Below are positions 1-64,000 of a DNA stretch of 64,000 nt, piece by piece. The notes under the pieces were generated by a model. That model had not been told where the DNA came from. It made no database searches and was given only the letters and a program-made list of their open reading frames with translations. The stretch's first letter is position 1; each line of letters begins with the position of its first letter. Source of the stretch: Bdellovibrionales bacterium CG12_big_fil_rev_8_21_14_0_65_38_15 (GTDB lineage Bacteria > Bdellovibrionota > Bacteriovoracia > Bacteriovoracales > Bacteriovoracaceae); the NCBI GenBank assembly GCA_002787775.1, contig PCUW01000028.1, forward strand, positions 62,739-126,738, written 5' to 3'. Both the position numbers and the translations under genes were made by a program.

Positions 1-453
1 TCCAGCGGCAATGTCTTTGTTCTTCGAATAAGTTAATTCAATCTTCTTTCCGATTTTCGTTTCTAAATATTTTTTAATTTTTTCTACATATTCTGCGTTT
101 GGAGTATCTTCTCCACCTTCAACAGTTCCTCTTAAGAAACCGCGCTTATCATCATCAATCACGATGACCTCTTTATAGATAAGTGGCAACAAACCAAGTC
201 TTCCTTCTTGTAATAAGAAGTTAAGAAAGTTTTTTGTTACCGCTGAAAGATTTAATTTATCCATTACGATCGATAAAACGCCTGATTTTTCTTCTTCAGT
301 AAAAACACCAAAGAACAATAGGCTTTCAAAGTCATTACTTTCATTAATGATTTCATTTAGTGAAGTTAGCTCATTCGCAACTTCCACTTTTTTATCTTCG
401 CCGATTTGAATCAACGCTTGGGCATATGCTTTTGCAACGATTGCTTCTTTCAT
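1..453 (-). CDS. atpH: ATP synthase F1 subunit delta, 3' part outside window
   Basis: Translation begins MKEAIVAKAYAQALIQIGED and continues with LNFLLQEGRLGLLPLIYKE and VIVIDDDKRGFLRGTVEGG, the typical alpha-helical N-domain and the conserved 'G..RG.V' C-terminal region of the F1 delta (OSCP) family. Delta links the F1 head to the peripheral b/b' stalk on the cytoplasmic face. The start ATG at 453 lies 7 bases after the stop of the b-subunit gene, so the two are cotranscribed. The reading frame is open to the window edge, so the last residues are missing. The alpha, gamma, beta and epsilon genes presumably follow outside the window (inference). Confidence 0.9.
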   Translation of the reverse strand, partial: MKEAIVAKAYAQALIQIGEDKKVEVANELTSLNEIINESNDFESLLFFGVFTEEEKSGVLSIVMDKLNLSAVTKNFLNFLLQEGRLGLLPLIYKEVIVIDDDKRGFLRGTVEGGEDTPNAEYVEKIKKYLETKIGKKIELTYSKNKDIAAG

Positions 454-460
454 TTAAACC

Positions 461-1000
461 TCAACGTCCAATTGTTTGAACAAGTTTTTGAGTTGCTTTA
501 TTTTGAGTGGCAACATTTCCACCAATCTTCTCGCGAGTCTTCTTGATGACTTCATCAACAAGGCTTTCGTTCAACTGCTTCGTTAATTGATCCATCTCAT
601 GCTCAACTTTACTTTGGGCATCGATTTTTAACTTTTCGATTGTATCAACTGTCTCTTGTGCAATAGCTGAAGCCAGCTGCTCGCTTTCAAGATTTGCTTC
701 AGAAATAACTTTTTCTCTTTCACGTTCAAAGCCAGACATTTTCTTTTGATAAGTTTCTAATTTAATTTGAGCTTCTTTATCTTTTTTCTCAGCTAGCTCA
801 TACGTTGATTGAACATCACTTGCTTGGCGATTGAATGTTTCACTAAGTGGTTTTCTAAGCTTAATTACTAAGAAAACAAAAAGTGCGACAAAGTTGATCG
901 CTGGCCAGATAAGATCCATTGGTGAGCCGTGACCAGCACTACCCGCTGCCACTGCGCTCATAGAGTTTGTTAAAAATAATAGTGCAATTATTTTGTTCAT
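461..1000 (-). CDS. atpF: ATP synthase Fo subunit b
   Basis: A 179-residue peripheral-stalk subunit. It has a signal-peptide-like N-terminus (MNKIIALLFLTNSMSAVAAG), a membrane helix (about residues 29-47, PAINFVALFVFLVIKL) and a long charged coiled coil to the C-terminus, as in b subunits that connect Fo to delta. I chose the ATG at 1000 because GGA lies 7 bases upstream; a TTG four codons earlier is possible. A cleavable-looking leader on a b subunit is also seen in b proteins of some delta-proteobacteria. It lies between the b' and delta genes, in the order b'-b-delta. Confidence 0.9.
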   Translation of the reverse strand: MNKIIALLFLTNSMSAVAAGSAGHGSPMDLIWPAINFVALFVFLVIKLRKPLSETFNRQASDVQSTYELAEKKDKEAQIKLETYQKKMSGFEREREKVISEANLESEQLASAIAQETVDTIEKLKIDAQSKVEHEMDQLTKQLNESLVDEVIKKTREKIGGNVATQNKATQKLVQTIGR

Positions 1001-1013
1001 TTTTAATTCCAAA

Positions 1014-1457
1014 TTATTGAATTAGTTTTTCTACAAGACCATCTGACAGTTGATCAGCATTTTTTAAAATAGCTTCTTTCTTAGAAGCAACTTCTTGCAT
1101 GAATTGTTGTCTTTTTGCTTCGACTTCATCTTCAAGCTCATCTTCGACTTTTTTAAGCTCTGTCTTTTGCTTGCTGAGTGCTTTTGCTTTTACTTCTGAA
1201 ACCTGGTTCATCGCTTGAGCGTTAACACTCTTCATTTTCTCTTCATATTCGCTAGCCATTTTATCGGCTTCGCCAAACTTAGCATCAGCTGCACCATCTA
1301 GCTTTGTTGTTTTGGCTTCTCTTAACTCCAAAACAAATTGCAACTTATCAAAGAATAAAGTTTTTAATAAAACGAACATAACGACGAAAACAATAAACTG
1401 GTGAGCGATGGTTTGATCGACTCCAAGTTGTTTAAAGATGACGACAATTTGATCCAT
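1014..1457 (-). CDS. atpF2: ATP synthase Fo subunit b' (second b-type subunit)
   Basis: A 147-residue protein starting MDQIVVIFKQLGVDQTIAHQ, with one hydrophobic segment (FIVFVVMFVLLKTLFF) and then about 110 residues of charged heptad-like coiled coil (KTELKKVEDELEDEVEAKRQ). This is the layout of the b/b' family, and the next gene is a second b-type protein, so the peripheral stalk is probably a b/b' heterodimer. The ATG at 1457 is preceded by AGGA at about 5 bases; an upstream ATG at 1493 has no ribosome-binding site. It is the first gene of the b'-b-delta cluster. Confidence 0.85.
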   Translation of the reverse strand: MDQIVVIFKQLGVDQTIAHQFIVFVVMFVLLKTLFFDKLQFVLELREAKTTKLDGAADAKFGEADKMASEYEEKMKSVNAQAMNQVSEVKAKALSKQKTELKKVEDELEDEVEAKRQQFMQEVASKKEAILKNADQLSDGLVEKLIQ

Positions 1458-1528
1458 GAATCCTGCCTTAACTAAGCTTTCTTTTGAAAGCATTTAGGAT
1501 GTGTATCTATGTGATTTTTAGCCACTAA

Positions 1529-1557
1529 TGAATAATAGAGAGGGGGTTTTTCGTCAA
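1529..1557 (-). promoter_or_regulatory. candidate sigma70 promoter for atpF2-atpF-atpH
   Basis: Read on the minus strand, TTGACG (1557-1552) is followed 17 bases later by TATTCA (1534-1529), or 14 bases later by TATTAT (1537-1532). It lies about 70 bases upstream of the b' start, in the gap separating this cluster from the bactofilin gene. Neither -10 candidate has both an ideal sequence and ideal spacing, so this is only a candidate. Confidence 0.3.
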
Positions 1558-1621
1558 GAAGATACGACGCCAGTCTCAAGAATATAGTAGTTATTTTAAA
1601 CGCGCTGCTCTTAACTCAAGT

Positions 1622-1960
1622 TTATTTCTTGTCGCGCATCTTGGTTGTGCCGTGGAATATAACGCCCTCCTCAACAACTAAACTAGGAGTAGTTATAGTT
1701 CCTTCAAACCTGGCTGGCTTAATAATCTCAACACGTGAGCTGGCCTTAATATTGCCCTTCACAGTACCTGATATAAGGATAACGTTGGCATTGATGTCAG
1801 CATTAACAACTGCACCCTCAGAAACGATGACAGTGTCGTTAGAAAAGATACTGCCATTAACAATTCCAGCTATGCGCGCCACGCCATTGAAAGAGAGGTT
1901 GCCTTCGAATTTACAACCCTCTTCAATAATTGCTGAAATATCACCTTGATCGCGCCTCAT
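1622..1960 (-). CDS. bactofilin (polymer-forming cytoskeletal protein)
   Basis: A 112-residue protein of the bactofilin (DUF583) family: a short disordered N-terminus, then a continuous run of short beta-strand repeats with regular Gly/hydrophobic spacing (FNGVARIAGIVNGSIFSND, VIVSEGAVVNADINANVI, ISGTVKGNIKASSRVEI). This is the right-handed beta-helix that self-assembles into cytoplasmic filaments without nucleotide. It is downstream of parA-parB in the same orientation; bactofilins are known to work with ParAB in some bacteria (Myxococcus BacNOP-PadC-ParAB), so a role in origin positioning is a reasonable inference. AAGGAAAATAA precedes the ATG. Confidence 0.93.
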   Translation of the reverse strand: MRRDQGDISAIIEEGCKFEGNLSFNGVARIAGIVNGSIFSNDTVIVSEGAVVNADINANVILISGTVKGNIKASSRVEIIKPARFEGTITTPSLVVEEGVIFHGTTKMRDKK

Positions 1961-1980
1961 TTATTTTCCTTGGCACTAAG

Positions 1981-1996
1981 TGGTCCCATAGGACCA
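1981..1996. repeat. palindromic repeat element after parB
   Basis: TGGTCCCATAGGACCA forms 6-bp arms (TGGTCC/GGACCA) around a 4-base centre, ending one base from the parB stop codon. It has no T-run, so it is not a typical terminator. Its core CCCATAGGACCA recurs as the unit of the five-copy repeat inside mnmE (6674-6792), suggesting a dispersed element. Confidence 0.5.
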
Positions 1997-1997
1997 A

Positions 1998-2927
1998 TTA
2001 GCTGCGTCTCGTCATTAAGTATTCGTAGATATCATTAAACTCTGCCTCATTATTAAACTTAAGGGCAATAGTTCCAGCACCGGCTTTGCTAGATTTGATT
2101 TGAAAATGAAAGCCAGTATTTTGCTCTAATTTTTGTCTTACCTGATCCACTCTTTCATCAAGGAATGGATTTTTCTTTGCTTCAGACACAGGCTTGATCT
2201 TAGTCTTCATGAGTTTTTCAAGTTCACGAACTGACAGTTGATCAGTGACTGCAATATTGGCCAAACGAATTGTTCTTTCACGGTCTTTTTCAGCAGCAAG
2301 AATTTTTGCGTGACCAAAAGATAATAATTCCTTTTGAGTCATTTCGATAACATCTCTAGGAAGTTTTAAAATTCTTAAATAGTTGGCAATGGTCGATCTT
2401 TCTTTTCCAAGTTTCTTGGCGACTTCATCTTGAGTCATTTGAAAGTCTTCCATTAATTGGAAATATGCAAGAGCCTCTTCAACACAGTTGAGGTCTGCGC
2501 GCTGAACGTTTTCAATGATCGACATGACCATCTTGTCTTTTTCAGTTCCACGCTTAACGACGACTGGCACCTGTGAAAGACCTGCTTTTTTGGCGGCTCT
2601 TAGTCTTCTTTCACCAGCGATCAATTCAAAATTTCCACCATCAAGTTGCATAACGATTAGGGGCTGAATGATACCGTTTTCAGTTATTGAGTTTGCAAGC
2701 TCTTCTAGGTTTTTTTCTTTAAAGATTTTTCTTGGCTGACCAGGATTAGCCTTAATGCGTGAAACATCGATCAACAATGGTGTGTTAACGATTTCAGTTT
2801 TTGTAATAATTCTTTCTTCTTGCTCTTGGCGATTCAATTCTTCTTTTAGCTGTTTGGCCAAAAGTTGATTTGGAGTATCTTGAATAAGAGAAGCGATTCC
2901 TTTACCGAGTGCTATTTTCTTTGCCAT
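1998..2927 (-). CDS. parB: chromosome-partitioning protein ParB
   Basis: A 309-residue DNA-binding CTPase switch that loads at parS. The N-terminal domain has GERRLRAAKKAGL (the CTP-binding GERRxRA motif, about residue 105) and ENVQRADLNCVEEALAY; the central helix-turn-helix is QDEVAKKLGKERSTIANYL; the C-terminal residues (from about 240) form the dimerisation domain, preceded by a charged linker. Length is typical. The start MAKKIALGKGIASLI matches the family's MxKxxLGKGLxALI leader. It follows parA by 25 bases, and three parS-type sites lie within about 3.4 kb upstream. Confidence 0.97.
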   Translation of the reverse strand: MAKKIALGKGIASLIQDTPNQLLAKQLKEELNRQEQEERIITKTEIVNTPLLIDVSRIKANPGQPRKIFKEKNLEELANSITENGIIQPLIVMQLDGGNFELIAGERRLRAAKKAGLSQVPVVVKRGTEKDKMVMSIIENVQRADLNCVEEALAYFQLMEDFQMTQDEVAKKLGKERSTIANYLRILKLPRDVIEMTQKELLSFGHAKILAAEKDRERTIRLANIAVTDQLSVRELEKLMKTKIKPVSEAKKNPFLDERVDQVRQKLEQNTGFHFQIKSSKAGAGTIALKFNNEAEFNDIYEYLMTRRS

Positions 2928-2952
2928 TGGACGATCCTTTTTAATTCAACTT

Positions 2953-3807
2953 TTAGTTTAATTGAGATTGAAGCTGTTGATCCAATCGTTCAATCCTTGG
3001 AACGTCGGGCAAATTATTTTCAATTTGTTGAGCTGCTCTTGTGCGCTCTCTTAATAGTAATTCTTTAGCAAGTGATAGATAGGCTTTTGATCCAGTTGAT
3101 TCAATATCGTAAAGAATGACTGGCTTGCCAAAACTTGGTGACTCAGAAAGTTTTACGTTTCTTGGAATCACAGTTTCAAAAACTTCCGTCGTGAAGTGAT
3201 TTCTAATTTCTTCTGAAACTTGCTTGTGCAGACTTACGCGTGAATCAAACATAGTCAGAAGAATGCCTTCCATACTTAGATTAGGGTTTAATGATGAACG
3301 AATTAAACGAACAGTGTTCATTAATTGCGCTAAACCTTCCATTGCATAGTATTCAGTTTGCAGTGGAACGATGAAGCTATTTGCAGCATTAAATGCATTT
3401 AAAGTTAAAAGGCCTAATGAAGGTGGGCAATCAATAATGATGTAGTCGTAATCATCTGCGACTGTCGCAAGTGCATTTTTAAGTTTTGCTTCACGTGCCA
3501 GAACACTAACAAGCTCAATCTCAGCGCCAATTAAATTATTGTCCGCCGGTGCAACATCTAGATGTGGTAATTCTGTTTTGTAGATACATTTTTTCAATGA
3601 GGCATTACCGATCAACGCATGGTAAATATTTGAATCTTCATGCTGCGCCTTGTCAAGGCCGAGACCAACAGAGGCATTTCCCTGAGGATCTAAGTCAATT
3701 AATAGGGTTCTCTTTTCAGCAACCGCTAAACAAGCCGCCAAATTGATAGAAGATGTAGTCTTACCTACTCCGCCCTTTTGATTGGCCATTGCAATAATTT
3801 TAGACAT
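2953..3807 (-). CDS. parA: chromosome-partitioning ATPase ParA/Soj
   Basis: A 284-residue ParA/MinD-family ATPase. It has the deviant Walker A KGGVGKTTSSINLA near the N-terminus, the DLDPQGNAS motif (about residue 40), and the Walker B region YIIIDCPPSLGLLTLNA (about residue 125). ATP-dependent binding to nucleoid DNA drives movement of ParB-parS complexes. About 30 extra C-terminal residues (NNLPDVPRIERLDQQLQSQ) go beyond the short Soj core. It is in the common order mnmG-rsmG-parA-parB. Confidence 0.97.
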   Translation of the reverse strand: MSKIIAMANQKGGVGKTTSSINLAACLAVAEKRTLLIDLDPQGNASVGLGLDKAQHEDSNIYHALIGNASLKKCIYKTELPHLDVAPADNNLIGAEIELVSVLAREAKLKNALATVADDYDYIIIDCPPSLGLLTLNAFNAANSFIVPLQTEYYAMEGLAQLMNTVRLIRSSLNPNLSMEGILLTMFDSRVSLHKQVSEEIRNHFTTEVFETVIPRNVKLSESPSFGKPVILYDIESTGSKAYLSLAKELLLRERTRAAQQIENNLPDVPRIERLDQQLQSQLN

Positions 3808-3844
3808 TTAGCTCTCCGGCTACGCGTGTGTGTGAGGTTAAAAA

Positions 3845-4489
3845 TTAAAGAAAGTCACTCGCATTGACAAGATTTTTCTTTAAGCCTGAAGGAATATATG
3901 TTCCACGTGGAACAACTTTAAAGCCCATAAGTCTCCGTTTTTCTGTTCCAGGAACATCAAAAAACTCATCTGATATTTGCATCCAATCCTTAATACCGCT
4001 TAAATCCTCTAATTGATCAAGGCCTGGGCCTTTATAGAAAAAAACTGTGATATTTGTTCCATGTGGAACAAATATTTTTGCCAGAAGATCTTTTATCTTA
4101 CCAACGGCCTTAAAGGTAATGACACAATCTCTGTCCATTAAAACTTCTTCGACTCTTTGGTGCATAGGACGAACATTTTTTAATTCAAGTCTTTCACAGA
4201 TCAAGCCTACGGCATCTGCCTTTTTTCTTTTCCCGTCGAATCCAACAAAATTATAACCTGGCTCTTTCCAAGCAAGTGGTACTAATGGAAATCCACCGCC
4301 AAACCCAATGTCTACGAGAAGCTTTTTATCTGCTAGCTCTTTTGCAAAGAATTTTGATTGTTCATAGGGAATGAGTGAATCGACGATCTGTTTATTGTAA
4401 AAATCTTCTTCATCTAGGATTCGAGTTAGATTTAATCCTGCAAGCTCACCTTTTAGAATGGCGAGATAATCCTGAGCTAGCTTTCTCAT
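3845..4489 (-). CDS. rsmG: 16S rRNA (guanine527-N7)-methyltransferase RsmG
   Basis: A 214-residue class I SAM methyltransferase that modifies G527 of 16S rRNA. It shows the SAM-binding motif LLVDIGFGGGFPLVPLAW (about residues 55-72; the family is usually D(I/V)GSGAGFPG), then an acidic-loop FVGFDGKRKKADAV and RPMHQRVEEV. Its ATG overlaps the mnmG stop by one base (TAATG), implying translational coupling. Two parS-like palindromes are embedded in the coding sequence, where they encode VPRGT and VPHGT. Confidence 0.95.
   Translation of the reverse strand: MRKLAQDYLAILKGELAGLNLTRILDEEDFYNKQIVDSLIPYEQSKFFAKELADKKLLVDIGFGGGFPLVPLAWKEPGYNFVGFDGKRKKADAVGLICERLELKNVRPMHQRVEEVLMDRDCVITFKAVGKIKDLLAKIFVPHGTNITVFFYKGPGLDQLEDLSGIKDWMQISDEFFDVPGTEKRRLMGFKVVPRGTYIPSGLKKNLVNASDFL
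3899..3914. promoter_or_regulatory. parS: parS site 1 (ParB-binding)
   Basis: TGTTCCACGTGGAACA is a perfect 16-bp palindrome matching the bacterial parS consensus TGTTNCACGTGNAACA. It lies inside rsmG, close to parA-parB. Confidence 0.9.
4055..4070. promoter_or_regulatory. parS: parS site 2 (one mismatch)
   Basis: TGTTCCATGTGGAACA differs from the perfect site at 3899 by one central base (CACGTG to CATGTG). It is 156 bp away in the same gene. The central change probably weakens ParB affinity (inference). Confidence 0.7.
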
Positions 4490-6324
4490 TATAGAAACTC
4501 GCTGGCTACAGTTACTAGGGTTGCGGGCCTAATACCTTCAATTCTTTTTAGAGCGCCAAATGTTGTTGGCCTATGCTCTTTAATTCTTTGCTTGCACTCG
4601 GTGGAAATATTGGCTGAAGTAAGAACCTTTTCCCAAATGATTCGCTTATTACCTAAATTGAGCAATCTGGCGTTTTCTTGATTCGCTCTATTAATATAAC
4701 CATCGTACTTAGTTGAGATAGCAACAGCACTAACTACACGCTGTTCAAAAACCAGACCTTTATTTGATAAGAAATCGCTTAATGCCAAGATTGGTCCACG
4801 AGTATCACTGCAAACAATCTCGCTAAGCTTTGAGTTGTTTCTTTCGCGTACGACGAAAGATTGAACCATGCCAAGAAGCAGATCATATTCCTGCATAAAA
4901 GAAGATATCTTCTTATCAATATCAAGGTCTAGGCCCAAAGATGTTCTATATTTGAACATTCTAACGATAGAATTATCTTCACGGATAGATAGACGGTTTT
5001 CTGATCTTGCAGTGAAGAGTCTATAAGGCTCATCTCGCTTTAAAGTAACAAGATCATCGATCAAGACACCAATATAAGATTCACGGCGATCTAAAACGAA
5101 AGGATCCATACCCTTAAGCGATAAAGCTGCATTGATGCCGGCAATTAATCCTTGGCCAGCAGCTTCTTCATAACCTGAAGTACCATTAACCTGTCCAGCG
5201 AAATATAAACCTGGTAGCTCACGGTATTGGAGCGAATGATCTAGCTCTAGTGTATCCACAACGTCATACTCGACAGCATAACCATATACATCGATCTCGG
5301 CAGACTCAAAGCCTTCAATAGATCTAACGAAATCAAGCTGAACGTCTTTTGGAAGGGAGCTTGAAATGCCGTTTGGATATATACTTTCTCCATCAAGTGT
5401 TTCTGGCTCTACGAAGACATGGTGTTCGTTTCTATCTGGATATCTAAAAGCTTTATCTTCAAGCGAAGGACAATATCTCGCGCCTACTGCTTTAATTTTA
5501 CCGTTGTACATAGGAGAGCGCTCTTTATTGGAGCGAACAGTCTCCATCGTCGTTGTATTGGTATGGGTGATATAACAAGGAACCTGAGTCAAGAAGCGAT
5601 CAGTTCTGGAGTGAAGAGAAGAAAAGTTCTCGGTCCTAGGGTCAGATTCTTGGGGAACCATTTTGGAGAAGTTTAGACTAGACTTTAAGAGCCTAGGTGG
5701 TGTTCCAGTTTTAAATCTAGTATCAAGAGTCTTGATTTGAGAAAAAAGATCCTTAAGTCCAACAGATTTATCACATCCGTGCCTTCCACCACTTAAAGAC
5801 TCGTCCCCAGTATGAAGTTTTCCATTTAAAAAAGTACCAGTGGTTACAATAAGCTTTTTTGAAGAAAGCTTTGACCCATCATCAAGGGAAACGATGAAAA
5901 GATCATTCGAATTAGATATAGAAACAGCTTTTTTGCGTACGATTGTTAAGTTTTGAAGACTAGATAAAGTCTCTTCAACAGTGGCGGCATAAATATCTTT
6001 ATCAACTTGAAAGCGAGTTGATTGAACAGCAGGTCCCTTTGATTCATTAAGGATTCGAACTTGAATGGCAGACTTATCAGCAATGATTGGCATTAGACCA
6101 CCAAGCACATCAATCTCACGTACGACTTGACCCTTTCCAACGCCACCAATAGAAGGATTGCAAGGTGTTGAACCAAGCATTACTCCAGGCATAGAAAGTA
6201 AGCCAATTTTCAAATCAAATTGATGAGCAATATGTGCGGCCTCTACACCGGCATGACCACCGCCAATAATGAGAATATCGAAATCCACAAAATTCTCCGA
6301 ATGTTCCACGTGGAACAAATGCAA
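4489..6324 (-). CDS. mnmG: tRNA uridine-5-carboxymethylaminomethyl modification enzyme MnmG (GidA)
   Basis: A 611-residue FAD protein that, with MnmE, makes cmnm5U34 in tRNA anticodons. It has the dinucleotide-binding GGGHAGVEAAHIA near residue 22, NPSIGGVGKGQVVREIDVLGG (the family signature, given here in part as positions), the PRLL region, and the C-terminal TFGALKRIEGIRPATL helical domain that contacts MnmE. Length is about normal (620). The first codons (MHLFHVEHSE) lie over a parS site. The gene follows mnmE by 58 bases and runs directly into rsmG. Confidence 0.97.
   Translation of the reverse strand: MHLFHVEHSENFVDFDILIIGGGHAGVEAAHIAHQFDLKIGLLSMPGVMLGSTPCNPSIGGVGKGQVVREIDVLGGLMPIIADKSAIQVRILNESKGPAVQSTRFQVDKDIYAATVEETLSSLQNLTIVRKKAVSISNSNDLFIVSLDDGSKLSSKKLIVTTGTFLNGKLHTGDESLSGGRHGCDKSVGLKDLFSQIKTLDTRFKTGTPPRLLKSSLNFSKMVPQESDPRTENFSSLHSRTDRFLTQVPCYITHTNTTTMETVRSNKERSPMYNGKIKAVGARYCPSLEDKAFRYPDRNEHHVFVEPETLDGESIYPNGISSSLPKDVQLDFVRSIEGFESAEIDVYGYAVEYDVVDTLELDHSLQYRELPGLYFAGQVNGTSGYEEAAGQGLIAGINAALSLKGMDPFVLDRRESYIGVLIDDLVTLKRDEPYRLFTARSENRLSIREDNSIVRMFKYRTSLGLDLDIDKKISSFMQEYDLLLGMVQSFVVRERNNSKLSEIVCSDTRGPILALSDFLSNKGLVFEQRVVSAVAISTKYDGYINRANQENARLLNLGNKRIIWEKVLTSANISTECKQRIKEHRPTTFGALKRIEGIRPATLVTVASEFL
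6302..6317. promoter_or_regulatory. parS: parS site 3 (ParB-binding)
   Basis: TGTTCCACGTGGAACA is identical to the site at 3899 and lies on the first codons of mnmG (encoding LFHVEH). It is 2.4 kb from the first site. Confidence 0.9.
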
Positions 6325-6382
6325 TTTCAGTGATTTATAGGCAAAAAAGAGGTCTTCGTCCAGTTATGTGAAAAACTTATCC

Positions 6383-7849
6383 TCATTTACCTATACAGAA
6401 ATTGTTAAAAATATGATGCAACACGTCATCGGGGGTAAATACACCTATAAGCTCTTGAGAAACATTAACAATTAGGGATAATTCTGAGGAAATAACAGCT
6501 ATGTCGTCGATAGTATTGAATAAATCTACAAATTTATTTATTTTCACTGATAAATCAATAATTAGCTCTCGCTGTCTTGCAACTAAAACTGGCTTGTTTT
6601 TAGTAAGAATATCATACTTATATCCAGCTAAAGTATTGATTATATGAAGTATATCGCCATAAAAGATGTCCGGTCCTATAGAACCATCAAATAATTGTGC
6701 CCCTATAGAACCAAAATCAATATTTGCCCCCATAGGACCAGAACTGCGATCTGCCCCCATAGAACCACCTTCAACTTGCCCCCATAGAACCATAGGTATT
6801 GAAGCTGAAAACTGTGACCGTAAATTGGAAAATTTAGACTTAAAATCCGGTGTATCAGCGTGAGTAAAAATAATGAGATCAATATCAACGTCGTTGAACT
6901 TATTTTCAAAATGAGAGTGAGGATTAACAATCAAAATTTTAAAAAAAGCGTTGTTGATTTGAAAGTGTGAGCGCTTGATACCCTCTTGCTCAATAACATC
7001 AACACCATCCCTAAGGCCTGCAGTATCGATGAGGCGAACTCGCCCTAAATCTAGAAGAAGTGATTCAGAAATATAATCACGAGTCGTTCCTTCAATAGAT
7101 GAAACGATAGAACGCTCATCGGCAACAAGATAATTAAAAACTGTGCTCTTACCAGCATTAGGAAGGCCGTATAAAACGATACTAGGCTCTAACAAAGAAC
7201 CAATAGGAGTTAAGCAGCGTTTTTCGAGATGAGAAATATCTGAATGAATTTTTTTTAAATGCTTATGTTGTAAATTCTTTATCTGTTCTTCACCGACGTC
7301 GTCAGAAAAATCAATCGATAATTCAACACTGGCAGTAAACTCTAATAATGATTTGTAAAGTTGATGATATTTTAAATACAACTCGCCATTAAGCTGAGAA
7401 AGCCCCTGCTCAAATAAAAAGTTAGAATCAGCAGATAAAAGTAAGTCTAAACCTTCAACTTGAGCAAGGTTGAGTTTTCCATTCTTAAAAGCTCTATAGG
7501 TAAATTCACCTGGTTGAGCTCTAGAAAAAGAAAATTGATTCACAATAAAAGAGATAATCCTTTCAACATGAACGATGTTTCCATGCAAAGAAATCTCAAG
7601 AACATTTTCACCGGTAAAGCTAAATGGCGTTGGAAAATATGTCACCAATACATCGTCTAAAACTTCTTTGGTATTTGAAAGAAGATTAAGATGAATTTGT
7701 TTGCGAGGAGTAAACTTAGAAACTGGCTTATCAAAAAAAGATTGTAGTGAATCCAGAGAATCGAATCCACTTAGTCTCAAAACCGCTAGACCCGCGTTTC
7801 CCTGCAAGCATGTGCTACAAGCAACGATGGGCCCAGTGGCATAATTCAT
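6383..7849 (-). CDS. mnmE: tRNA modification GTPase MnmE (TrmE), with repeat insertion in the G domain
   Basis: A 488-residue protein, against about 455 in the family. The N-terminal formyl-THF-binding domain (LRLSG, PGEFTYRAFKNGKLNLAQVEG) and helical region are normal. The G domain has G1 GLPNAGKS, G2 GTTRDYI and G3 DTAGLRDG; the protein ends FCIGK, the catalytic C-(I/L/V)-G-K tail. Two oddities: the G4 motif reads THAD rather than NKxD, and about 40 extra residues follow it, made of a nonapeptide repeat G-(S/P)-(M/I)-G-(A/P)-x4 encoded by the DNA repeat at 6674-6792. The gene abuts yidC and partners functionally with the adjacent mnmG. Confidence 0.95.
   Translation of the reverse strand: MNYATGPIVACSTCLQGNAGLAVLRLSGFDSLDSLQSFFDKPVSKFTPRKQIHLNLLSNTKEVLDDVLVTYFPTPFSFTGENVLEISLHGNIVHVERIISFIVNQFSFSRAQPGEFTYRAFKNGKLNLAQVEGLDLLLSADSNFLFEQGLSQLNGELYLKYHQLYKSLLEFTASVELSIDFSDDVGEEQIKNLQHKHLKKIHSDISHLEKRCLTPIGSLLEPSIVLYGLPNAGKSTVFNYLVADERSIVSSIEGTTRDYISESLLLDLGRVRLIDTAGLRDGVDVIEQEGIKRSHFQINNAFFKILIVNPHSHFENKFNDVDIDLIIFTHADTPDFKSKFSNLRSQFSASIPMVLWGQVEGGSMGADRSSGPMGANIDFGSIGAQLFDGSIGPDIFYGDILHIINTLAGYKYDILTKNKPVLVARQRELIIDLSVKINKFVDLFNTIDDIAVISSELSLIVNVSQELIGVFTPDDVLHHIFNNFCIGK
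6674..6792. repeat. five-copy minisatellite inside mnmE
   Basis: Copies of CCC(C/T)ATAG(A/G)ACCA start at 6674, 6701, 6728, 6755 and 6780: period 27 bp three times, then 25 bp. The four 27-bp-phased copies encode the nonapeptide repeat of MnmE; the fifth (MVLWGQ) is read one frame off. The core also occurs as the palindrome after parB (1981-1996). Confidence 0.85.
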
Positions 7850-7850
7850 A

Positions 7851-9317
7851 CTAGTCTACAGTTTTATAAACAAACATTTGCTGGGCCATACCAAACAAAG
7901 TTGAAATAAAAATATAAAGAACTAAACCTGCAGGAAGATCCTTCATAATAAAACCAAAAATAAGTGGCATAAACGCCATCACTTTTTTCTGAGTAGGATC
8001 AGCAACAGTTGTAGGTGTTAGCTTTTGCTGCATAAACATGGCAGCGCCCATCAGAACCGGTAAAATATAATAAGGATCCTTAATAGAAAGATCTGCGATC
8101 CATCCTAAAAAAGGAGCACCAACAAGCTCAACGGCATTGTAAAGAACTTGATAAAAAGCAAAAAAGACTGGCATTTGGAGAACCAACGGCAAACAACCGC
8201 CAAGTGGATTTGCCCCTGCTCTTTTAAACAGCTCCATCGTTTCTTTTTGAAGACGAGATGGATCATCCTTAAATTTTTCACGAAGCTTAGCAATTTCAGG
8301 CTGCACTTTCTGCATCTTCTTCATACTCTTAAAAGACTTATACTGAAGAGGGAAAGTAATTAGGCGAATAACAAGAGTTAACAAAATAATGGCTACGCCG
8401 TAGTTTGGGAAATACTTATGAAAAAATTGAAGTCCTCTAAGAATAGGCACAGCAAGAATTCCAAAAATTCCAAAGTCTACTGAAAGATCAAGCTTGTCAC
8501 CTAAGGTGTGAAGAACATCATAGTCCTTTTGAGCATAAATGATTGAAGCTTCAAAAGTGTTAACAGGCTTAGCAAGATCAAACTCAACAAGACCTGACTC
8601 ATAACTTCTAAAATTCATCGTTTGACGATCAGGAAGGACAACCGCAAAAAGATGGTAGTTAAAATCTAAGCCAAACCACTTAACACTACCTTCTCCTGAA
8701 TCTGCCGAGCCAATCGTTTCGCGCGTAACATCTTTAGAAAAGAACAAAAAGTTTCTTCTGTTGTGAGAGTCAATTTCAGCCTTAGTGGAACGCAAAATAA
8801 AACGCATTCTCTTCGAAGATGGTGAAGTGAAATTAAAGTGCAAGCGCCCATCATCACGAAGACTCCAAATCACTTTAGAACCGTCTACTGACTGACCTTC
8901 CCATGAAGAAGCAGTTTCATTCACAACATTAAAAAGCTGTGGAACTTCGTTATTTTTCTCATCTAAGAAAGTAACTTGAAAAGCTGTTGTACTCCCAAGA
9001 ATGTCTTGAAAATTTAGCTTATTAAAACGTGAGGAAAAATCACTAATGGATAAAGCGTTATCAAGCTTAACTGACTCAGTGTCTTTGTTAAGAGAAAAAT
9101 TAACTAAACTTGAAGCATCAACAGGTACAACATTAGGCTCAGTTGTTGAAGGAGAAGTTGTAGGAAGATTTGGCTTAGTTGTAATGACATTAGCTTCTTT
9201 AGCAACTTGTTTTGGTGGTTCAATTTGAACTTTAGGAGCAAAGAAAGCCTGCCAAGAAAAAAGAACGATACCAGATAAAACGACGGCTAAAATGGCGCGT
9301 TTTTGATCAGATCCCAT
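7851..9317 (-). CDS. yidC: membrane protein insertase YidC
   Basis: A 488-residue insertase for inner-membrane proteins (including ATP synthase c and NuoK in other bacteria). It has an N-terminal anchor helix (AILAVVLSGIVLFSWQAFF), a large periplasmic domain of about 250 residues as in Gram-negative YidC, and the conserved YidC/Oxa1 domain from about residue 290: the NYGVAIILLTLVIRLITFPL helix with its conserved Arg, then GGCLPLVLQMPVFFAFYQVL. The order rpmH-rnpA-yidC-mnmE is classical, but yidD and jag/khpB are missing from it. Confidence 0.97.
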   Translation of the reverse strand: MGSDQKRAILAVVLSGIVLFSWQAFFAPKVQIEPPKQVAKEANVITTKPNLPTTSPSTTEPNVVPVDASSLVNFSLNKDTESVKLDNALSISDFSSRFNKLNFQDILGSTTAFQVTFLDEKNNEVPQLFNVVNETASSWEGQSVDGSKVIWSLRDDGRLHFNFTSPSSKRMRFILRSTKAEIDSHNRRNFLFFSKDVTRETIGSADSGEGSVKWFGLDFNYHLFAVVLPDRQTMNFRSYESGLVEFDLAKPVNTFEASIIYAQKDYDVLHTLGDKLDLSVDFGIFGILAVPILRGLQFFHKYFPNYGVAIILLTLVIRLITFPLQYKSFKSMKKMQKVQPEIAKLREKFKDDPSRLQKETMELFKRAGANPLGGCLPLVLQMPVFFAFYQVLYNAVELVGAPFLGWIADLSIKDPYYILPVLMGAAMFMQQKLTPTTVADPTQKKVMAFMPLIFGFIMKDLPAGLVLYIFISTLFGMAQQMFVYKTVD

Positions 9318-9390
9318 GAATACTCCAGATATAACAATAAAAATGACATCACCGAGATATCATACGTAGACTCGAAAATCTAACCATCAT

Positions 9391-9756
9391 TCACTTTGAT
9401 AAATTTAATAAAGCGAGGTGAAGCTCATCTCTAAGTACCGCAGATGCTTGATCATGATTTAGTTTTTTTATTGAGGGAGAAGGTATAACCATAATATCAA
9501 TATTAATTAATGTACGTTGCTCCCAAAGCCTAAAAGACTCTCGGCAAACACGCTTTAAAAGATTTCTTCTAACAGCGTTACCACTCTTTTTAGATACAGC
9601 AAGACCCAATCTTGAAAAAGATAAATGATTTGATTGAGAAATAATCAAACTATGAGAAAATTTTTGAACTCTGCTGCCCTTACGTAATCGACTAAAGTCA
9701 CTGGCAGACAGGAGGCGGTCTGATTTCGCCAAAGACCTGTTGCCAGTAGCTACCAT
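9391..9756 (-). CDS. rnpA: ribonuclease P protein component
   Basis: A 121-residue basic protein that assists RNase P RNA in trimming tRNA 5' ends. The RNR signature RRNLLKRVCRESFR is at about residues 63-76, preceded by SRLGLAVSKKSGNAVRR. The ATG at 9756 follows a small hairpin AAGGC-GAA-GCCTT that holds the only Shine-Dalgarno-like bases. It is 15 bases downstream of rpmH, in its usual operon. Confidence 0.95.
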   Translation of the reverse strand: MVATGNRSLAKSDRLLSASDFSRLRKGSRVQKFSHSLIISQSNHLSFSRLGLAVSKKSGNAVRRNLLKRVCRESFRLWEQRTLINIDIMVIPSPSIKKLNHDQASAVLRDELHLALLNLSK

Positions 9757-9771
9757 AAAGGCTTCGCCTTA

Positions 9772-9924
9772 TTACTTAGAACCAGTTTTTACTGTTAAAC
9801 GCTTACGACCTTTCGCACGACGAGCGTTAATAACTTTACGTCCGCCAACTGAAGCCATGCGCTTCAAAAAGCCGTGAACGCGCATACGGTGCTTGCGGCG
9901 TGGTTGCCATGTTCTTTTACTCAT
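9772..9924 (-). CDS. rpmH: 50S ribosomal protein L34
   Basis: A 50-residue very basic protein starting [20 protein letters not shown] and ending [16 protein letters not shown], matching L34 along its whole length (RTWQP, HGF..RM, GR.V..ARR.KGRK.L). First gene of the minus-strand rpmH-rnpA-yidC cluster, divergent from dnaA across about 200 bases that must hold both promoters. Confidence 0.97.
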
Positions 9925-10058
9925 AAACTACCTCAACGTAATAACGTGAAAAAATTTGAAAGCAACTTTTACAAACAGCCCATCAAAAGGTCAATGACTT
10001 AGAGGCCTGAAATTAAAGTAAATAATGCAAGGCCGTAAAGAATTGTTGAAAACTTCGA

Positions 10059-10106
10059 ATAGCTCGTGTTACAAGGCTCAACCACACATGCAAACCCTCG
10101 AGCTAT
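10059..10106 (+). promoter_or_regulatory. inverted repeat in the dnaA leader
   Basis: ATAGCTCG (10059-10066) and CGAGCTAT (10099-10106) are perfect 8-bp arms with a 32-base loop. They end directly before the dnaA ribosome-binding site AGGAGAAAGG. This could be an operator or a 5'-UTR stem; nothing identifies a ligand or regulator. Confidence 0.35.
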
Positions 10107-10121
10107 AGGAGAAAGGAATCC

Positions 10122-11684
10122 ATGAATGAATTCCCCTTTCACCACTTTTTAAAACAGAACTCTAACCCAGAACCAACACATCCAGAAGTCATTAAAAACA
10201 CACTAAGTAGCGAAAATAACAAAGAAAGTGAAGCTGAAAATGCTGATGAAAAGCAGTTTTTAGAAGCTGAAATCTTAAACATTATCAAACAAAATATACC
10301 TACAAATGGTTATCAAACGTATTTTGAATGTACATTTAAGCTATTGAAATTAGATGGAAATAAAATTTATTTCAGCGTAACTACTCCGTTTATCAAAAAT
10401 ATGATTGAGCGTAAGTACCTGGAAAAACTAGATGAAGTCATCACTTCACTACTAGGTCAGTCGTACGAAGTATCAATTGAGGTTATTGAGCAAAAAAATC
10501 AAAGTTTAAGCTCAAATAACTCTAATATGCTGAATTCATTGAAAAATATCTCTCCAAAAAATGCCAGAGAAGCAAGTTTTCAACTGCAAAACACCTTTGA
10601 CGATAAGCTTTCAGAGGTAGAATCTCAATATATTCAACACGTTAAGGATGAAAGTTCTGGAATCCTTATTGATAGAACCAAAACGTTCACAAACTTTATT
10701 GTGGGACCATCAAACAACCTAGCTTATGCGACGGCCAAAGCTGTTGGTGAGAATCCTGGCAAATCAGGAAAGTATCCATCACTTTATCTTTTTAGTGATT
10801 CAGGGCTTGGTAAAACTCACTTACTTCACGCCATTGCTAACGCCGTTTTAGAACATACACCGTCTAGTCGAATTAATTTACTATCGGCCAGAGACTTTAT
10901 GCGTGAAATGGTTAGCGCCTATCAGCAAAAAAACGTTGAAGAATTCAGAAAGAAATATACTGAAAAGACTGACGTTTTAATGATCGATGATATTCATGAA
11001 TTAAAAGATAAAGAGGGAACACAAAATGAGTTCTTCCACGTCTTTAATGAACTTCATAATAAGGGCAAGCAGCTCATCTTTACCTCGGATAAATCTCCAA
11101 AAGAAATTACGGGAATTGAAGAAAGAGTGATGACAAGACTTCAGTGGGGCTTAGTATTAGATATTCAGCGCCCTGATCTTGAAACGCGAATTGCCATCTT
11201 AAAAAGTAAGGCCAATGAGCTTGATCTCTTCCTCCATGATGACGTCATTAATATTATGGCGAACTCTATTAAATCGAGCATTAGAGAGCTTGAAGGTGCC
11301 CTAATAAAGCTTCAAGCCTACTCTGAGGTCATGAACCAAGAAATCGATGTTGAACTGGCTAAAGAGTTATTAGCGCTTAATGGTGCTAATCAAACAAATG
11401 CACCTACTGTAGAATCGATAGCTAAAGCTGCAGCTGCATATTTCAAAGTATCATTCGCTGATCTTAAGTCTAAATCACGCGCTAAAGACACTGCCCATGC
11501 CAGACACGTAGCTATGTATATGACGAGAAAACTGATCAAAGTTACACAAGAAGAAATTGGTAAGTTTTATGGTGGACGAGACCACTCTTCAGTCATTCAT
11601 GCGTTATCAAAAATTGAGAATTTAACAAAAACTGATGCTGCATTAAGTAAAGATTTGCTTCATATTGAGAATTCTTTAAATTAA
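10122..11684 (+). CDS. dnaA: chromosomal replication initiator DnaA
   Basis: A 520-residue initiator. Domain I (about 45-130) and a long variable domain II precede the AAA+ domain III: FTNFIVGPSNNLAY, Walker A SGLGKTHLLHAIAN with Lys about 231, Walker B VLMIDDIHEL, and an Arg-finger region GIEERVMTRLQWG. Domain IV ends with the DnaA-box-binding GGRDHSSVIHALSKIE. The P-loop's first Gly is Ser here (SDSGLGKT). About 35 residues before domain I are a disordered, Asn/Glu-rich extension. The ATG has a strong AGGAGAAAGG. A terminator follows the stop. Confidence 0.97.
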   Translation: MNEFPFHHFLKQNSNPEPTHPEVIKNTLSSENNKESEAENADEKQFLEAEILNIIKQNIPTNGYQTYFECTFKLLKLDGNKIYFSVTTPFIKNMIERKYLEKLDEVITSLLGQSYEVSIEVIEQKNQSLSSNNSNMLNSLKNISPKNAREASFQLQNTFDDKLSEVESQYIQHVKDESSGILIDRTKTFTNFIVGPSNNLAYATAKAVGENPGKSGKYPSLYLFSDSGLGKTHLLHAIANAVLEHTPSSRINLLSARDFMREMVSAYQQKNVEEFRKKYTEKTDVLMIDDIHELKDKEGTQNEFFHVFNELHNKGKQLIFTSDKSPKEITGIEERVMTRLQWGLVLDIQRPDLETRIAILKSKANELDLFLHDDVINIMANSIKSSIRELEGALIKLQAYSEVMNQEIDVELAKELLALNGANQTNAPTVESIAKAAAAYFKVSFADLKSKSRAKDTAHARHVAMYMTRKLIKVTQEEIGKFYGGRDHSSVIHALSKIENLTKTDAALSKDLLHIENSLN

Positions 11685-11702
11685 TTACCAACAATTACTC
11701 AC

Positions 11703-11741
11703 GGCCTAAAAATATCAAAATAGAGTTTTTAGGCCTTTTTT
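11703..11741 (+). terminator. rho-independent terminator of dnaA
   Basis: GGCCTAAAAA (11703-11712) pairs perfectly with TTTTTAGGCC (11726-11735), followed by TTTTTT. It lies 19 bases after the dnaA stop, so dnaA is separated transcriptionally from dnaN. Confidence 0.85.
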
Positions 11742-12185
11742 AATGTTTAAAAACATTACCCACAATTGTTAATAAGCCAGAATATGAGTAAATGGTTTTG
11801 AAGGTTAAAAGTTATCAACTTGTTTATAAAAATGTTGATAAATAAGACTAAAAACTTCGACACATATCAATATAAATTAGGCCGTTGAAATCTCTATGGA
11901 AAAGTTTTTTATTTTAGACAGATATACACGGCCCAAAAGTAATCTGCGCTGAACCAATTTTAAAAAGCTGAGTTTATAAAGGTCGATGTGACAAGAGATG
12001 TGCGTTAAGAGCCCAATATTAATAGAAAACCTTGAGATACTCACAATCCACACTATTTATTAGTATTTAATTAATTAAATATAATAATAATAAAAGAACA
12101 ACTCTTGAAAATAGCTTAACCATTGCACACTTGCCTAAAAAGATTTGTCTGGCTAAAAACTCTTATCACAATCAGGAAATAAAAA
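11742..12185. other. oriC: probable chromosomal origin oriC (dnaA-dnaN spacer)
   Basis: There is no gene in this stretch. It contains a perfect DnaA box TTATCAACA (minus strand, 11833-11841) beside TTATCAACT (11812-11820) and TTATAAACA (minus, 11821-11829), so three box-like 9-mers lie within 30 bp. A perfect 8-bp-arm palindrome TAATGTTT-AA-AAACATTA is at 11741-11758. A tract of almost pure A/T with ATTAATTAAATATAATAATA lies at about 12055-12095 and is a likely unwinding element. Position between dnaA and dnaN is a classical origin location. Not tested by GC skew here. Confidence 0.75.
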
Positions 12186-13307
12186 ATGCAAGTTCACGTA
12201 AAAGTCCAAACTGATCATTTAAGAGACGCTTTGAATAAAGTCTTGTCGGTTGTCGATAAAAGAAATTCTAGACCAATTCTGACATATACATTGATCACTG
12301 CTGAAGAAGGTTTCATTCACTTATCAGCAACAGATCTAGAAGTTTCAGCGAGAGTTTCAGTTGAAGCAGATATTCTTGAAAAAGGTTCATTCTGTCTAAA
12401 TGCAAAAAATCTTTTTGATATTCTTAGAGAACTACCAACAGGAACAGTCGATCTATCGTTGAATAGTGACGAAAATACCTTAAAGCTTCACTGCCAAGAT
12501 ATTCACTACTCACTTTTGATTTATAACGGATCTGACTTTCCACCAATTAGTTTTGGTAACGATCAAAATAAATTCAGTCTAACCAGTAGTTCAGTACTAG
12601 AAATTATTAATAAAACTTCTCATGCCATTTCATCTGATGAAACAAGATTAAATCTTAATGGCATATATATGCATACATTCGATGGCAAACTCAGAGCAGT
12701 TGCAACTGATGGTCATAGACTTTCAATGTATGACGTTGAAGTCGATGACGTAGATATTGAAGCTTTAATCAATGGAATTATTATTCCAAGAAAAGGCGTT
12801 AACGAATTAAAGAAAATTGCTGAGAGTCATCCAGATTCTAAAATTACATTATCAGTGGATGATTCATTTCTATATGCCTCTGCAGAAAATAAATATTTCT
12901 TATCTGTAAGATTAATTTCAAGAGAATATCCAAAATATCAAAAAATTATACCAGCTAAAAGCCAAAGCTTTATGAGTGCTGATAGAATCACATTATTTAA
13001 TGCTATTAAACGCATTAAAATTATGTCTAATGAAAAATCAAATGGTGTAAGAGTTAAGCTTGGAAATAATGAAATGCTTATCTCTGCAAACCATCCGTCT
13101 CTAGGTGATGCTTATGAGCGTGTGCCAATAAAATATGAAGGCAAAGACTTAGAGATCGGCTTCAATGCAAAGTACCTAATTGATACTCTTTCTATCTTTG
13201 AAGAAGGTGATATTTCTTTTGAACTTGATAATGAGCATAGACCTGTTGTTATCAAAAGCCAGATCCTTCCACATTATCTTGGCATCGTTATGCCATTAAA
13301 ACTGTAA
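12186..13307 (+). CDS. dnaN: DNA polymerase III sliding clamp, beta subunit
   Basis: A 373-residue clamp with three repeated folds; it encircles DNA and tethers Pol III. Seen: the N-terminal pattern SVVDKRNSRPILTYTLITA, the middle RAVATDGHRLSMYDVEV, and the family's C-terminal end HYLGIVMPLKL (compare the usual M(P)MRL/PMRI ending). AGGA lies 7 bases before the ATG. It is followed after 3 bases by recF. Confidence 0.97.
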   Translation: MQVHVKVQTDHLRDALNKVLSVVDKRNSRPILTYTLITAEEGFIHLSATDLEVSARVSVEADILEKGSFCLNAKNLFDILRELPTGTVDLSLNSDENTLKLHCQDIHYSLLIYNGSDFPPISFGNDQNKFSLTSSSVLEIINKTSHAISSDETRLNLNGIYMHTFDGKLRAVATDGHRLSMYDVEVDDVDIEALINGIIIPRKGVNELKKIAESHPDSKITLSVDDSFLYASAENKYFLSVRLISREYPKYQKIIPAKSQSFMSADRITLFNAIKRIKIMSNEKSNGVRVKLGNNEMLISANHPSLGDAYERVPIKYEGKDLEIGFNAKYLIDTLSIFEEGDISFELDNEHRPVVIKSQILPHYLGIVMPLKL

Positions 13308-13310
13308 AAG

Positions 13311-16921
<3,611 letters not shown>

Positions 16922-16934
16922 GTAAGAGGCCATT

Positions 16935-19409
16935 ATGTCAGATACAGAAGCACCACAAAACCACGGACATATTGCTCCGGTTAATATTCAAGATGAGATG
17001 AAGAGTTGTTATCTCGATTACGCGATGTCAGTTATCGTTGGTCGAGCTCTTCCTGACGTCCGTGACGGCTTAAAGCCAGTTCACCGTCGTGTTCTCTACG
17101 CCATGCACTCGATGGGTAACTATCACAATAAACCATTTCTAAAATCAGCCCGTGTGGTTGGTGACGTTATTGGTAAATATCACCCGCATGGTGACTCAGC
17201 CGTTTATTCTACTATCGTTCGTTTGGCGCAAGAGTTTTCAATGCGCTATCCGCTAGTTGATGGACAAGGAAACTTTGGTTCTATCGATGGCGATAATGCA
17301 GCGGCCATGCGTTATACCGAAATTAGAATGAAGAAGTACGCAGAAGAACTTTTAAAAGATCTTGATAAAGAAACGGTTGATTGGCAGCCTAACTATGATG
17401 ATTCTTTAAAAGAGCCACGTGTACTTCCTACAAGAATTCCAAATCTTTTGGTAAACGGAAGTTCTGGTATTGCCGTTGGTATGGCGACTAACATTCCTCC
17501 GCACAATATGACAGAAGTCATGAATGCTCTTAGAGCACTTTTGGCGGATCCATCACTTGAAGTAGCGGATTTAGTAAGATTTGTTCCAGGTCCAGATTTT
17601 CCAACGGGTGGATCAATCCATGGAACTGAAGGAATACGCTCAGCCTATCATAATGGTAAAGGCGTTATTCAAATTAGAGCAAAAACTGATATTGAAGAAT
17701 TTGGTAAAGACCGCGAAAGAATTATCATTAAAGAAATCCCTTACCAAGTGAACAAAGCCAAGTTGATTGAGAAAATTGCAGAGCTTGTAAACGATAAAGT
17801 CATTACTGGAATTTCTGATATTCGTGATGAAAGTTCTCGTGAAGGAATTCGTGTTGTGATTGACCTTAAAAAAGGTGAAATCTCAAGCGTTATCGTCAAT
17901 AGACTTTTCAAACACACTCAGCTTCAAGTCTCGTTTGGTATTATTTTCTTATCAATTTCAAATGGCTCACCAAAAGTCATGAACTTGAAAGAACAACTTC
18001 AGGCCTTTATTGATCACCGCCGTGAAGTTGTTATTCGTCGTACAGTTTACGAGCTTAAAAAAGCAAAAGAGCGCGCGCATATTTTAGAAGGCTTGAAAGT
18101 AGCTGTAGAAAATATTGATGCGATTGTTGAATTAGTTAAAAAGTCTGAAGGTCCAGCTCAGGCTCGTACTGCTCTTATGAGTAACTACTCACTTTCTGAA
18201 ATTCAGGCACAAGCTATTCTTGATATGCGCCTTCAACGCCTTACAGGTCTTGAGCGCGATAAGATTATGGCCGATTATAAAGCCATCATGGCAGAGATCG
18301 CTCGCCTTGAAGGTATTCTAGATAGTGAAGAAAAAATTCGTGGCATGATTGGTGAAGAGTTTGAAGAAATTGCCACAAATTATGGCGATGAAAGAAAGAC
18401 TGAAATTATAGCCAACCCTGATGAAATCCAAATCGAAGATATGGTTAAATCAGAAGAAGTCATCGTAACCATTACTCATAAGGGTTATGTTAAACGTATG
18501 GCCATGGATACTTACAAAGCTCAAAAACGTGGTGGTACAGGTGTTAAGGGAGCTTCGTCTGATGACGACTTCTTTAGTTCAATCTTCACAGCTAACACTC
18601 ACGAGACAATTTTGTTCTTTACGACAAAAGGAACAGTGTTCTCTAAAAAAGTATATATGATTCCTGAGGGAACAAGAACGGCTAAGGGTAGAAACGTAGC
18701 CAACCTTATTCAAATTCCTGCTGGTGAAAAAATTAAAGAAATTATTTGTATTCCTAAAGATGAAGAGTTGGAAGGAAAGTTCCTCATCTTCGCTACAGAA
18801 GGTGGCTTGATTAAAAAATCAGACCTAACTGATTATAAAAATATTAAGCAAAACGGACTTAGAGCTATTAAGATTCTTGATGGAGACAGCCTTCTAAATG
18901 TTCGCGTTACCGATGGAACTAAAGATGTTCTTCTTTGTGCGAGTTCAGGAAAAATAATTCGTTTCGCCGAAACAGATGCTCGTCCAATGGGTCGTGTCTC
19001 TCAAGGTGTAAAAGGTATCAATATTGAAGAAGACGAAAAAATCATTGGTATGGAAATTATCGATGATAGCGTCGAGATTTTATCTGTGACAGAAAATGGT
19101 TATGGAAAACGCACAGAGTGTTCACAGTACAGAAAGCAAACTCGTGGTGGTAAAGGTATTCTTGCCATGAGACTGACTGAGAAAAATGGTGCCATTGCTG
19201 CCATTCGACCGGTAAACGAAGGTCAAGACCTAATGATCATCACAGACAAGGGTCAGGTTATTCGTACAAGTATTTCTGGAATTTCACTCATGGGTCGTAC
19301 AACTCAAGGTGTTCGTATTATTCGTCTTAAAGACGGAGAAAAAGTTGTTGCTGTTGAAAACTTCGCCGAAGACGACAGTGATGATACGGACGGAGAAAGT
19401 GCCGAATAA
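16935..19409 (+). CDS. gyrA: DNA gyrase subunit A
   Basis: An 824-residue breakage-reunion subunit. The catalytic tyrosine is Y127 in [10 protein letters not shown]. The quinolone-determining loop reads [16 protein letters not shown], where E. coli Asp87 is Ser. The C-terminal beta-pinwheel carries the GyrA box as QKRGGTG, and a similar TRGGKG repeat near residue 735. It follows gyrB by 13 bases. Its last 11 bases overlap the GTG start of the next lipoprotein gene. Confidence 0.97.
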
Positions 19410-20193
19410 TATTATAAAGTTACTAATATTTTCACAGGTCATCTTTATGGTGGCCTGTGATTTTACTCCAAGACTTCACAAAGATATCCTGAACGCACAA
19501 AATCTCATTGCAACTCAAGACTATAAAACTGCGATTGCTCGTTATGAAGAAATTTTAAGTCGTAACCCTGCCGATGAAATTAAAGTCAAAATTCACTATC
19601 AAATTGGTGAACTCTACTCCATTAACTTAAACAAGAATATTAAAGCTCTTTATCATTATGAAAAAGTAAAAGATTTCTCTGAAGAACCTTTATGGCTTGT
19701 AAAAGCCGAAGAAAGAATTGGTGAAATTAATTTTATCTATCTTCGAAATTATGAATCAGCTTTAAAATCTTATAAACGACTTTTAGCTTTTAACCCAAAA
19801 CTTAAGAGATATGATTTTTATCAATACAGGTTAGCGCTGTCATATTTAGGTCTTAAAGACTATGCAATGGCCGAATCTGTTTTAAAGGAAATGGAAAATA
19901 ATCCAGCTCACGAATTTCATATTCGCTCGATGTACGAATTAGGAATGTGTTTTTTCTATCAAGAAAAATATCCACAAGCGATTGAAGAATGGCGCGCCTA
20001 TATTAAACGAGAAAAAAGAAGTGAGCATGTTGTGCAAGCAAAATTTCTCATGGCGAATGCTTATGAAACAATGGAAGACTTAAAAGCCGCTTACAATCTT
20101 TATTATTCAATCTTGGGAAAATACCCCAATACGACAGTGATCAAAAACCGCTTAGAGGCGATTTACGCTCGTCGCGTCGCGAGAAAAAGATGA
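19399..20193 (+). CDS. TPR-repeat lipoprotein
   Basis: A 264-residue protein. The GTG at 19399 gives a lipoprotein leader ([19 protein letters not shown], lipobox MVAC) with GGAG 3 bases upstream. The mature part is helical TPR-like repeats with conserved A/Y/L spacing: [81 protein letters not shown]. It resembles BamD/YbgF-type periplasmic TPR proteins, but no specific family is recognised. It overlaps gyrA by 11 bases and the next gene by 4. Confidence 0.8.
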
Positions 20194-20396
20194 AAATTCC
20201 ACTTAAGTGGGTCAAGGTTGTTGGACTTGCTCTTAGCCTACCCTCTTTAATTTTTGTCTGTGCTTGGACGATTTTTCACTTTGTAGATGAAAAAGTTATT
20301 ACACGTGGTGTTGGAATAACTATCTTACTAGCGATTGTGTTGAATACCTTGGTAATGATGGTGGTCTATGCCCTTAAGAATCGCTCAAAAGATTAA
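20190..20396 (+). CDS. AtpZ/AtpI-like small membrane protein
   Basis: A 68-residue protein with two membrane helices (VKVVGLALSLPSLIFVCAWTI and VGITILLAIVLNTLVMMVVY). That size and two-helix form, directly before an AtpI-like gene and ATP synthase a and c, is what AtpZ ('F0F1 ATPase gene 1') proteins show. It overlaps the TPR lipoprotein stop (ATGA) and the next gene by 29 bases, so it is translationally coupled. Assignment rests on context and topology. Confidence 0.55.
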   Translation: MKIPLKWVKVVGLALSLPSLIFVCAWTIFHFVDEKVITRGVGITILLAIVLNTLVMMVVYALKNRSKD

Positions 20397-20739
20397 TTTT
20401 AAGCTGTTTATTCCCATCTCTGTGGGTCTTACAGCTTTCTTTAGCATCTTTCTTCATGGCAAGGCAGAAGTGATTACACATTGGTGTGTGTACCTTGCTG
20501 TGCTTGTGAATTTTTATATGTTGCATACCGTCGTTAGGGAATTAGTTGTTGCCGGTAAGGGTCAAGAGAAACCAGATAAATTTATTATGTTTGCTTATTC
20601 ACTTGGAAAATTATTAGTTCTCTTTGGGGCGTTAAGTTTGGGTGTACTTTTTATGGGCAATCGTATAATAATCCCGGTACTTAACTATGCATTTCAAATC
20701 TTTGCGCTATGCGCGAGTTTTCTTTATAAGGGTGAGTAG
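20368..20739 (+). CDS. atpI: AtpI-like membrane protein
   Basis: A 123-residue protein with four predicted membrane helices (FIPISVGLTAFFSIFL, WCVYLAVLVNFYML, LGKLLVLFGALSLGVLFMG, VLNYAFQIFALCASFLY), the four-helix form of AtpI, which helps c-ring assembly and ion supply in other bacteria. It lies directly before atpB. There is little sequence signature, so the call depends on position and topology. Confidence 0.6.
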   Translation: MPLRIAQKINFKLFIPISVGLTAFFSIFLHGKAEVITHWCVYLAVLVNFYMLHTVVRELVVAGKGQEKPDKFIMFAYSLGKLLVLFGALSLGVLFMGNRIIIPVLNYAFQIFALCASFLYKGE

Positions 20740-20743
20740 CACC

Positions 20744-21511
20744 ATGAAAATATTGATCGCACTTCTTGCTTCAGTTATCTCTTTTTCTGCCCACGCTAGT
20801 GGTGGATTCACGTGGCTATCACATGTAGCACATGCGATTCATCTTCCAGAACACGTCGTAACTTTTATTGTCATCGGCTTGTTACTTGTTGTTGCTGGTT
20901 TGGTCTATAGATCAAAACTTTCTTCAGCATCAAATGTTGTTTTTCCTGATCGCGGAATTACATACAGAAATATGGTTGAGCTTTATGGCAACTTTATCTA
21001 TGGCCAGTGTAAGCAAATTCTTGGCGAAGAAAGTGCAAAAAAATATTTTGGATTTATTGCAACAACGTTCATCGTTATTCTTGTTTCAAATCTTATTGGT
21101 TTGATTCCAGGATTTTTACCACCGACAGAACATCTTTCTACAACACTTGCTTTAGGTGCGTTCTCATTCATCTATTACAACTTTAAAGGTTGTAAGGAGC
21201 AAGGAACTTGGAATTATCTTAAGCACTTTGCAGGTCCTCTTTGGTACCTTGCTTTCTTAATTTTCCCAATTGAAATTGTATCAAACTTTGTTCGCCCACT
21301 TTCTCTTGCACTTCGTTTGAAAAACAACATGATGGGTGACCACCTAGTTCTTTCAGAGTTTTCAAAGTTAGCACCAGCGATTATTCCAATTATCTTTATG
21401 ATTCTTGGTATCCTTGTTAGCTTTATTCAAGCTTATGTATTTACAGTTTTATCCATGGTTTATATCAGCCTGGCGACTTCACATCACGATCATGATGAGG
21501 ACCACCACTAA
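20744..21511 (+). CDS. atpB: ATP synthase Fo subunit a
   Basis: A 255-residue ion-channel subunit. A cleavable-looking leader (MKILIALLASVISFSAHAS) is followed by five or more membrane helices. The essential arginine helix reads RPLSLALRLKNNMMGDHLVL (usually LALRLFGNMFAG), with the invariant Arg in LALRL; the last helix region is FIQAYVFTVLSMVYISLA, matching the family's FVFTLLxxxYI. The ATG at 20744 is preceded by GGGTGAG. It is in tandem with atpE but more than 19 kb from the b', b and delta genes. The His/Asp-rich tail is HHDHDEDHH. Confidence 0.95.
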   Translation: MKILIALLASVISFSAHASGGFTWLSHVAHAIHLPEHVVTFIVIGLLLVVAGLVYRSKLSSASNVVFPDRGITYRNMVELYGNFIYGQCKQILGEESAKKYFGFIATTFIVILVSNLIGLIPGFLPPTEHLSTTLALGAFSFIYYNFKGCKEQGTWNYLKHFAGPLWYLAFLIFPIEIVSNFVRPLSLALRLKNNMMGDHLVLSEFSKLAPAIIPIIFMILGILVSFIQAYVFTVLSMVYISLATSHHDHDEDHH

Positions 21512-21547
21512 GATTATAAACCTTTAACTTTTTGTGAGGAGAATCAC

Positions 21548-21850
21548 ATGAAAAATTTAGTACTTGGTTTCGCTCTTGTTCTTCCATTAATCTTCGTTGT
21601 TAGCGCTGCTAATGCTGCTGACGGTGCTGGTCTTTCTGATCAGTCTGTTAAGTACATCGGTTATTTCTTCGCTATGGCGATCGCTGCTTTTGGTGGTACT
21701 GCTGCTCAATCAGCTGCTGCTTCATCTGCACTTGAAGGTATGGCTCGTAACCCATCAGCTGCTGACAAGCTTTTCGTTCCTATGATTCTTGCTCTGGCTC
21801 TTATGGAATCACTTGTGATCTTTACTCTGATCACAGTTTTCCTTGTATAA
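21548..21850 (+). CDS. atpE: ATP synthase Fo subunit c
   Basis: A 100-residue proteolipid with a signal-peptide-like leader (MKNLVLGFALVLPLIFVVSAANA) and two helices forming the ion-carrying hairpin, joined by the polar loop ARNPSA. The ion-binding carboxylate is the Glu of LALMESLVIF; helix 1 has a Gln in GGTAAQSAAAS that aligns with Gln32 of Na+-binding c-rings. GTGAGGAG lies before the ATG. A strong terminator follows, so this ends the gyrA-to-atpE run. Confidence 0.96.
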   Translation: MKNLVLGFALVLPLIFVVSAANAADGAGLSDQSVKYIGYFFAMAIAAFGGTAAQSAAASSALEGMARNPSAADKLFVPMILALALMESLVIFTLITVFLV

Positions 21851-21878
21851 GATCTAGTATTAAAAGATTTTAAAACTA

Positions 21879-21902
21879 GGCCATCTTCGGATGGCCTTTT
21901 TT
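21879..21902 (+). terminator. rho-independent terminator after atpE
   Basis: GGCCATC-TTCG-GATGGCC is a perfect 7-bp stem with a stable UUCG tetraloop, followed by six T residues. Confidence 0.95.
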
Positions 21903-22055
21903 ATTTCCAAGTACTTAGAAATTAGTAGCCTCATTTTATAGTCGAACTTCAATTCTTATTTGATAAAAAAGCAAGTAAATTCAAATGGTTAGGTTAATTT
22001 TCAAACATATTTAATTATCAAGATATCATCACTAAATACCGATAATTATTAAGTT

Positions 22056-24218
22056 ATGAATAAAGTTTTAACCCTTTTCATATTGTCGCTGATTTTTGTT
22101 TCATGCTCTGGAAAAAAGAGAGAACAGACAAGAGTTGTTTATACTGCTTCACTAATAGGTGGCGTGTCTTTTAGTGGATCTCTTGCAATTTGGGGCAGCA
22201 ATGATCGTGGAGATCAATTAGCAATTCCATACGGCACGACATCTAGTGCAGATACTATAAATATTCCAAATGGTAATTGGACATTTTTCGCTATTGGTTG
22301 GGAAGGATCAAATAATCTTGAAGGTAGTACTAAGTGTGCACAATCAACTTCAACTTTAAATGGCGGACAGTCGACAATCAATTTAACACTAAGCTCTTCT
22401 GTTTGCTCAGGATCCAGTTTTTCTGGTGGATCATATGTATCAGCAAATCAATTTTTACCTTTAAAAATAATTGGTTGTTATAACCCTGGCCCGTTAAGTA
22501 GCGGTCAAACTTGTGACAACTCGAATAAGGCGAATATTTCATCCGTAAAAGTTAAAATTGAATCAAATACACTCGATTCAAGTAAAACATTTGATCCAAT
22601 TTATTCAGAATGCTTTGATGAAAGTTCTGTATCATCTGGACTTCATACAACAGCGTTAACAATACCAACGGCACCTGGAGTTAACTTTCCTTTTAGCTTT
22701 GTGGTTGAGGCTTACTCAGATACTGGCTGTGTAACTTTATCTGAAGAGATAGAAGTAAAGGATAGTATGTTGGCCTTTACTTCAACACATGAAACCTACA
22801 CAGACACAATCAGTACTGAACTATTTTTAATTTCAGACAATCAGGGAAGCGCCGGGGTTGCGTCCCCTGCAAGCATGACTTTGATTACGTCCTCGCCGAA
22901 CTTTGATAATACACCCGACATTCAGGTTTCAGGTTTAACGTCGGGATTTAATATTAAGTTTTATGATGATGCTAGTTGTACAAATCAAATTGGAAGCGCG
23001 GCAATTACTACAGCGACAGAAACATTTACACTAAGTTCGCCACTGGCTACAGACGGAACTTATACAATTTATTCTATTCAAGAAAATAGTGGAGTTGACT
23101 CTGTTTGTTCATCAAGTTTTGTAACATACGTCTATGACTCAACAACGCCAACGGCACCCACAGCAGTAGCAATTACAACTGCTTTGAATAATAATTTTCC
23201 GATCATTAGTGTTAGTGGATTAGAAATCGGTGCAAATGTTGAACTTCATGCCGATGCTTCCTGTACTTCTCTTCAAGCGAGTTTTACAGCTGGTTCGACA
23301 ACTGGTAGCGGTACGATCTCAAGTCTTGCTGATAACACTTATACCATTTATGCCATGCAGACTGACACTGCTGGAAACCAGAGTCTATGCTCTACGGCTA
23401 ATGCTAACTTTACTATAGATACAATTGCTCCAGCACAAGCGAGTTCAGTAACACTAAGCTCTCCAGCGACATCACCTGGAAATATTACAACTCCAATTAT
23501 AAACGTAAATTTTTCTGAAGGGACAGCTGACGTTGAGCTGCACACTGACCCTACATGTAATAGTAACGTTGCTTCACAGCTTGGGGCATCTAATCCTGCT
23601 ACATTAACGACATCAACATTAAGCGAAGGAAACTATGTTTTCTATGCGAAGATTATTGATCCTGCCGGTAATAGTTCATGTTCAAGTGCCTTTGTGGCAT
23701 ATGATGTTGACTTAACTGCCCCAAGTGTAACAGGCCTTTCAAATAATGCGGGTGTTTATCAAACATTTAACTGGTCTTGGGGATGTACTGAAACCTGTAG
23801 CTATGATTACGATATCTCACAAAGTGCAACACCAACATTTCCGAACTCATTTTCAGCCACAACGAGTGATTCTGTCGTTAGCGGTGATGGTGTCTTTTAT
23901 ATTCATGTTAGAGCACAGGACTCCGCTGGAAATATTTCAGCAGCACAATCAGTAACTGTAAATATTGATAATACGGCCCCAGCTTATGACAATACAAAGA
24001 TTCCAAACTTTGATGAGATACTTTATACATCAGGATCAAGTGTTAAAGCTTATTGGCAGGGCTTTACTGATGTTAATATGGATACCTTTGACGTGATCGT
24101 TTATAGTAACCCTGGTTGTTCAACCTTGGTTGGTCAACCTTGGTTGGTCAATATAATCTTGGCAATTCATCTCCAGCATTTATACCAACAACACTTGCAA
24201 ACGGTAATTACTGGATAA
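22056..24218 (+). CDS. Ig-like-repeat lipoprotein, N-terminal part of a frameshifted gene
   Basis: A 720-codon frame with a lipoprotein leader (MNKVLTLFILSLIFVSCSGKK, lipobox FVSC). Behind it are about four bacterial Ig-like modules of about 95 residues carrying a Cys pair, recognisable by repeats such as VELHADASCTS, VELHTDPTCNS, IKFYDDASCTN and ending GTYTIYSIQENS, DNTYTIYAMQTD, EGNYVFYAKIID. In the fourth module (VIVYSNPGCSTLVGQ) the frame is broken at 24120-24147 by a 14-bp tandem duplication; about 24 further codons are out of frame. Removing one repeat copy joins this to the following frame. An outer-membrane or surface lipoprotein is likely; its ligand is unknown. Confidence 0.8.
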   Translation: MNKVLTLFILSLIFVSCSGKKREQTRVVYTASLIGGVSFSGSLAIWGSNDRGDQLAIPYGTTSSADTINIPNGNWTFFAIGWEGSNNLEGSTKCAQSTSTLNGGQSTINLTLSSSVCSGSSFSGGSYVSANQFLPLKIIGCYNPGPLSSGQTCDNSNKANISSVKVKIESNTLDSSKTFDPIYSECFDESSVSSGLHTTALTIPTAPGVNFPFSFVVEAYSDTGCVTLSEEIEVKDSMLAFTSTHETYTDTISTELFLISDNQGSAGVASPASMTLITSSPNFDNTPDIQVSGLTSGFNIKFYDDASCTNQIGSAAITTATETFTLSSPLATDGTYTIYSIQENSGVDSVCSSSFVTYVYDSTTPTAPTAVAITTALNNNFPIISVSGLEIGANVELHADASCTSLQASFTAGSTTGSGTISSLADNTYTIYAMQTDTAGNQSLCSTANANFTIDTIAPAQASSVTLSSPATSPGNITTPIINVNFSEGTADVELHTDPTCNSNVASQLGASNPATLTTSTLSEGNYVFYAKIIDPAGNSSCSSAFVAYDVDLTAPSVTGLSNNAGVYQTFNWSWGCTETCSYDYDISQSATPTFPNSFSATTSDSVVSGDGVFYIHVRAQDSAGNISAAQSVTVNIDNTAPAYDNTKIPNFDEILYTSGSSVKAYWQGFTDVNMDTFDVIVYSNPGCSTLVGQPWLVNIILAIHLQHLYQQHLQTVITG

Positions 24219-25405
24219 AAATTAAAGCTATTGACTTGGCGACAAATGAAACTGATTCCAACTGCAGTTCGATGTATTCAAAGGTTAATACCGGTTTTTC
24301 TTTTCCAAGCTGGGCACAATTCGATAACGGCACAAATTTTAGTCCAGTTAACGGAATGAAGAATGCAAAGACATTGGTTTCAAAAGTTTCTGGACCACCT
24401 GAAGTTGCAATTTTTGGTGGTTTAAAAGGAACTGCCATGACCAGTAGAGCAGAATTTCGACCAATTGGAGGAGTTCCATCTATTCAAGTTTTTAACAATG
24501 CTGGGGGCCAGGCGTTTATTGAATCTGCTGTTGCAAATGATCCAAATACACTTGATTTTTATGTTTTTAGCGGCATGACCCAAGCAGGAACATTTCATAC
24601 TGGAACAAATGTTTTTAACAAATACACATTTAATATTAATGGAGCAACGACTCTGAGTACAACTGGAGCACCTAGCTCAAGAGTTATGCATACAATGTCG
24701 CATACTGGAACCAAGCTTTGTGTTTGGGGAGGTTATACAAATACAGGAATGACAACAACCGCTTCGGATGGTGCATGTTATGATATTGGAGGAACAACCT
24801 GGTCTAGCATGGCCACGGCCCCAATATCATCACGAGCAAAGCATGTCGCAGAATGGACTGGTACAAAGGTATGCATATGGGGTGGCAATGGAGATGGAGC
24901 TAGTCCCACTACGTACAACGATGGTGCTTGTTATAATCCAGTTGGCAATACTTGGAATACGATGTCCACGTCACCTTTAACAGCAAGAACGAATCATAAA
25001 TCAGTTTGGACTGGACAGGAGATGTGTATTTGGGGAGGTGAAAATCCTTTAAGCACAACGTCATATGAAGATGGTGCTTGTTATAATCCAGTCGCAAATA
25101 CATGGCGATTAATGGGTGGTACAAAACCATCACTTGGTAGAGTTTTTGCCAATATGCTTTGGACCGGAGCAAGAATCTGTATCGTCGGCGGTTTTAAAAA
25201 ATATATATCAACTTCTCAAGAAACAACGTCATCATGCTGGAGTCCAATTTATAACGATTGGCAAAATATCAACACAACAGGATTGCCAGCTACACTTGAA
25301 AGCGGATCAGTATTTTTTGAAGATGATTTGTGTTTATTTGGTGGTTATTCAAACACTGGAGCACCAACGCCAGTCTCAACTACAACTTGTGTAAAGTTAA
25401 GATAA
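24116..25405 (+). CDS. Kelch-like-repeat region, C-terminal part of the frameshifted lipoprotein
   Basis: The frame continues the broken fourth Ig-like module (STLVGQYNLGNSSP, LANGNYWIKIKAID, NCSSMY) and then carries five or six Kelch-type blades of about 50 residues: VCIWGGNGDGA, DGACYNPVGNTWNTMSTSPL, MCIWGGENPL, DGACYNPVANTW, ICIVGGFK, LCLFGGYSN. Such beta-propellers bind partners or polysaccharides. Its only possible start here is a TTG inside the repeat, without a leader or ribosome-binding site, so alone it would not be exported. The intact product with the upstream part would be about 1,110 residues. Confidence 0.75.
   Translation: MFNLGWSTLVGQYNLGNSSPAFIPTTLANGNYWIKIKAIDLATNETDSNCSSMYSKVNTGFSFPSWAQFDNGTNFSPVNGMKNAKTLVSKVSGPPEVAIFGGLKGTAMTSRAEFRPIGGVPSIQVFNNAGGQAFIESAVANDPNTLDFYVFSGMTQAGTFHTGTNVFNKYTFNINGATTLSTTGAPSSRVMHTMSHTGTKLCVWGGYTNTGMTTTASDGACYDIGGTTWSSMATAPISSRAKHVAEWTGTKVCIWGGNGDGASPTTYNDGACYNPVGNTWNTMSTSPLTARTNHKSVWTGQEMCIWGGENPLSTTSYEDGACYNPVANTWRLMGGTKPSLGRVFANMLWTGARICIVGGFKKYISTSQETTSSCWSPIYNDWQNINTTGLPATLESGSVFFEDDLCLFGGYSNTGAPTPVSTTTCVKLR
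24120..24147. repeat. 14-bp tandem duplication causing a frameshift
   Basis: TCAACCTTGGTTGG is present twice in direct contact (24120-24133, 24134-24147), with TCAA beginning a third copy. 14 is not a multiple of three, so two copies break the frame and one copy (or four) restores it. Confidence 0.97.
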
Positions 25406-25434
25406 AAAAAGGGCCGCATTCGCGACCCTCTTTT
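25404..25434. terminator. bidirectional terminator between convergent genes
   Basis: AAAAAAAGGGCCGC-ATTC-GCGACCCTCTTTT forms a 7-bp stem with one imperfect pair, flanked by an A-run and a T-run. It lies between the stop of the Kelch-repeat frame (+) and that of the Cys-rich protein (-). Confidence 0.75.
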
Positions 25435-25457
25435 ATTCACACTAACTTGATTTAAAA

Positions 25458-26675
25458 CTAAAGCTTTCTATCAAAATTAATTGTCTTATTAAGCTCTGCT
25501 CTTACTGGAGTGACAAGTTCAGCACTTGGCTTAAGCATCAGTGTTACTTCAAAGTCATACTTCTTACCGTCTTTAAGTTCGGCGCCGATATTCTTGAAAT
25601 CAATATCAAGGAAAGTATTACCTTGAGTTTTCGCTGTTGTGTACTGACCTGGTGTAAGTACTTTTTCAAACTTGTAGCTACCAATACCAATGAAGCCTTT
25701 CTTTTTGATTTTGATTTTAATTGAAAGATCATCTTTCTTTAAAAGCTTCGCAATCTTTAGAACAAGGTGGTTTTGATCAGCCGAAGAAACATCAATAGCA
25801 CTTGTTAGAGGTGCAAGATAATCATCTTTAGCAATAAATGAGATATTAAATCTTGTATCAGTATTTAAGTTATCATCATTGTTATCGATGCTTTGCTTCT
25901 TGTTAACAAATACAAGTGAAGGAGTCTGTGAATCCTCTTTAACATTAAGGCTAACATTTCCAGCTTTATCTAATAAGAAAGATAGCTCTGCACTAGATGT
26001 ATTAGGATTTTGATCAGCATAGTTAATTTGGATATCAGCAACGTTCTTTCGAGTTACAGAATAAGGAACTTGACGAGTGCGAGTACAAGCATAGTCTTCT
26101 GAACGGTAACGAGTTACATCACGACATAAATATTCTTGATATGGAACGCTTGAGCAAACTTGGCGAGGTGGTTCATAGTCACAAACTCTTCTTGGGTTAT
26201 TTCTACATACACGCTCTGTATATGGAACATCTCTACAAGTTTGAGGCCCTGTTTCATTGCTACATTGTTGACGTGTTCCTTGTTGGCGACACTGACGTTG
26301 ACCATTTACAGTTGTACAAACATGATTTGGTACTGTTCTGCATACTCTGCGATCTGGCCCTGTCGTACATTGGCGACGAGTACGAGTTTCATTTCTGCAA
26401 ACTTGATCATTAACTGTTCGACAAACATTATGACCTGGTTCAGTTCTGCATTGTTGGCGATAACGAGTTTCGTAGCCACACACTTGTTCAGTATATGGAA
26501 TTTGGCGTGTACAAGTTGATGGGTACTGCTCTTCTCTATAACGAATAATTTCCGTTTCAAGGTCAAGTTCAAAACTATCGGCGTTTTGACCATCGTAATT
26601 AATTACTTTAGTTGATTCTGCATTAGCACTAAACACAACGCAGCACATAAATAGTAAAAGAAATAACTTCTTCAT
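25458..26675 (-). CDS. secreted cysteine-rich repeat protein
   Basis: A 405-residue protein with a signal peptide (MKKLFLLLFMCCVVFSANA). Residues about 54-205 form a Cys/Arg/Gln-rich block with 16 cysteines spaced mostly 6-12 apart in units such as QVCGYETRYRQQC, NVCRTVNDQVC, RVCRTVPNHVC, RVCDYEPPRQVC, often preceded by Val-Pro-Tyr-x-Glu. The C-terminal half (about 210-405) has no cysteine and looks like a beta-rich domain. An even number of cysteines suggests disulphides in the periplasm or outside. No family is recognised. Convergent with the Kelch lipoprotein and divergent from ribD. Confidence 0.75.
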   Translation of the reverse strand: MKKLFLLLFMCCVVFSANAESTKVINYDGQNADSFELDLETEIIRYREEQYPSTCTRQIPYTEQVCGYETRYRQQCRTEPGHNVCRTVNDQVCRNETRTRRQCTTGPDRRVCRTVPNHVCTTVNGQRQCRQQGTRQQCSNETGPQTCRDVPYTERVCRNNPRRVCDYEPPRQVCSSVPYQEYLCRDVTRYRSEDYACTRTRQVPYSVTRKNVADIQINYADQNPNTSSAELSFLLDKAGNVSLNVKEDSQTPSLVFVNKKQSIDNNDDNLNTDTRFNISFIAKDDYLAPLTSAIDVSSADQNHLVLKIAKLLKKDDLSIKIKIKKKGFIGIGSYKFEKVLTPGQYTTAKTQGNTFLDIDFKNIGAELKDGKKYDFEVTLMLKPSAELVTPVRAELNKTINFDRKL

Positions 26676-26922
26676 TAACGGATCTCCTTCCCTTGATCAC
26701 AATTTAATAGATAAGAAGAGGTAAGCAATTGATATGCCAATAAAATTAATTGTGTGCGAAGCACAAACTCATTGAAAGTATGTAAAGAAGAAATGGTCAT
26801 CATGACCCTAGTGCCACAATGACACTGAAATAAATTCACACAGTGACACCGTAGAGATGAAGTATAAAGAGGGCTTCTTGTCATAGAAATATGCAAAAGG
26901 TATCTAAGCGCAAGAGGATCTA

Positions 26923-27969
26923 ATGCAACAATTGGATTTTATTCATATGCGCCGCTGTTTTGAATTAGCAAAACAGGGTCAATACACCGTCACTCCAAAC
27001 CCTATGGTTGGATGCGTGGTCGTGCGCGGTGGTGAAGTCTTGGCAGAGGGTTATCACCTTCAAAAAGGTGAAGCTCATGCAGAACGTGATGCACTTTTAA
27101 AAATTGAAAATGCAAAAGGCGCGACTCTTTATTGTAATTTAGAACCTTGTTGTCATACAAAGAAAACAACTCCTCCATGCCTTCCATTGATAATTGAAAA
27201 ACAAATTTCTCGTGTTGTTATTTGTAATGTTGATCCTAATCCAATGGTAAGTGGACAAGGTATTAAATTACTTCAAGCTGCAGGAATAAAAGTCGATGTT
27301 GGAATTCTTGAAGAAGAAGGAAGTGAAATTAATAAAACTTTCTTCCACTCAATGAAAAATGCTAAGCCATATATAACACTTAAGTTTGCACAAACCCTTG
27401 ATGGGAAGATGGCAACTTTAAGTGGGGATTCAAAATGGATTTCATCAGAAAAATCTAGAAAAAGAGCTCATAAATTAAGACTCGAAAATGATGCCATTCT
27501 TGTAGGTGGTCGTACTTTAAACTTAGATAATCCTAAATTAACTCCACGATTTGGTTATGAAGAATTTGGTAAAGTCCCCTATCGCCTCGTTGTTGGTAAT
27601 CCTGAAAAAATGGATAGCAGCGCTGAGCTATTTAATGATGAATTTAAAGAGCGCACTATCATCTTATCAACAAATAAAGATGCAGCATTTAGTTCATCAA
27701 TAAAAAGAATCGAAATCGGATCAATTATTGATTGGCAAAATGTTTGGACAAAACTTCATGAGCTAGAAATCAGAAGTGTCTTAGTTGAAGGTGGCCCACA
27801 AGTTCTATCGAGCATCATTGAGCAAAACTCTTTTGATGCCGTTGAAGTCTTTATTGCCCCAAAAATACTCGGAGACGGCATTGCAATTTCAGGTCGAGCT
27901 CAAGAGTTAATGAAAAACACAATCCAATTAAGTGGAGAAGATCTTCACTTAAGTGCCAGGAGAAATTAA
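26923..27969 (+). CDS. ribD: riboflavin biosynthesis deaminase/reductase RibD
   Basis: A 348-residue bifunctional enzyme converting the pyrimidine product of GTP cyclohydrolase II by deamination and reduction. The zinc deaminase motif is GEAHAERDAL and LEPCCHTKKTTPPC; the reductase domain starts at about residue 145 (YITLKFAQTLDGKMATLSGD, SKWISS). AGAGGA precedes the ATG by 4 bases. First gene of the overlapping ribD-ribE-ribBA-ribH operon. No FMN riboswitch consensus is visible in the 247-base leader. Confidence 0.96.
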   Translation: MQQLDFIHMRRCFELAKQGQYTVTPNPMVGCVVVRGGEVLAEGYHLQKGEAHAERDALLKIENAKGATLYCNLEPCCHTKKTTPPCLPLIIEKQISRVVICNVDPNPMVSGQGIKLLQAAGIKVDVGILEEEGSEINKTFFHSMKNAKPYITLKFAQTLDGKMATLSGDSKWISSEKSRKRAHKLRLENDAILVGGRTLNLDNPKLTPRFGYEEFGKVPYRLVVGNPEKMDSSAELFNDEFKERTIILSTNKDAAFSSSIKRIEIGSIIDWQNVWTKLHELEIRSVLVEGGPQVLSSIIEQNSFDAVEVFIAPKILGDGIAISGRAQELMKNTIQLSGEDLHLSARRN

Positions 27970-28613
27970 TGTTCACTGGACTAGTAAAAGAAATGGGTCA
28001 GTTAGTCTCTTCCACAGTTACTGCGGAAGGAAAGAGATTGAAAATCAAAGCACCTAAGCTTATCAGTGAAATTGCTATTGATGATTCTGTTAGTGTTAAT
28101 GGTGTATGCCAAACGGCCATAAAAATTGATGGTGACTGCTTTGAAATGATCGCCGTTCATACCACACTTGAAAAAACAACGCTTGGAAGACTTAAGCAGG
28201 GTGATAACGTTAATTTAGAGTTAGCTCTTCGTGCTAGTGATCGCTTGGGCGGCCATATCGTTCAAGGCCACGTTAATGGAACAGCTATTCTTGAGCATGT
28301 TGAAAATTTTGGTGAGAATTATAATCTGAAATTTAAAATAGATTCAAGCCTAAGAAAATATATTATTGCTGAAGGCTCGATAGCAATTGATGGAATAAGC
28401 CTTACCGTTTCTGCAATCGGCGAAACTTGGTTTGCTGTCACTATCATTCCACATACATGGAACAATACAGTTTTAGGCCAAAGAAAAGTAGGCAGTGAAG
28501 TTAATATTGAAGTCGATGTCTTAGCAAAATACCTTGAAAACCTCGTTAAATATAATACTCAACCGACGCCATCAAAGATCAGTGAGAGCTGGTTAAGGGA
28601 GCGAGGCTTTTAA
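27969..28613 (+). CDS. ribE: riboflavin synthase alpha chain
   Basis: A 214-residue enzyme that dismutates two 6,7-dimethyl-8-ribityllumazines to riboflavin. It begins MFTGLVKEMGQL (family MFTGIVE.G) and has two tandem lumazine-binding barrels: SVSVNGVCQTA with LGGHIVQGHVNG in the first, and GSIAIDGISLTV with IPHTWNNTVLG in the second. Its start overlaps the ribD stop by one base and its stop overlaps the ribBA start. Confidence 0.97.
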   Translation: MFTGLVKEMGQLVSSTVTAEGKRLKIKAPKLISEIAIDDSVSVNGVCQTAIKIDGDCFEMIAVHTTLEKTTLGRLKQGDNVNLELALRASDRLGGHIVQGHVNGTAILEHVENFGENYNLKFKIDSSLRKYIIAEGSIAIDGISLTVSAIGETWFAVTIIPHTWNNTVLGQRKVGSEVNIEVDVLAKYLENLVKYNTQPTPSKISESWLRERGF

Positions 28614-29827
28614 TGTTTGATACAATTGAAAGTGCTATTGAAGATATAAAAAATGGAAAGATGATCATAGTCGTTGATGATGAGGACCGTGAAAACGAAG
28701 GTGACTTCGTTATGGCGGCCGATATTGTAACGGCTGAATCTATTAATACGATGGCGACCCTTGGTAGAGGTTTGATTTGTACACCGCTTGATCGTGACTT
28801 AGCGATTAAGTTTAATCTTCCTTTAATGTTAAAACAAAACGACTCAGCTCATCACACCGCTTTTACTATTTCCATAGATCATAAAGATGCTGGTACCGGA
28901 ATATCTTGTGTTGATCGTGCCATCACGATTAAAGCTTTGGTTCGTGAAGAGACGCTTGCCGAGGACTTCTTAAGACCAGGTCATATCTTTCCATTAATCG
29001 CTAAAGACGGCGGCGTTCTTGAAAGAGCTGGACACACTGAAGCCTCAGTCGACTTTTGTAAGTTGGCAGGCTTAAATCCGGTTGGTGTTATTTGTGAAAT
29101 CATGAATGACGATGGAACAATGGCCAGGGTTCCACAGCTTAAAGTTTTAGCAAAAGAAAAAGGTTTTAAACTCGTAAGTATTGAACAATTAAAAGAATAT
29201 CTTTTATCCAATCCAATAAAGACAAAACAATCTCAAATGTACTTATCCGAAACGATAAACTTTCCTACTAAATATGGAAAATTTCAATTGAGTATGTTCG
29301 AAGATCCAATTGCAAGTGACCATCATACTGTTGTTCATATGGGAGATTTAGACTCAAATGAACCAGTCCTCGTTCGAATTCATTCCGAGTGTTTAACCGG
29401 TGATGTGTTTGGATCATCTCGTTGTGATTGTGGCGATCAACTTGAGCAATCAATGAAAGAGATTGCTAGGCGTGGCTTAGGTGCCATCGTCTATTTACGT
29501 CAAGAAGGTCGAGGAATAGGACTTCCTAATAAGATTCGCGCCTACGCCCTACAAGACAAAGGGCTAGATACTTTCCAAGCTAACGAGTCCTTAGGACTTC
29601 CAAGAGATTCAAGAAATTATAAAAACGCAGTTAATGTCTTAAAGATATTAGGTGTTAAAAATGTGGAATTAATAACAAATAACCCACAAAAAATTGCAGC
29701 TTTAGAAGCAGCCAAGTTTGATATCGTTAATCGTCATATCCTCAAAAGTCAGGTGAATGAGTTTAATCACGACTATTTGTTGGCAAAGAAAAATATTACC
29801 AAACACAACATTGATTTTATAAATTAG
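28613..29827 (+). CDS. ribBA: bifunctional DHBP synthase / GTP cyclohydrolase II
   Basis: A 404-residue fusion giving both starting branches of riboflavin synthesis. The N-terminal DHBP synthase has [16 protein letters not shown] (about residues 22-37) and RPGHIFPL. The C-terminal GTP cyclohydrolase II has [20 protein letters not shown], which holds the zinc cysteines, and [10 protein letters not shown]. All catalytic motifs are present. It overlaps ribE by one base. Confidence 0.97.
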
Positions 29828-29837
29828 GAGTATTGCA

Positions 29838-30308
29838 ATGGGACCAATTTTTGAAGGAACACTAAAAGCAGACGGGCTTAAAATTGCGATCGTAGCTTCT
29901 AGGTTTAATGACTTTATCGTCTCTAAACTAGTTGATGGTGCAAAAGACTGTTTTATCCGTCACGGCGGCGAATCTAATGATATGGCGATGGCATGGGTTC
30001 CTGGTGCTTTTGAATTGCCATTAATGGCAAAAAAACTAGCTGAATCAAAAAAGTTTGATGCAGTTATTTGTCTCGGTGCTGTTATTCGTGGCTCGACAGC
30101 GCATTTTGATTTTGTTGCAGGTGAAGCTGCCAAAGGAATTTCTCGCGTCAATCTAGACACAGGAGTTCCAACTATTTTTGGCGTGATTACCACTGATTCA
30201 ATTGAACAGGCTATTGAGCGCGCTGGTACAAAAGCTGGAAATAAAGGTTGGGAAGCAGCTCTCTCTGCGATTGAAATGAGTACCCTTCTTAAGAGAGTTG
30301 AGCTCTAA
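29838..30308 (+). CDS. ribH: 6,7-dimethyl-8-ribityllumazine synthase
   Basis: A 156-residue enzyme that condenses DHBP with the aminopyrimidine. Motifs: [47 protein letters not shown] (catalytic His), [23 protein letters not shown] precedes the ATG. Its last 20 bases overlap the 3' end of the minus-strand methyltransferase gene, so the two transcripts are antisense there. Confidence 0.97.
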
Positions 30309-31062
30309 ATCGATCATACATCAAGATAGCTCCGGCCCCCGCAGCATTGAGGTGGGCCACTTCTTGAATCATTGGGATTTTTAATATTTGATCACAGGCA
30401 TCTATGATCGTAGAAGACATTCCGTGTCCTTCACTTCCTATAACAAGTCCACAATCACTTTTAGGCCAAATATTTTCAGTCAAAAGTAAACTACCCGCCT
30501 CATTGGCTCCGCCAAAAACTTTATGACCTAGAGATTGAAGTTTTGTAATTGAATCTTTTAAATTATAAGTATGATGCCACTTCATGAAGAAAATATTCCC
30601 CATAGAAACTCGAATGCAACGTCTAATAAAGGGATGGCATGATTCGTGATCAAAAAGAATATTTTTAAATCCAAGACCAGCAGCACTTCTTACTAGGGCA
30701 CCAACATTTTCTGGCGAGCTAACACCGTTGAGTATAAGAGTATCGCCTTTGAAGTCTTCTAGTTTAGAACTTGTTGGTAGCGAGGCCATGGCGATGACGC
30801 CCTGATGATAGTGATAACCAACAAGCTTAGACATATCTGCTTTATTTAATAAAAAATGATTATCAAATTTAGAAATATCGAGATTTGTTTCTTCTATCCA
30901 TTCTTTAGTCGAAAGGATCGTAGTCGCGAAACTGGAGCACATCAAGAATTTTTCAATAACTTTTTCGCTCTCAATTACAATTTGATTGTTTTCAAGACCA
31001 CCGCGACCTTTTAAGGACCTAAAGGAATCAAGCCTCGAATCATTAAGTTCAAGATGTATCAA
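30289..31062 (-). CDS. SPOUT-family (TrmH/SpoU) RNA 2'-O-methyltransferase
   Basis: A 257-residue protein with the three SpoU motifs: [17 protein letters not shown] (about residue 135), [14 protein letters not shown], and [15 protein letters not shown] at the C-terminus. The N-terminal about 90 residues are a substrate-binding domain, as in rRNA methylases of the TrmH/RlmB group. The exact target (rRNA or tRNA) is not determined. The ATG overlaps the uvrA stop by 4 bases. Confidence 0.88.
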
Positions 31063-33875
31063 GACTTTAAGACCTTTTTAAGAAAGAGGCCGGTGTGTGA
31101 CTTTTTAATCTTAGAAACCTCATCTGGAGTGCCGGAGCCAATGATAGTACCTCCATTGATTCCACCCTCAGGGCCAAGATCAATTACCCAGTCCGCAGAT
31201 TTGATCACATCTAAATTGTGCTCAATGACGATGACAGAATGACCCTGATTAACAAGATCATTGATTGCAGCAAGGAGAAGTTTAATATCTTCAAAATGAA
31301 GTCCCGTCGTCGGTTCATCCAGAACATAAATACAATGACCCTTCGTTCGCTTTGCAAGTTCTCTTGAAAGTTTAAGTCGCTGTGCCTCTCCACCTGATAG
31401 TGTGGTTGCTGGTTGGCCTAATGTCATATAGCCGAGGCCGACGCTATCAAGAGTCGCAAGTACTCTGTGAATCTTTGTATGATTTGTAAAAAATGGCACA
31501 GCTTCTGAAATTGTCATATTCAAAACATCAGCAATGCTCTTGCCTTTATAAAGAATAGAAAGAGTTTCGCGGTTATACCTTGAACCCTTACACTCACTAC
31601 ATGTGATAAAAATATCTGGCAGAAAATGCATTTCTACTTTTTTAACACAATTGCCTTCACATTCGTCACATCTTCCGCCTTTAACGTTAAAGCTAAAACG
31701 GCCAGGCTTATATCCACGTATTTGTGACTCAGGTGTTTTTGAATAAAGTGTTCTGATGTCATCAAATAAATTCGAATAGGTCGCCGGATTTGAATGCGGT
31801 GTTCTTCCAATTGGTGATTGATCGAGTTCGATCAAGCTATCAATGTGCTCGACCCCGCTAAGCGCCTGATGATTTCGTCTATACCATAAATGCTTATTTG
31901 CTCGATCGAGTTTGTGCTTGATTGCTGGAACTAGAACTTCATGAATGAGTGATGACTTTCCTGATCCAGAAACGCCAGAAACAACACATAGAACACCAAG
32001 TGGAATATCAATATCGACATTCTTTAAATTATTAGCTTTAGCACCTGATAGTTTTAGCCAGTTCTTAGCGGTTCTTAACTTACTAGGCCTTTCAATACTC
32101 TTTTCTCCACGAAGATAAGCCGCGGTGATCGAGTCTTTATTCTTTAAAAATTTATCCTTCTTATCGGCCGCAACCACAAAGCCGCCGTTTACTCCGGCAC
32201 CAGGACCCATATCAATAATGTAGTCGGCCTCAAGCATGGTCTCTTCATCGTGTTCGACAACTAAAACTGTATTACCCAGATCCCTTAAGGCTTTTAGAGT
32301 CTCAATCAGTTTTAAATTATCGCGTTGATGAAGACCAATACTAGGCTCGTCTAGAACATAAAGAACGCCAGAAAGAGCCGAGCCGATTTGTGTTGCAAGT
32401 CTAATTCGTTGTGCCTCTCCACCAGATAGAGTGGCAGCAGAACGGTTTAAGGTTAAATAGTCTAAACCAACGTCTAAAAGAAAAGATAAACGAGACTTAA
32501 TCTCTTGCATGAGCTTAGCTGAGATTTCTTTTTTCTCACCAGCTAGTTTAATCGAAGCAATAAACTTATTTGCTTCAGATATAGACATTGAACTAATGTC
32601 CATAATGTTTTTGTCTTCAATTTTAGTTGCAAGGGCTACTTCACCAAGTCTTTGTCCTTTGCAACTAGGACAAAGTTTAATATTCATGAACTCTTCAAGA
32701 GAAGTCCTGACTTTTTCAGAACCTGTTTCAGTATATTTTTTATCTAACCAATTTAGAATTCCCGGAAATGGTTTTGTAAATTTAAAGATAGAGTTTTCTG
32801 ACTCAAAACTAAAAACATAGGGTTGCTCACCGCCGTAGAAAAGCAATGTTTTAAAGTCATCGCTTAGATCTCGAAGTGAAGTTTTCTTTAAGTTAACCTT
32901 CTCTGTTTTGGCGACACTTTCAACCATACGAAGTAAGAATGTATTTTTTTTGGTTAAAGGTGTGATGGCACCATCTAAAATAGATAATGAATCATCAAAA
33001 ACAACACGATCTTCATCAAACGTCTTGGTCTCGCCTAGACCATTACATCTCGGGCAGGCACCTAACGGTGAATTAAAGGAAAATAATCGTGGCTCTAGAT
33101 CCGGATAGACTCGTGTTGATGATGGAGCCATATTATTTTCTGAATAAAAGAATTCCTTATCATCAATCAGAGCGACAAGATCGCCACCACCAACTTTAAG
33201 AGCATGCTCAATAGAGTCTGTTAGTCGTTTATCACCATCAGGTTTAATGACAAGTCTGTCGATAACAACATCAAGAGTTGTGCATTTTTTGATATTATTA
33301 TCTTCAAGTACTTCGACATTGCCATCAATTCTAAATCTTGAAAAACCAAGACTTAAATACTGCGAAATAAGAATCTTGGCTTCTTTAACATTTTTAGGAT
33401 GTAGTGGAGCTAATAAATGTAATCTGGCACCGTCTTTAGATTTATTAATTTCACGAACGATTTGAGGAACAGTCCATTTCTTAACTTCCTCACCACTTTC
33501 TAGGCAATAAAGAGTTCCAACTCTGGCATAAAGTACACGTAGGTAATCATAAATCTCAGTAATAGTTCCAACTGTAGAGCGAGGATTACGTGTACTTGTT
33601 TTTTGATCGATGGCAATTGAAGGAGACAGACCATCAATGGATTCAACATCTGGAGGTTGAAACTGACCTAGAAATTGCCTTGCATACGAAGATAATGATT
33701 CAATATATCTTCGCTGCCCTTCAACATAGATTGTATCAAAGGCCAAAGAAGATTTTCCGGAGCCCGAAGGACCAGTAATAACAGATAATTCATTTTTGGG
33801 AATAGATAAGCTTACGTCTTTTAAGTTGTGAACGCGCGCTCTTGTAACTCGAATTTCATTAAGCATTTTTTTCAT
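31059..33875 (-). CDS. uvrA: excinuclease ABC subunit A
   Basis: A 938-residue damage-recognition ATPase of nucleotide excision repair. It has two ABC modules: Walker A GPSGSGKSSLAFDTIYVEGQ near residue 35 and GVSGSGKSSLIHEVL near 636, signatures LSGGEAQRIRLATQIG and LSGGEAQRLKLSRELA, and zinc-binding Cys pairs (CPRCNGLGE; CDECEGNCV; CSECKG). Length is typical. The start overlaps the pdxA stop by 17 bases. Confidence 0.98.
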   Translation of the reverse strand: MKKMLNEIRVTRARVHNLKDVSLSIPKNELSVITGPSGSGKSSLAFDTIYVEGQRRYIESLSSYARQFLGQFQPPDVESIDGLSPSIAIDQKTSTRNPRSTVGTITEIYDYLRVLYARVGTLYCLESGEEVKKWTVPQIVREINKSKDGARLHLLAPLHPKNVKEAKILISQYLSLGFSRFRIDGNVEVLEDNNIKKCTTLDVVIDRLVIKPDGDKRLTDSIEHALKVGGGDLVALIDDKEFFYSENNMAPSSTRVYPDLEPRLFSFNSPLGACPRCNGLGETKTFDEDRVVFDDSLSILDGAITPLTKKNTFLLRMVESVAKTEKVNLKKTSLRDLSDDFKTLLFYGGEQPYVFSFESENSIFKFTKPFPGILNWLDKKYTETGSEKVRTSLEEFMNIKLCPSCKGQRLGEVALATKIEDKNIMDISSMSISEANKFIASIKLAGEKKEISAKLMQEIKSRLSFLLDVGLDYLTLNRSAATLSGGEAQRIRLATQIGSALSGVLYVLDEPSIGLHQRDNLKLIETLKALRDLGNTVLVVEHDEETMLEADYIIDMGPGAGVNGGFVVAADKKDKFLKNKDSITAAYLRGEKSIERPSKLRTAKNWLKLSGAKANNLKNVDIDIPLGVLCVVSGVSGSGKSSLIHEVLVPAIKHKLDRANKHLWYRRNHQALSGVEHIDSLIELDQSPIGRTPHSNPATYSNLFDDIRTLYSKTPESQIRGYKPGRFSFNVKGGRCDECEGNCVKKVEMHFLPDIFITCSECKGSRYNRETLSILYKGKSIADVLNMTISEAVPFFTNHTKIHRVLATLDSVGLGYMTLGQPATTLSGGEAQRLKLSRELAKRTKGHCIYVLDEPTTGLHFEDIKLLLAAINDLVNQGHSVIVIEHNLDVIKSADWVIDLGPEGGINGGTIIGSGTPDEVSKIKKSHTGLFLKKVLKS

Positions 33876-34812
33876 ATCGACCTAGTGCTTTAACAGCAAG
33901 TTCAAGACAATATAAGCAACCCATGTAGTTTGCTTTGTTTAAACCAAACATGTCTAGTGCTGTACCGTGATCAACACTTAGACGTAAGAAATCCAAGCCG
34001 AGAGTAATATTAGCACCAATAAAATGATTCATGGCTTTAAAGGGTGCTAGTCCTTGATCGTGAGAGCTATACACTAAGAGATCATGTTCTGTGGCTTGAT
34101 GATAAATTATATCACCAGAGATAGGGCCTATAAATTCATTATCTTTAAATCTATGATTAAGCTCTTTGATGACCGGAGAGAATAAAGCTAAATCATTACC
34201 TAGAATGCCGCTTTCACCTGCATGGGGATTGATGCCAGAGAAATAAACCTTGTTAAAATCTTTTGAAAGAAATGCCTTAGCACCAATAAGAACATTATGT
34301 ATTTGTTCCTGGATGAGCTGTGGAGTTATTGATGACTCTACTTTATCGAGCGAAATATGATCAGTAAGCAGAAGCACGTTTTTTGATGGGCTTGAAAAAA
34401 ACATTGAAAGATTACGCCCAAATGTTTGCCTTAGATGGCTTGTGTGTCCAGGCATGTTTGCAGGAAAAGATTTTTTAGAAGCTGGAAGTGTTAAAAGTAC
34501 ATCGCCTTTATTTAGATCTCTAATGGCCTTCGTGTAAGCATCGTAAGCTGGATCTTCACACCAAATAACCGGTAAATGAATATTAGAAATGAGTAGATGA
34601 TCGGGCTTAATTGAAAAAGGCAATCCGATTGACTTAAGTGTAAGTTTACAAGCTTCTTTGGATGCATAAAGAGTAAAATGCGATTTAGCACCACGTTCAA
34701 GCATGATGAATGATTTAAAAAAGACTTCGAGACCAATTCCGTTGCTATCACCCTGTGTGACTAAAACTTTGTTAGAATCGCTTGATATAGTGTTTGTTGC
34801 TTTCTCGCTCAA
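33859..34812 (-). CDS. pdxA: 4-hydroxythreonine-4-phosphate dehydrogenase
   Basis: A 317-residue enzyme of pyridoxal-phosphate synthesis (NAD-dependent). Seen: VTQGDSNGIGLEVFFKS (family TxGDPAGIGPE), GHTSHLRQTFG, the metal-binding GINPHAGESGILG, SHDQGLAPFKAM and LSVDHGTALDMFG. The start is a TTG inside the end of the SurA-like gene (41-base overlap) without a clear ribosome-binding site, so initiation probably depends on upstream translation. Confidence 0.93.
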   Translation of the reverse strand: MSEKATNTISSDSNKVLVTQGDSNGIGLEVFFKSFIMLERGAKSHFTLYASKEACKLTLKSIGLPFSIKPDHLLISNIHLPVIWCEDPAYDAYTKAIRDLNKGDVLLTLPASKKSFPANMPGHTSHLRQTFGRNLSMFFSSPSKNVLLLTDHISLDKVESSITPQLIQEQIHNVLIGAKAFLSKDFNKVYFSGINPHAGESGILGNDLALFSPVIKELNHRFKDNEFIGPISGDIIYHQATEHDLLVYSSHDQGLAPFKAMNHFIGANITLGLDFLRLSVDHGTALDMFGLNKANYMGCLYCLELAVKALGRYEKNA

Positions 34813-35689
34813 ACCATAAACTCGTTATTTCATTGGCGACTTGCTCAAATAGCTTTGCTCTAATTCGATCTTTATTTTTTACAAAAATTTCAGACTCTAC
34901 TAGGTCCTTTTTTTGAACATAAAAAACGTGAGTGGTACTGCCAAGGCGAATCGAATTAGTAAACGCACCTTCATCGGTACGCTTTAAAAGATCCTTAAGT
35001 TCTTTGGTCAAACCCTCTTCAGTGATATCACCAAGAGTGTTCGTTTCAACATCTTTGAATTCTTCTGGAAGTGTTCCCGAGACTTGGAATGACTTTAATG
35101 CTTCCTTAAATCGACGCTCTGATTTCTTGGAAAGTTTTCTATCGTCTAAACTAAAATCAACAAGTGTATATCTAAATGAAATAGACTTGTTGTTTTGATT
35201 TTCTTTATAAAAATTATTTTTAATCTCTTGTTCAGTTACAGAGATTAGCGGCCTAATAACTCTATCGTTAAAAATATTAAATTCGATCGTTTCTCTAATA
35301 AGTTCAAAGTACTCATCAAAAGTCATCCCGTTACCTTTTAAAAAACTTAAAAGAGCGGCCCTGCCAAGTCCTAAGCGTTGTTCTGTCGCTTTAATTTGCG
35401 ATTCAACTTGGTCATCCGAAATAACATAACCAAGCTCAATAAGTTTATCGCGAACTAAGACACGATTGATTAAAATTTCGATAGCCTGTTTAGTCGTCAA
35501 CTTTTTTCCCATATTATAAATATAAGGAGAGATCTGAGCTCTAGCGCTAACGTTGACTTTCATTCTTTCAACAAGTGATTGTGAAATCACTTGTTCATCA
35601 ACAACGGCAACAATCTTATCTAAAAGCTTGGCTTGAATTGGAGCAGATAAAGTAGAGAATAAAAGACAAAAAAATAGTGCCAATCGCAT
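34772..35689 (-). CDS. SurA N-terminal-domain periplasmic chaperone
   Basis: A 305-residue protein with a signal peptide (MRLALFFCLLFSTLSAPIQA) followed by KLLDKIVAVVDEQVISQSLV, the hallmark SurA N-terminal segment. The helical SurA_N domain runs to about residue 170. A degenerate parvulin-like segment follows, with no clear HILV or GGDLG motif, so it is probably a chaperone for outer-membrane proteins rather than an active isomerase. First gene of the pdxA-uvrA run; a second parvulin gene lies just upstream. Confidence 0.85.
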   Translation of the reverse strand: MRLALFFCLLFSTLSAPIQAKLLDKIVAVVDEQVISQSLVERMKVNVSARAQISPYIYNMGKKLTTKQAIEILINRVLVRDKLIELGYVISDDQVESQIKATEQRLGLGRAALLSFLKGNGMTFDEYFELIRETIEFNIFNDRVIRPLISVTEQEIKNNFYKENQNNKSISFRYTLVDFSLDDRKLSKKSERRFKEALKSFQVSGTLPEEFKDVETNTLGDITEEGLTKELKDLLKRTDEGAFTNSIRLGSTTHVFYVQKKDLVESEIFVKNKDRIRAKLFEQVANEITSLWFERESNKHYIKRF

Positions 35690-35763
35690 GCAAACCTCAG
35701 TTTCTAAACAACCAGATTAAACTATGCTAAAGGCACTCTTTAGACAAGCTTGCGCAGTGCAAA

Positions 35764-36588
35764 CTATTGAATAACGCTCTTGTTCACTTCAACTTTAGCG
35801 CTCTTGCGCATTTTGTCGAAGTATTGAGCTATAATGGCATCGCGTTTTTGATCGTAAATGACTTTCTTGTAGAAAGCTGTGTTGATGCTCTTGAAATCTC
35901 TTTGAGCTAACACCTTGATGATATGGTAGCCAAATTGTGAGCGAACGGGTGGTAAAATTGAGCCAACTTTTTGACCATTAATAGCTTCATAATATTCTGG
36001 CGCAAGATTCGTTTTTGGTTGAAAGCCAATATCTCCACCTGTGTCAGCCGTCGTCGTTTGAGAGTATTTATTAGCAAGTTCAGAAAATTTATCTGGTGAC
36101 TGCTTAAGTGTCTCGTAAACCTTCATCGCCTGTTTTAGTGCTTCTTCTGTTTCCGGCTTTGATGGCTCCGCTCTCATTCTAAAAAGAATATGTGCTGTTC
36201 TGTACTCTGGGTTTGCATCATAATATTTACGAACATCATCATCACTAACAACAATTTTTTGTAATTCATTTTCAAGATCTTTAGAGATTTGAGCATGATA
36301 GAGAATATCTTCAAGCTTTTCCATAACGACAGGGTCAGCTTCAAGTTTGTTTTGCTTGGCACGCTGTATGCCTAATTCTCTATTGATAAGATCATTTAAA
36401 ACCTTTTCTTTGGTGACAATTTTATCGCCAACAAAAAGAAGGTTTTCCTTATATGCTTTTTCAAACTCAGACTTAAGAATTGTCTTACCATTAACTTTGG
36501 CAACAACTGGGTCTGAAGTATTGGCGTGGGAAAGTGGTGTGCCTAAAATCACCATAGAAATTAAAGGCAAAATCAAAGATCTCTTCAT
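35764..36588 (-). CDS. periplasmic parvulin-type peptidyl-prolyl isomerase
   Basis: A 274-residue protein with a signal peptide (MKRSLILPLISMVILGTPLSHA), an N-terminal SurA/PrsA-like helical part (VVAKVNGKTILKSEFEKAY) and a complete parvulin domain at about 130-235: YRTAHILFRM, FSELANKYSQ, DTGGDIGFQ, FGYHIIKVLAQR. It should speed proline isomerisation in exported proteins. Separated from the SurA-like gene by 74 bases. Confidence 0.92.
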   Translation of the reverse strand: MKRSLILPLISMVILGTPLSHANTSDPVVAKVNGKTILKSEFEKAYKENLLFVGDKIVTKEKVLNDLINRELGIQRAKQNKLEADPVVMEKLEDILYHAQISKDLENELQKIVVSDDDVRKYYDANPEYRTAHILFRMRAEPSKPETEEALKQAMKVYETLKQSPDKFSELANKYSQTTTADTGGDIGFQPKTNLAPEYYEAINGQKVGSILPPVRSQFGYHIIKVLAQRDFKSINTAFYKKVIYDQKRDAIIAQYFDKMRKSAKVEVNKSVIQ

Positions 36589-36660
36589 GAGTACTTCGCT
36601 CCGAATAAATTAAGTAAATCCTTGGAATTAGTATACCAGAAAAATCTGACGTGCCATACC

Positions 36661-39600
36661 TTAGTTGGCAGGAAAGATTTGCATGACAGTTTTTTGTGCT
36701 AATTCTAAGGCCGATTCTGGATCAAGTGGAATCTTACTTGAGATCATTAATCTAAAATCCGGAGTGAACTGGTACGTTTTTGGCTGCTTCATAAATGTAT
36801 CAACAATCTTATTTCTAAGAGAAGCATCAGTCTCGAGAACACTTTTATCAAAGCGTAGGACCATGCTTTGTTCAGCAACAGTCGCATGTGTAACGGCTAG
36901 TTCTCGTAGGACCAGTCGAGTTTGAAGGATGGCAATCAGACCACGTAACTCCTTTGAAGGGGCGCCATAGGAGTCAATCGTTTCAGAAAAAATCGAATCC
37001 AGGGAATCAACTGACTCGGCATTTGAAAGTCTCTTGTATAACCTGAGCCTCTCGCTTGGATCTGCCACATAAGAATTGGGAATATAGCAAGGAAAAGGAG
37101 AAGTGATTTCGATATCTCGTTTTTGTCTTCTCGTTTCCCCTTTTAGTTCGCTAATCGCTTCACGCAAAAGCTCCATATAAAGCTCAAGGCCTACGGCTTC
37201 AACATGGCCCGATTGTTGGCCGCCAAGGATGTCACCAGCACCACGAATTTCGAGGTCACAGTTGGCGATATTAAAACCACTGCCCATTTCAGCATAAGTC
37301 TGAAGTGCTTTGAGACGTTTTTCAGCATCGGGTGAAACACGCCTTAGTTTTGGGACAACAAAATAGGCATAAGCTTTTTTATCAGAACGTCCAATTCTTC
37401 CACGCAACTGGTGAAGCTGTGAAAGACCATAAGTATCAGCGCGATCAATGATCATGGTGTTGGCATTTGGAATATCAATACCACTTTCAATAATAGTGGT
37501 GGAGATTAGGATTTGATAATCCCCTTTGTAAAAAGCGGCCATACGCTTTTCAAGCTCTCGCTCTGGAAGTTGTCCGTGAGCAATAATGATCTTTGCTTCA
37601 GGGACTAATTCACGAATCTTTGCCGCGTATTCCTCAATATCATAAACACGATTATGCACGATAAAGGCCTGGCCTCCTCGTTGCAGTTCTTTTTTAAGAG
37701 CTAGTTGAAGGGTCAGTTCATCCTCTTTAATGACATAGGTTTTGATAGATTGGCGTTTAGGTGGAGAGGTCTTAATAAGGGAAAGCTCTCGAAGACCTAA
37801 AAAAGCCATTTGAAGAGTACGTGGAATTGGAGTTGCCGTTAGTGTTAAAAAATCCACCTCGGCCCTAAGAAGTTTTAACTTTTCCTTATGTCCTACACCA
37901 AAGCGCTGTTCTTCATCGACTATCACTAAACCCAAATCTCTGTATTTAACTTTTTCAGAAAGAAGTTTATGTGTACCGATCACAATATCAACTTCGCCAA
38001 GCTCAAGCTTCGCAACAATTTCTTTTTCTTCTTTGGCCGTTTTAAAACGAGATAAAAAATCAATCTTCACAGGAAAGTTTTTAAACCTAGAGGTAAAAGA
38101 ATTAAAATGTTGAAGTGCTAAAACAGTCGTTGGAACTAAAACGGCAACTTGCTTTTTATCTTCAACGGCCTTAAAGGCTGCTCGCATGGCAACTTCTGTC
38201 TTTCCAAAGCCAACATCGCCACAAACCAGATGGTCCATGGGAAGAGGTTTTTGCATCGACTCTATAACGTCATCAATGGCAGAAAGTTGATCTGGGGTCT
38301 CTTTGAAAGGAAAAGATCTTTCAAACTCACGATAAAATTCATCTGGAGGTGAAAAAGAAAAGGCAGGGCTGCTTTCACGCTCTGCTTGAAGTTTTAATAG
38401 GTCAAAAGCAAGTTGTTTTGCGGACTTTTTTGCACGATCTCTTAAAACGGCAAACTTATTCGTTCTAAGAGAATCAACCGACTGTGTTGATTGAGCGTCC
38501 GCATGTTTTTGCACTAAGTTCATGCGATAAACAGGAAGATAAACTTTATCGTTGGCCGTATACTCAATGACTAAAAAGTCACTTTCAGTACCGCCAGCTT
38601 GCATCGTTTCAAGACCCAAATATTTACCAACACCGTGTTGATTATGAACGACGTAATCTCCAACTTTTAAAGAGGCTAGTTGTTCAGCAAAAAGGTCAAT
38701 GTCACGCTTCTTAATGACTTTAGATTTACTTTGTTTGTTAACAAATAAATCAGACTCAGAAAGAACTAAAAACTTCTCGCTTGGATAGTAAAAGCCATGA
38801 GAAATTTTAAAATCAATATATTCAATTCGTTCAAGTATTTTAGGACTTAAAAAAAGCTCTGCAAAACTTTTAAATTCTTTCCTGGAACTTTCAGAACTAC
38901 AGGCAAAAATAATTCTACCTGTTGATTGAAACTCTTTGTCGATATGTTCAAATATCTTTTTGATGAGTTCCTTTCCAGAGCTGCCATCAGCAAAATAATT
39001 TTTAAAATGTTGAAGAGTAGATTCAAGCGGAATATCTAGAACGTTATTTTCGTCATCATTTAAAGAGCTAAGAGCAATGTCATCAATATTAAATCTAAGA
39101 AATTCAGGCCATTTGGCACTAAGGTCGTAAAGTTTACTCGGTTCAGGCAACAAGCTAATTTCACTTTCATCAAGGTTAAGTCGTTCGTGATCACTTTTGA
39201 GTGTTTCAAAAAACGAAGACAGCTCTTGCTCACATTGAAGCGGCGAAATGACATGCATAACAACATGACTAATGTCGATTAAGTAATCTGAGATTGTTTG
39301 TGATTTTTCAAAAAAAAGTGGTGCATAGGCACACCAATTTTCAAAAAGCTGACTTTGATTAAGCTTATCAAATATATCTTTTCTAAATTCGTGTTTTGCT
39401 CTTTGTCCCGGAGCTGGTTGAGGAATATTTTCTCTCAGCGCGATTTGATAATTCTTTCCAGTTAAGGCCTGAGGGGTTGCGCTTAAGGAGACAGATTCAA
39501 CTGGATGATCTCGAAGTGTTCGTTGTGTTTCTGGATCAATTAAAAAAATCTCTTCAACCATATCGTCAAAATAGTGGAGACGAAGTGGTTTAGCACCGAA

Positions 39601-40167
39601 AGGATAGATATCGACAATTCCACCCTTTACGCAAAATGTACCGGGCTCTTCAACTGTCGTGGCCGCCACATAACCTCTGTCGCCCAGTTCTTTAGAAAGC
39701 TGTCCTGGAGAAATAATGTCTGAGGGATTAATTGAAAATTGGTTACTAATAAAAAATTCTTTAGGCGGAACGCGAAGCGCAAGGCTTTCGGCCGTGCAAA
39801 CAATGATTAGCCTTGCATCTGGGCCAAGGCTTCCCGATTTAAAATTAACTATATCTTGTAGCGTTAAAAATCGATCGTAGAGATTACGTTCAGAAACAAA
39901 AAAATCACTATAAGGAGAAACTTCGTGGCCACTGAATATCTTTGTGCGCCATGACTCGCTAAAATTTGTTTTAAGAAAGTCATAAATCTCTTCTTGTCGT
40001 TCTGAATCGGGACATACGACCAGGTGGACACCCTTTAAAAATTCATTTGCGGATAAATTTTTAAGGATAAAAAGCCATTGCTCATAATTAACACCACGCA
40101 AAGAAGTGCATAAATCAGACGATTTATTAATTTCTAAAAGTCGGCTTTGGAGCGTAGCAAAAATCAT
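36661..40167 (-). CDS. mfd: transcription-repair coupling factor Mfd
   Basis: A 1,168-residue translocase that removes stalled RNA polymerase and recruits UvrA. It has the N-terminal UvrB-like modules, the RNA-polymerase-interacting domain (LKVGDYVVHNQHGVGKYLGL, about residue 495), the RecG-like helicase motor (CGDVGFGKTEVAMRAAF, VDEEQRFGVGHKEKL, LTATPIPRTLQMA, QLRGRIGRSDKKAYAYF) and the C-terminal TRCF domain. Length is normal. It is encoded close to uvrA, a functional partner. Confidence 0.98.
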   Translation of the reverse strand: MIFATLQSRLLEINKSSDLCTSLRGVNYEQWLFILKNLSANEFLKGVHLVVCPDSERQEEIYDFLKTNFSESWRTKIFSGHEVSPYSDFFVSERNLYDRFLTLQDIVNFKSGSLGPDARLIIVCTAESLALRVPPKEFFISNQFSINPSDIISPGQLSKELGDRGYVAATTVEEPGTFCVKGGIVDIYPFGAKPLRLHYFDDMVEEIFLIDPETQRTLRDHPVESVSLSATPQALTGKNYQIALRENIPQPAPGQRAKHEFRKDIFDKLNQSQLFENWCAYAPLFFEKSQTISDYLIDISHVVMHVISPLQCEQELSSFFETLKSDHERLNLDESEISLLPEPSKLYDLSAKWPEFLRFNIDDIALSSLNDDENNVLDIPLESTLQHFKNYFADGSSGKELIKKIFEHIDKEFQSTGRIIFACSSESSRKEFKSFAELFLSPKILERIEYIDFKISHGFYYPSEKFLVLSESDLFVNKQSKSKVIKKRDIDLFAEQLASLKVGDYVVHNQHGVGKYLGLETMQAGGTESDFLVIEYTANDKVYLPVYRMNLVQKHADAQSTQSVDSLRTNKFAVLRDRAKKSAKQLAFDLLKLQAERESSPAFSFSPPDEFYREFERSFPFKETPDQLSAIDDVIESMQKPLPMDHLVCGDVGFGKTEVAMRAAFKAVEDKKQVAVLVPTTVLALQHFNSFTSRFKNFPVKIDFLSRFKTAKEEKEIVAKLELGEVDIVIGTHKLLSEKVKYRDLGLVIVDEEQRFGVGHKEKLKLLRAEVDFLTLTATPIPRTLQMAFLGLRELSLIKTSPPKRQSIKTYVIKEDELTLQLALKKELQRGGQAFIVHNRVYDIEEYAAKIRELVPEAKIIIAHGQLPERELEKRMAAFYKGDYQILISTTIIESGIDIPNANTMIIDRADTYGLSQLHQLRGRIGRSDKKAYAYFVVPKLRRVSPDAEKRLKALQTYAEMGSGFNIANCDLEIRGAGDILGGQQSGHVEAVGLELYMELLREAISELKGETRRQKRDIEITSPFPCYIPNSYVADPSERLRLYKRLSNAESVDSLDSIFSETIDSYGAPSKELRGLIAILQTRLVLRELAVTHATVAEQSMVLRFDKSVLETDASLRNKIVDTFMKQPKTYQFTPDFRLMISSKIPLDPESALELAQKTVMQIFPAN

Positions 40168-40250
40168 TATTGGCTCAAGAGATAAATTTAAAACAGGACC
40201 ATGCCACTATCGTTACGCAATCGTCCATATAAACAAATTGGACAAGCCAT

Positions 40251-40267
40251 TTTTGGAGATTCCAAAA
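40251..40267. promoter_or_regulatory. inverted repeat in the mfd-nuoA divergent spacer
   Basis: TTTTGGA-GAT-TCCAAAA has perfect 7-bp arms. It is the most obvious symmetrical element in the 173-base spacer, which must contain the promoters of both mfd and the nuo operon. A regulator cannot be named. Confidence 0.4.
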
Positions 40268-40340
40268 TGTTTCCAATATGTTAACAAATCATGTATTCTT
40301 CGAATCAAAAAATAAAGTCTAAGTTACGGGAGCAATTGAG

Positions 40341-40781
40341 ATGTCGAACACGAATCTTGACGTCTATATGCCGGTCATTATTTTAATGATTCTGGCTTTT
40401 GTTTTAGTTGGTGGTGCGCTTTTAGTTGCTAAAATTTTGCGACCAAGCAATCCAACAGAACTTAAACAAACTGAATATGAATGTGGTGAGCTACCTGTCG
40501 GTGTTGCTTGGTCCAACTTCAATGTTCGCTTCTATGTTGTCTCACTTATTTTTATCGTCTTTGATGTTGAGGGCGCTTTAATGTTCCCGCTAGCATCAAT
40601 CTATAAAAAATATAATGATGCTGGTGCCGGTGGCGTTGTTCTCGCAACCTTTCTTTTGTTCATTGGCATCTTGGCCGCTGGTGTTGTGTATTGCTGGCGC
40701 AAGGGTGATCTTGACTGGGTTAGAAGCTTTCAAACTCCAGCAAAAAATAACCAACGCACTCAAGGTGTTGTGAATGAATAA
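40341..40781 (+). CDS. nuoA: NADH-quinone oxidoreductase subunit A
   Basis: A 146-residue complex I subunit with three membrane helices. The conserved loop YECGELPVG and the helix NVRFYVVSLIFIVFDVEGAL with its acidic residues are intact. GGGAG precedes the ATG. First gene of a membrane-arm-only cluster. Overlaps nuoH by 8 bases. Confidence 0.97.
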   Translation: MSNTNLDVYMPVIILMILAFVLVGGALLVAKILRPSNPTELKQTEYECGELPVGVAWSNFNVRFYVVSLIFIVFDVEGALMFPLASIYKKYNDAGAGGVVLATFLLFIGILAAGVVYCWRKGDLDWVRSFQTPAKNNQRTQGVVNE

Positions 40782-41970
40782 TACAATCGTAAGCTATTTC
40801 TTACAGTTCGAAGAATTTCAAACTGTTGTAACAAAACTCTCAGAAATTACTGGCGCAAATGCAACTTCATTAGTTGCCTTTGTCATCTTTGCCGTTGCTG
40901 CAGTAGTAGTTCTTGGTGCACTTGCAACTGTTGGTGGACTTGGCACTTACGCTGAAAGAAAAATTTCTGCCGATCTTCAAATGAGACAGGGTCCTAACCG
41001 CGTCGGTCCTTATGGAATTCTTCAGTTTCTTGCCGATGGCGTGAAGATGATCATGAAGGAAGATATCGTTCCAAGACATGCTGATAAGCTCACGTTCAAT
41101 ATCGCCCCTCTTCTTTGTATGCTTGGTGTAATGGCGACGTTCGCTGTTCTGCCATTTTCAAGTGGCTTTACCATGACTGATCTTGATGTCGGCGTGTTCT
41201 ACTTGATCGGCGTTTCATCACTAGTAGGTGTTGGTATTTTTCTTGGTGGATATTCATCAAATTCTAAATGGTCAATGCTTGGTGGAATGCGTGGTGCCTC
41301 ACAAATTATTAGCTACGAAGTACCAGTAACACTTTCAATCCTTGCTATCGTTCTTTTGGCCGGTGGTATGTCTTTTGGAACAATTGTTTCAGCTCAAGGT
41401 GCATGGCCTCACCAATGGTTTGTACTTCATAACCCGTTTACCTTTATTGCATTTATAGTTTTATTTATCGGTGTATTGGCTGAAACAAACAGAGCGCCTT
41501 TCGATCTACCAGAAGCTGAATCAGAACTTGTTTCTGGTTACCATACTGAATTTACCGGCATGAGATTTGGTTTTTTTGCTTTAGCAGAATACATGGAAGT
41601 CTTTGTTGTTTGCGGTGTTGTGGCAGCTTTATTTCTTGGTGGATACAATGTTCCTTTTGGTCTTGGCGAAGGTACTTTCCTAATGGAAAAACTTCATATT
41701 CCAGCCATTCATGCCAAGGGTGTTGGTCAGCTTCTTCAAGTTGGCTCTTTTGTTTCTAAAACACTTGCACTTTATTATGTTGTTATTTGGATTCGTTGGA
41801 CATTGCCTAGACTAAGAGTGGATCACTTGATGACTCTTTGTTGGAAGTACCTAACCCCAATCGCTTTATTTAATCTAGTTGGTTGTGCCTTGTGGATGTT
41901 CTTCTTTCACGGTCAATCAATCTGGCAACTCCTTGGTCACCTTGGTGGTGGTCATGGCGGCGGACATTAA
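40774..41970 (+). CDS. nuoH: NADH-quinone oxidoreductase subunit H
   Basis: A 398-residue quinone-site subunit with eight helices. It has AERKISADLQMRQGPNRVGP, QFLADGVKMIMKEDIVP, the conserved loop AETNRAPFDLPEAESELVSG (Glu237-Arg240 region) and the end LPRLRVDHLMTLCWKYL. All residues of the quinone chamber and E-channel loop are present. The C-terminus is a Gly/His-rich tail (GHLGGGHGGGH). Confidence 0.97.
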   Translation: MNNTIVSYFLQFEEFQTVVTKLSEITGANATSLVAFVIFAVAAVVVLGALATVGGLGTYAERKISADLQMRQGPNRVGPYGILQFLADGVKMIMKEDIVPRHADKLTFNIAPLLCMLGVMATFAVLPFSSGFTMTDLDVGVFYLIGVSSLVGVGIFLGGYSSNSKWSMLGGMRGASQIISYEVPVTLSILAIVLLAGGMSFGTIVSAQGAWPHQWFVLHNPFTFIAFIVLFIGVLAETNRAPFDLPEAESELVSGYHTEFTGMRFGFFALAEYMEVFVVCGVVAALFLGGYNVPFGLGEGTFLMEKLHIPAIHAKGVGQLLQVGSFVSKTLALYYVVIWIRWTLPRLRVDHLMTLCWKYLTPIALFNLVGCALWMFFFHGQSIWQLLGHLGGGHGGGH

Positions 41971-41989
41971 TAAGTAACTGGAGATTTTT

Positions 41990-42526
41990 GTGTTTGATCA
42001 AATTCTTTTTATACTTTCGGCTGTCATTACCATGGGTGGTGCCTTAGCTGTTGTATTTTCAAATAACCTTATGCACGCTTGTGTTTACTTGCTTGCAAGT
42101 CTGTTCGGTGTGGCTGGGTTGTATGCGACACTTAACGCTGACTTTTTGGCTGCCACTCAGCTTGTTGTTTACGCCGGTGGTGTTGTTATTCTTATGCTTT
42201 TTGCCATCATGCTTACTGGTGGAGTTCAATCAACAGTAAACAAATTTGGTATCGTTAAAGTTCCTGGAATGGGTAATGCTAAAACTTATTCAGCAGCAGG
42301 TTTAGCAGCTGTTGTTATCTCATTTGTCTTATTTAAAATTCTAAAAAATGCAGCAGCAATGCCTGCCAAAGGCCAGATGGCTTATGAAAGTACTGTTGAG
42401 AAACTTGGTGGCTTGTTAGTGAGTGATCACGTTCTTGCCTTTGAGCTTTCATCAATTTTACTTCTTGGTGCATTAGTTGGGGCAGCAGTTATCGCCCGCC
42501 CAAGACATATTAAGGATGATGTATGA
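41990..42526 (+). CDS. nuoJ: NADH-quinone oxidoreductase subunit J
   Basis: A 178-residue membrane subunit with five helices. It shows NNLMHACVYLLASLFGVAG, ADFLAATQLVVYAGGVVILM (with the pi-bulge helix) and FELSSILLLGALVGAAVIARP. The GTG start at 41990 follows ACTGGAGATTTT. It overlaps nuoK by 4 bases. Confidence 0.96.
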   Translation: MFDQILFILSAVITMGGALAVVFSNNLMHACVYLLASLFGVAGLYATLNADFLAATQLVVYAGGVVILMLFAIMLTGGVQSTVNKFGIVKVPGMGNAKTYSAAGLAAVVISFVLFKILKNAAAMPAKGQMAYESTVEKLGGLLVSDHVLAFELSSILLLGALVGAAVIARPRHIKDDV

Positions 42527-42828
42527 TCACATTGCCATCATATCTCTTTATCTCATTTGTGCTTTTTATCTGCGGCTTAGTCGTTATGATTGCGAGAAAA
42601 AATATCGTCGCCATCATGCTTGGTATTGAGCTTATTCTTAATGCTGCCGCTTTAAACTTTGCCGCCTATACAAAATTTATCAATCAAAATTTAGATGGAC
42701 ATATAATTTCATTGTTCATCATTGTAATTGCAGCCGCTGAAGCAGCTGTGGGTCTTGCGATCGTGATTCGTTTTTATCAGATCAAAGAAAGTATCCACAT
42801 CGATGATGCGACTCAACTCCAAAGCTGA
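42523..42828 (+). CDS. nuoK: NADH-quinone oxidoreductase subunit K
   Basis: A 101-residue three-helix subunit. The conserved glutamates are in IMLGIELILNAAALN (helix 2) and IVIAAAEAAVGLAIV (helix 3), both intact. It overlaps nuoJ (ATGA) and is followed 14 bases later by nuoL. Confidence 0.97.
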   Translation: MITLPSYLFISFVLFICGLVVMIARKNIVAIMLGIELILNAAALNFAAYTKFINQNLDGHIISLFIIVIAAAEAAVGLAIVIRFYQIKESIHIDDATQLQS

Positions 42829-42842
42829 AGGACGGGAATTTC

Positions 42843-45017
42843 ATGGACTATACAGTAATGAATGTAGCCCCAATTGTTTTGCTGCCATTTTTTGCTTTCG
42901 TACTAAACTCTTTTATTGTTAAAAGATTTACGACGCTTGCAGTTTCAATTTCATGTGGTGCAATCTTCGGATCATTTATCTTTGCTTTCAGAATTTTTAA
43001 AGACTTTGTTTTTGGAACTTACGCAACAGATGCTTATGTTCACAAATTCTTTAACTGGATTGACCTATCTTTTGGGGCCGAAATATTCAAAATTAATATG
43101 GGTATCTATATTGATAATATGACGGCAGTCATGTTGTTAATGGTTACCGGTGTTGCCACTTTAATTCACGTCTTCTCGTCATGGTATATGCATGATGATG
43201 CGAGATACGGAAGATTCTTTGTTTATATGTCATTGTTCACAAGCGCCATGCTTGGGCTTGTTCTTTCAGACAATCTTCTTTCAGTTTTCATCTTCTGGGA
43301 GCTGATGGGATTTTGTTCATATAGCTTAATTGGCTTCTACTATGAGAAAGAAGCTGCCGGGAATGCATCAGTCAAAGCTTTCATGACAACGAGAGTTGGG
43401 GATGTATTCTTCCTACTTGGGATTTTGGCACTTTGGTCTGTTGTCGGTTCTGTTACATTCGTTGATATTTACGCTGCCGTTGCAGCAGGTAAATTTGAAG
43501 GTGTGATGGCGCTTGGAATTCCAGTGATTACAGTTGCGGCCTTTTCATTATTTATGGGAACGATTGGTAAATCAGCTCAGTTCCCACTTCAGGTTTGGTT
43601 GCCAGATGCCATGCAAGGACCAACACCCTGCTCAGCTCTCATTCACGCGGCAACAATGGTTGCGGCAGGTGTTTATCTTTCTCTTCGTGCTTATCCATTA
43701 ATGGAAGCTGCGGGCATGCTTCCATACATTGCTTATATTGGTGCGATTACTGCCTTTGGTGCGGCAACGATTGCGCTAATTCAAACAGATATTAAAGCTG
43801 TTCTCGCTTATTCAACCATTTCTCAACTTGGTTATATGGTTCTGGGAATCGGCGTAGGTTCGTATAATGCAGCTTTCATGCACCTGATTACTCACGCTAT
43901 TTTTAAGGCATGTTTATTCTTGGCCGCAGGTTCAGTTATTCACAGCCTTCATGATCCTCATACACACGCCGGCGTTCAAGAAATGCCAAGAATGGGCGGA
44001 TTAAAAAATAAATTGAAGTTCACATGGATTGCAATGTGGTGTTGTACTTTGGCCATCTCAGGTATTCCATTTTTCTCAGGATTTGTTTCAAAAGACAGAA
44101 TTCTAGGTGATGCTCTATTAATGGCACTTTCAAATAAGTGGTATATTGCTCCTACAATTCTTGGATTCTTTGCTGCTCTTTTAACTGCATTTTATATGTG
44201 TAGAATGATGTTCCTGACATTCCATGGTCAGCCGCGTGACAAAGAAGTTTATGACCACTGTCACGAAGAGCACCTAACTTGGAACAGTAATGTACCTTTA
44301 TTAATTCTGTCGGTGTTTACTCTTGGTATTTGGTTCTCTGGCTCTTTAACAGGACAAGGTTTAGTTAAAGTTGCTGGCGATAGATATGAATGGTTTCAAA
44401 CATTAATTCATGAACCAGTTCCCGCGAAATTTGCAACACACAGAAGACAGCAATGGGGCAGCGAAGACATTAAGTCAGGCGCGAACTTCCCTCGTGCTTC
44501 ATATGATTCAAATCACGGACTTTCAGAAGAAGAAGCTCACCATGTTCACCATATCCACCATATTGGTGCGATCATGTCGATCATCATTGCTTTTTCTGGC
44601 GTATTCCTAGCCTTCCTTATGTACGTAAAAAAATCTGTCGATCCAGGTTGGTGGGTCTCAACATTCTCTGGTTGGTATAAATCACTAAAGAATAAGTATT
44701 ACTTCGATGACCTTTATATTGGTGTATTGATTCAAAAAGGACTACTTCCTTTTAATAATCTTTTGGCCGCATTTGATATGGGCGTTTATGACCGCTACGC
44801 CGTTGATGGTTGGGCAACTGTAAATAGAGTCATGTATAAGTTTGCGCGCTGGTTTGATGACCTCATTGTCGACACCGTTGCCGTTGACGGAACTGGTGCC
44901 AGTGTTCGCTTGTTTAACTTAGTGCTTAGAACAGTTCAGTCTGGGAAAATACAATTTTACTTTTTGATCATTGTGTTTGTCTTAGCTGGATATGCTTGGA
45001 AATTAGTAATTAATTAA
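42843..45017 (+). CDS. nuoL: NADH-quinone oxidoreductase subunit L
   Basis: A 724-residue antiporter-like proton-pumping subunit. Helix 5 glutamate is in FIFWELMGFCSYSLIGFY, helix 7 lysine in GTIGKSAQFPLQVWLPDAM, and the broken-helix region is TDIKAVLAYSTISQLGYM. The long C-terminal lateral helix and final anchor are present (about residues 610-724), with a His-rich insertion (EEEAHHVHHIHHIG) before it. Confidence 0.97.
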   Translation: MDYTVMNVAPIVLLPFFAFVLNSFIVKRFTTLAVSISCGAIFGSFIFAFRIFKDFVFGTYATDAYVHKFFNWIDLSFGAEIFKINMGIYIDNMTAVMLLMVTGVATLIHVFSSWYMHDDARYGRFFVYMSLFTSAMLGLVLSDNLLSVFIFWELMGFCSYSLIGFYYEKEAAGNASVKAFMTTRVGDVFFLLGILALWSVVGSVTFVDIYAAVAAGKFEGVMALGIPVITVAAFSLFMGTIGKSAQFPLQVWLPDAMQGPTPCSALIHAATMVAAGVYLSLRAYPLMEAAGMLPYIAYIGAITAFGAATIALIQTDIKAVLAYSTISQLGYMVLGIGVGSYNAAFMHLITHAIFKACLFLAAGSVIHSLHDPHTHAGVQEMPRMGGLKNKLKFTWIAMWCCTLAISGIPFFSGFVSKDRILGDALLMALSNKWYIAPTILGFFAALLTAFYMCRMMFLTFHGQPRDKEVYDHCHEEHLTWNSNVPLLILSVFTLGIWFSGSLTGQGLVKVAGDRYEWFQTLIHEPVPAKFATHRRQQWGSEDIKSGANFPRASYDSNHGLSEEEAHHVHHIHHIGAIMSIIIAFSGVFLAFLMYVKKSVDPGWWVSTFSGWYKSLKNKYYFDDLYIGVLIQKGLLPFNNLLAAFDMGVYDRYAVDGWATVNRVMYKFARWFDDLIVDTVAVDGTGASVRLFNLVLRTVQSGKIQFYFLIIVFVLAGYAWKLVIN

Positions 45018-45050
45018 GAACGTTTTTTTAATAGATATAGGGAGTAACCC

Positions 45051-46583
45051 ATGCACGGCTCATCTAACCTGCTCAACTGGATTTTGTGGATGCCATTAAT
45101 TGGCGCTATTGGCGTATTACTTTTACCTAAAGCAAAAGAATCTGCTGTTAGATGGTGGAGTTTGCTAAATACTGCCATTACATTTGCATTAACCTTAGTG
45201 CTGTACAGTAAATTCGACTCAAACGTGCCTGGCATGCAAGAAGCTTTTACAGTGAAAATCCCTTGGATCTCACAGTTCAATATTTTTTATAGCCTTGGTA
45301 TAGATGGAATTTCACTTCCGATGATTCTTTTAACAGGATTGTTATTCTTCCTTTGTATTTTAAGCTCATGGACAATAACCAAATCCATTAAAGGCTACTT
45401 CGCCCTAATGTTGATGCTTCAATCAACAGTTTTTGGTGTGTTCTTATCTCTAGATTTCTTCCTGTTTTATGTTTACTGGGAAGTCATGCTTATTCCAATG
45501 TTCTTTCTTATCGGAATTTGGGGTGGAGAGAACCGCGAATATGCCGCGGTTAAATTTTTCCTTTATACATTCTTTGGATCGATCCTAATGCTTGTTGGTA
45601 TGGTTGCTCTTTACTATGCGACAGGGCAAAGCGCTGAATCTTTTGATATACTTGCTCTGTCTGGTGGTAAGTTTACAGAGCTTACTGTTTCAATGTTTGG
45701 CTCTACTCTACCTTTCGCAAAAATTTTCTTTGTGTTCATGTTCATTGGTTTTGCGATCAAGGTTCCAGTATTTCCATTTCACACATGGTTGCCACATGCA
45801 CACGTACAAGCACCAACGGCAATTTCTGTGATCCTTGCTGGTGTTCTACTTAAGATGGGTACTTATGGGTTCTTAAGAATTGCATTCCCTATTTTTCCTG
45901 GCGCAGCAGTGTATTTTGCAGATGCAATCGCTTGGCTTGGTTTGATCAATATCGTTTATGGTGCCCTTTGCGCAATGGCACAAACGGACGTTAAAAAACT
46001 TGTGGCTTACTCATCAGTATCTCACATGGGATTTGTCATGGTTGGGCTTGCCGCTATGACAACAGAAGGCATGAACGGAGCCGTTCTTCAAATGTTCAAC
46101 CACGGAACTTCTGCTGCCATGCTGTTTCTAATGGTTGGGGTTCTTTATGAAAGATCTCACCATCGTTGGATTGTACGCCCAGATGGATCTAAAGGATTTG
46201 GCGGTCTTTATACACAAATGCCAATTTTTGCGATCATCTTTATCATTTCAATGTTTGCTGCGATGGGGCTTCCTGGATTATCAGGCTTTATCTCAGAAGC
46301 ATTAATTTTCTTAGGTATCTACAAGAAATACACAACAATCACAGTTATCTCTCTGGTCGGCTTACTACTTGGAGCAGCCTACTTGTTGTGGATGTTTAAG
46401 CGTATGTTCTTTGGAGAAGTTATTGAAAGCTGTAAGTCATATACAGATATGAACAATAGAGAAATTTTATTCATGGTTCCTCTTTGTATTGCCGTGATCG
46501 TATTTGGTGTTTGGCCGTCTCCAATTTTAAATATTATGAAGGCTTCAGTAGGCCAACTGGTCTCAATGCTCTCTAAGTTTTAG
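45051..46583 (+). CDS. nuoM: NADH-quinone oxidoreductase subunit M
   Basis: A 510-residue antiporter-like subunit with about 14 helices. Helix 5 is FFLFYVYWEVMLIPMFFLIG; the lysine helix region is AIKVPVFPFHTWLPHAHVQAP; it has TDVKKLVAYSSVSHMGFV and GLPGLSGFISEALIFLG. A ribosome-binding site (ATAGGGAGTAACCC) precedes the ATG. Confidence 0.97.
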   Translation: MHGSSNLLNWILWMPLIGAIGVLLLPKAKESAVRWWSLLNTAITFALTLVLYSKFDSNVPGMQEAFTVKIPWISQFNIFYSLGIDGISLPMILLTGLLFFLCILSSWTITKSIKGYFALMLMLQSTVFGVFLSLDFFLFYVYWEVMLIPMFFLIGIWGGENREYAAVKFFLYTFFGSILMLVGMVALYYATGQSAESFDILALSGGKFTELTVSMFGSTLPFAKIFFVFMFIGFAIKVPVFPFHTWLPHAHVQAPTAISVILAGVLLKMGTYGFLRIAFPIFPGAAVYFADAIAWLGLINIVYGALCAMAQTDVKKLVAYSSVSHMGFVMVGLAAMTTEGMNGAVLQMFNHGTSAAMLFLMVGVLYERSHHRWIVRPDGSKGFGGLYTQMPIFAIIFIISMFAAMGLPGLSGFISEALIFLGIYKKYTTITVISLVGLLLGAAYLLWMFKRMFFGEVIESCKSYTDMNNREILFMVPLCIAVIVFGVWPSPILNIMKASVGQLVSMLSKF

Positions 46584-46592
46584 GAAAAAGAT

Positions 46593-48059
46593 ATGCAACT
46601 TAATTATTTAGCCAATCTTTCTCACTATGTACCCGAGTTGATTGTCTGCCTAACAATGGTCATGACAATGATTGTTGAGGCAACATACGAGAATGGGGAG
46701 AAATCAAAACCCCTTATGTATTGGTGTTCAATTGTTGGCTTATTTTGTGCCTTTGTTGTTTTATGTTTAAGCCTTAATCAGCCTCCAACAACAGCTTTCT
46801 TTAATGCTGTTGTGATTGATCCATTTAGCACATTGATGAAAATCATTATGGTACTTGGTACTCTTGGGGCGATATGGCTAAGCCACTCTTCAAACGATAT
46901 CTATAATCCAGTTAAGCCAGAATTTATTATGCTAGGCCTTGGCGTTCTTGTTGGTGGAATGTTACTGGCATCTGCTAATAATATGCTGACTCTATACCTT
47001 GGCATTGAAACACTCTCAATTCTCTCTTATGCCTTAGCTTCGCTAAGAAAAAATGATGAGAGATCTTCTGAAGCAGGACTTAAGTACTCACTTTACGGCG
47101 GAATTTCAGCAGGTCTAATGTTGTTTGGAATGAGTCATATGTTTGGAGTTCTTGGCACAATCCAGTTCAATGGTATGGCACAAAATATTGCGAACCTTAC
47201 TCAAAATGAAATATTGATTCTGATTCCATCATTCTTATTATTTTTTGTTGGTATTGGTTATAAGATTGCTTGTGTACCTTTTCATATGTGGTCACCAGAC
47301 GTTTATGAAGGTTCACCTCTTCCAGTCACGGCCTTCTTTTCAATCGTTCCAAAGATGGCAGGTATTGCGGTCCTTCTAAGAATTACTATTTCGTTTTTCT
47401 CAAACGACGGAGTCATGCAGTATTCTTGGCTTGGCCTACTACAAGTTATTGCAGCCCTAACGATGACCGTTGGAAACATCTCGGCCATCAATCAAAGATC
47501 TATCAAAAGAATGCTAGCATTCAGCTCCATTGGTCACGCCGGATTTATGATGCTAGGTGCAATTGTTCTTGGCGTCGATGGTGTTCGTTCAGTGTTGTTC
47601 TACGGAATCGGTTATATGTTTATGACATTAGCCGCATTCGCAATTACATCGTTTATTCAGAACAAATATGGCAATGATCATTTTGAACGCTTTAGCGGCC
47701 TTATTTACAGAAAGCCGATGATGGCGATTGCAATGACAATTATTATGTTCTCTTTGGCCGGAATTCCACCGTTTAGCGGTTTCGTTGCAAAGTTTCATAT
47801 CTTATCTGCAATCATCAAGCAGGGTTATATGACTCTTGCAATCATTGCAGCAATAAACTCGGTTATTTCGCTCTACTATTACCTTAAGGTTGTAAGACTC
47901 ATGGTATTCAAGGAAAAAGAAGACGACGGCGAGATTATCGGTTTTTCATTTGTTAACCAGTCCGTCATCGTTATGCTTGTTATTCCAGTAGTTGTACTAG
48001 GACTATTTTGGGCGAAAATAATGGCGGTTGCAGACGGGGCTAAACTCTTTATACAATAG
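46593..48059 (+). CDS. nuoN: NADH-quinone oxidoreductase subunit N
   Basis: A 488-residue antiporter-like subunit with about 14 helices. Helix 5 is LYLGIETLSILSYALASL with Glu139; it has YKIACVPFHMWSPDVYEGSP, SIKRMLAFSSIGHAGFMMLG and GIPPFSGFVAKFHILSA. It closes the canonical nuoAHJKLMN set. Five bases after the stop, another membrane-protein gene begins in the same orientation. Confidence 0.97.
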   Translation: MQLNYLANLSHYVPELIVCLTMVMTMIVEATYENGEKSKPLMYWCSIVGLFCAFVVLCLSLNQPPTTAFFNAVVIDPFSTLMKIIMVLGTLGAIWLSHSSNDIYNPVKPEFIMLGLGVLVGGMLLASANNMLTLYLGIETLSILSYALASLRKNDERSSEAGLKYSLYGGISAGLMLFGMSHMFGVLGTIQFNGMAQNIANLTQNEILILIPSFLLFFVGIGYKIACVPFHMWSPDVYEGSPLPVTAFFSIVPKMAGIAVLLRITISFFSNDGVMQYSWLGLLQVIAALTMTVGNISAINQRSIKRMLAFSSIGHAGFMMLGAIVLGVDGVRSVLFYGIGYMFMTLAAFAITSFIQNKYGNDHFERFSGLIYRKPMMAIAMTIIMFSLAGIPPFSGFVAKFHILSAIIKQGYMTLAIIAAINSVISLYYYLKVVRLMVFKEKEDDGEIIGFSFVNQSVIVMLVIPVVVLGLFWAKIMAVADGAKLFIQ

Positions 48060-48064
48060 AGATA

Positions 48065-48346
48065 ATGTCTCAATCACTAATAATATATTTATCTATGGGA
48101 GCGGCCATTTTGGCCGTTTCTTATTTCAAGATATCTTCATACAAGAATATTTCAAATATCATAAAGAAAAAATACTGGATGAATCTTGGAAAAACCGTAG
48201 ATAGCCGTATTTATAAGTTCCTATGTACAATCGTAATCCCGCTAATAATTCTAATAAAGTTTGAAGTAAATAATGAAAATGTTTTCTACATAATACCAAT
48301 CATAGCAATAGCGATATTAATTAATATTGAAAAAAGAGTGAAATAG
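48065..48346 (+). CDS. small 3-helix membrane protein, candidate diverged NuoA-like
   Basis: A 93-residue protein with helices at about 4-21, 51-69 and 72-89 and a long charged loop between the first two, the NuoA layout. By eye, DSRIYKFLCTIV aligns with NVRFYVVSLIFIV of NuoA (R-x-Y and I-V shared), but the ECG loop and acidic residues of NuoA are absent. No known family is recognised from sequence alone. It starts 5 bases after nuoN, so it is probably part of the same transcript, and comes first in a seven-gene series parallel to nuoA-N. Confidence 0.7.
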   Translation: MSQSLIIYLSMGAAILAVSYFKISSYKNISNIIKKKYWMNLGKTVDSRIYKFLCTIVIPLIILIKFEVNNENVFYIIPIIAIAILINIEKRVK

Positions 48347-48348
48347 AT

Positions 48349-49110
48349 ATGGAAAGCATATTGATTACAATTTTTCTATTTGTGTTAAATGCATTGGTAA
48401 TATTTGGTGCACTTCCTTCGAGCGAAGTAATAGATAATTTAAAAGTTAAAAACTCAATAAAAAATGCAATAATAAATTACTATAGAAATATATTACAAGA
48501 AATTAGCAACTCAAAAATTGCAAACATAACGTTTCACATAGAACTTCTCTTGGGGCTATTTGCAATTGGATTTTCAATATTCACAGCAAATAATTCAATT
48601 TTAATAGTATTTGTAGCAGCAATGAACATTGTAAGCATCATAAAAGATATTATGCTTGGAGAGGATTATTTAAAAAAGGAAAAGATAAACAACCAATTGG
48701 TCATAAGTCTACTGCTTATGTTTTCTTTAAAAATTGCAAGTTCGGCTGATAATGCTCTTCTTCTACTTCCCGTAATAAATTTATTGGTAATAAGCATTTT
48801 AAACACGAATAAAAATAAATATCACTTTGAACAAAAACCCTCTCTGATATTTATAGATAAATTTGTCTTCTCAATAACGCTTTTTTCACAGAGTATAATA
48901 TTGCTTAAAGAATATCTAAGAGAAGAAAGTCTTTTAAGCGTCATAGTTCTAAGTTCATTTCTATTTATATCTCAAATCTATATACTCGAAATGTTAACAA
49001 TTGGCTCAATCGTAAAAAGAAGAGCGGAAACTAGAAGAATAACGATAACTACCAGTATGTCAGGAATAATTCTAATTATGTTATTTATCAAAATTTGGAA
49101 TAATGTATGA
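48349..49110 (+). CDS. 8-helix membrane protein, candidate diverged NuoH-like
   Basis: A 253-residue protein. I count eight membrane helices (about 3-22, 62-79, 83-101, 115-130, 134-151, 167-188, 196-216, 234-250), the number in NuoH. Local matches: NITFHIELLLGLFAIG against KLTFNIAPLLCMLGVM before helix 2; SILNTNKNKYHFE against VLAETNRAPFDLP in the Q-site loop (T-N-K/R kept, glutamates lost); LLKEYL against LAEYME; then a basic KRRAETRR segment before the last helix, where NuoH has RLRVDHL. Without its acidic and Arg residues it cannot work as a normal quinone subunit. Homology is inferred. Confidence 0.7.
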   Translation: MESILITIFLFVLNALVIFGALPSSEVIDNLKVKNSIKNAIINYYRNILQEISNSKIANITFHIELLLGLFAIGFSIFTANNSILIVFVAAMNIVSIIKDIMLGEDYLKKEKINNQLVISLLLMFSLKIASSADNALLLLPVINLLVISILNTNKNKYHFEQKPSLIFIDKFVFSITLFSQSIILLKEYLREESLLSVIVLSSFLFISQIYILEMLTIGSIVKRRAETRRITITTSMSGIILIMLFIKIWNNV

Positions 49111-49538
49111 CTGACGAAGCCATTTATATCATAACCATTGTTCTCGCAATTCTTTCGATGCTTACGAATAAAAGCAAATACTCTACCTTCTTTTCCATTG
49201 GAGCTATTCTCGCTTTGTTTTTAGTACCCCTTGAAAAAACGACACTCGAATCATCTGTTTTATTCTTGATAGTATTTACAGCATTTGAAAGCATATGCTT
49301 TACACAAAAAGCATGGGACTTCCATCGATTCAAAAAAACAAAATCTTCAAGACATAAACTATTTTGGATAACGGTATGTTTGACGATAGGGTTAACCGCT
49401 GCATTGATGTCGTCAATGAATTTTAATAATTACAGTCTAAAACAAATAACATTTGATCAAGATTTGTTGAAAATATTAATACCGATTGCTTTTTGTGTTT
49501 TTGGATTAATTAAAAACAAAAAGAGGAATAGTGTTTGA
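49107..49538 (+). CDS. 5-helix membrane protein, candidate diverged NuoJ-like
   Basis: A 143-residue protein with five helices (about 5-20, 26-41, 47-66, 84-103, 119-136), as in NuoJ. The N-terminus MTDEAIYIITIV resembles NuoJ MFDQILFILSAV, and ITFDQDLLKILIPIAFCVFG sits where NuoJ has VSDHVLAFELSSILLLGALV. The conserved glycines of the NuoJ pi-bulge helix are not kept. Its ATG overlaps the previous stop (ATGA) and it overlaps the next gene by 8 bases. No other family is recognised. Confidence 0.7.
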   Translation: MTDEAIYIITIVLAILSMLTNKSKYSTFFSIGAILALFLVPLEKTTLESSVLFLIVFTAFESICFTQKAWDFHRFKKTKSSRHKLFWITVCLTIGLTAALMSSMNFNNYSLKQITFDQDLLKILIPIAFCVFGLIKNKKRNSV

Positions 49539-49773
49539 ATTAAATAATTTTTCAATAATGATTCCAATCATATTTATGGCCATGATTTATCAAGGTGACA
49601 GTCTTGGGGCACAGCTAAGAATGTGTGTTTACGTTTTGATTTCAACGTTGGCAGTATTGGTAAAAGATCAACATGGTGCAGATACGTTTTTTTCTATTTC
49701 AATTGTGATTATGTTTTTAGGAATGATTTTGATTTTAAAATTAAACAGAAAAAAAGACGTTGCAGATGATTAA
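49531..49773 (+). CDS. 3-helix membrane protein, candidate diverged NuoK-like
   Basis: An 80-residue protein with helices at about 6-20, 26-44 and 52-71, as in NuoK (101 residues). It occupies the NuoK position between the NuoJ-like and NuoL-like genes. HGADTFFSISIVIMFLGMIL resembles NuoK GHIISLFIIVIAAAEAAVGL, but both pump glutamates of NuoK are missing. It starts with GTG at 49531, preceded by AGAGGA, and overlaps both neighbours by about 8 bases. Confidence 0.65.
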   Translation: MFELNNFSIMIPIIFMAMIYQGDSLGAQLRMCVYVLISTLAVLVKDQHGADTFFSISIVIMFLGMILILKLNRKKDVADD

Positions 49774-51088
49774 TATTGCGTTGCTATTTTTTTCAATTCT
49801 TGAGCTTCTTAAAATAGATGAAAAATATAAGATCTATTCAGAACAAATAAATACATTGATCGCTATCGGCTTGTGGATTGTATTGGGTGGAGATGAAAGC
49901 TTTGTTCCCATAGCCCTGGGTGCGGTGATCAGTATAAAAACATTATTCAAGATTAAACTACCAATAGAGCTTAATAAACATATCTTGCCGTTAACAATAG
50001 TATCTCTTGCCGGAATTGAAACAAGCATTATCTATAGTTTTATTATCGTTTCAATAACTCATAGAACGATAATTTTAAATGAGCTTAAAAATATTATTGG
50101 TATCTTAATCCTCTATTTGCTTTCTTTATATTTGAAGGATTTTTCGTTAACGATTTCTTATATTTCAATATTCTTTTGCAGCATTTTTATATTCCTTAAT
50201 TATCGACAAAATAATAGGCTCAGTTTATTTTTGTGGACTTTACTTCAATCAAAATTTGCCTTAGCGGTATTTGATCAAAAGTTATATTTCATCATTGAGA
50301 TGGGAATCGTTGCAAGCATTGTATTTGCCGTTTTCGTTTTGTGGTTAGAAAAAAGACAAAGCTTAACATGGTCATCAATAAAAAAAATTCAAACACTATT
50401 TGTCTGGTATTCAACACTTCAATTTGGCCCGTTTGGTTTTTGGCTTTCACTTTCATTTTTTGCCTTTATAAAGGAAGTCATTTCAAACAAACAAATTGAT
50501 GATGAGCACGCCGTTTTAAAGGTTAAGCCAATAGCCTTAACAATCTTTTATCTCATTTCAATATCACTTCCCGTTTTCTTTTTGATAAATGTAAAAGAAA
50601 TTAAAACAACAGTTCTTGGCGCCATCGTTTCATTTCTTTTTTTATTGGTTGGAGCTCGGTGGTTTAGAGAGTTGAAAACCATGATTATTGAAAAAAGATT
50701 AGATAAGTGGCACATTCTTGATATTTCAGCAATCGTATTTTTAACAGTGATGTTATCTTACCGACTAGTAGGCGGAAATATTCTTGGTATTATAATTTAT
50801 GCGTCAATCTCAATTCTTATACTGGTCTTGGTTGCGGGATTAAAGATAGATGAGTACTTATTTTCGAATTTATCAATGCCAAGATTATTATTGAAATTAG
50901 ATACAGACAGAACAATAAAGACGAGTCGTAAGGCATTAAGTAATATCAAAATAACACCCATCGATAATCTCATAAAATTTGTGTTTGATCTATTTCGAGA
51001 AACTTTGATCTTTGTTGAGAGAAACTTTCTTGTCATATTTTTACTAGTTTTTTTCGTCGTGTTTTACATTGGTGGTGGCTTTGCATAA
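49766..51088 (+). CDS. about 15-helix membrane protein, candidate diverged NuoL-like antiporter subunit
   Basis: A 440-residue protein (ATG at 49766, overlapping the previous stop; a TTG two codons earlier is possible). It keeps two signatures of the antiporter-like NuoL/M/N fold: SLAGIETSIIYSFIIVS (Glu85) against NuoN LYLGIETLSILSYALAS, and SSIKKI...WYSTLQFG (Ile205-Gly221) against SIKRMLAFSSIGHAG of NuoN and YSTISQLG of NuoL. A Lys in LLQSKFALAVF lies where NuoL has GKSAQFPL. It ends with an amphipathic stretch plus a final anchor (DNLIKFVFDLFRETL, then VIFLLVFFVVFYIGG), as NuoL does. The homology is my inference. Confidence 0.75.
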   Translation: MINIALLFFSILELLKIDEKYKIYSEQINTLIAIGLWIVLGGDESFVPIALGAVISIKTLFKIKLPIELNKHILPLTIVSLAGIETSIIYSFIIVSITHRTIILNELKNIIGILILYLLSLYLKDFSLTISYISIFFCSIFIFLNYRQNNRLSLFLWTLLQSKFALAVFDQKLYFIIEMGIVASIVFAVFVLWLEKRQSLTWSSIKKIQTLFVWYSTLQFGPFGFWLSLSFFAFIKEVISNKQIDDEHAVLKVKPIALTIFYLISISLPVFFLINVKEIKTTVLGAIVSFLFLLVGARWFRELKTMIIEKRLDKWHILDISAIVFLTVMLSYRLVGGNILGIIIYASISILILVLVAGLKIDEYLFSNLSMPRLLLKLDTDRTIKTSRKALSNIKITPIDNLIKFVFDLFRETLIFVERNFLVIFLLVFFVVFYIGGGFA

Positions 51089-51887
51089 AAATATTATAAA
51101 CACTTTAATTTTTCTATGCATGGCAAGTGCTGTCGTTTTTAGTCGTTATAATAATGACTTGTGGACATATATTTCTCAGATAAGCTTAATGCTTTCTTGC
51201 TACTCACAAGATGCTAAAGCAAGAAATCAGAATATAGTTTTGTCTGCAGTTTTAATACTGATGATATTTACGTCGACATTTTCAGGCCCAACAGTATTAA
51301 CTTCAATCGTATTGCTAGCGTTAACTTTAATATGCTCTATAAGTAAAAGTGAAAAAACAAGAATTGGATCTCAGTTTTTATGCGGCTTGCTTACTGTAGG
51401 ACTAATATTTGAAAACTTTTCTCCAGGTTCGCTGTATTATTTTAATTTAGATGTAACTGTTTATATTTTAATGATCATAGGTGCATTAATAGTCTTTAAT
51501 ACAAAATCGGTAAACTTCTCTTCAATCATTGCGATGTCTTTGTACTGTATTGGAGCTAGCTTCACCCAAATCCAAGCCTATCTTTTAGTTTTTCTACTGA
51601 TTGGTGTTTTAAGGGGGGAAATTGTAAAAGTAGCGAATTTAAGTTTGTTGTTGTTACTCTGGGCTTACCCCGGACATAGCTGGGAGGTTATTCTCTTTTT
51701 AATCTTCATTTTACCGTCAGACTTAACGCGTTGGTTAGATGAAGAATATAAACTAGTCTCCTATTTTTCATTGGGAGCGTGTCTTGCTACCAGCTTAGAT
51801 ATCGAGTTCAAGTTCTTTATTGTCCTTTGTATGTTACTGATAAGTATAAAGCCTTTTCATTCCACAAAAAGAGCTCTTAATGTTTGA
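51069..51887 (+). CDS. about 12-helix membrane protein, candidate diverged NuoM-like
   Basis: A 272-residue protein of about 11-12 short helices in the NuoM position. LLLLWAYPGHSWEVILFLIF resembles the NuoM segment AAMGLPGLSGFISEALIF (PG, S and acidic residue kept). The upstream KSVNFSSIIAMSLYCIG recalls VKKLVAYSSVSHMGF, but with weak support. It is barely half of NuoM's length. The start is uncertain among TTG 51069, GTG 51072/51075 and TTG 51081, all inside the end of the previous gene. It overlaps the next gene by 8 bases. Confidence 0.65.
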   Translation: MVVALHKNIINTLIFLCMASAVVFSRYNNDLWTYISQISLMLSCYSQDAKARNQNIVLSAVLILMIFTSTFSGPTVLTSIVLLALTLICSISKSEKTRIGSQFLCGLLTVGLIFENFSPGSLYYFNLDVTVYILMIIGALIVFNTKSVNFSSIIAMSLYCIGASFTQIQAYLLVFLLIGVLRGEIVKVANLSLLLLLWAYPGHSWEVILFLIFILPSDLTRWLDEEYKLVSYFSLGACLATSLDIEFKFFIVLCMLLISIKPFHSTKRALNV

Positions 51888-52971
51888 TCAAGAACTATAT
51901 AAAATATTATCAGTGATTGGCATGGTGTTTCCTTTGTCTCTATCTCTACAAATTAGTGCCAAGCTAAAAAAACTGATTTTTTTGCTGTCTACAGTATTGC
52001 TCGTTGTTGGCGCAGGATTATCAATGCCCTGGACGCTATCAATAATTTTAATATCAAGCTATTTATGTCTTATTGGAAAAGAAGATTTCTATAATGGGTA
52101 CATTTTTCTATTGATAATCTGTATCGGAAACTGGTCCAACCCAGGCATTACAGAGTTATTGCTTGTATTACTTACGGTAATAATAAATTTAAAATTTAGT
52201 GATAGGGTGTCAAAGTTTGTAATACCAGTCTTTGCCATTACAACAATGTTATATATCGTTAACTCATCAGCGATAACCACTTCTTCGGTTGTTGCCTTTT
52301 GTTTAATGATTAGCATCTCTCTCTTATTTTTTAGTGTTTTTACAAAAAACATAGAAATTAAAGATTCTTTTTCAGTTCTTTCGCTTTTCCTTATCTCGTC
52401 CCAACTGAAGATAATTATTGAGCAGAACTCATCAAATCTAAGTTTATCTATGTATAATACTTGGTTTAGTTTTAATATTTTGATGGTGTTTATTGTATTG
52501 ATGAAAATATTAGCTTTTTATGAAAAATCAGAAAATATTAAACAAGAATTTTTAAAATTATCAGCGATAAGCTTCTTTCTTCCATCTTTTGTAAGTCTCG
52601 CACCCATTTCAACAAATGAAATTGCGATGTATGCGATGGTAAATCTGATTGGCTCGATCTTATATTTACACCAAAAAAATTATACTAAATTTGATACAAT
52701 GCTTTTGATGGCGGTGGGCTCAATTATCATTGGAGTTCAAATTTACGTCTTCATTGGTCTGGATCTTCAAGGCCCAGCCCTCTTTGTAACCGTGATGCTC
52801 TTGGCCTCTGAGCTGTTTTACTTGATAAAATCCATCGAGAATCGCGAGGATCACAGTGTATCAATTCTCTATAGGGAAAGATTGCCGCAATTAGTGTTTA
52901 TTTCAATCGCTTTTGGATGGATCTGTACCCTCTGGTATATTTTATATTATGTCAGAAAAATACAGGGTTAA
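51880..52971 (+). CDS. about 14-helix membrane protein, candidate diverged NuoN-like
   Basis: A 363-residue protein of about 14 predicted helices, as in NuoN, and in the NuoN position. NPGITELLLVLLTVI could correspond to the Glu helix (LYLGIETLSIL), and LSAISFFLPSFVSLAPIS to the segment SLAGIPPFSGFVAKF. Both are weak. The N-terminus MFDQELYKILSVIGM oddly resembles that of NuoJ (MFDQILFILSAVITM). The ATG lies in the end of the previous gene; the last 23 bases overlap the GYF/TPR gene, so the eight genes form one coupled unit. Confidence 0.65.
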   Translation: MFDQELYKILSVIGMVFPLSLSLQISAKLKKLIFLLSTVLLVVGAGLSMPWTLSIILISSYLCLIGKEDFYNGYIFLLIICIGNWSNPGITELLLVLLTVIINLKFSDRVSKFVIPVFAITTMLYIVNSSAITTSSVVAFCLMISISLLFFSVFTKNIEIKDSFSVLSLFLISSQLKIIIEQNSSNLSLSMYNTWFSFNILMVFIVLMKILAFYEKSENIKQEFLKLSAISFFLPSFVSLAPISTNEIAMYAMVNLIGSILYLHQKNYTKFDTMLLMAVGSIIIGVQIYVFIGLDLQGPALFVTVMLLASELFYLIKSIENREDHSVSILYRERLPQLVFISIAFGWICTLWYILYYVRKIQG

Positions 52972-55900
52972 ATTAGAAAATAATCGGATTGTTGGACCGT
53001 TCAGTCCCTCTCAAATTGCCGAGCTTTTTGAGCGCGGCCATGTATCTGATGCGAGCCCCTGTCAGGTATTTCCTGCTGGAGACTGGTTTGAAATTGAAAA
53101 ATTTTCAGAAATAAAAGAGGCAATATTAAGTAAAATATCAGGAAAGAGTGAAAATACGCAAACGGCGGCCGAAGCCACTGTTGTCAATATGATGCTCCCC
53201 AAAAAGAAGACCAATAAACAACTTCAAGAAAAGCTATCTACAACTGATACAGAAGAAACGAAGTCTGAATCATCGATTGATAACCAGCTCAATGAATTCA
53301 AATTTGATAAAGAGCAAGGTCATGAAGTTGATTATGAGGAATTAGAAAAAAAGTACCAAGAAAAAAAGAAAATTGAACTCGCCAAAATAAATGAAGCGCA
53401 AGTGCAAGCAAAAGTTAAAAGTTCAGAGAATACTATTGAAGAAGAAGTAGAAACAGAGGATCCATCGCTCGACAAGACGAGAGTGATAAACAGACCTAAA
53501 AAGAATAGCCAAGCTGACGTAGATAAAACGAGAGTGATTCAACGGCATGACATTGCAAAACCTAATGAAGACAAATTAATTCAGAAGATTGAAGAGCAAG
53601 CAAAAAAAATTGCAAATGAGCCCATTGAAGAAGAGCCTCTAAATACTAGTGAAGCTACGGAGTTTATCAATATTAGAGATATGGTGCCTGCCTTATCTCA
53701 AAATGCTGAACTTGCAGAAAAAGAAATTGTTACTCTAGCAAAGCAAAAAAGAAATGATGACAAATCAAATCTTTCATTTGAAGAGCCAGACGAATTGGAT
53801 GAATCCGACGATGATGAGGTTGAAGAAAAGAAACGTGGAATGAAGCCCATTGTCTTGATTGCTTTTTTGGTCGTTTTTTGGATGCTATTTTTTGAAGACG
53901 ACAAAAAGCCTGTTCAAGAAATAAATCCCCAACGTGTATCAATCGTCTTTCCAAGTCAGGGTGAGTATCTTGATGAGGTTAAGGCTAATCAGGCACTTGC
54001 TCAAGGACTTGAGCAGTCAGCTCTACAATCATATTTAAATTTAGTTGCAGCTGCAAAAGCATATCGTGTCTCCCTATTCTATAAATTTCAAGATAATCCA
54101 GCGATGGGTCAACTTATACAAACTTATTCCCAGCTTTTTCCCAATGCCAAAAGTAAGCTTGAAGCATCGACAACATTATTTAATCTAATTCGAGTATCGC
54201 AAGATAAAGTTCTTACCGATGCAAATGTTGCGATTGGCACCGCAAATTTTTATTTAAATTCAAATAAATATTTGACTGCTGTAAACACTATTGAAAACTA
54301 TTTGCGTGTTTCAAAAAAACCAACTGTAACAATGCTGTCTATTTATTTAGAGGCGCTTGTTAAGGCCGGAAGGCTATCTGACTCAAAAGACGTTTTTAAT
54401 AAACTCAAGGATCTGAACAAACTTCCTATTGAGGCATATATTAATATTGCGGACTATTTAGACTTTGATGAAAAAAAGACAGAGGCTACTAAATTTATTG
54501 ATAAAGGACTCGTCATATACCCCAATAGCGTTGAGCTTTTGTTAAGAAAAGCGGATCTACTATTAAGCACCGGCGATATTAAGTCCTATGAAATGGTCCT
54601 TCGTAAAGTTGAAGAGCTCAAAGCGGAGCAGTCCCCAATATTTTATGCAGATCTTTTAGAGCATATGGGTAACGCAGCTGTTCTAAATGCTAAATCAAGT
54701 CTTGCTGCAGACTTTTATAGAAAGTCTTTACAAATACGTGAGTCATCGGAGTTAAGGGCAAGACTTGCAACTCTCTCCATTGGTGGTGACAAGGCTTCGC
54801 AAGCGCTCATCAAAGAGAGTAAAATTCATGAGCTAATTAAAAAGTCTAAATTTGCAATTAAGGAATTTGATTGGGAGTCTGCTTTTGTCTACGCGATTGA
54901 AGCTTCTGACTTAAATCCACTTTATATTGAATCTAATCTTCTTCTAGTAGATATTCAGATTAAAAGAGGGTTCTTTTCGGCCGCACTTTCAACATTGCAA
55001 AGACTAAAAAAAGAATATCCATCTGATAAAAATGTTAATAATAAGTTAATTGAAACTTATATCCTAGCCTACAGATTTAACGATGCGATAACTTCGATAA
55101 ATGAATTTGCTCAAGTCGATGGAGCTGTAAATACCCCCGAGTATGCTTCCATGTTAGGTAGGTATTACTTTACAAATGGAAATGATCTCACAAGTATTAA
55201 ATGGCTATCTGAAGCAGTAAATCGAGACCCCTTAGCAGATGAGGATCTCTATTTAATGGCAAGAATCTATATTAAAAATGGAAAGTATAATGACGGGAAG
55301 CTAATGCTAAGCAAGGCACTAACACTTGATCCTGTTAATTTGAAATATCAAGTTCTTTACGCTCAAACACTCTATGATCAAGATGGCGCAGATACTGCAA
55401 TTGGATATTTGCGAGACATTTTGCAATCAAATAAAGATAGCCCACAAATTTTGGGTGAAATTGCAAAATATTACTACAAGTCAGGACAAATTAAAGAATT
55501 CAATATTTATAAGGAAAAGATAGAATCTCAAGAAACAAAAGATGAAAGCTTTTATAGGTTTATGATCTATGCCTCTGAGCTTAATCAACAAGCAGATAAA
55601 GTTCTTTTATATGCCAGAGAACTCATTAAAATAAATCCAGGTGAGTTATCAACACATATTAAAATCGGAGAATACTTAGCAAAACAAGGTCGATACGATC
55701 AATCAATCGAAGCATTTCAGTTAGTAAAAGACCGATTGGATTCATATCCAAAAATCAACTATATGATTGCAAAATCATATCTTGAGATGGGTAAGCTTGA
55801 TAAGGCACTTGAGTTTGCAGAATTAGAGATAAAAAAGAATCCCAAGATACCAGAAGGCTATTATATTACTGGCGAAGTTTTGGCTAAAAAAGAGCAATGG

Positions 55901-56200
55901 CCTCAAGCTATAAAAAACTTAGAGAAGGCTGTAACAATCGACTTTAGTTATGTAGAGGCTTTACTCTCGCTGGGTATTCTTAAGCGAAAACAAAACAGCT
56001 ATGAACAGTCACGTGAGTTGTTGCTGCGAGCTCTGAAGCAAGAGCCAAATAACCCTATTATTCATAAAGAGCTTGGTTATGTTTATCGCGCAGTGGGTCA
56101 GGGCGTGTTAGCTGCAGAATCCTTTAATACTTATCTAACATTAATGCCCAGTGCCACAGATCGTTCGGAAATAGAGGCCCTTATTAGGGCTACACAATAA
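52949..56200 (+). CDS. GYF-like / TPR-repeat membrane-anchored protein
   Basis: A 1,083-residue protein. Residues 1-65 form a GYF_2-like domain (RVKLENNRIVGPFSPSQIAEL). A long acidic, coiled-coil linker carries two copies of DKTRVI (residues 175 and 192), which resemble phosphothreonine/FHA-ligand motifs. One membrane helix (about 297-317, PIVLIAFLVVFWMLFF) places the first 295 residues in the cytoplasm and the rest in the periplasm. The periplasmic part has many TPR units (NKYLTAVNTIENYL, KLDKALEFAELEIKKNP, NSYEQSRELLLRALKQEP). It overlaps the last Nuo-like gene by 23 bases and may scaffold that assembly (inference). Confidence 0.85.
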   Translation: MSEKYRVKLENNRIVGPFSPSQIAELFERGHVSDASPCQVFPAGDWFEIEKFSEIKEAILSKISGKSENTQTAAEATVVNMMLPKKKTNKQLQEKLSTTDTEETKSESSIDNQLNEFKFDKEQGHEVDYEELEKKYQEKKKIELAKINEAQVQAKVKSSENTIEEEVETEDPSLDKTRVINRPKKNSQADVDKTRVIQRHDIAKPNEDKLIQKIEEQAKKIANEPIEEEPLNTSEATEFINIRDMVPALSQNAELAEKEIVTLAKQKRNDDKSNLSFEEPDELDESDDDEVEEKKRGMKPIVLIAFLVVFWMLFFEDDKKPVQEINPQRVSIVFPSQGEYLDEVKANQALAQGLEQSALQSYLNLVAAAKAYRVSLFYKFQDNPAMGQLIQTYSQLFPNAKSKLEASTTLFNLIRVSQDKVLTDANVAIGTANFYLNSNKYLTAVNTIENYLRVSKKPTVTMLSIYLEALVKAGRLSDSKDVFNKLKDLNKLPIEAYINIADYLDFDEKKTEATKFIDKGLVIYPNSVELLLRKADLLLSTGDIKSYEMVLRKVEELKAEQSPIFYADLLEHMGNAAVLNAKSSLAADFYRKSLQIRESSELRARLATLSIGGDKASQALIKESKIHELIKKSKFAIKEFDWESAFVYAIEASDLNPLYIESNLLLVDIQIKRGFFSAALSTLQRLKKEYPSDKNVNNKLIETYILAYRFNDAITSINEFAQVDGAVNTPEYASMLGRYYFTNGNDLTSIKWLSEAVNRDPLADEDLYLMARIYIKNGKYNDGKLMLSKALTLDPVNLKYQVLYAQTLYDQDGADTAIGYLRDILQSNKDSPQILGEIAKYYYKSGQIKEFNIYKEKIESQETKDESFYRFMIYASELNQQADKVLLYARELIKINPGELSTHIKIGEYLAKQGRYDQSIEAFQLVKDRLDSYPKINYMIAKSYLEMGKLDKALEFAELEIKKNPKIPEGYYITGEVLAKKEQWPQAIKNLEKAVTIDFSYVEALLSLGILKRKQNSYEQSRELLLRALKQEPNNPIIHKELGYVYRAVGQGVLAAESFNTYLTLMPSATDRSEIEALIRATQ

Positions 56201-56260
56201 TCTTATGTAAATTCAGGTTGTCATAAACCGTATTCGCTCTTATTATCTTCCTCATTCTAT

Positions 56261-56348
56261 GGAGGATTGGCTGAGCGGTCGAAAGCGGCGGTTTTGAAAA
56301 CCGTTGACCTTAACGGGTCCGCAGGTTCGAATCCTGTGTCCTCCGCCA
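56261..56348 (+). tRNA. tRNA-Ser(UGA)
   Basis: An 88-base cloverleaf: acceptor GGAGGAT/GTCCTCC, anticodon loop TTTGAAA (anticodon TGA), a long variable arm (class II), T-loop GGTTCGAATCC and an encoded CCA. Class II with TGA means serine. Confidence 0.97.
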
Positions 56349-56358
56349 TTAGAATTCC

Positions 56359-56448
56359 GGAGACGTGGGAGAGCGGTCTAATCCAGCACCTTGCTAAGGT
56401 GTCGTACGGTTTACCGTACCGTGAGTTCAAATCTCACCGTCTCCGCCA
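56359..56448 (+). tRNA. tRNA-Ser(GCU)
   Basis: A 90-base class II tRNA: acceptor GGAGACG/CGTCTCC, anticodon loop TTGCTAA (anticodon GCT), variable arm TACGG/CCGTA, T-loop AGTTCAAATCT and an encoded CCA. It is 10 bases after the other tRNA-Ser. Its 3' end marks the boundary of the accessory region. Confidence 0.97.
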
Positions 56449-56670
56449 TTTTTGTTTTGATAGTTGGCGGCCAAATTCGCTTAAGTCTTTTACTTTTAAC
56501 AACAAAGTTTCTGTTAGTTGCGTCCTTTTCACTTCATCCGAAATCACAGTAAATCACAAAAAAATACACACGTTGGCTTAGTTTGTGCTTAGTCGTGTGC
56601 TAAGTCGAAATTTTCAACATCAGTCCTTTTTGTGAATTGTGCTTAGTTTTGTCGTCATCCATATTCTTGT

Positions 56671-56717
56671 CCACGTGAATACGTAGCCTCTGAATTTTAC
56701 AGGAGACGTATACGTGG
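56671..56717. promoter_or_regulatory. inverted-repeat operator candidate for the XRE gene
   Basis: CCACGTGAATACGT (56671-56684) is mirrored imperfectly by ACGTATACGTGG (56706-56717), which itself contains the perfect palindrome ACGTATACGT. The second half covers the spacer between AGGAG and the GTG at 56714, so a bound repressor would block transcription or initiation. Between 56582 and 56660, TGTGCTTAGT, TGTGCTAAGT and TGTGCTTAGT also recur. Confidence 0.45.
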
Positions 56718-57115
56718 CTTGCAAGTTGTCAGAGAGCTTTTTCCATCAATTCGCAAAAGGAGAAATGAAGATGAGAAGAAGCGGTTACAAAATTGAAACA
56801 CCTATCGCGAAGGCCCTTAAAAATATGAGAAATGCAAAGAGCCTAAGTCTTGTAAAAACCAGTCGCCTACTTGGCGTGAGTGAAAGTGTGATTAATCATC
56901 ACGAAAATGGACGCACTGATCATGTGCCAGAAGACTATATTGAGCATTTTGTTAAGACGATGGGCTTTAGTAAGGAAGATTGGGATGATTTTTTAAAAGG
57001 TCGTACCTCTGTTTATGACTTGAGGAAAGAGTGTCGAGAACTTATCAGCAAGCTTGATCGAGATAAGCTTAAGGCGATTCATACGATGCTTTTGAGTTTT
57101 GTGGGAAATAAGTAA
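56714..57115 (+). CDS. XRE-family helix-turn-helix regulator
   Basis: A 133-residue protein. The XRE fold is at about residues 32-88: AKALKNMRNAKSLSLVKTSRLLGVSESVINHHENGR, in which the recognition helix follows GVSES. A short C-terminal helical part remains. Two starts are plausible: GTG at 56714 (AGGAG 8 bases upstream) or ATG at 56771 (AAGGAG upstream), giving 133 or 114 residues. It is the first island gene, probably self-regulated through the upstream inverted repeat. Confidence 0.85.
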   Translation: MACKLSESFFHQFAKGEMKMRRSGYKIETPIAKALKNMRNAKSLSLVKTSRLLGVSESVINHHENGRTDHVPEDYIEHFVKTMGFSKEDWDDFLKGRTSVYDLRKECRELISKLDRDKLKAIHTMLLSFVGNK

Positions 57116-57208
57116 AATCAGCTATTTATTGCTTATATCCATTACAAGTTGACAGCGCGATATCATTTGATATCATATGATAGAAAACGATATAAAAATG
57201 AGGAAAAA

Positions 57209-59209
57209 TTGAAAGACTGGATGACAATAGAAGAAACTGCTCAATATCTACAAATAGGAAAAACGGTTCTTTATGATATGGCCCGCGAGGGGAATATTCC
57301 GAGCAACAGAATTGGTGGAAAGTGGCTTTTTAATAAAAGTGACCTTGATATTTGGGTGAGATCAAATAAACCGATAGAAAAGTTTTTTACAGATACGACT
57401 GCCCATATTGAAGAAAATCTTCAATTGCGGGAACCACAAATTGAAGCTTATCAGGCTCTGTACAATTTTTTTCGACAAGGAAAAAAAACCGCAATTATGC
57501 AGATTCCAGTTGGCTGTGGAAAATCAGGCATAGCTGCAATTGCACCTTTTGGGATTTCCCATGGAAGGGTGCTGATTGTTGCACCTAACTTAACAATTAA
57601 AAATGGTTTATATGAGTCTTTGGATGTGACCAATAGGCAAAAGTGCTTTTGGCTTCAGCGTGGAGTTTTAAAGAAAGAGGATATGCTCGGTGGCCCCTTT
57701 GCTTGCACATTAGACACAGGAAATATTTCTGTGTGTGAAAAATCACATGTTATCGTTTCAAATGTTCACCAGTTTGCAACAAATCCTGAAAAATGGCTCA
57801 AGAAATTTCCAGCTGATTTTTTTGATTTAATTATTGTTGATGAAGCTCATCATTCTCCTGCGAACAGCTGGAAAATAGTTCTTGATCACTTCAAGGATGC
57901 AAAAATTGTAAACATGACGGCGACACCATTTAGAGGTGATAAACAAGAAATTGATGGGGAGCTTGTTTATCGGTACCCATTCAAGAAAGCTACTTTTAAT
58001 GGATATATAAAAAGAATAAAGGCTTCTTATGTCGCCCCCTCTGAACTTGAGTTTACAGCAAAGGGAGAGACTAAAGTATATAACCTAGAAGAAGTTCTGA
58101 AGATGAAGGAAAAGGATTGGTTCAGCCGTGGAATAGCACTTTCAGATGCTTGTAATCAATCAATTGTTGATAATAGTCTTGAAAAACTTGAACAACTTCG
58201 TGAAACGGGTACTCATCACCAGGTCATTGCGGTTGCTTGTTCTGTAGAGCATGGACGACGGATTAAGGCAATGTATGTGGCACGAGGCTTCAATGCAGAT
58301 CTAATCTATAGTCAATTAGATGAAGATAAAAAGAGCGATGTTATTCGTCGCCTTACTAGTGGAGAGCTAGATTGCATTGTACAAGTTCAAATGCTTGGTG
58401 AAGGATTTGATCATCCTAAGTTAAGTGTTGCCGCAATATTTAGACCATTTCGAACATTAGCTCCATACATTCAGTTTGTTGGAAGAATTATGCGTGTAAT
58501 TGTTCAAAATAGTCCCGGCCATCCTGATAATTACGGTCATATTGTTACTCATGCGGGAATGAACTTGGATCAGAGGCTAAAAGAATTTAAACAATTTGAA
58601 AATGATGATCAAAAATTTTGGGAAGGAGTTATAGGGGGAGAAGAACCAGAACCACCTTCTGATATTGCATCTGGAAAAAAACGAATGCGCTTGTCGGAGC
58701 CTGCATTTGCTAGTTATGAGATAGTGGATTCTCTAATAGAAGAGGAATTTACCTCCGCTGAAGATGAAGATATTATTCGTGAACTTGAGGTAAAATTAGA
58801 ATCTCTTGGATTAGACCCCTCAACAGCAAGGGGAATTGTTAAAAATAAGCAAAAGCAAATGAATATCGTTCCCGCAGCGGAACCATATCAAGTATTGCCT
58901 CAGAAAGAATGGGAAAGTCTACGAAAGGGACTTTCTGACAAAGTGAATAGGACTGCAAGCCTTTTACTTAATCGACTAGAGATATCGAGAGGTGGTAGAG
59001 AGCTTATAAATAACGGTGTATCGGCAACAAATAACTTTGTTGCTTGTGTTACTTTGATTAACAAAGAAATAAAAAAAAGAAATCCAAAAGAGCGTAAAGA
59101 ATGGTCTATTGATGAATTTAAAGATGCAGACAAGTCTTTGGAAGAGGTGCTTTCGACTTTAACCCGAACTTGGAAAGGAGTTTTAAGTGCTAAAAAAAAG
59201 AAGAGGTAA
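57209..59209 (+). CDS. excisionase-type HTH fused to SF2 (DEAD/DEAH) helicase
   Basis: A 666-residue protein from TTG 57209 (GAGGA 4 bases upstream); the frame is open back to a TTG at 57149, and ATG 57221 is also possible. The N-terminal about 50 residues are a MerR/excisionase-like winged helix (MTIEETAQYLQIGKTVLYDM, then IGGKWLFNKSDLDIWV). The rest is a superfamily 2 helicase: P-loop VGCGKSG, motif II VDEAHHSPA, motif III MTATPFRG, and motif VI QFVGRIMR, plus a C-terminal helical region of unknown role. The fusion suggests sequence-directed loading of a translocase. Probably a defence gene; partner unknown. Confidence 0.85.
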   Translation: MKDWMTIEETAQYLQIGKTVLYDMAREGNIPSNRIGGKWLFNKSDLDIWVRSNKPIEKFFTDTTAHIEENLQLREPQIEAYQALYNFFRQGKKTAIMQIPVGCGKSGIAAIAPFGISHGRVLIVAPNLTIKNGLYESLDVTNRQKCFWLQRGVLKKEDMLGGPFACTLDTGNISVCEKSHVIVSNVHQFATNPEKWLKKFPADFFDLIIVDEAHHSPANSWKIVLDHFKDAKIVNMTATPFRGDKQEIDGELVYRYPFKKATFNGYIKRIKASYVAPSELEFTAKGETKVYNLEEVLKMKEKDWFSRGIALSDACNQSIVDNSLEKLEQLRETGTHHQVIAVACSVEHGRRIKAMYVARGFNADLIYSQLDEDKKSDVIRRLTSGELDCIVQVQMLGEGFDHPKLSVAAIFRPFRTLAPYIQFVGRIMRVIVQNSPGHPDNYGHIVTHAGMNLDQRLKEFKQFENDDQKFWEGVIGGEEPEPPSDIASGKKRMRLSEPAFASYEIVDSLIEEEFTSAEDEDIIRELEVKLESLGLDPSTARGIVKNKQKQMNIVPAAEPYQVLPQKEWESLRKGLSDKVNRTASLLLNRLEISRGGRELINNGVSATNNFVACVTLINKEIKKRNPKERKEWSIDEFKDADKSLEEVLSTLTRTWKGVLSAKKKKR

Positions 59210-59462
59210 AATACCATCATTATTGTCATTTTCGACTGGTAAGCCTTACAAGGATACAACAAAAAAAGAAGCTAAGTGCAATAGGTGTAATTTAGTAATT
59301 CTAAAAGGAAAAACCTGTTTTAAAGTGCCAAAAAGATCAAATGGATTTACCAATGATAAAATTCATTGCTTGACCTGTGTTCAAGAAATTTTGCAGCAAA
59401 CACAAAAAGAAATAGATGAAGTTAAAGAAGAATTGCAAAATACTGAAGAGAGTGTGCTTTAG
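59187..59462 (+). CDS. small zinc-ribbon protein
   Basis: A 91-residue protein. Four cysteines in two pairs (KCNRCNLV and HCLTCVQE, separated by about 30 residues) would bind one zinc. The C-terminal part is an acidic helix. The GTG start has a perfect AAGGAG 6 bases upstream and overlaps the helicase 3' end by 23 bases, so the two are coupled and the product may act with the helicase. No family recognised. Confidence 0.75.
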   Translation: MLKKRRGKIPSLLSFSTGKPYKDTTKKEAKCNRCNLVILKGKTCFKVPKRSNGFTNDKIHCLTCVQEILQQTQKEIDEVKEELQNTEESVL

Positions 59463-59624
59463 ATCCAGAAAAAAGAACTCTGGCTTTGTTAGTAGTAATG
59501 AAAGCAGCTAATCTGACATTACTTCACTTTAAAGATTGTTTTAATGCCTCTTGTTTCGTAGATTTTTAATTCCCCAACTCCTTATGTCAAGTTCTCCAAA
59601 AGCAAATTAAAAAAAATCAAATAC

Positions 59625-59651
59625 AAAGTGTATTAAAAATGTATACACTTT
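59625..59651. promoter_or_regulatory. inverted-repeat operator candidate before the RHH gene
   Basis: AAAGTGTAT and ATACACTTT are perfect 9-bp arms separated by 9 bases, 35 bases upstream of the RHH gene start. This is typical of autorepression by a dimeric ribbon-helix-helix protein. The surrounding 223-base gap shows no other gene. Confidence 0.6.
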
Positions 59652-59685
59652 AATCTAAAATCATAAAAAATTTCAGGAATGAAAA

Positions 59686-59889
59686 ATGAAGAAAGCGGGA
59701 TACAAAAACCTAGATCAACTTCTTGTCGAAAATGAAGAGCGCGTTTCACTTTCGACAAGAGTTAAGAAAAACACCAAGTCCTTTCTTGACAGTGAGGCCA
59801 AAGCGAGACATTTGACAGTGTCATCACTGGCAGCAGCAATTCTTGATGACTATGCGAATACATTTTTGAAAAAAAAGAAAGGTAAGTAA
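59686..59889 (+). CDS. ribbon-helix-helix (CopG-like) DNA-binding protein
   Basis: A 67-residue protein. RVSLSTRVKKNTKSFLDSEAK is the beta-strand plus first helix, and HLTVSSLAAAILDDYA the second helix of an RHH fold; the tail is lysine-rich. It has a good ribosome-binding site (AGGA) and ends one base before the ATG of the restriction-modification gene. It may control that enzyme (inference). It also resembles antitoxins, but no toxin gene is beside it. Confidence 0.8.
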   Translation: MKKAGYKNLDQLLVENEERVSLSTRVKKNTKSFLDSEAKARHLTVSSLAAAILDDYANTFLKKKKGK

Positions 59890-59890
59890 A

Positions 59891-62800
59891 ATGACTAAGA
59901 AAATTAAAACGATCCACGATCTTCTAGAGCAATATACTGACTTAATTGTAAACCAAAGAGATAAGGGAACGAGCTTTGAAAGACTCATGAAAAGTTACCT
60001 TCAGTTGGACCCTCTTTATCAAGATCAATATAAAAATGTATTTATGTGGGGAGAATGGCCTCATCGTGCTTCAGGTCAGGATCATGGAATAGATTTAGTT
60101 GCAGAGGGCCATGATGGAGGATTTACTGCCATACAATGCAAGTTTTATTCATCAAGCTACCAAATTCAAAAAGGCGACATAGATTCATTTTTTACAGAGT
60201 CTGGAAAAACATTTTTAGTGGATGGAAAGAGAAAATCTTTTTCACAGCGAATAATAATCTCTACGTCTGATAATTGGAGTGCGCCCGCTGAAAAAGCACT
60301 TGATGGTCAAACAATTCCGGTAATTAGAGTACATGTCCGAGAGCTTGAAAAAAGTCCCATTGATTGGTCTAAGTTTTCTTTGGAAAAACCTGAAAGCTTA
60401 TCGCTTAAGGACAAAAAAAGACTTCGCCCACATCAAAAAGAAGCCATTGATAAAATTCTTAATGGGTATAAGGAGCATGATCGAGGAAAACTTATAATGG
60501 CCTGTGGTACAGGTAAGACTTTCACCTCTTTAAAATTGGCTGAAAATATCGCTCAAAATGGTGAAAAAATTTTATTCCTTGTCCCTTCAATTTCGCTCCT
60601 TTCTCAAACTTTAAGAGAGTGGACAGCAGAATCTGAAACACCTTTTCATGCTTTTTCTGTTTGTTCAGATAGTAAGGTAGGAAAGCACAGCGAAGATATA
60701 TCAAAGCATGATCTTGCAATACCCGCTTCAACAGATACAGCTTCTCTGTTAAAGGGTTTGGAAAAAGTAAAAAATGACAACAAAATGATTGTCATTTTTT
60801 CTACCTATCAATCAATTGATGTTATAAGCAAGGCACAAAAGAAAGGACTCGCAGAGTTTGATTTAATCATTTGTGATGAAGCACATAGAACAACGGGAGC
60901 AACTGCATCAGATAAAGAAGATTCACATTTTGTTAAGGTTCATGATCAAAAGTTTATTCAAGGAAAAAAACGTCTTTATATGACTGCCACACCAAGAATT
61001 TTTGGCGACTCAGTTAAAACAAAAGCGGGAGAGGTTGGTGCGGAACTTTACTCGATGGATGATGAGAATCTCTATGGACCAGAGTTCCATCGCTTAGGAT
61101 TTGGAAAAGCGGTCGGAGATGATTTATTAACCGATTATAAAGTTTTGGTGCTAGCAATTGATGAGGGAATTATTGACCCAAAATTTCAAAAGAGTTTTGC
61201 TAGCGAAAATGGAGAAATACCCCTGGAAGACATTGCAAAAATTATTGGGTGCTGGAATGGTCTTTCTAAGCGTCTTGTTGGTAAAGAAGCAGTTGTTGAA
61301 GATGGAAGGCCGATGAAAAGAGCTGTAGCCTTTACTCGAACAATAAAAGACTCAAAACAAATAGTTTCTTTGTTTGAAAATGTAGTTCATGAATATATTA
61401 AGAAATACCCAAACATACAAAATATTCTTAATTGTGAGTTGGGACATGTTGATGGCACATTCAATGTCTTAGATAGAAATGCAAAGCTTGATTGGTTAAA
61501 AGCAGAGTCTCCAGAAAATACGTGTCGGATACTAACAAATGCACGCTGTTTATCAGAAGGGGTCGATGTTCCGGCCCTTGATGCCGTATTGTTCCTTAAT
61601 CCAAGAGACTCGATGGTTGATGTCGTTCAATCGGTTGGCCGAATAATGAGAAAGGCAGAAGGAAAGAAATATGGCTATGTCATTCTTCCTATTGGTATTC
61701 CTGCCGGAGTGTCACCAGATGAAGCACTAAAAGATAATAAAAAATACAGAGTTGTTTGGCAGGTTCTACAAGCTTTACGTGCCCATGATGACCGTTTTGA
61801 TGCCGAGGTTAATAAAATTGACCTTAATAAGAATCGCTCAAATGTAATACAAGTTATAGGTGTTGGCGGGGGTGATTCTGGGGATGGATCAGAGGAAGGG
61901 GCGAAAGAGCGTCAGCCTACTCAGCTTGCACTTAATTTAAATGAAATAGAAGAATGGAAAGATGCGATATATGCCAAAATTGTTCTAAAATGTGGAACAA
62001 GGCCTTACTGGGAAAACTGGGCCGCTGACGTTGCAAAAATTGCAGAAAGACATACTGATCAAATAAAGAAAATACTTAAGTCTGATGATAAAAAAGCAAG
62101 AAAATCATTTGAAATTTTCCTTAATGGTATAAGAAAAAATCTAAATCCATCCATTAGCGAGATCGATGCAATAGAAATGCTTTCTCAGCAGTTGGTAACA
62201 AAGCCAGTTTTTGATGCTCTTTTTGAGCATTATAAATTTACAGAACTTAATCCAGTGTCTCAAACCATGCAGTCAGTTTTGAAAGTATTTGAAGACGCGA
62301 TAAGAAAAGAAGATGCAGAAATCCTAAAGGCATTTTATCAAAGCGTAAGAATGAGGGTAAAGGGAATTAATAATGCCGAAGCTCGCCAAAGAGTCATCAA
62401 GGAGCTGTATGATAGATTTTTCAACATTGCATTTAAGAAAATGGCTGATAGATTAGGCATAGTCTATACCCCGATTGAGGTTGTTGATTTCATCATAAGA
62501 AGTGTTGAAGATGTAATGCAGGGTGAGTTTGGAAAGAGCTTGTCCGATGAGGGGGTTCATATTCTTGATCCATTTACAGGAACAGGTACTTTCATTGTGC
62601 GATTACTGCAAAGTGGAATCATTAAGAAAAAAGACTTGGAAAGAAAGTTTAAAAATGAGCTACATGCGAATGAACTTGTCTTGCTCGCTTACTATATTGC
62701 AAGTGTGAACATTGAAGAAACTTATCACGATCTCATGGGTGACGATTACGTACCATTTGAAGGTGCGGTCTTAACGGATACGTTTCAACATACAGAGGGA

Positions 62801-64000
62801 GACGAGCAGGATTTATTGGAGGCAGCGCTTCCTAAAAATCATGAAAGAGCTGAAAATCAAAGAGAAAATGAAATTTCAGCCATAATAAGCAATCCTCCTT
62901 ATTCAATTGGGCAAAAAAATGAATCAGATAACAATCAAAATGTAACTTACGGAATATTAGATCAAAAGATTAGAGAAACATATGCAGAAGAATCGAGTGC
63001 TACGATGAAGAAAGGATTATATGCATCAGAAATCAGGGCACTACGTTGGGCGACAGACAGACTAGGGGATGAGGGGGTAATCGGTTTTGTAACCAATGGT
63101 AGCTTTATCGATTCAACGGCAACTGATGGCGTGAGAAAATCCTTGCTGAAAAACTTTTCAAAAATGTATATTTTCAATCTGAGAGGTAATCAACGAACAA
63201 AAGGAGAAAAATCCAAAGAAGAAGGTGGTAAAATTTTTGATTCCGGCAGTCGGTCGACTGTTGCTATAACTATACTTGTTAAAAAGAAAGAGCAAAAAGA
63301 GAAGAAGGTATTTTATTATGATATTGGAAAGTATCTTACAAGAAATGAAAAACTCAAAAGGATAAAAGAATTTGAAACAGTTAAGAATATTCCTTGGAAA
63401 AGTATAGTTCCGAACAAATACGGAGATTGGATAAATTCAAGAAACGAAGACTATAAAAAGTTTATACCCATGGGCCTAGAGAAAAGTAAAAGATCTGAAT
63501 CCATTTTCAACTTGTATACGCTGGGGGTTGCAACAAATCGAGATGCTTGGTGCGTGAATTTTTCTAGGGCTAATTTAGAAAAAAATATTATTAGACTTTT
63601 AACATTCTACAAAAGTGAGCAAGAGAGATTAAATGCCTTGACCGTAAAGGGAGGAGTGAAAAATGTTGATATTAGTGCATTTGTAAGCGCAGACAAAAAA
63701 GACAGCAGTTGGACTCATAACTTAAAAAAGTCACTTCAGGCCAATAAAAATATCTCCTTTAAAAAAGAATCACTTAGGCTTGTTAGTTATCGGCCATTTG
63801 TAAAAAGTTGGATGTATTTTAATAGGGATCTTAACGAAAGAGTTTTTTTATGTCCGAAATTGTTCCCAAATAAAGAATGTGAAAATCTTGTAATTGTAAT
63901 TACTGGCCGAGGAGAAAGTAAGGATTTTTCTTCTTTGATAACTTCAAATCTATCAGAGTTAAAATTACATTATAACAGCCAATGTTTTCCATTGTATTAT
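59891..64000 (+). CDS. type ISP-like restriction-modification enzyme (nuclease-helicase-methylase), C-terminus outside window
   Basis: An uninterrupted frame of 1,370 codons to the window edge. Domains in order: Mrr-like PD-(D/E)xK nuclease with GQDHGIDLVAEG (Asp68) and QCK (82-84); SF2 helicase with Walker A ACGTGKT (Lys209), DEAH (329-332), MTATPRIFG and QSVGRIMR; a helical linker; an N6-adenine methylase with DPFTGTGTF (from 893) and NPPYS (from 1001); then the start of a target-recognition region. This is the layout of LlaGI/LlaBIII single-chain enzymes that cut, translocate and methylate. Those proteins have about 1,570 residues, so roughly 200 may be missing here. Confidence 0.93.
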   Translation, partial: MTKKIKTIHDLLEQYTDLIVNQRDKGTSFERLMKSYLQLDPLYQDQYKNVFMWGEWPHRASGQDHGIDLVAEGHDGGFTAIQCKFYSSSYQIQKGDIDSFFTESGKTFLVDGKRKSFSQRIIISTSDNWSAPAEKALDGQTIPVIRVHVRELEKSPIDWSKFSLEKPESLSLKDKKRLRPHQKEAIDKILNGYKEHDRGKLIMACGTGKTFTSLKLAENIAQNGEKILFLVPSISLLSQTLREWTAESETPFHAFSVCSDSKVGKHSEDISKHDLAIPASTDTASLLKGLEKVKNDNKMIVIFSTYQSIDVISKAQKKGLAEFDLIICDEAHRTTGATASDKEDSHFVKVHDQKFIQGKKRLYMTATPRIFGDSVKTKAGEVGAELYSMDDENLYGPEFHRLGFGKAVGDDLLTDYKVLVLAIDEGIIDPKFQKSFASENGEIPLEDIAKIIGCWNGLSKRLVGKEAVVEDGRPMKRAVAFTRTIKDSKQIVSLFENVVHEYIKKYPNIQNILNCELGHVDGTFNVLDRNAKLDWLKAESPENTCRILTNARCLSEGVDVPALDAVLFLNPRDSMVDVVQSVGRIMRKAEGKKYGYVILPIGIPAGVSPDEALKDNKKYRVVWQVLQALRAHDDRFDAEVNKIDLNKNRSNVIQVIGVGGGDSGDGSEEGAKERQPTQLALNLNEIEEWKDAIYAKIVLKCGTRPYWENWAADVAKIAERHTDQIKKILKSDDKKARKSFEIFLNGIRKNLNPSISEIDAIEMLSQQLVTKPVFDALFEHYKFTELNPVSQTMQSVLKVFEDAIRKEDAEILKAFYQSVRMRVKGINNAEARQRVIKELYDRFFNIAFKKMADRLGIVYTPIEVVDFIIRSVEDVMQGEFGKSLSDEGVHILDPFTGTGTFIVRLLQSGIIKKKDLERKFKNELHANELVLLAYYIASVNIEETYHDLMGDDYVPFEGAVLTDTFQHTEGDEQDLLEAALPKNHERAENQRENEISAIISNPPYSIGQKNESDNNQNVTYGILDQKIRETYAEESSATMKKGLYASEIRALRWATDRLGDEGVIGFVTNGSFIDSTATDGVRKSLLKNFSKMYIFNLRGNQRTKGEKSKEEGGKIFDSGSRSTVAITILVKKKEQKEKKVFYYDIGKYLTRNEKLKRIKEFETVKNIPWKSIVPNKYGDWINSRNEDYKKFIPMGLEKSKRSESIFNLYTLGVATNRDAWCVNFSRANLEKNIIRLLTFYKSEQERLNALTVKGGVKNVDISAFVSADKKDSSWTHNLKKSLQANKNISFKKESLRLVSYRPFVKSWMYFNRDLNERVFLCPKLFPNKECENLVIVITGRGESKDFSSLITSNLSELKLHYNSQCFPLYY

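Follow-up and report, generated by a model that had tools for sequence, protein, structure and literature searches.

The window, the whole 64,000-nucleotide stretch of DNA analysed here, contains the gene order atpF-atpF-bactofilin-parB-parA-rsmG-mnmG-mnmE-yidC-rnpA-dnaA-dnaN-recF, with mnmE near dnaA. A short palindrome occurs six times, five times within mnmE and once between parB and the bactofilin gene, among the following features.

1981-1996, no strand assigned: palindromic site TGGTCCCATAGGACCA in the gap between the bactofilin gene and parB
1998-2927, reverse strand: parB1, encoding the ordinary chromosomal ParB, with ParB_N and HTH_ParB matches
2953-3807, reverse strand: parA1, encoding the ordinary chromosomal ParA
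3899-3914, no strand assigned: ordinary parS TGTTCCACGTGGAACA in rsmG
4055-4070, no strand assigned: parS with one mismatch, TGTTCCATGTGGAACA, in rsmG
6302-6317, no strand assigned: ordinary parS TGTTCCACGTGGAACA at the 5' end of the mnmG ORF
6383-7849, reverse strand: mnmE, the gene that hosts the array (488 amino acids; TrmE_N, MnmE_helical and MMR_HSR1 matches)
6671-6686, no strand assigned: palindromic site CGGTCCTATAGAACCA with two standard halves, encoding GSIGP
6698-6713, no strand assigned: mixed-half site TGCCCCTATAGAACCA, encoding GSIGA
6725-6740, no strand assigned: mixed-half site TGCCCCCATAGGACCA, encoding GPMGA
6752-6767, no strand assigned: mixed-half site TGCCCCCATAGAACCA, encoding GSMGA
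6777-6792, no strand assigned: mixed-half site TGCCCCCATAGAACCA in another reading frame, peptide MVLWGQ
6854-6865, reverse strand: MnmE G4 motif, THAD instead of NKxD (residues 329-332)

Tandem Repeats Finder reports a 27-bp array at 6675-6740. A 14-base core with up to 2 mismatches matches the window 6 times, against 0.52 expected. In the source genome the exact core GGTYCYATRGRACC occurs three times: in mnmE, in the intergenic stretch that separates parB from the bactofilin gene, and on the same contig at a distance of about 37 kb. The window also contains two further short tandem repeats, at 24108-24151 and 50984-51028, with 14-bp and 22-bp units.

The repeat unit in mnmE is a 16-bp palindrome, TGGTYCYATRGRACCA, a consensus derived from sites and flanks aligned across 41 origin regions of one bacterial family, f1, which we read as the Bacteriovorax/Halobacteriovorax group. 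Thirty-six of these regions were chosen without regard to sites (the window and all 35 of genomes G001-G036 with an mnmE match, G030 having none) and five because of their sites (G067, G077, G104, G115 and G128); several are cut by contig ends. The base before the core is T in 112 of the 118 mnmE sites with full flanks and in 35 of 42 other sites, and the base after it is A in 107 of 118 and 41 of 42, respectively. A second half-site, TGCCCC, recurs paired with a standard half of the palindrome, giving the mixed-half sites. Counted with strict ends, the 41 regions hold 145 sites with two standard halves, 47 mixed sites and 1 with two variant halves. The palindrome has the same length as parS (16 bp) and is identical to it at 10 of 16 bases.

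The host ORF has the domain set of MnmE, comprising TrmE_N, helical and GTPase domains and the C-terminal CxGK. It keeps G1 (7145-7168), G3 (7007-7027) and a C-terminal CIGK (6386-6397; residues 485-488), and scores below the NCBIfam equivalog cut-offs (274.5 against 380 and 241.8 against 252.6). The preliminary description had read G4 as THAD, and this is confirmed, although the motif lies outside the interval to which that description had assigned the feature. Alignment of the MnmE proteins of relatives, the check it had proposed, shows [TS]H in place of the N-K of NKxD in 33 of 36 family proteins, the remaining three having SKLD, NKSD and an unclear SFSK; two MnmE proteins of the outgroup family f6, probably the Bdellovibrionaceae, have NKSD and NKTD. 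[TS]H at G4 is an unusual change in a universal GTPase. Judged from these alignments, it is a family-wide trait that is not tied to the array. Indeed, MnmE proteins with a short loop (L177 and L182) still carry the G4 change. This argues against the suggestion that the array concerns the nucleotide pocket, as does the presence of the same palindrome in intergenic DNA, in further genes and in a different frame.

The palindrome has a TATAG centre and is stop-free in only two of its three reading frames, one of which encodes G-(P/S)-(I/M)-(G/E)-(P/A). The units GSMGA, GPMGA, GSIGA and GSIGP occupy MnmE residues 362-393. The four G-(S/P)-(M/I)-G-(A/P) units described initially are therefore present, but at the DNA level mnmE contains five copies, the fifth lying in another frame; its 16 bases are identical to those of the 6752-6767 copy, from which it is spaced by 25. 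Across 36 MnmE ORFs, all 146 pentapeptides of the form [GA][PS][IM][EG][PA] are encoded by palindrome DNA. Within 136 of these units isoleucine is encoded by ATA in 106 of 113 cases, compared with 348 of 1547 elsewhere in the same ORFs, ten units that start with the variant half being pooled with the rest of the ORF. Sites in other frames number 3 of 149, and one of these (L174) may precede the true start codon. Site spacings below 60 bases in mnmE are a multiple of three in 103 of 104 cases, the exception being the 25 of the window; for sites outside intact MnmE ORFs the figure is 18 of 28. Hence, the reading frame is kept where one exists. Regions L152, L169, L173, L175 and L186 yielded no intact MnmE ORF by our filter and were omitted from the codon and frame counts. 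The idea of an in-frame minisatellite of variable length thus survives in part: the repetition is at the DNA level, and copy number and spacing vary among relatives, each species being represented by a single genome, but the copies are mostly rather than wholly in frame.

Were the array a Gly-Pro-rich insertion in the G domain of MnmE, flexible or functional and changing size in the manner of a minisatellite, this would fit both the spacings in multiples of three and the variable copy number. Such an insertion is at odds with the invariable use of palindrome DNA for the unit peptides, with copies between genes and in other frames, and with short-loop MnmE in regions that have sites elsewhere (L177 and L184). 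We consider this explanation very improbable, a function at the protein level being ruled out by the non-coding copies, the other frames and the codon choice. The mnmE repeat is mainly a DNA feature, selected as DNA and not as peptide.

The palindromes might alternatively act in RNA, each forming a short mRNA stem as a hairpin or terminator, and some copies do lie directly 3' of genes, for instance those of the atp operon (L199 and L200). Most copies, however, are inside genes, and the form most often seen on the coding strand, GGTCCTATAGAACC followed by A (42 of 146 units), would place a C-A mismatch in the stem, while GGTTCTATAGGACC, in which G-U pairing is possible, is rarer at 16 units. 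It is mainly this mismatch on the mRNA strand that rules out hairpins or terminators, and we regard a role in RNA as highly unlikely.

The 41 origin regions contain 223 palindrome sites, C or G also being permitted at the site ends in this count, compared with an average of 0.025 over 200 block shuffles, and every region has at least one. Of these, 163 are in mnmE, covering 37 of the 41 regions, 24 are between the bactofilin gene and parB and 8 between parB and parA. The others are in or between mnmG, rsmG, parA, parB, yidC and dnaA; gene limits were taken from tblastn matches, such that a few sites near gene ends may be misplaced. The palindromes thereby surround the ordinary parS sites and parB1. 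Genome-wide, 161 of the 183 exact cores of these 41 genomes fall inside the fetched origin regions, which amount to 664 kb of about 141 Mb (from rounded genome sizes). A row of palindromes is therefore kept near the replication origin across one bacterial family, which includes predators.

This arrangement bears on whether the palindrome could be a selfish or neutral repeat spread by slippage and conversion. Some genomes do have tandem copies with near-identical spacers (L174 and L178). Against this, the two halves of the palindrome are conserved even where the spacers have diverged, few copies occur away from the origin region and the core persists family-wide, making such a repeat scarcely credible. 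The near confinement to the origin region likewise rules out a dispersed repeat, and the copies across family genomes rule out a repeat limited to the source genome.

Several regions depart from the common layout. Three (L198, L199 and L200) have more palindrome copies, which lie downstream of the atp operon at a distance of about 11-12 kb from mnmE. Two congeneric genomes (L196, G108, and L197, G101) share a copy at one position of a ribD-like coding sequence, a gene named from sequence alone, near the contig position of mnmE. The mixed-half mnmE array of L173 (G009) breaks the assembly, leaving copies at two contig ends (G009:C7:18-249). In L178 (G032) dnaA is on the mnmE strand with rnpA and yidC opposite, an inversion relative to the other regions.

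Searches of further genomes delimit the distribution. The exact core GGTYCYATRGRACC is found in 107 of 115 family genomes, at 0-21 per genome compared with 0-2 for a reversed control. GGTYCTATAGRACC is present in 92 of 97 family genomes; among 193 genomes from the rest of the phylum, 4 have it, once each, the groups being counted by hand. A looser pattern matched 16 of 18 family genomes in a set picked mostly for having zero or few exact cores; this pattern admits combinations that are not sites, and some of the 16 (for example G072 and G114) may be chance matches. The two genomes without a match are 62-67% complete. Scanning 84,980 named species for two neighbouring cores returned 86 stretches, 80 of which are listed as loci. 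All 59 family loci among these 80 hold the full 16-mer, and 52 of the 59 hold mnmE, whereas the full 16-mer is absent from all 21 non-family loci, whose resemblance is set aside as chance. The acidobacterial genome Centralia_MAG_134 (L068, L070, L105, L115, L118 and L127) has many stretches rich in CCTATAGG-type repeats; these are in another register, and the full 16-mer was not found in them.

The family also has a second ParB. In a TIGR00180 search of 19 genomes, each of the 14 from the family had a second ParB above the cut-off, and each of the 5 others had a single ParB. A profile built from 11 of these second proteins (ParB2) matched 69 of 72 family genomes at E of about 1e-110 or better and 0 of 168 non-family genomes, where the best match was about 1e-24. 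Adding 37 of 44 further family genomes brings full-length ParB2 to 106 of 116. Of the ten without it, G133, G073 and G114 contain fragments, and G117, G002, G093, G099, G102 and G136, which lack a full match, are 68-84% complete. G026, which has sites and is 99% complete, gave no ParB2 match even at E 10; its parB2 probably lies in an assembly gap, since its parA2 is cut by the contig start. Conversely, G030 and G085 have ParB2 and the site search found none in them (67 and 62% complete, respectively). Site and ParB2 are thus restricted to the same family, which could reflect a single shared ancestry and not a link between them.

In the source genome parA2 lies directly upstream of parB2, and a homologue of it adjoins parB2 in 12 of 12 fetched regions. 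Its product is a ParA-type Walker ATPase (AAA_31, 162.6 bits) encoded in the parB2 operon. ParB2 has a ParB_N match (57.6 bits) and keeps the CTP motif GERR (GERRFRA in the alignment), with no HTH_ParB match in Pfam. Its recognition helix differs from that of ordinary ParB and contains SKSEVHR, conserved in 11 of 11 aligned proteins. The structures nearest to a predicted ParB2 model (mean pLDDT 73, pTM 0.49) are Noc (7nfu, E 1.4e-11) followed by ParB structures, and the nearest solved chains by sequence are Myxococcus ParB and Noc. ParB2 is not filed as Noc because its 95.2 bits with the Noc model TIGR04285 are far below the cut-off of 315.

On single contigs of G003, G014, G007 and G018, mnmE and parB2 are about 300-400 kb apart; since the two share a contig, parA2-parB2 is chromosomal in these genomes. 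No palindrome site was found within the 14-15 kb fetched around parA2-parB2 in any of 12 regions, which rules out self-regulation of the reader gene, and the stray copies outside the origin that were examined fall in or beside unrelated genes. parS is often near its own parAB, such that the absence of sites near parA2-parB2 counts against the palindrome being read by ParB2, as does the missing HTH_ParB match of ParB2.

Covariation between protein and site is suggestive. The ParB2 helix GISKSEVHR[SC] is present in 21 of 21 genomes with mixed half-sites and in 7 of 17 without (Fisher p 4e-5), the helix pattern having been chosen after the alignment was seen. In a tree-aware test, 2-3 of 4 independent pairs changed as expected and none in the opposite direction, which is not significant (p 0.25).

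The palindromes could be origin DNA sites read by a different protein, either a dual-specific ParB1 or another protein of nucleoid or replication control. All of the DNA-level evidence fits this equally, and the sites surround the ordinary parS and parB1. ParB1, however, seems to keep its own site: parS, with up to 2 mismatches, is kept in 39 of the 41 regions, and contig ends truncate the two that lack it. Moreover, ParB2, found only in this family, is an evident candidate for a spare reader. In 11 of 14 family genomes TIGR00180 also matches a third ParB-like protein more weakly, at 29-42 bits (for example G000:C14:149151-149429); the same search did not find it in G005, G021 and G032, and the last two have sites, which argues against it as the reader. 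We think a reader other than ParB2 unlikely, if still a serious contender.

We judge it probable that the mnmE array is instead the centromere, parS2, of a second, Noc-like and family-specific ParAB system, housed in a permissive loop of MnmE. In this model the origin-proximal, parS-like sites would be read by ParA2-ParB2, encoded some 300-400 kb away where this can be measured. A ParB2 dimer would be expected to bind the 16-bp palindrome and load as a CTP clamp, and its spreading would assemble a further nucleoprotein cluster alongside the usual ParB1-parS complex. ParA2 would then move or position this second, partition-like complex. The array would lie mostly in the loop after G4 because this loop tolerates extra Gly-Pro-rich peptides. 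The second complex may serve polar anchoring, division control in the manner of Noc, or regulation akin to that in Bdellovibrio.

The proposed system resembles ParABS in having a ParA-type ATPase and a ParB-type CTPase in one operon and a 16-bp palindrome clustered at the origin. It differs in being a second set beside the ordinary one on the same chromosome, in a site that has diverged from parS, and in that the sites are far from parA2-parB2, with an array inside mnmE. Origin-clustered short inverted repeats are also a property of RacA of Bacillus, where they may serve as an anchor; RacA is not known as a member of the ParB family, nor are its sites known to resemble parS. Rickettsia palindromic elements likewise place palindromic DNA in frame within genes, but the units here are short and nearly confined to one locus rather than dispersed.

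A close precedent is Noc of the Firmicutes, a ParB paralogue with its own 16-bp parS-like site (PMC7383237) and, by structural comparison, the best match to the predicted ParB2 model. Noc is confined to Firmicutes and its NBS sites, consensus TATTTCCCGGGAAATA, are spread over the chromosome (PMC7383237). Measured against that account, the sites here have another consensus and cluster at the origin, and parB2 is paired with a parA2 of its own. In Bdellovibrio bacteriovorus, a host-specific factor is reported to render the DNA near parS unsuitable for the clustering of ParB while cells are not replicating (PMC10547168). The ParB2 profile search found no ParB2 in f6 genomes, and of those surveyed for the core G286 alone was positive, with a single core. 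That factor is therefore probably another system than ParB2 and its palindrome, though similar regulation is a possibility.

Within the open-licence literature searched, which covered one form of the palindrome, a second ParABS or a ParB paralogue, paired or orphan ParB systems, parS and ParB of Bacteriovorax, and chromosome segregation in Halobacteriovorax, we found nothing about the system proposed here and no description of two full ParAB-site systems at one origin. Whether one chromosome indeed has two complete and independent partition systems, with different centromeres interleaved at one origin and one array dual-coded in a universal housekeeping gene, strikes us as evenly balanced.

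The finding supplies a named protein pair and DNA site that are directly testable, in a family with predators among its members. It would add, beside Noc, a second chromosomal ParB paralogue that has a 16-bp site to itself, and offers a case in which a DNA array shapes the peptide of an unrelated enzyme, MnmE. If the reading is correct, the second system could allow duties to be split, for instance with many-copy segregation during non-binary growth in prey on one side and, on the other, an origin that is anchored or silenced during the attack phase.

Follow-up and report, generated by a model that had tools for sequence, protein, structure and literature searches.

A second complex I, divided over two loci and probably non-catalytic, in the family Bacteriovoracaceae

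The window, a stretch of 64,000 nucleotides on contig PCUW01000028.1 of Bdellovibrionales bacterium CG12_big_fil_rev_8_21_14_0_65_38_15, carries seven genes directly after nuoN that are predicted to encode the membrane arm of a second complex I. The peripheral arm is encoded at another locus of the same genome. With a probability of about 0.7, the two arms form a selected, non-pumping pseudo-complex I with Fe-S clusters. This reading builds on synteny, on a parallel second peripheral arm, on the pattern of residue loss and retention and on reading frames that stay open under fast evolution. The second complex was hollowed in the lineage of the window and in most of the family, with loss of the NADH/FMN site, the quinone site and the proton channels. 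The hollowing spared the set of subunits and their gene order, the open reading frames, the hydrophobic character of the proteins and the Fe-S ligands. The hollow complex most likely still assembles as a membrane-anchored Fe-S scaffold that does not pump. Its role may be structural, sensing or regulatory, perhaps with envelope partners. Even odds are given to the broader proposal that an entire respiratory complex turned into a selected non-catalytic membrane machine across the family, which kept its shape and Fe-S clusters while its sequence was free to change and took on a new role in the cell envelope or in redox sensing in these relatives of predatory bacteria.

An earlier note on this DNA had described seven tightly packed membrane protein genes behind nuoN. 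They were confirmed at 48065-52971 with the sizes given there (Table 1). Adjoining genes of the cluster abut or overlap, with a median spacing of -4 nt over 60 clusters. The note's match in size order to canonical NuoA/H/J/K/L/M/N held as well (Spearman 0.96; equalled by 7 of 5040 permutations, ~0.0014). In helix number the small subunits match the canonical arm exactly, and the note's counts for L, M and N were too high: a simple hydropathy count gave 3/7/5/3/10/6/10 helices for the seven genes and 3/7/5/3/15/12/11 for the canonical arm. A TPR gene lies directly 3' of the cluster, or of nuoN where the cluster is missing. The TPR protein is present in 113 of 129 family genomes and is encoded downstream of nuoN or of the second arm in most contexts read. 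The window also contains, at 56714-59209, genes that by eye encode a helix-turn-helix regulator and then a DEAD-type helicase with an excisionase-like N-terminal domain; the pair is possibly of mobile or defence origin.

Table 1. Features of the second complex I and its surroundings; positions refer to the window unless a locus is given.
Feature	Position	Strand	Remark
Shadow NuoA' (93 aa)	48065..48346	+	cluster position 1 in 60 genomes
Shadow NuoH' (253 aa)	48349..49110	+	cluster position 2
Shadow NuoJ' (143 aa)	49107..49538	+	cluster position 3
Shadow NuoK' (80 aa)	49531..49773	+	cluster position 4
Shadow NuoL' (440 aa)	49766..51088	+	cluster position 5; start ATG 49766
Shadow NuoM' (272 aa)	51069..51887	+	cluster position 6; putative, identity from position and size series only
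Shadow NuoN' (363 aa)	51880..52971	+	cluster position 7
Canonical nuoA-H-J-K-L-M-N	40341..48059	+	context; outside the second complex
TPR protein (1083 residues)	52949..56200	+	one TM helix, weak GYF_2-like N-terminus; start ATG 52949 inside the NuoN' end
Lipoprotein-like protein	L219:6396-8012		no Pfam match; adjoins NuoB'

None of the seven window proteins matched Pfam or NCBIfam over any cut-off. BLAST provided no link to canonical Nuo proteins and nothing above noise in 59 related genomes, and a nearest-relative search with the window L' returned noise only. Iterated HMM linking reached J' alone among the window proteins, recruiting it into the NuoJ chain at E<=1e-3. The same procedure joined 40 of the 64 members of the NuoH' family, the window copy not among them. 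AlphaFold2 models of the 253-residue H' alone (pLDDT 50) and of the 440-residue L' and one relative (pLDDT 38) were both too poor.

The identity of the genes was revealed by relatives. These were found in Bacteriovoracaceae with the window nuoN and TPR proteins, and the intervening stretch was then read. In 60 genomes from 29 genera, nuoN and the TPR gene flank a complete seven-gene set in identical order; the gene order of the cluster is not due to chance. Cluster sizes range from 121/349/172/98/675/493/460 (G014) to 82/230/129/60/217/245/310 (G015). Full-size versions occur in one genus and two further genomes; elsewhere sizes shrink gradually and the sequences have diverged beyond the reach of BLAST, as in the window. 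All seven proteins of genus g14 are BLAST-similar to canonical NuoA/H/J/K/L/M/N, with 24-41% identity. The G014 cluster scored above the Pfam cut-off with, in order, PF00507 (NuoA', E 1.3e-27), PF00146 (NuoH', E 4.4e-105; in G020 E 5.1e-93), PF00499 (NuoJ', E 7e-29), PF00420 (NuoK', E 1.9e-26) and three times PF00361 (NuoL', 272 bits; NuoM', E 1.9e-73; NuoN', E 7.6e-38). The PF00361 score of NuoL' falls to 136, 53 and 38 bits in G020, G022 and G062. The window cluster is the far end of this graded series of sizes and scores. Because relatives carry full-size Nuo versions at the same locus, with seven Pfam matches in order, the seven genes are assigned by synteny to a second complex I, as its membrane arm A'H'J'K'L'M'N'. 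The full-size orthologues thereby bear out the second, catalytically altered membrane arm that the earlier note had read gene for gene in order, and orthologous clusters do follow nuoN in the relatives. An Mrp antiporter or hydrogenase-4 (Hyf) type was rejected: order and Pfam identity are those of complex I A-H-J-K-L-M-N, and the peripheral partner is NuoCD-like.

Degenerate profiles were built only from cluster members without a BLAST link. The profiles of A, H, J, K and N each had their own subunit as best match, with off-diagonal probabilities of at most 2.3%. With an enlarged degenerate set, each of A, H, J, K, L and N had its own subunit first in one setting or more, and K then resembled J too. 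Probabilities were 34-88% for J against NuoJ and 17-68% for K against NuoK. The N profile had NuoN as best match with 18% over 322 columns, whereas NuoL was best for the L profile in one setting only, at a weak 9%. The M' profile did not match its own subunit in either profile comparison. For the window L' and especially M', profile evidence is weak, and their putative identity rests on position and the size series.

A search with NuoD detected two 49-kDa proteins in the genome of the window. The second peripheral locus, on contig C52 (L219), encodes the lipoprotein-like protein, NuoB' (172 aa), a fused NuoCD' (567), NuoE' (133), NuoF' (369), NuoG' (434), NuoI' (144), aat and agmatinase. Pfam matches above cut-off were obtained for NuoB (E 1.4e-19), NuoCD (E 9.5e-75 and 8.1e-27), NuoE (E 5.8e-8) and NuoF (E 9.4e-8). 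NuoG' is just under the cut-off, and NuoI' is supported by Fer4 matches. The same locus is present in G014 with full-size genes. The grouping of lipoprotein, B, CD and I genes beside aat and agmatinase is found again and again in the family; E'F'G' are often missing from it. The second complex is a complete complex I divided over two loci. The membrane arm described before is thus real but not free-standing; its peripheral partner, missed by the earlier note, is at another locus and equally altered. The lipoprotein-like gene was found only in family f1 (44 of 192 genomes of the phylum) and persists in G006 and G073, where B', CD' and I' are gone. At L241:3123-4193, a fatty-acid desaturase gene (PF00487, checked in L241 only) is located between the hollow NuoI' and aat. 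Similar-sized genes occupy this position in L242, L246, L249, L250, L223 and L238.

Intact genomes retain all tested catalytic residues. The proton-path residues checked were Glu36/Glu72 of NuoK, Asp79/Glu81 of NuoA and Lys/Glu of L, M and N. All are kept in genus g14 (12 genomes), and they are kept in G031 and G028 in the subunits that could be read. Every alignable non-intact relative has lost several of them, with some single positions remaining; the window L', M' and N' are not alignable. A separate ion device, one of the options in the earlier note, is unlikely because the proton-carrying residues are lost in non-intact relatives where alignable. All 20 of 20 hollow genomes have another residue in place of the quinone His of NuoD (THG motif), and 19 of 20 have lost the quinone-site Tyr (RL-N/D-Y); other invariant NuoD residues are retained at 57%. 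The second NuoD of the window's genome has Gln for His and Phe for Tyr, also in the PDB alignment. These positions correspond to His38 and Tyr87 of Thermus Nqo4. The FMN/NADH motifs GRGGAGFPTG and GAGAYICGEE of NuoF' are gone in the window's genome and its congener, and the NuoF gene is missing in many relatives. Both catalytic ends of the second complex are lost. G020 looks like a transitional state: the NuoD His is replaced by Gln, E'F'G' are absent, some pump residues are lost and the cysteines are kept. Among hollow genomes, arm length and NuoD conservation were not significantly correlated (rho 0.28, p 0.34).

The Fe-S cysteines behave differently. In NuoB 72% of them are retained and in NuoI 83%, compared with 42% for other invariant residues, an excess with Fisher values of 6e-6 (NuoB) and 6e-18 (NuoI) when genomes are counted as independent. 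The window's genome has 4/4 ligands in NuoB, two CxxCxxCxxxC motifs in NuoI and preserved cysteine patterns in NuoE/F/G. The cysteines could be kept for folding only. They may also still conduct: the main functional rival to the scaffold is a chain of Fe-S clusters that passes electrons from a new donor to a new, non-quinone acceptor. Such a wire would fit a genome in which NuoB, E, F, G and I have all retained their cysteine patterns and both catalytic ends are gone. It would also fit the desaturase, an electron-requiring enzyme, that adjoins the hollow locus in at least one relative, with similar-sized genes there in others. The proposal is doubtful, however, as E'F'G' are entirely lost in most relatives, the NuoB cluster or one NuoI cluster is lost in some, and the desaturase is absent from the locus in the window's genome.

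The ancestor of the family very likely had the second complex in working form, because one genus and G031 still have both of its loci intact, and G028 is intact in the parts seen. Losses are frequent. The TPR gene directly follows nuoN in genus g24, G069, G006, G073, G068, G002, G004 and G032/G115 (genus g32). The membrane arm is gone and the hollow peripheral arm kept in g24 and G069. G002 has CD' at another place; G006 and G073 have the lipoprotein only; no trace of the second complex was detected in G004, G032 and G068. Genus g5 (L060, L189, L193) has a five-gene version of the membrane-arm cluster, in which only a single short antiporter-like gene remains upstream of the TPR gene. In genus g25, L063 (G025) and L181 (G114), two full-size antiporter-like genes precede the hollow set, just upstream of the TPR gene. 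A relocated membrane arm was searched for with a J' profile in genomes with only the peripheral arm. The hits resemble canonical or third-complex NuoJ, judging from their coordinates; the profile clearly found 3 of 5 held-out true copies, and loss of the membrane arm is thus not proven. The two arms are not strictly inseparable, because several lineages (genus g24, G069) kept the peripheral arm without the membrane arm.

These losses could mean that most lineages have no use for the second complex I, which would be slowly disappearing without a present function. Complete loss has occurred repeatedly (G004, G032, G068, G070) and partial loss is seen in g24, G069, G006, G073 and g5; the graded shrinkage of the genes and their very fast divergence point in the same direction. 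Hollow congeners share 84-92% identity in nuoN and mostly 24-76% in the seven genes. In pairs within g14, by comparison, the second arm evolves like nuoN, with 91-96% identity and a dN/dS of 0.01-0.07. However, the dN/dS of hollow genes stays below 1: where estimable, it is about 0.1-0.4 for the closest pairs, and it reaches ~0.7 for more distant ones, whose dS is saturated. All seven frames are open in 60 of 60 clusters, and random substitution at the divergence observed in g3 predicts 3-22 stops per gene, of which none is seen. Pure neutral decay is therefore unlikely. Purifying constraint remains on the hollow genes, and the Fe-S ligands are selectively kept. Slow decay to no function is accordingly rated as improbable, and a selected pseudo-complex is preferred.

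The canonical complex I is a further candidate partner of the second arm. Its peripheral arm is located elsewhere in the genome of the window (L220, G000:C7) with NuoB, C, D and I and no EFG; the only NuoF-like gene of this genome is the hollow one. In this family the canonical complex comprises NuoB, C, D, I and A-N. It resembles an 11-subunit enzyme and is probably not fed by NADH, because no NuoEFG is encoded nearby (L220, L235 = G014:C2) and many complete family genomes are without any NuoF. Several genomes encode a third complex I (L204-L209, L217), in some with fused NuoCD, and the NuoM tree places this third complex as sister to the second. In the earlier note, the second arm was suggested to extend, cap or regulate the canonical complex. 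It is encoded directly after nuoN with a gene spacing consistent with one operon, and the canonical complex here is without its own NuoEFG. This is not the simplest reading, because the genome also encodes a second peripheral arm that matches the membrane arm and is altered just as much. In addition, the ancestry of the second arm differs from that of the canonical arm, and intact relatives carry a full subunit set for a separate complex. An extension or cap is quite unlikely.

Adjacency and identical gene order suggested that the second arm arose by tandem duplication from the canonical arm beside it and then diverged, and it had been described as a repeat of that arm. The second arm belongs to a different complex I lineage. 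The NuoM of the intact second arm groups at 100/98 support with that of the third, separate complex I in the family, and the AU test on NuoM rejected a clade of second and canonical arms (p-AU 0.0004, lnL difference 65.7), which makes the duplication very improbable. That seven unrelated membrane proteins resemble Nuo in size by chance is hardly credible, although the window proteins alone have no database match: at the same locus, relatives have full-size orthologues that are the Nuo subunits in order, from the first to the seventh, off-family profile matches are low, and synteny refutes the idea, barring several independent in-place gene replacements.

A 13-subunit energy-converting machine thus seems to have lost energy conversion in most members of the family and has yet been kept. 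The same two loci show intact, transitional, hollow and lost states side by side, and so the order in which a complex I is dismantled becomes readable. This opens the question of which constraints remain once catalysis is not one. It is also a warning for annotation, which misses such arms entirely. A literature search yielded no description of such a hollowed second complex I, and the maintenance of an entire enzyme complex as a probably non-catalytic shell appears to be new to the literature. Pseudoenzymes are, to our knowledge, known one protein at a time.

Among known systems, the 14-subunit complex I with fused NuoCD (NDH-1) shares its subunit inventory and the membrane order A-H-J-K-L-M-N with the second complex, and an intact NDH-1-like version is present in relatives at the same two loci. 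Unlike NDH-1, the window version is without the FMN/NADH, quinone and proton-path residues, its L', M' and N' are much shortened and its sequence is past BLAST detection. In the '2M' complex I found in Nitrospira and elsewhere, the pump is lengthened by a single additional NuoM. There, likewise, extra membrane subunits are encoded beside the nuo genes; here it is a whole second arm, with no pump residues and with its own peripheral arm. The nearest enzyme form is the 11-subunit complex I-like enzyme, which was reported as an active electron entry point (PMC11238625). The absence of NuoEFG is common to this enzyme, many hollow second complexes and the canonical complex of the family, whereas the hollow complex has also lost the quinone His/Tyr and the pump residues. 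The closest parallel in concept is the deranged bc1 complex of Acetobacteraceae, which has lost its metal ligands and was proposed to be kept for stabilising complex I (PMC10715153). Both are respiratory complexes kept after loss of cofactor or catalytic ligands, with a structural role proposed. Unlike the deranged bc1 complex (PMC10715153), the hollow complex keeps its Fe-S ligands and comprises 13 subunits, encoded at two loci in much of a family.
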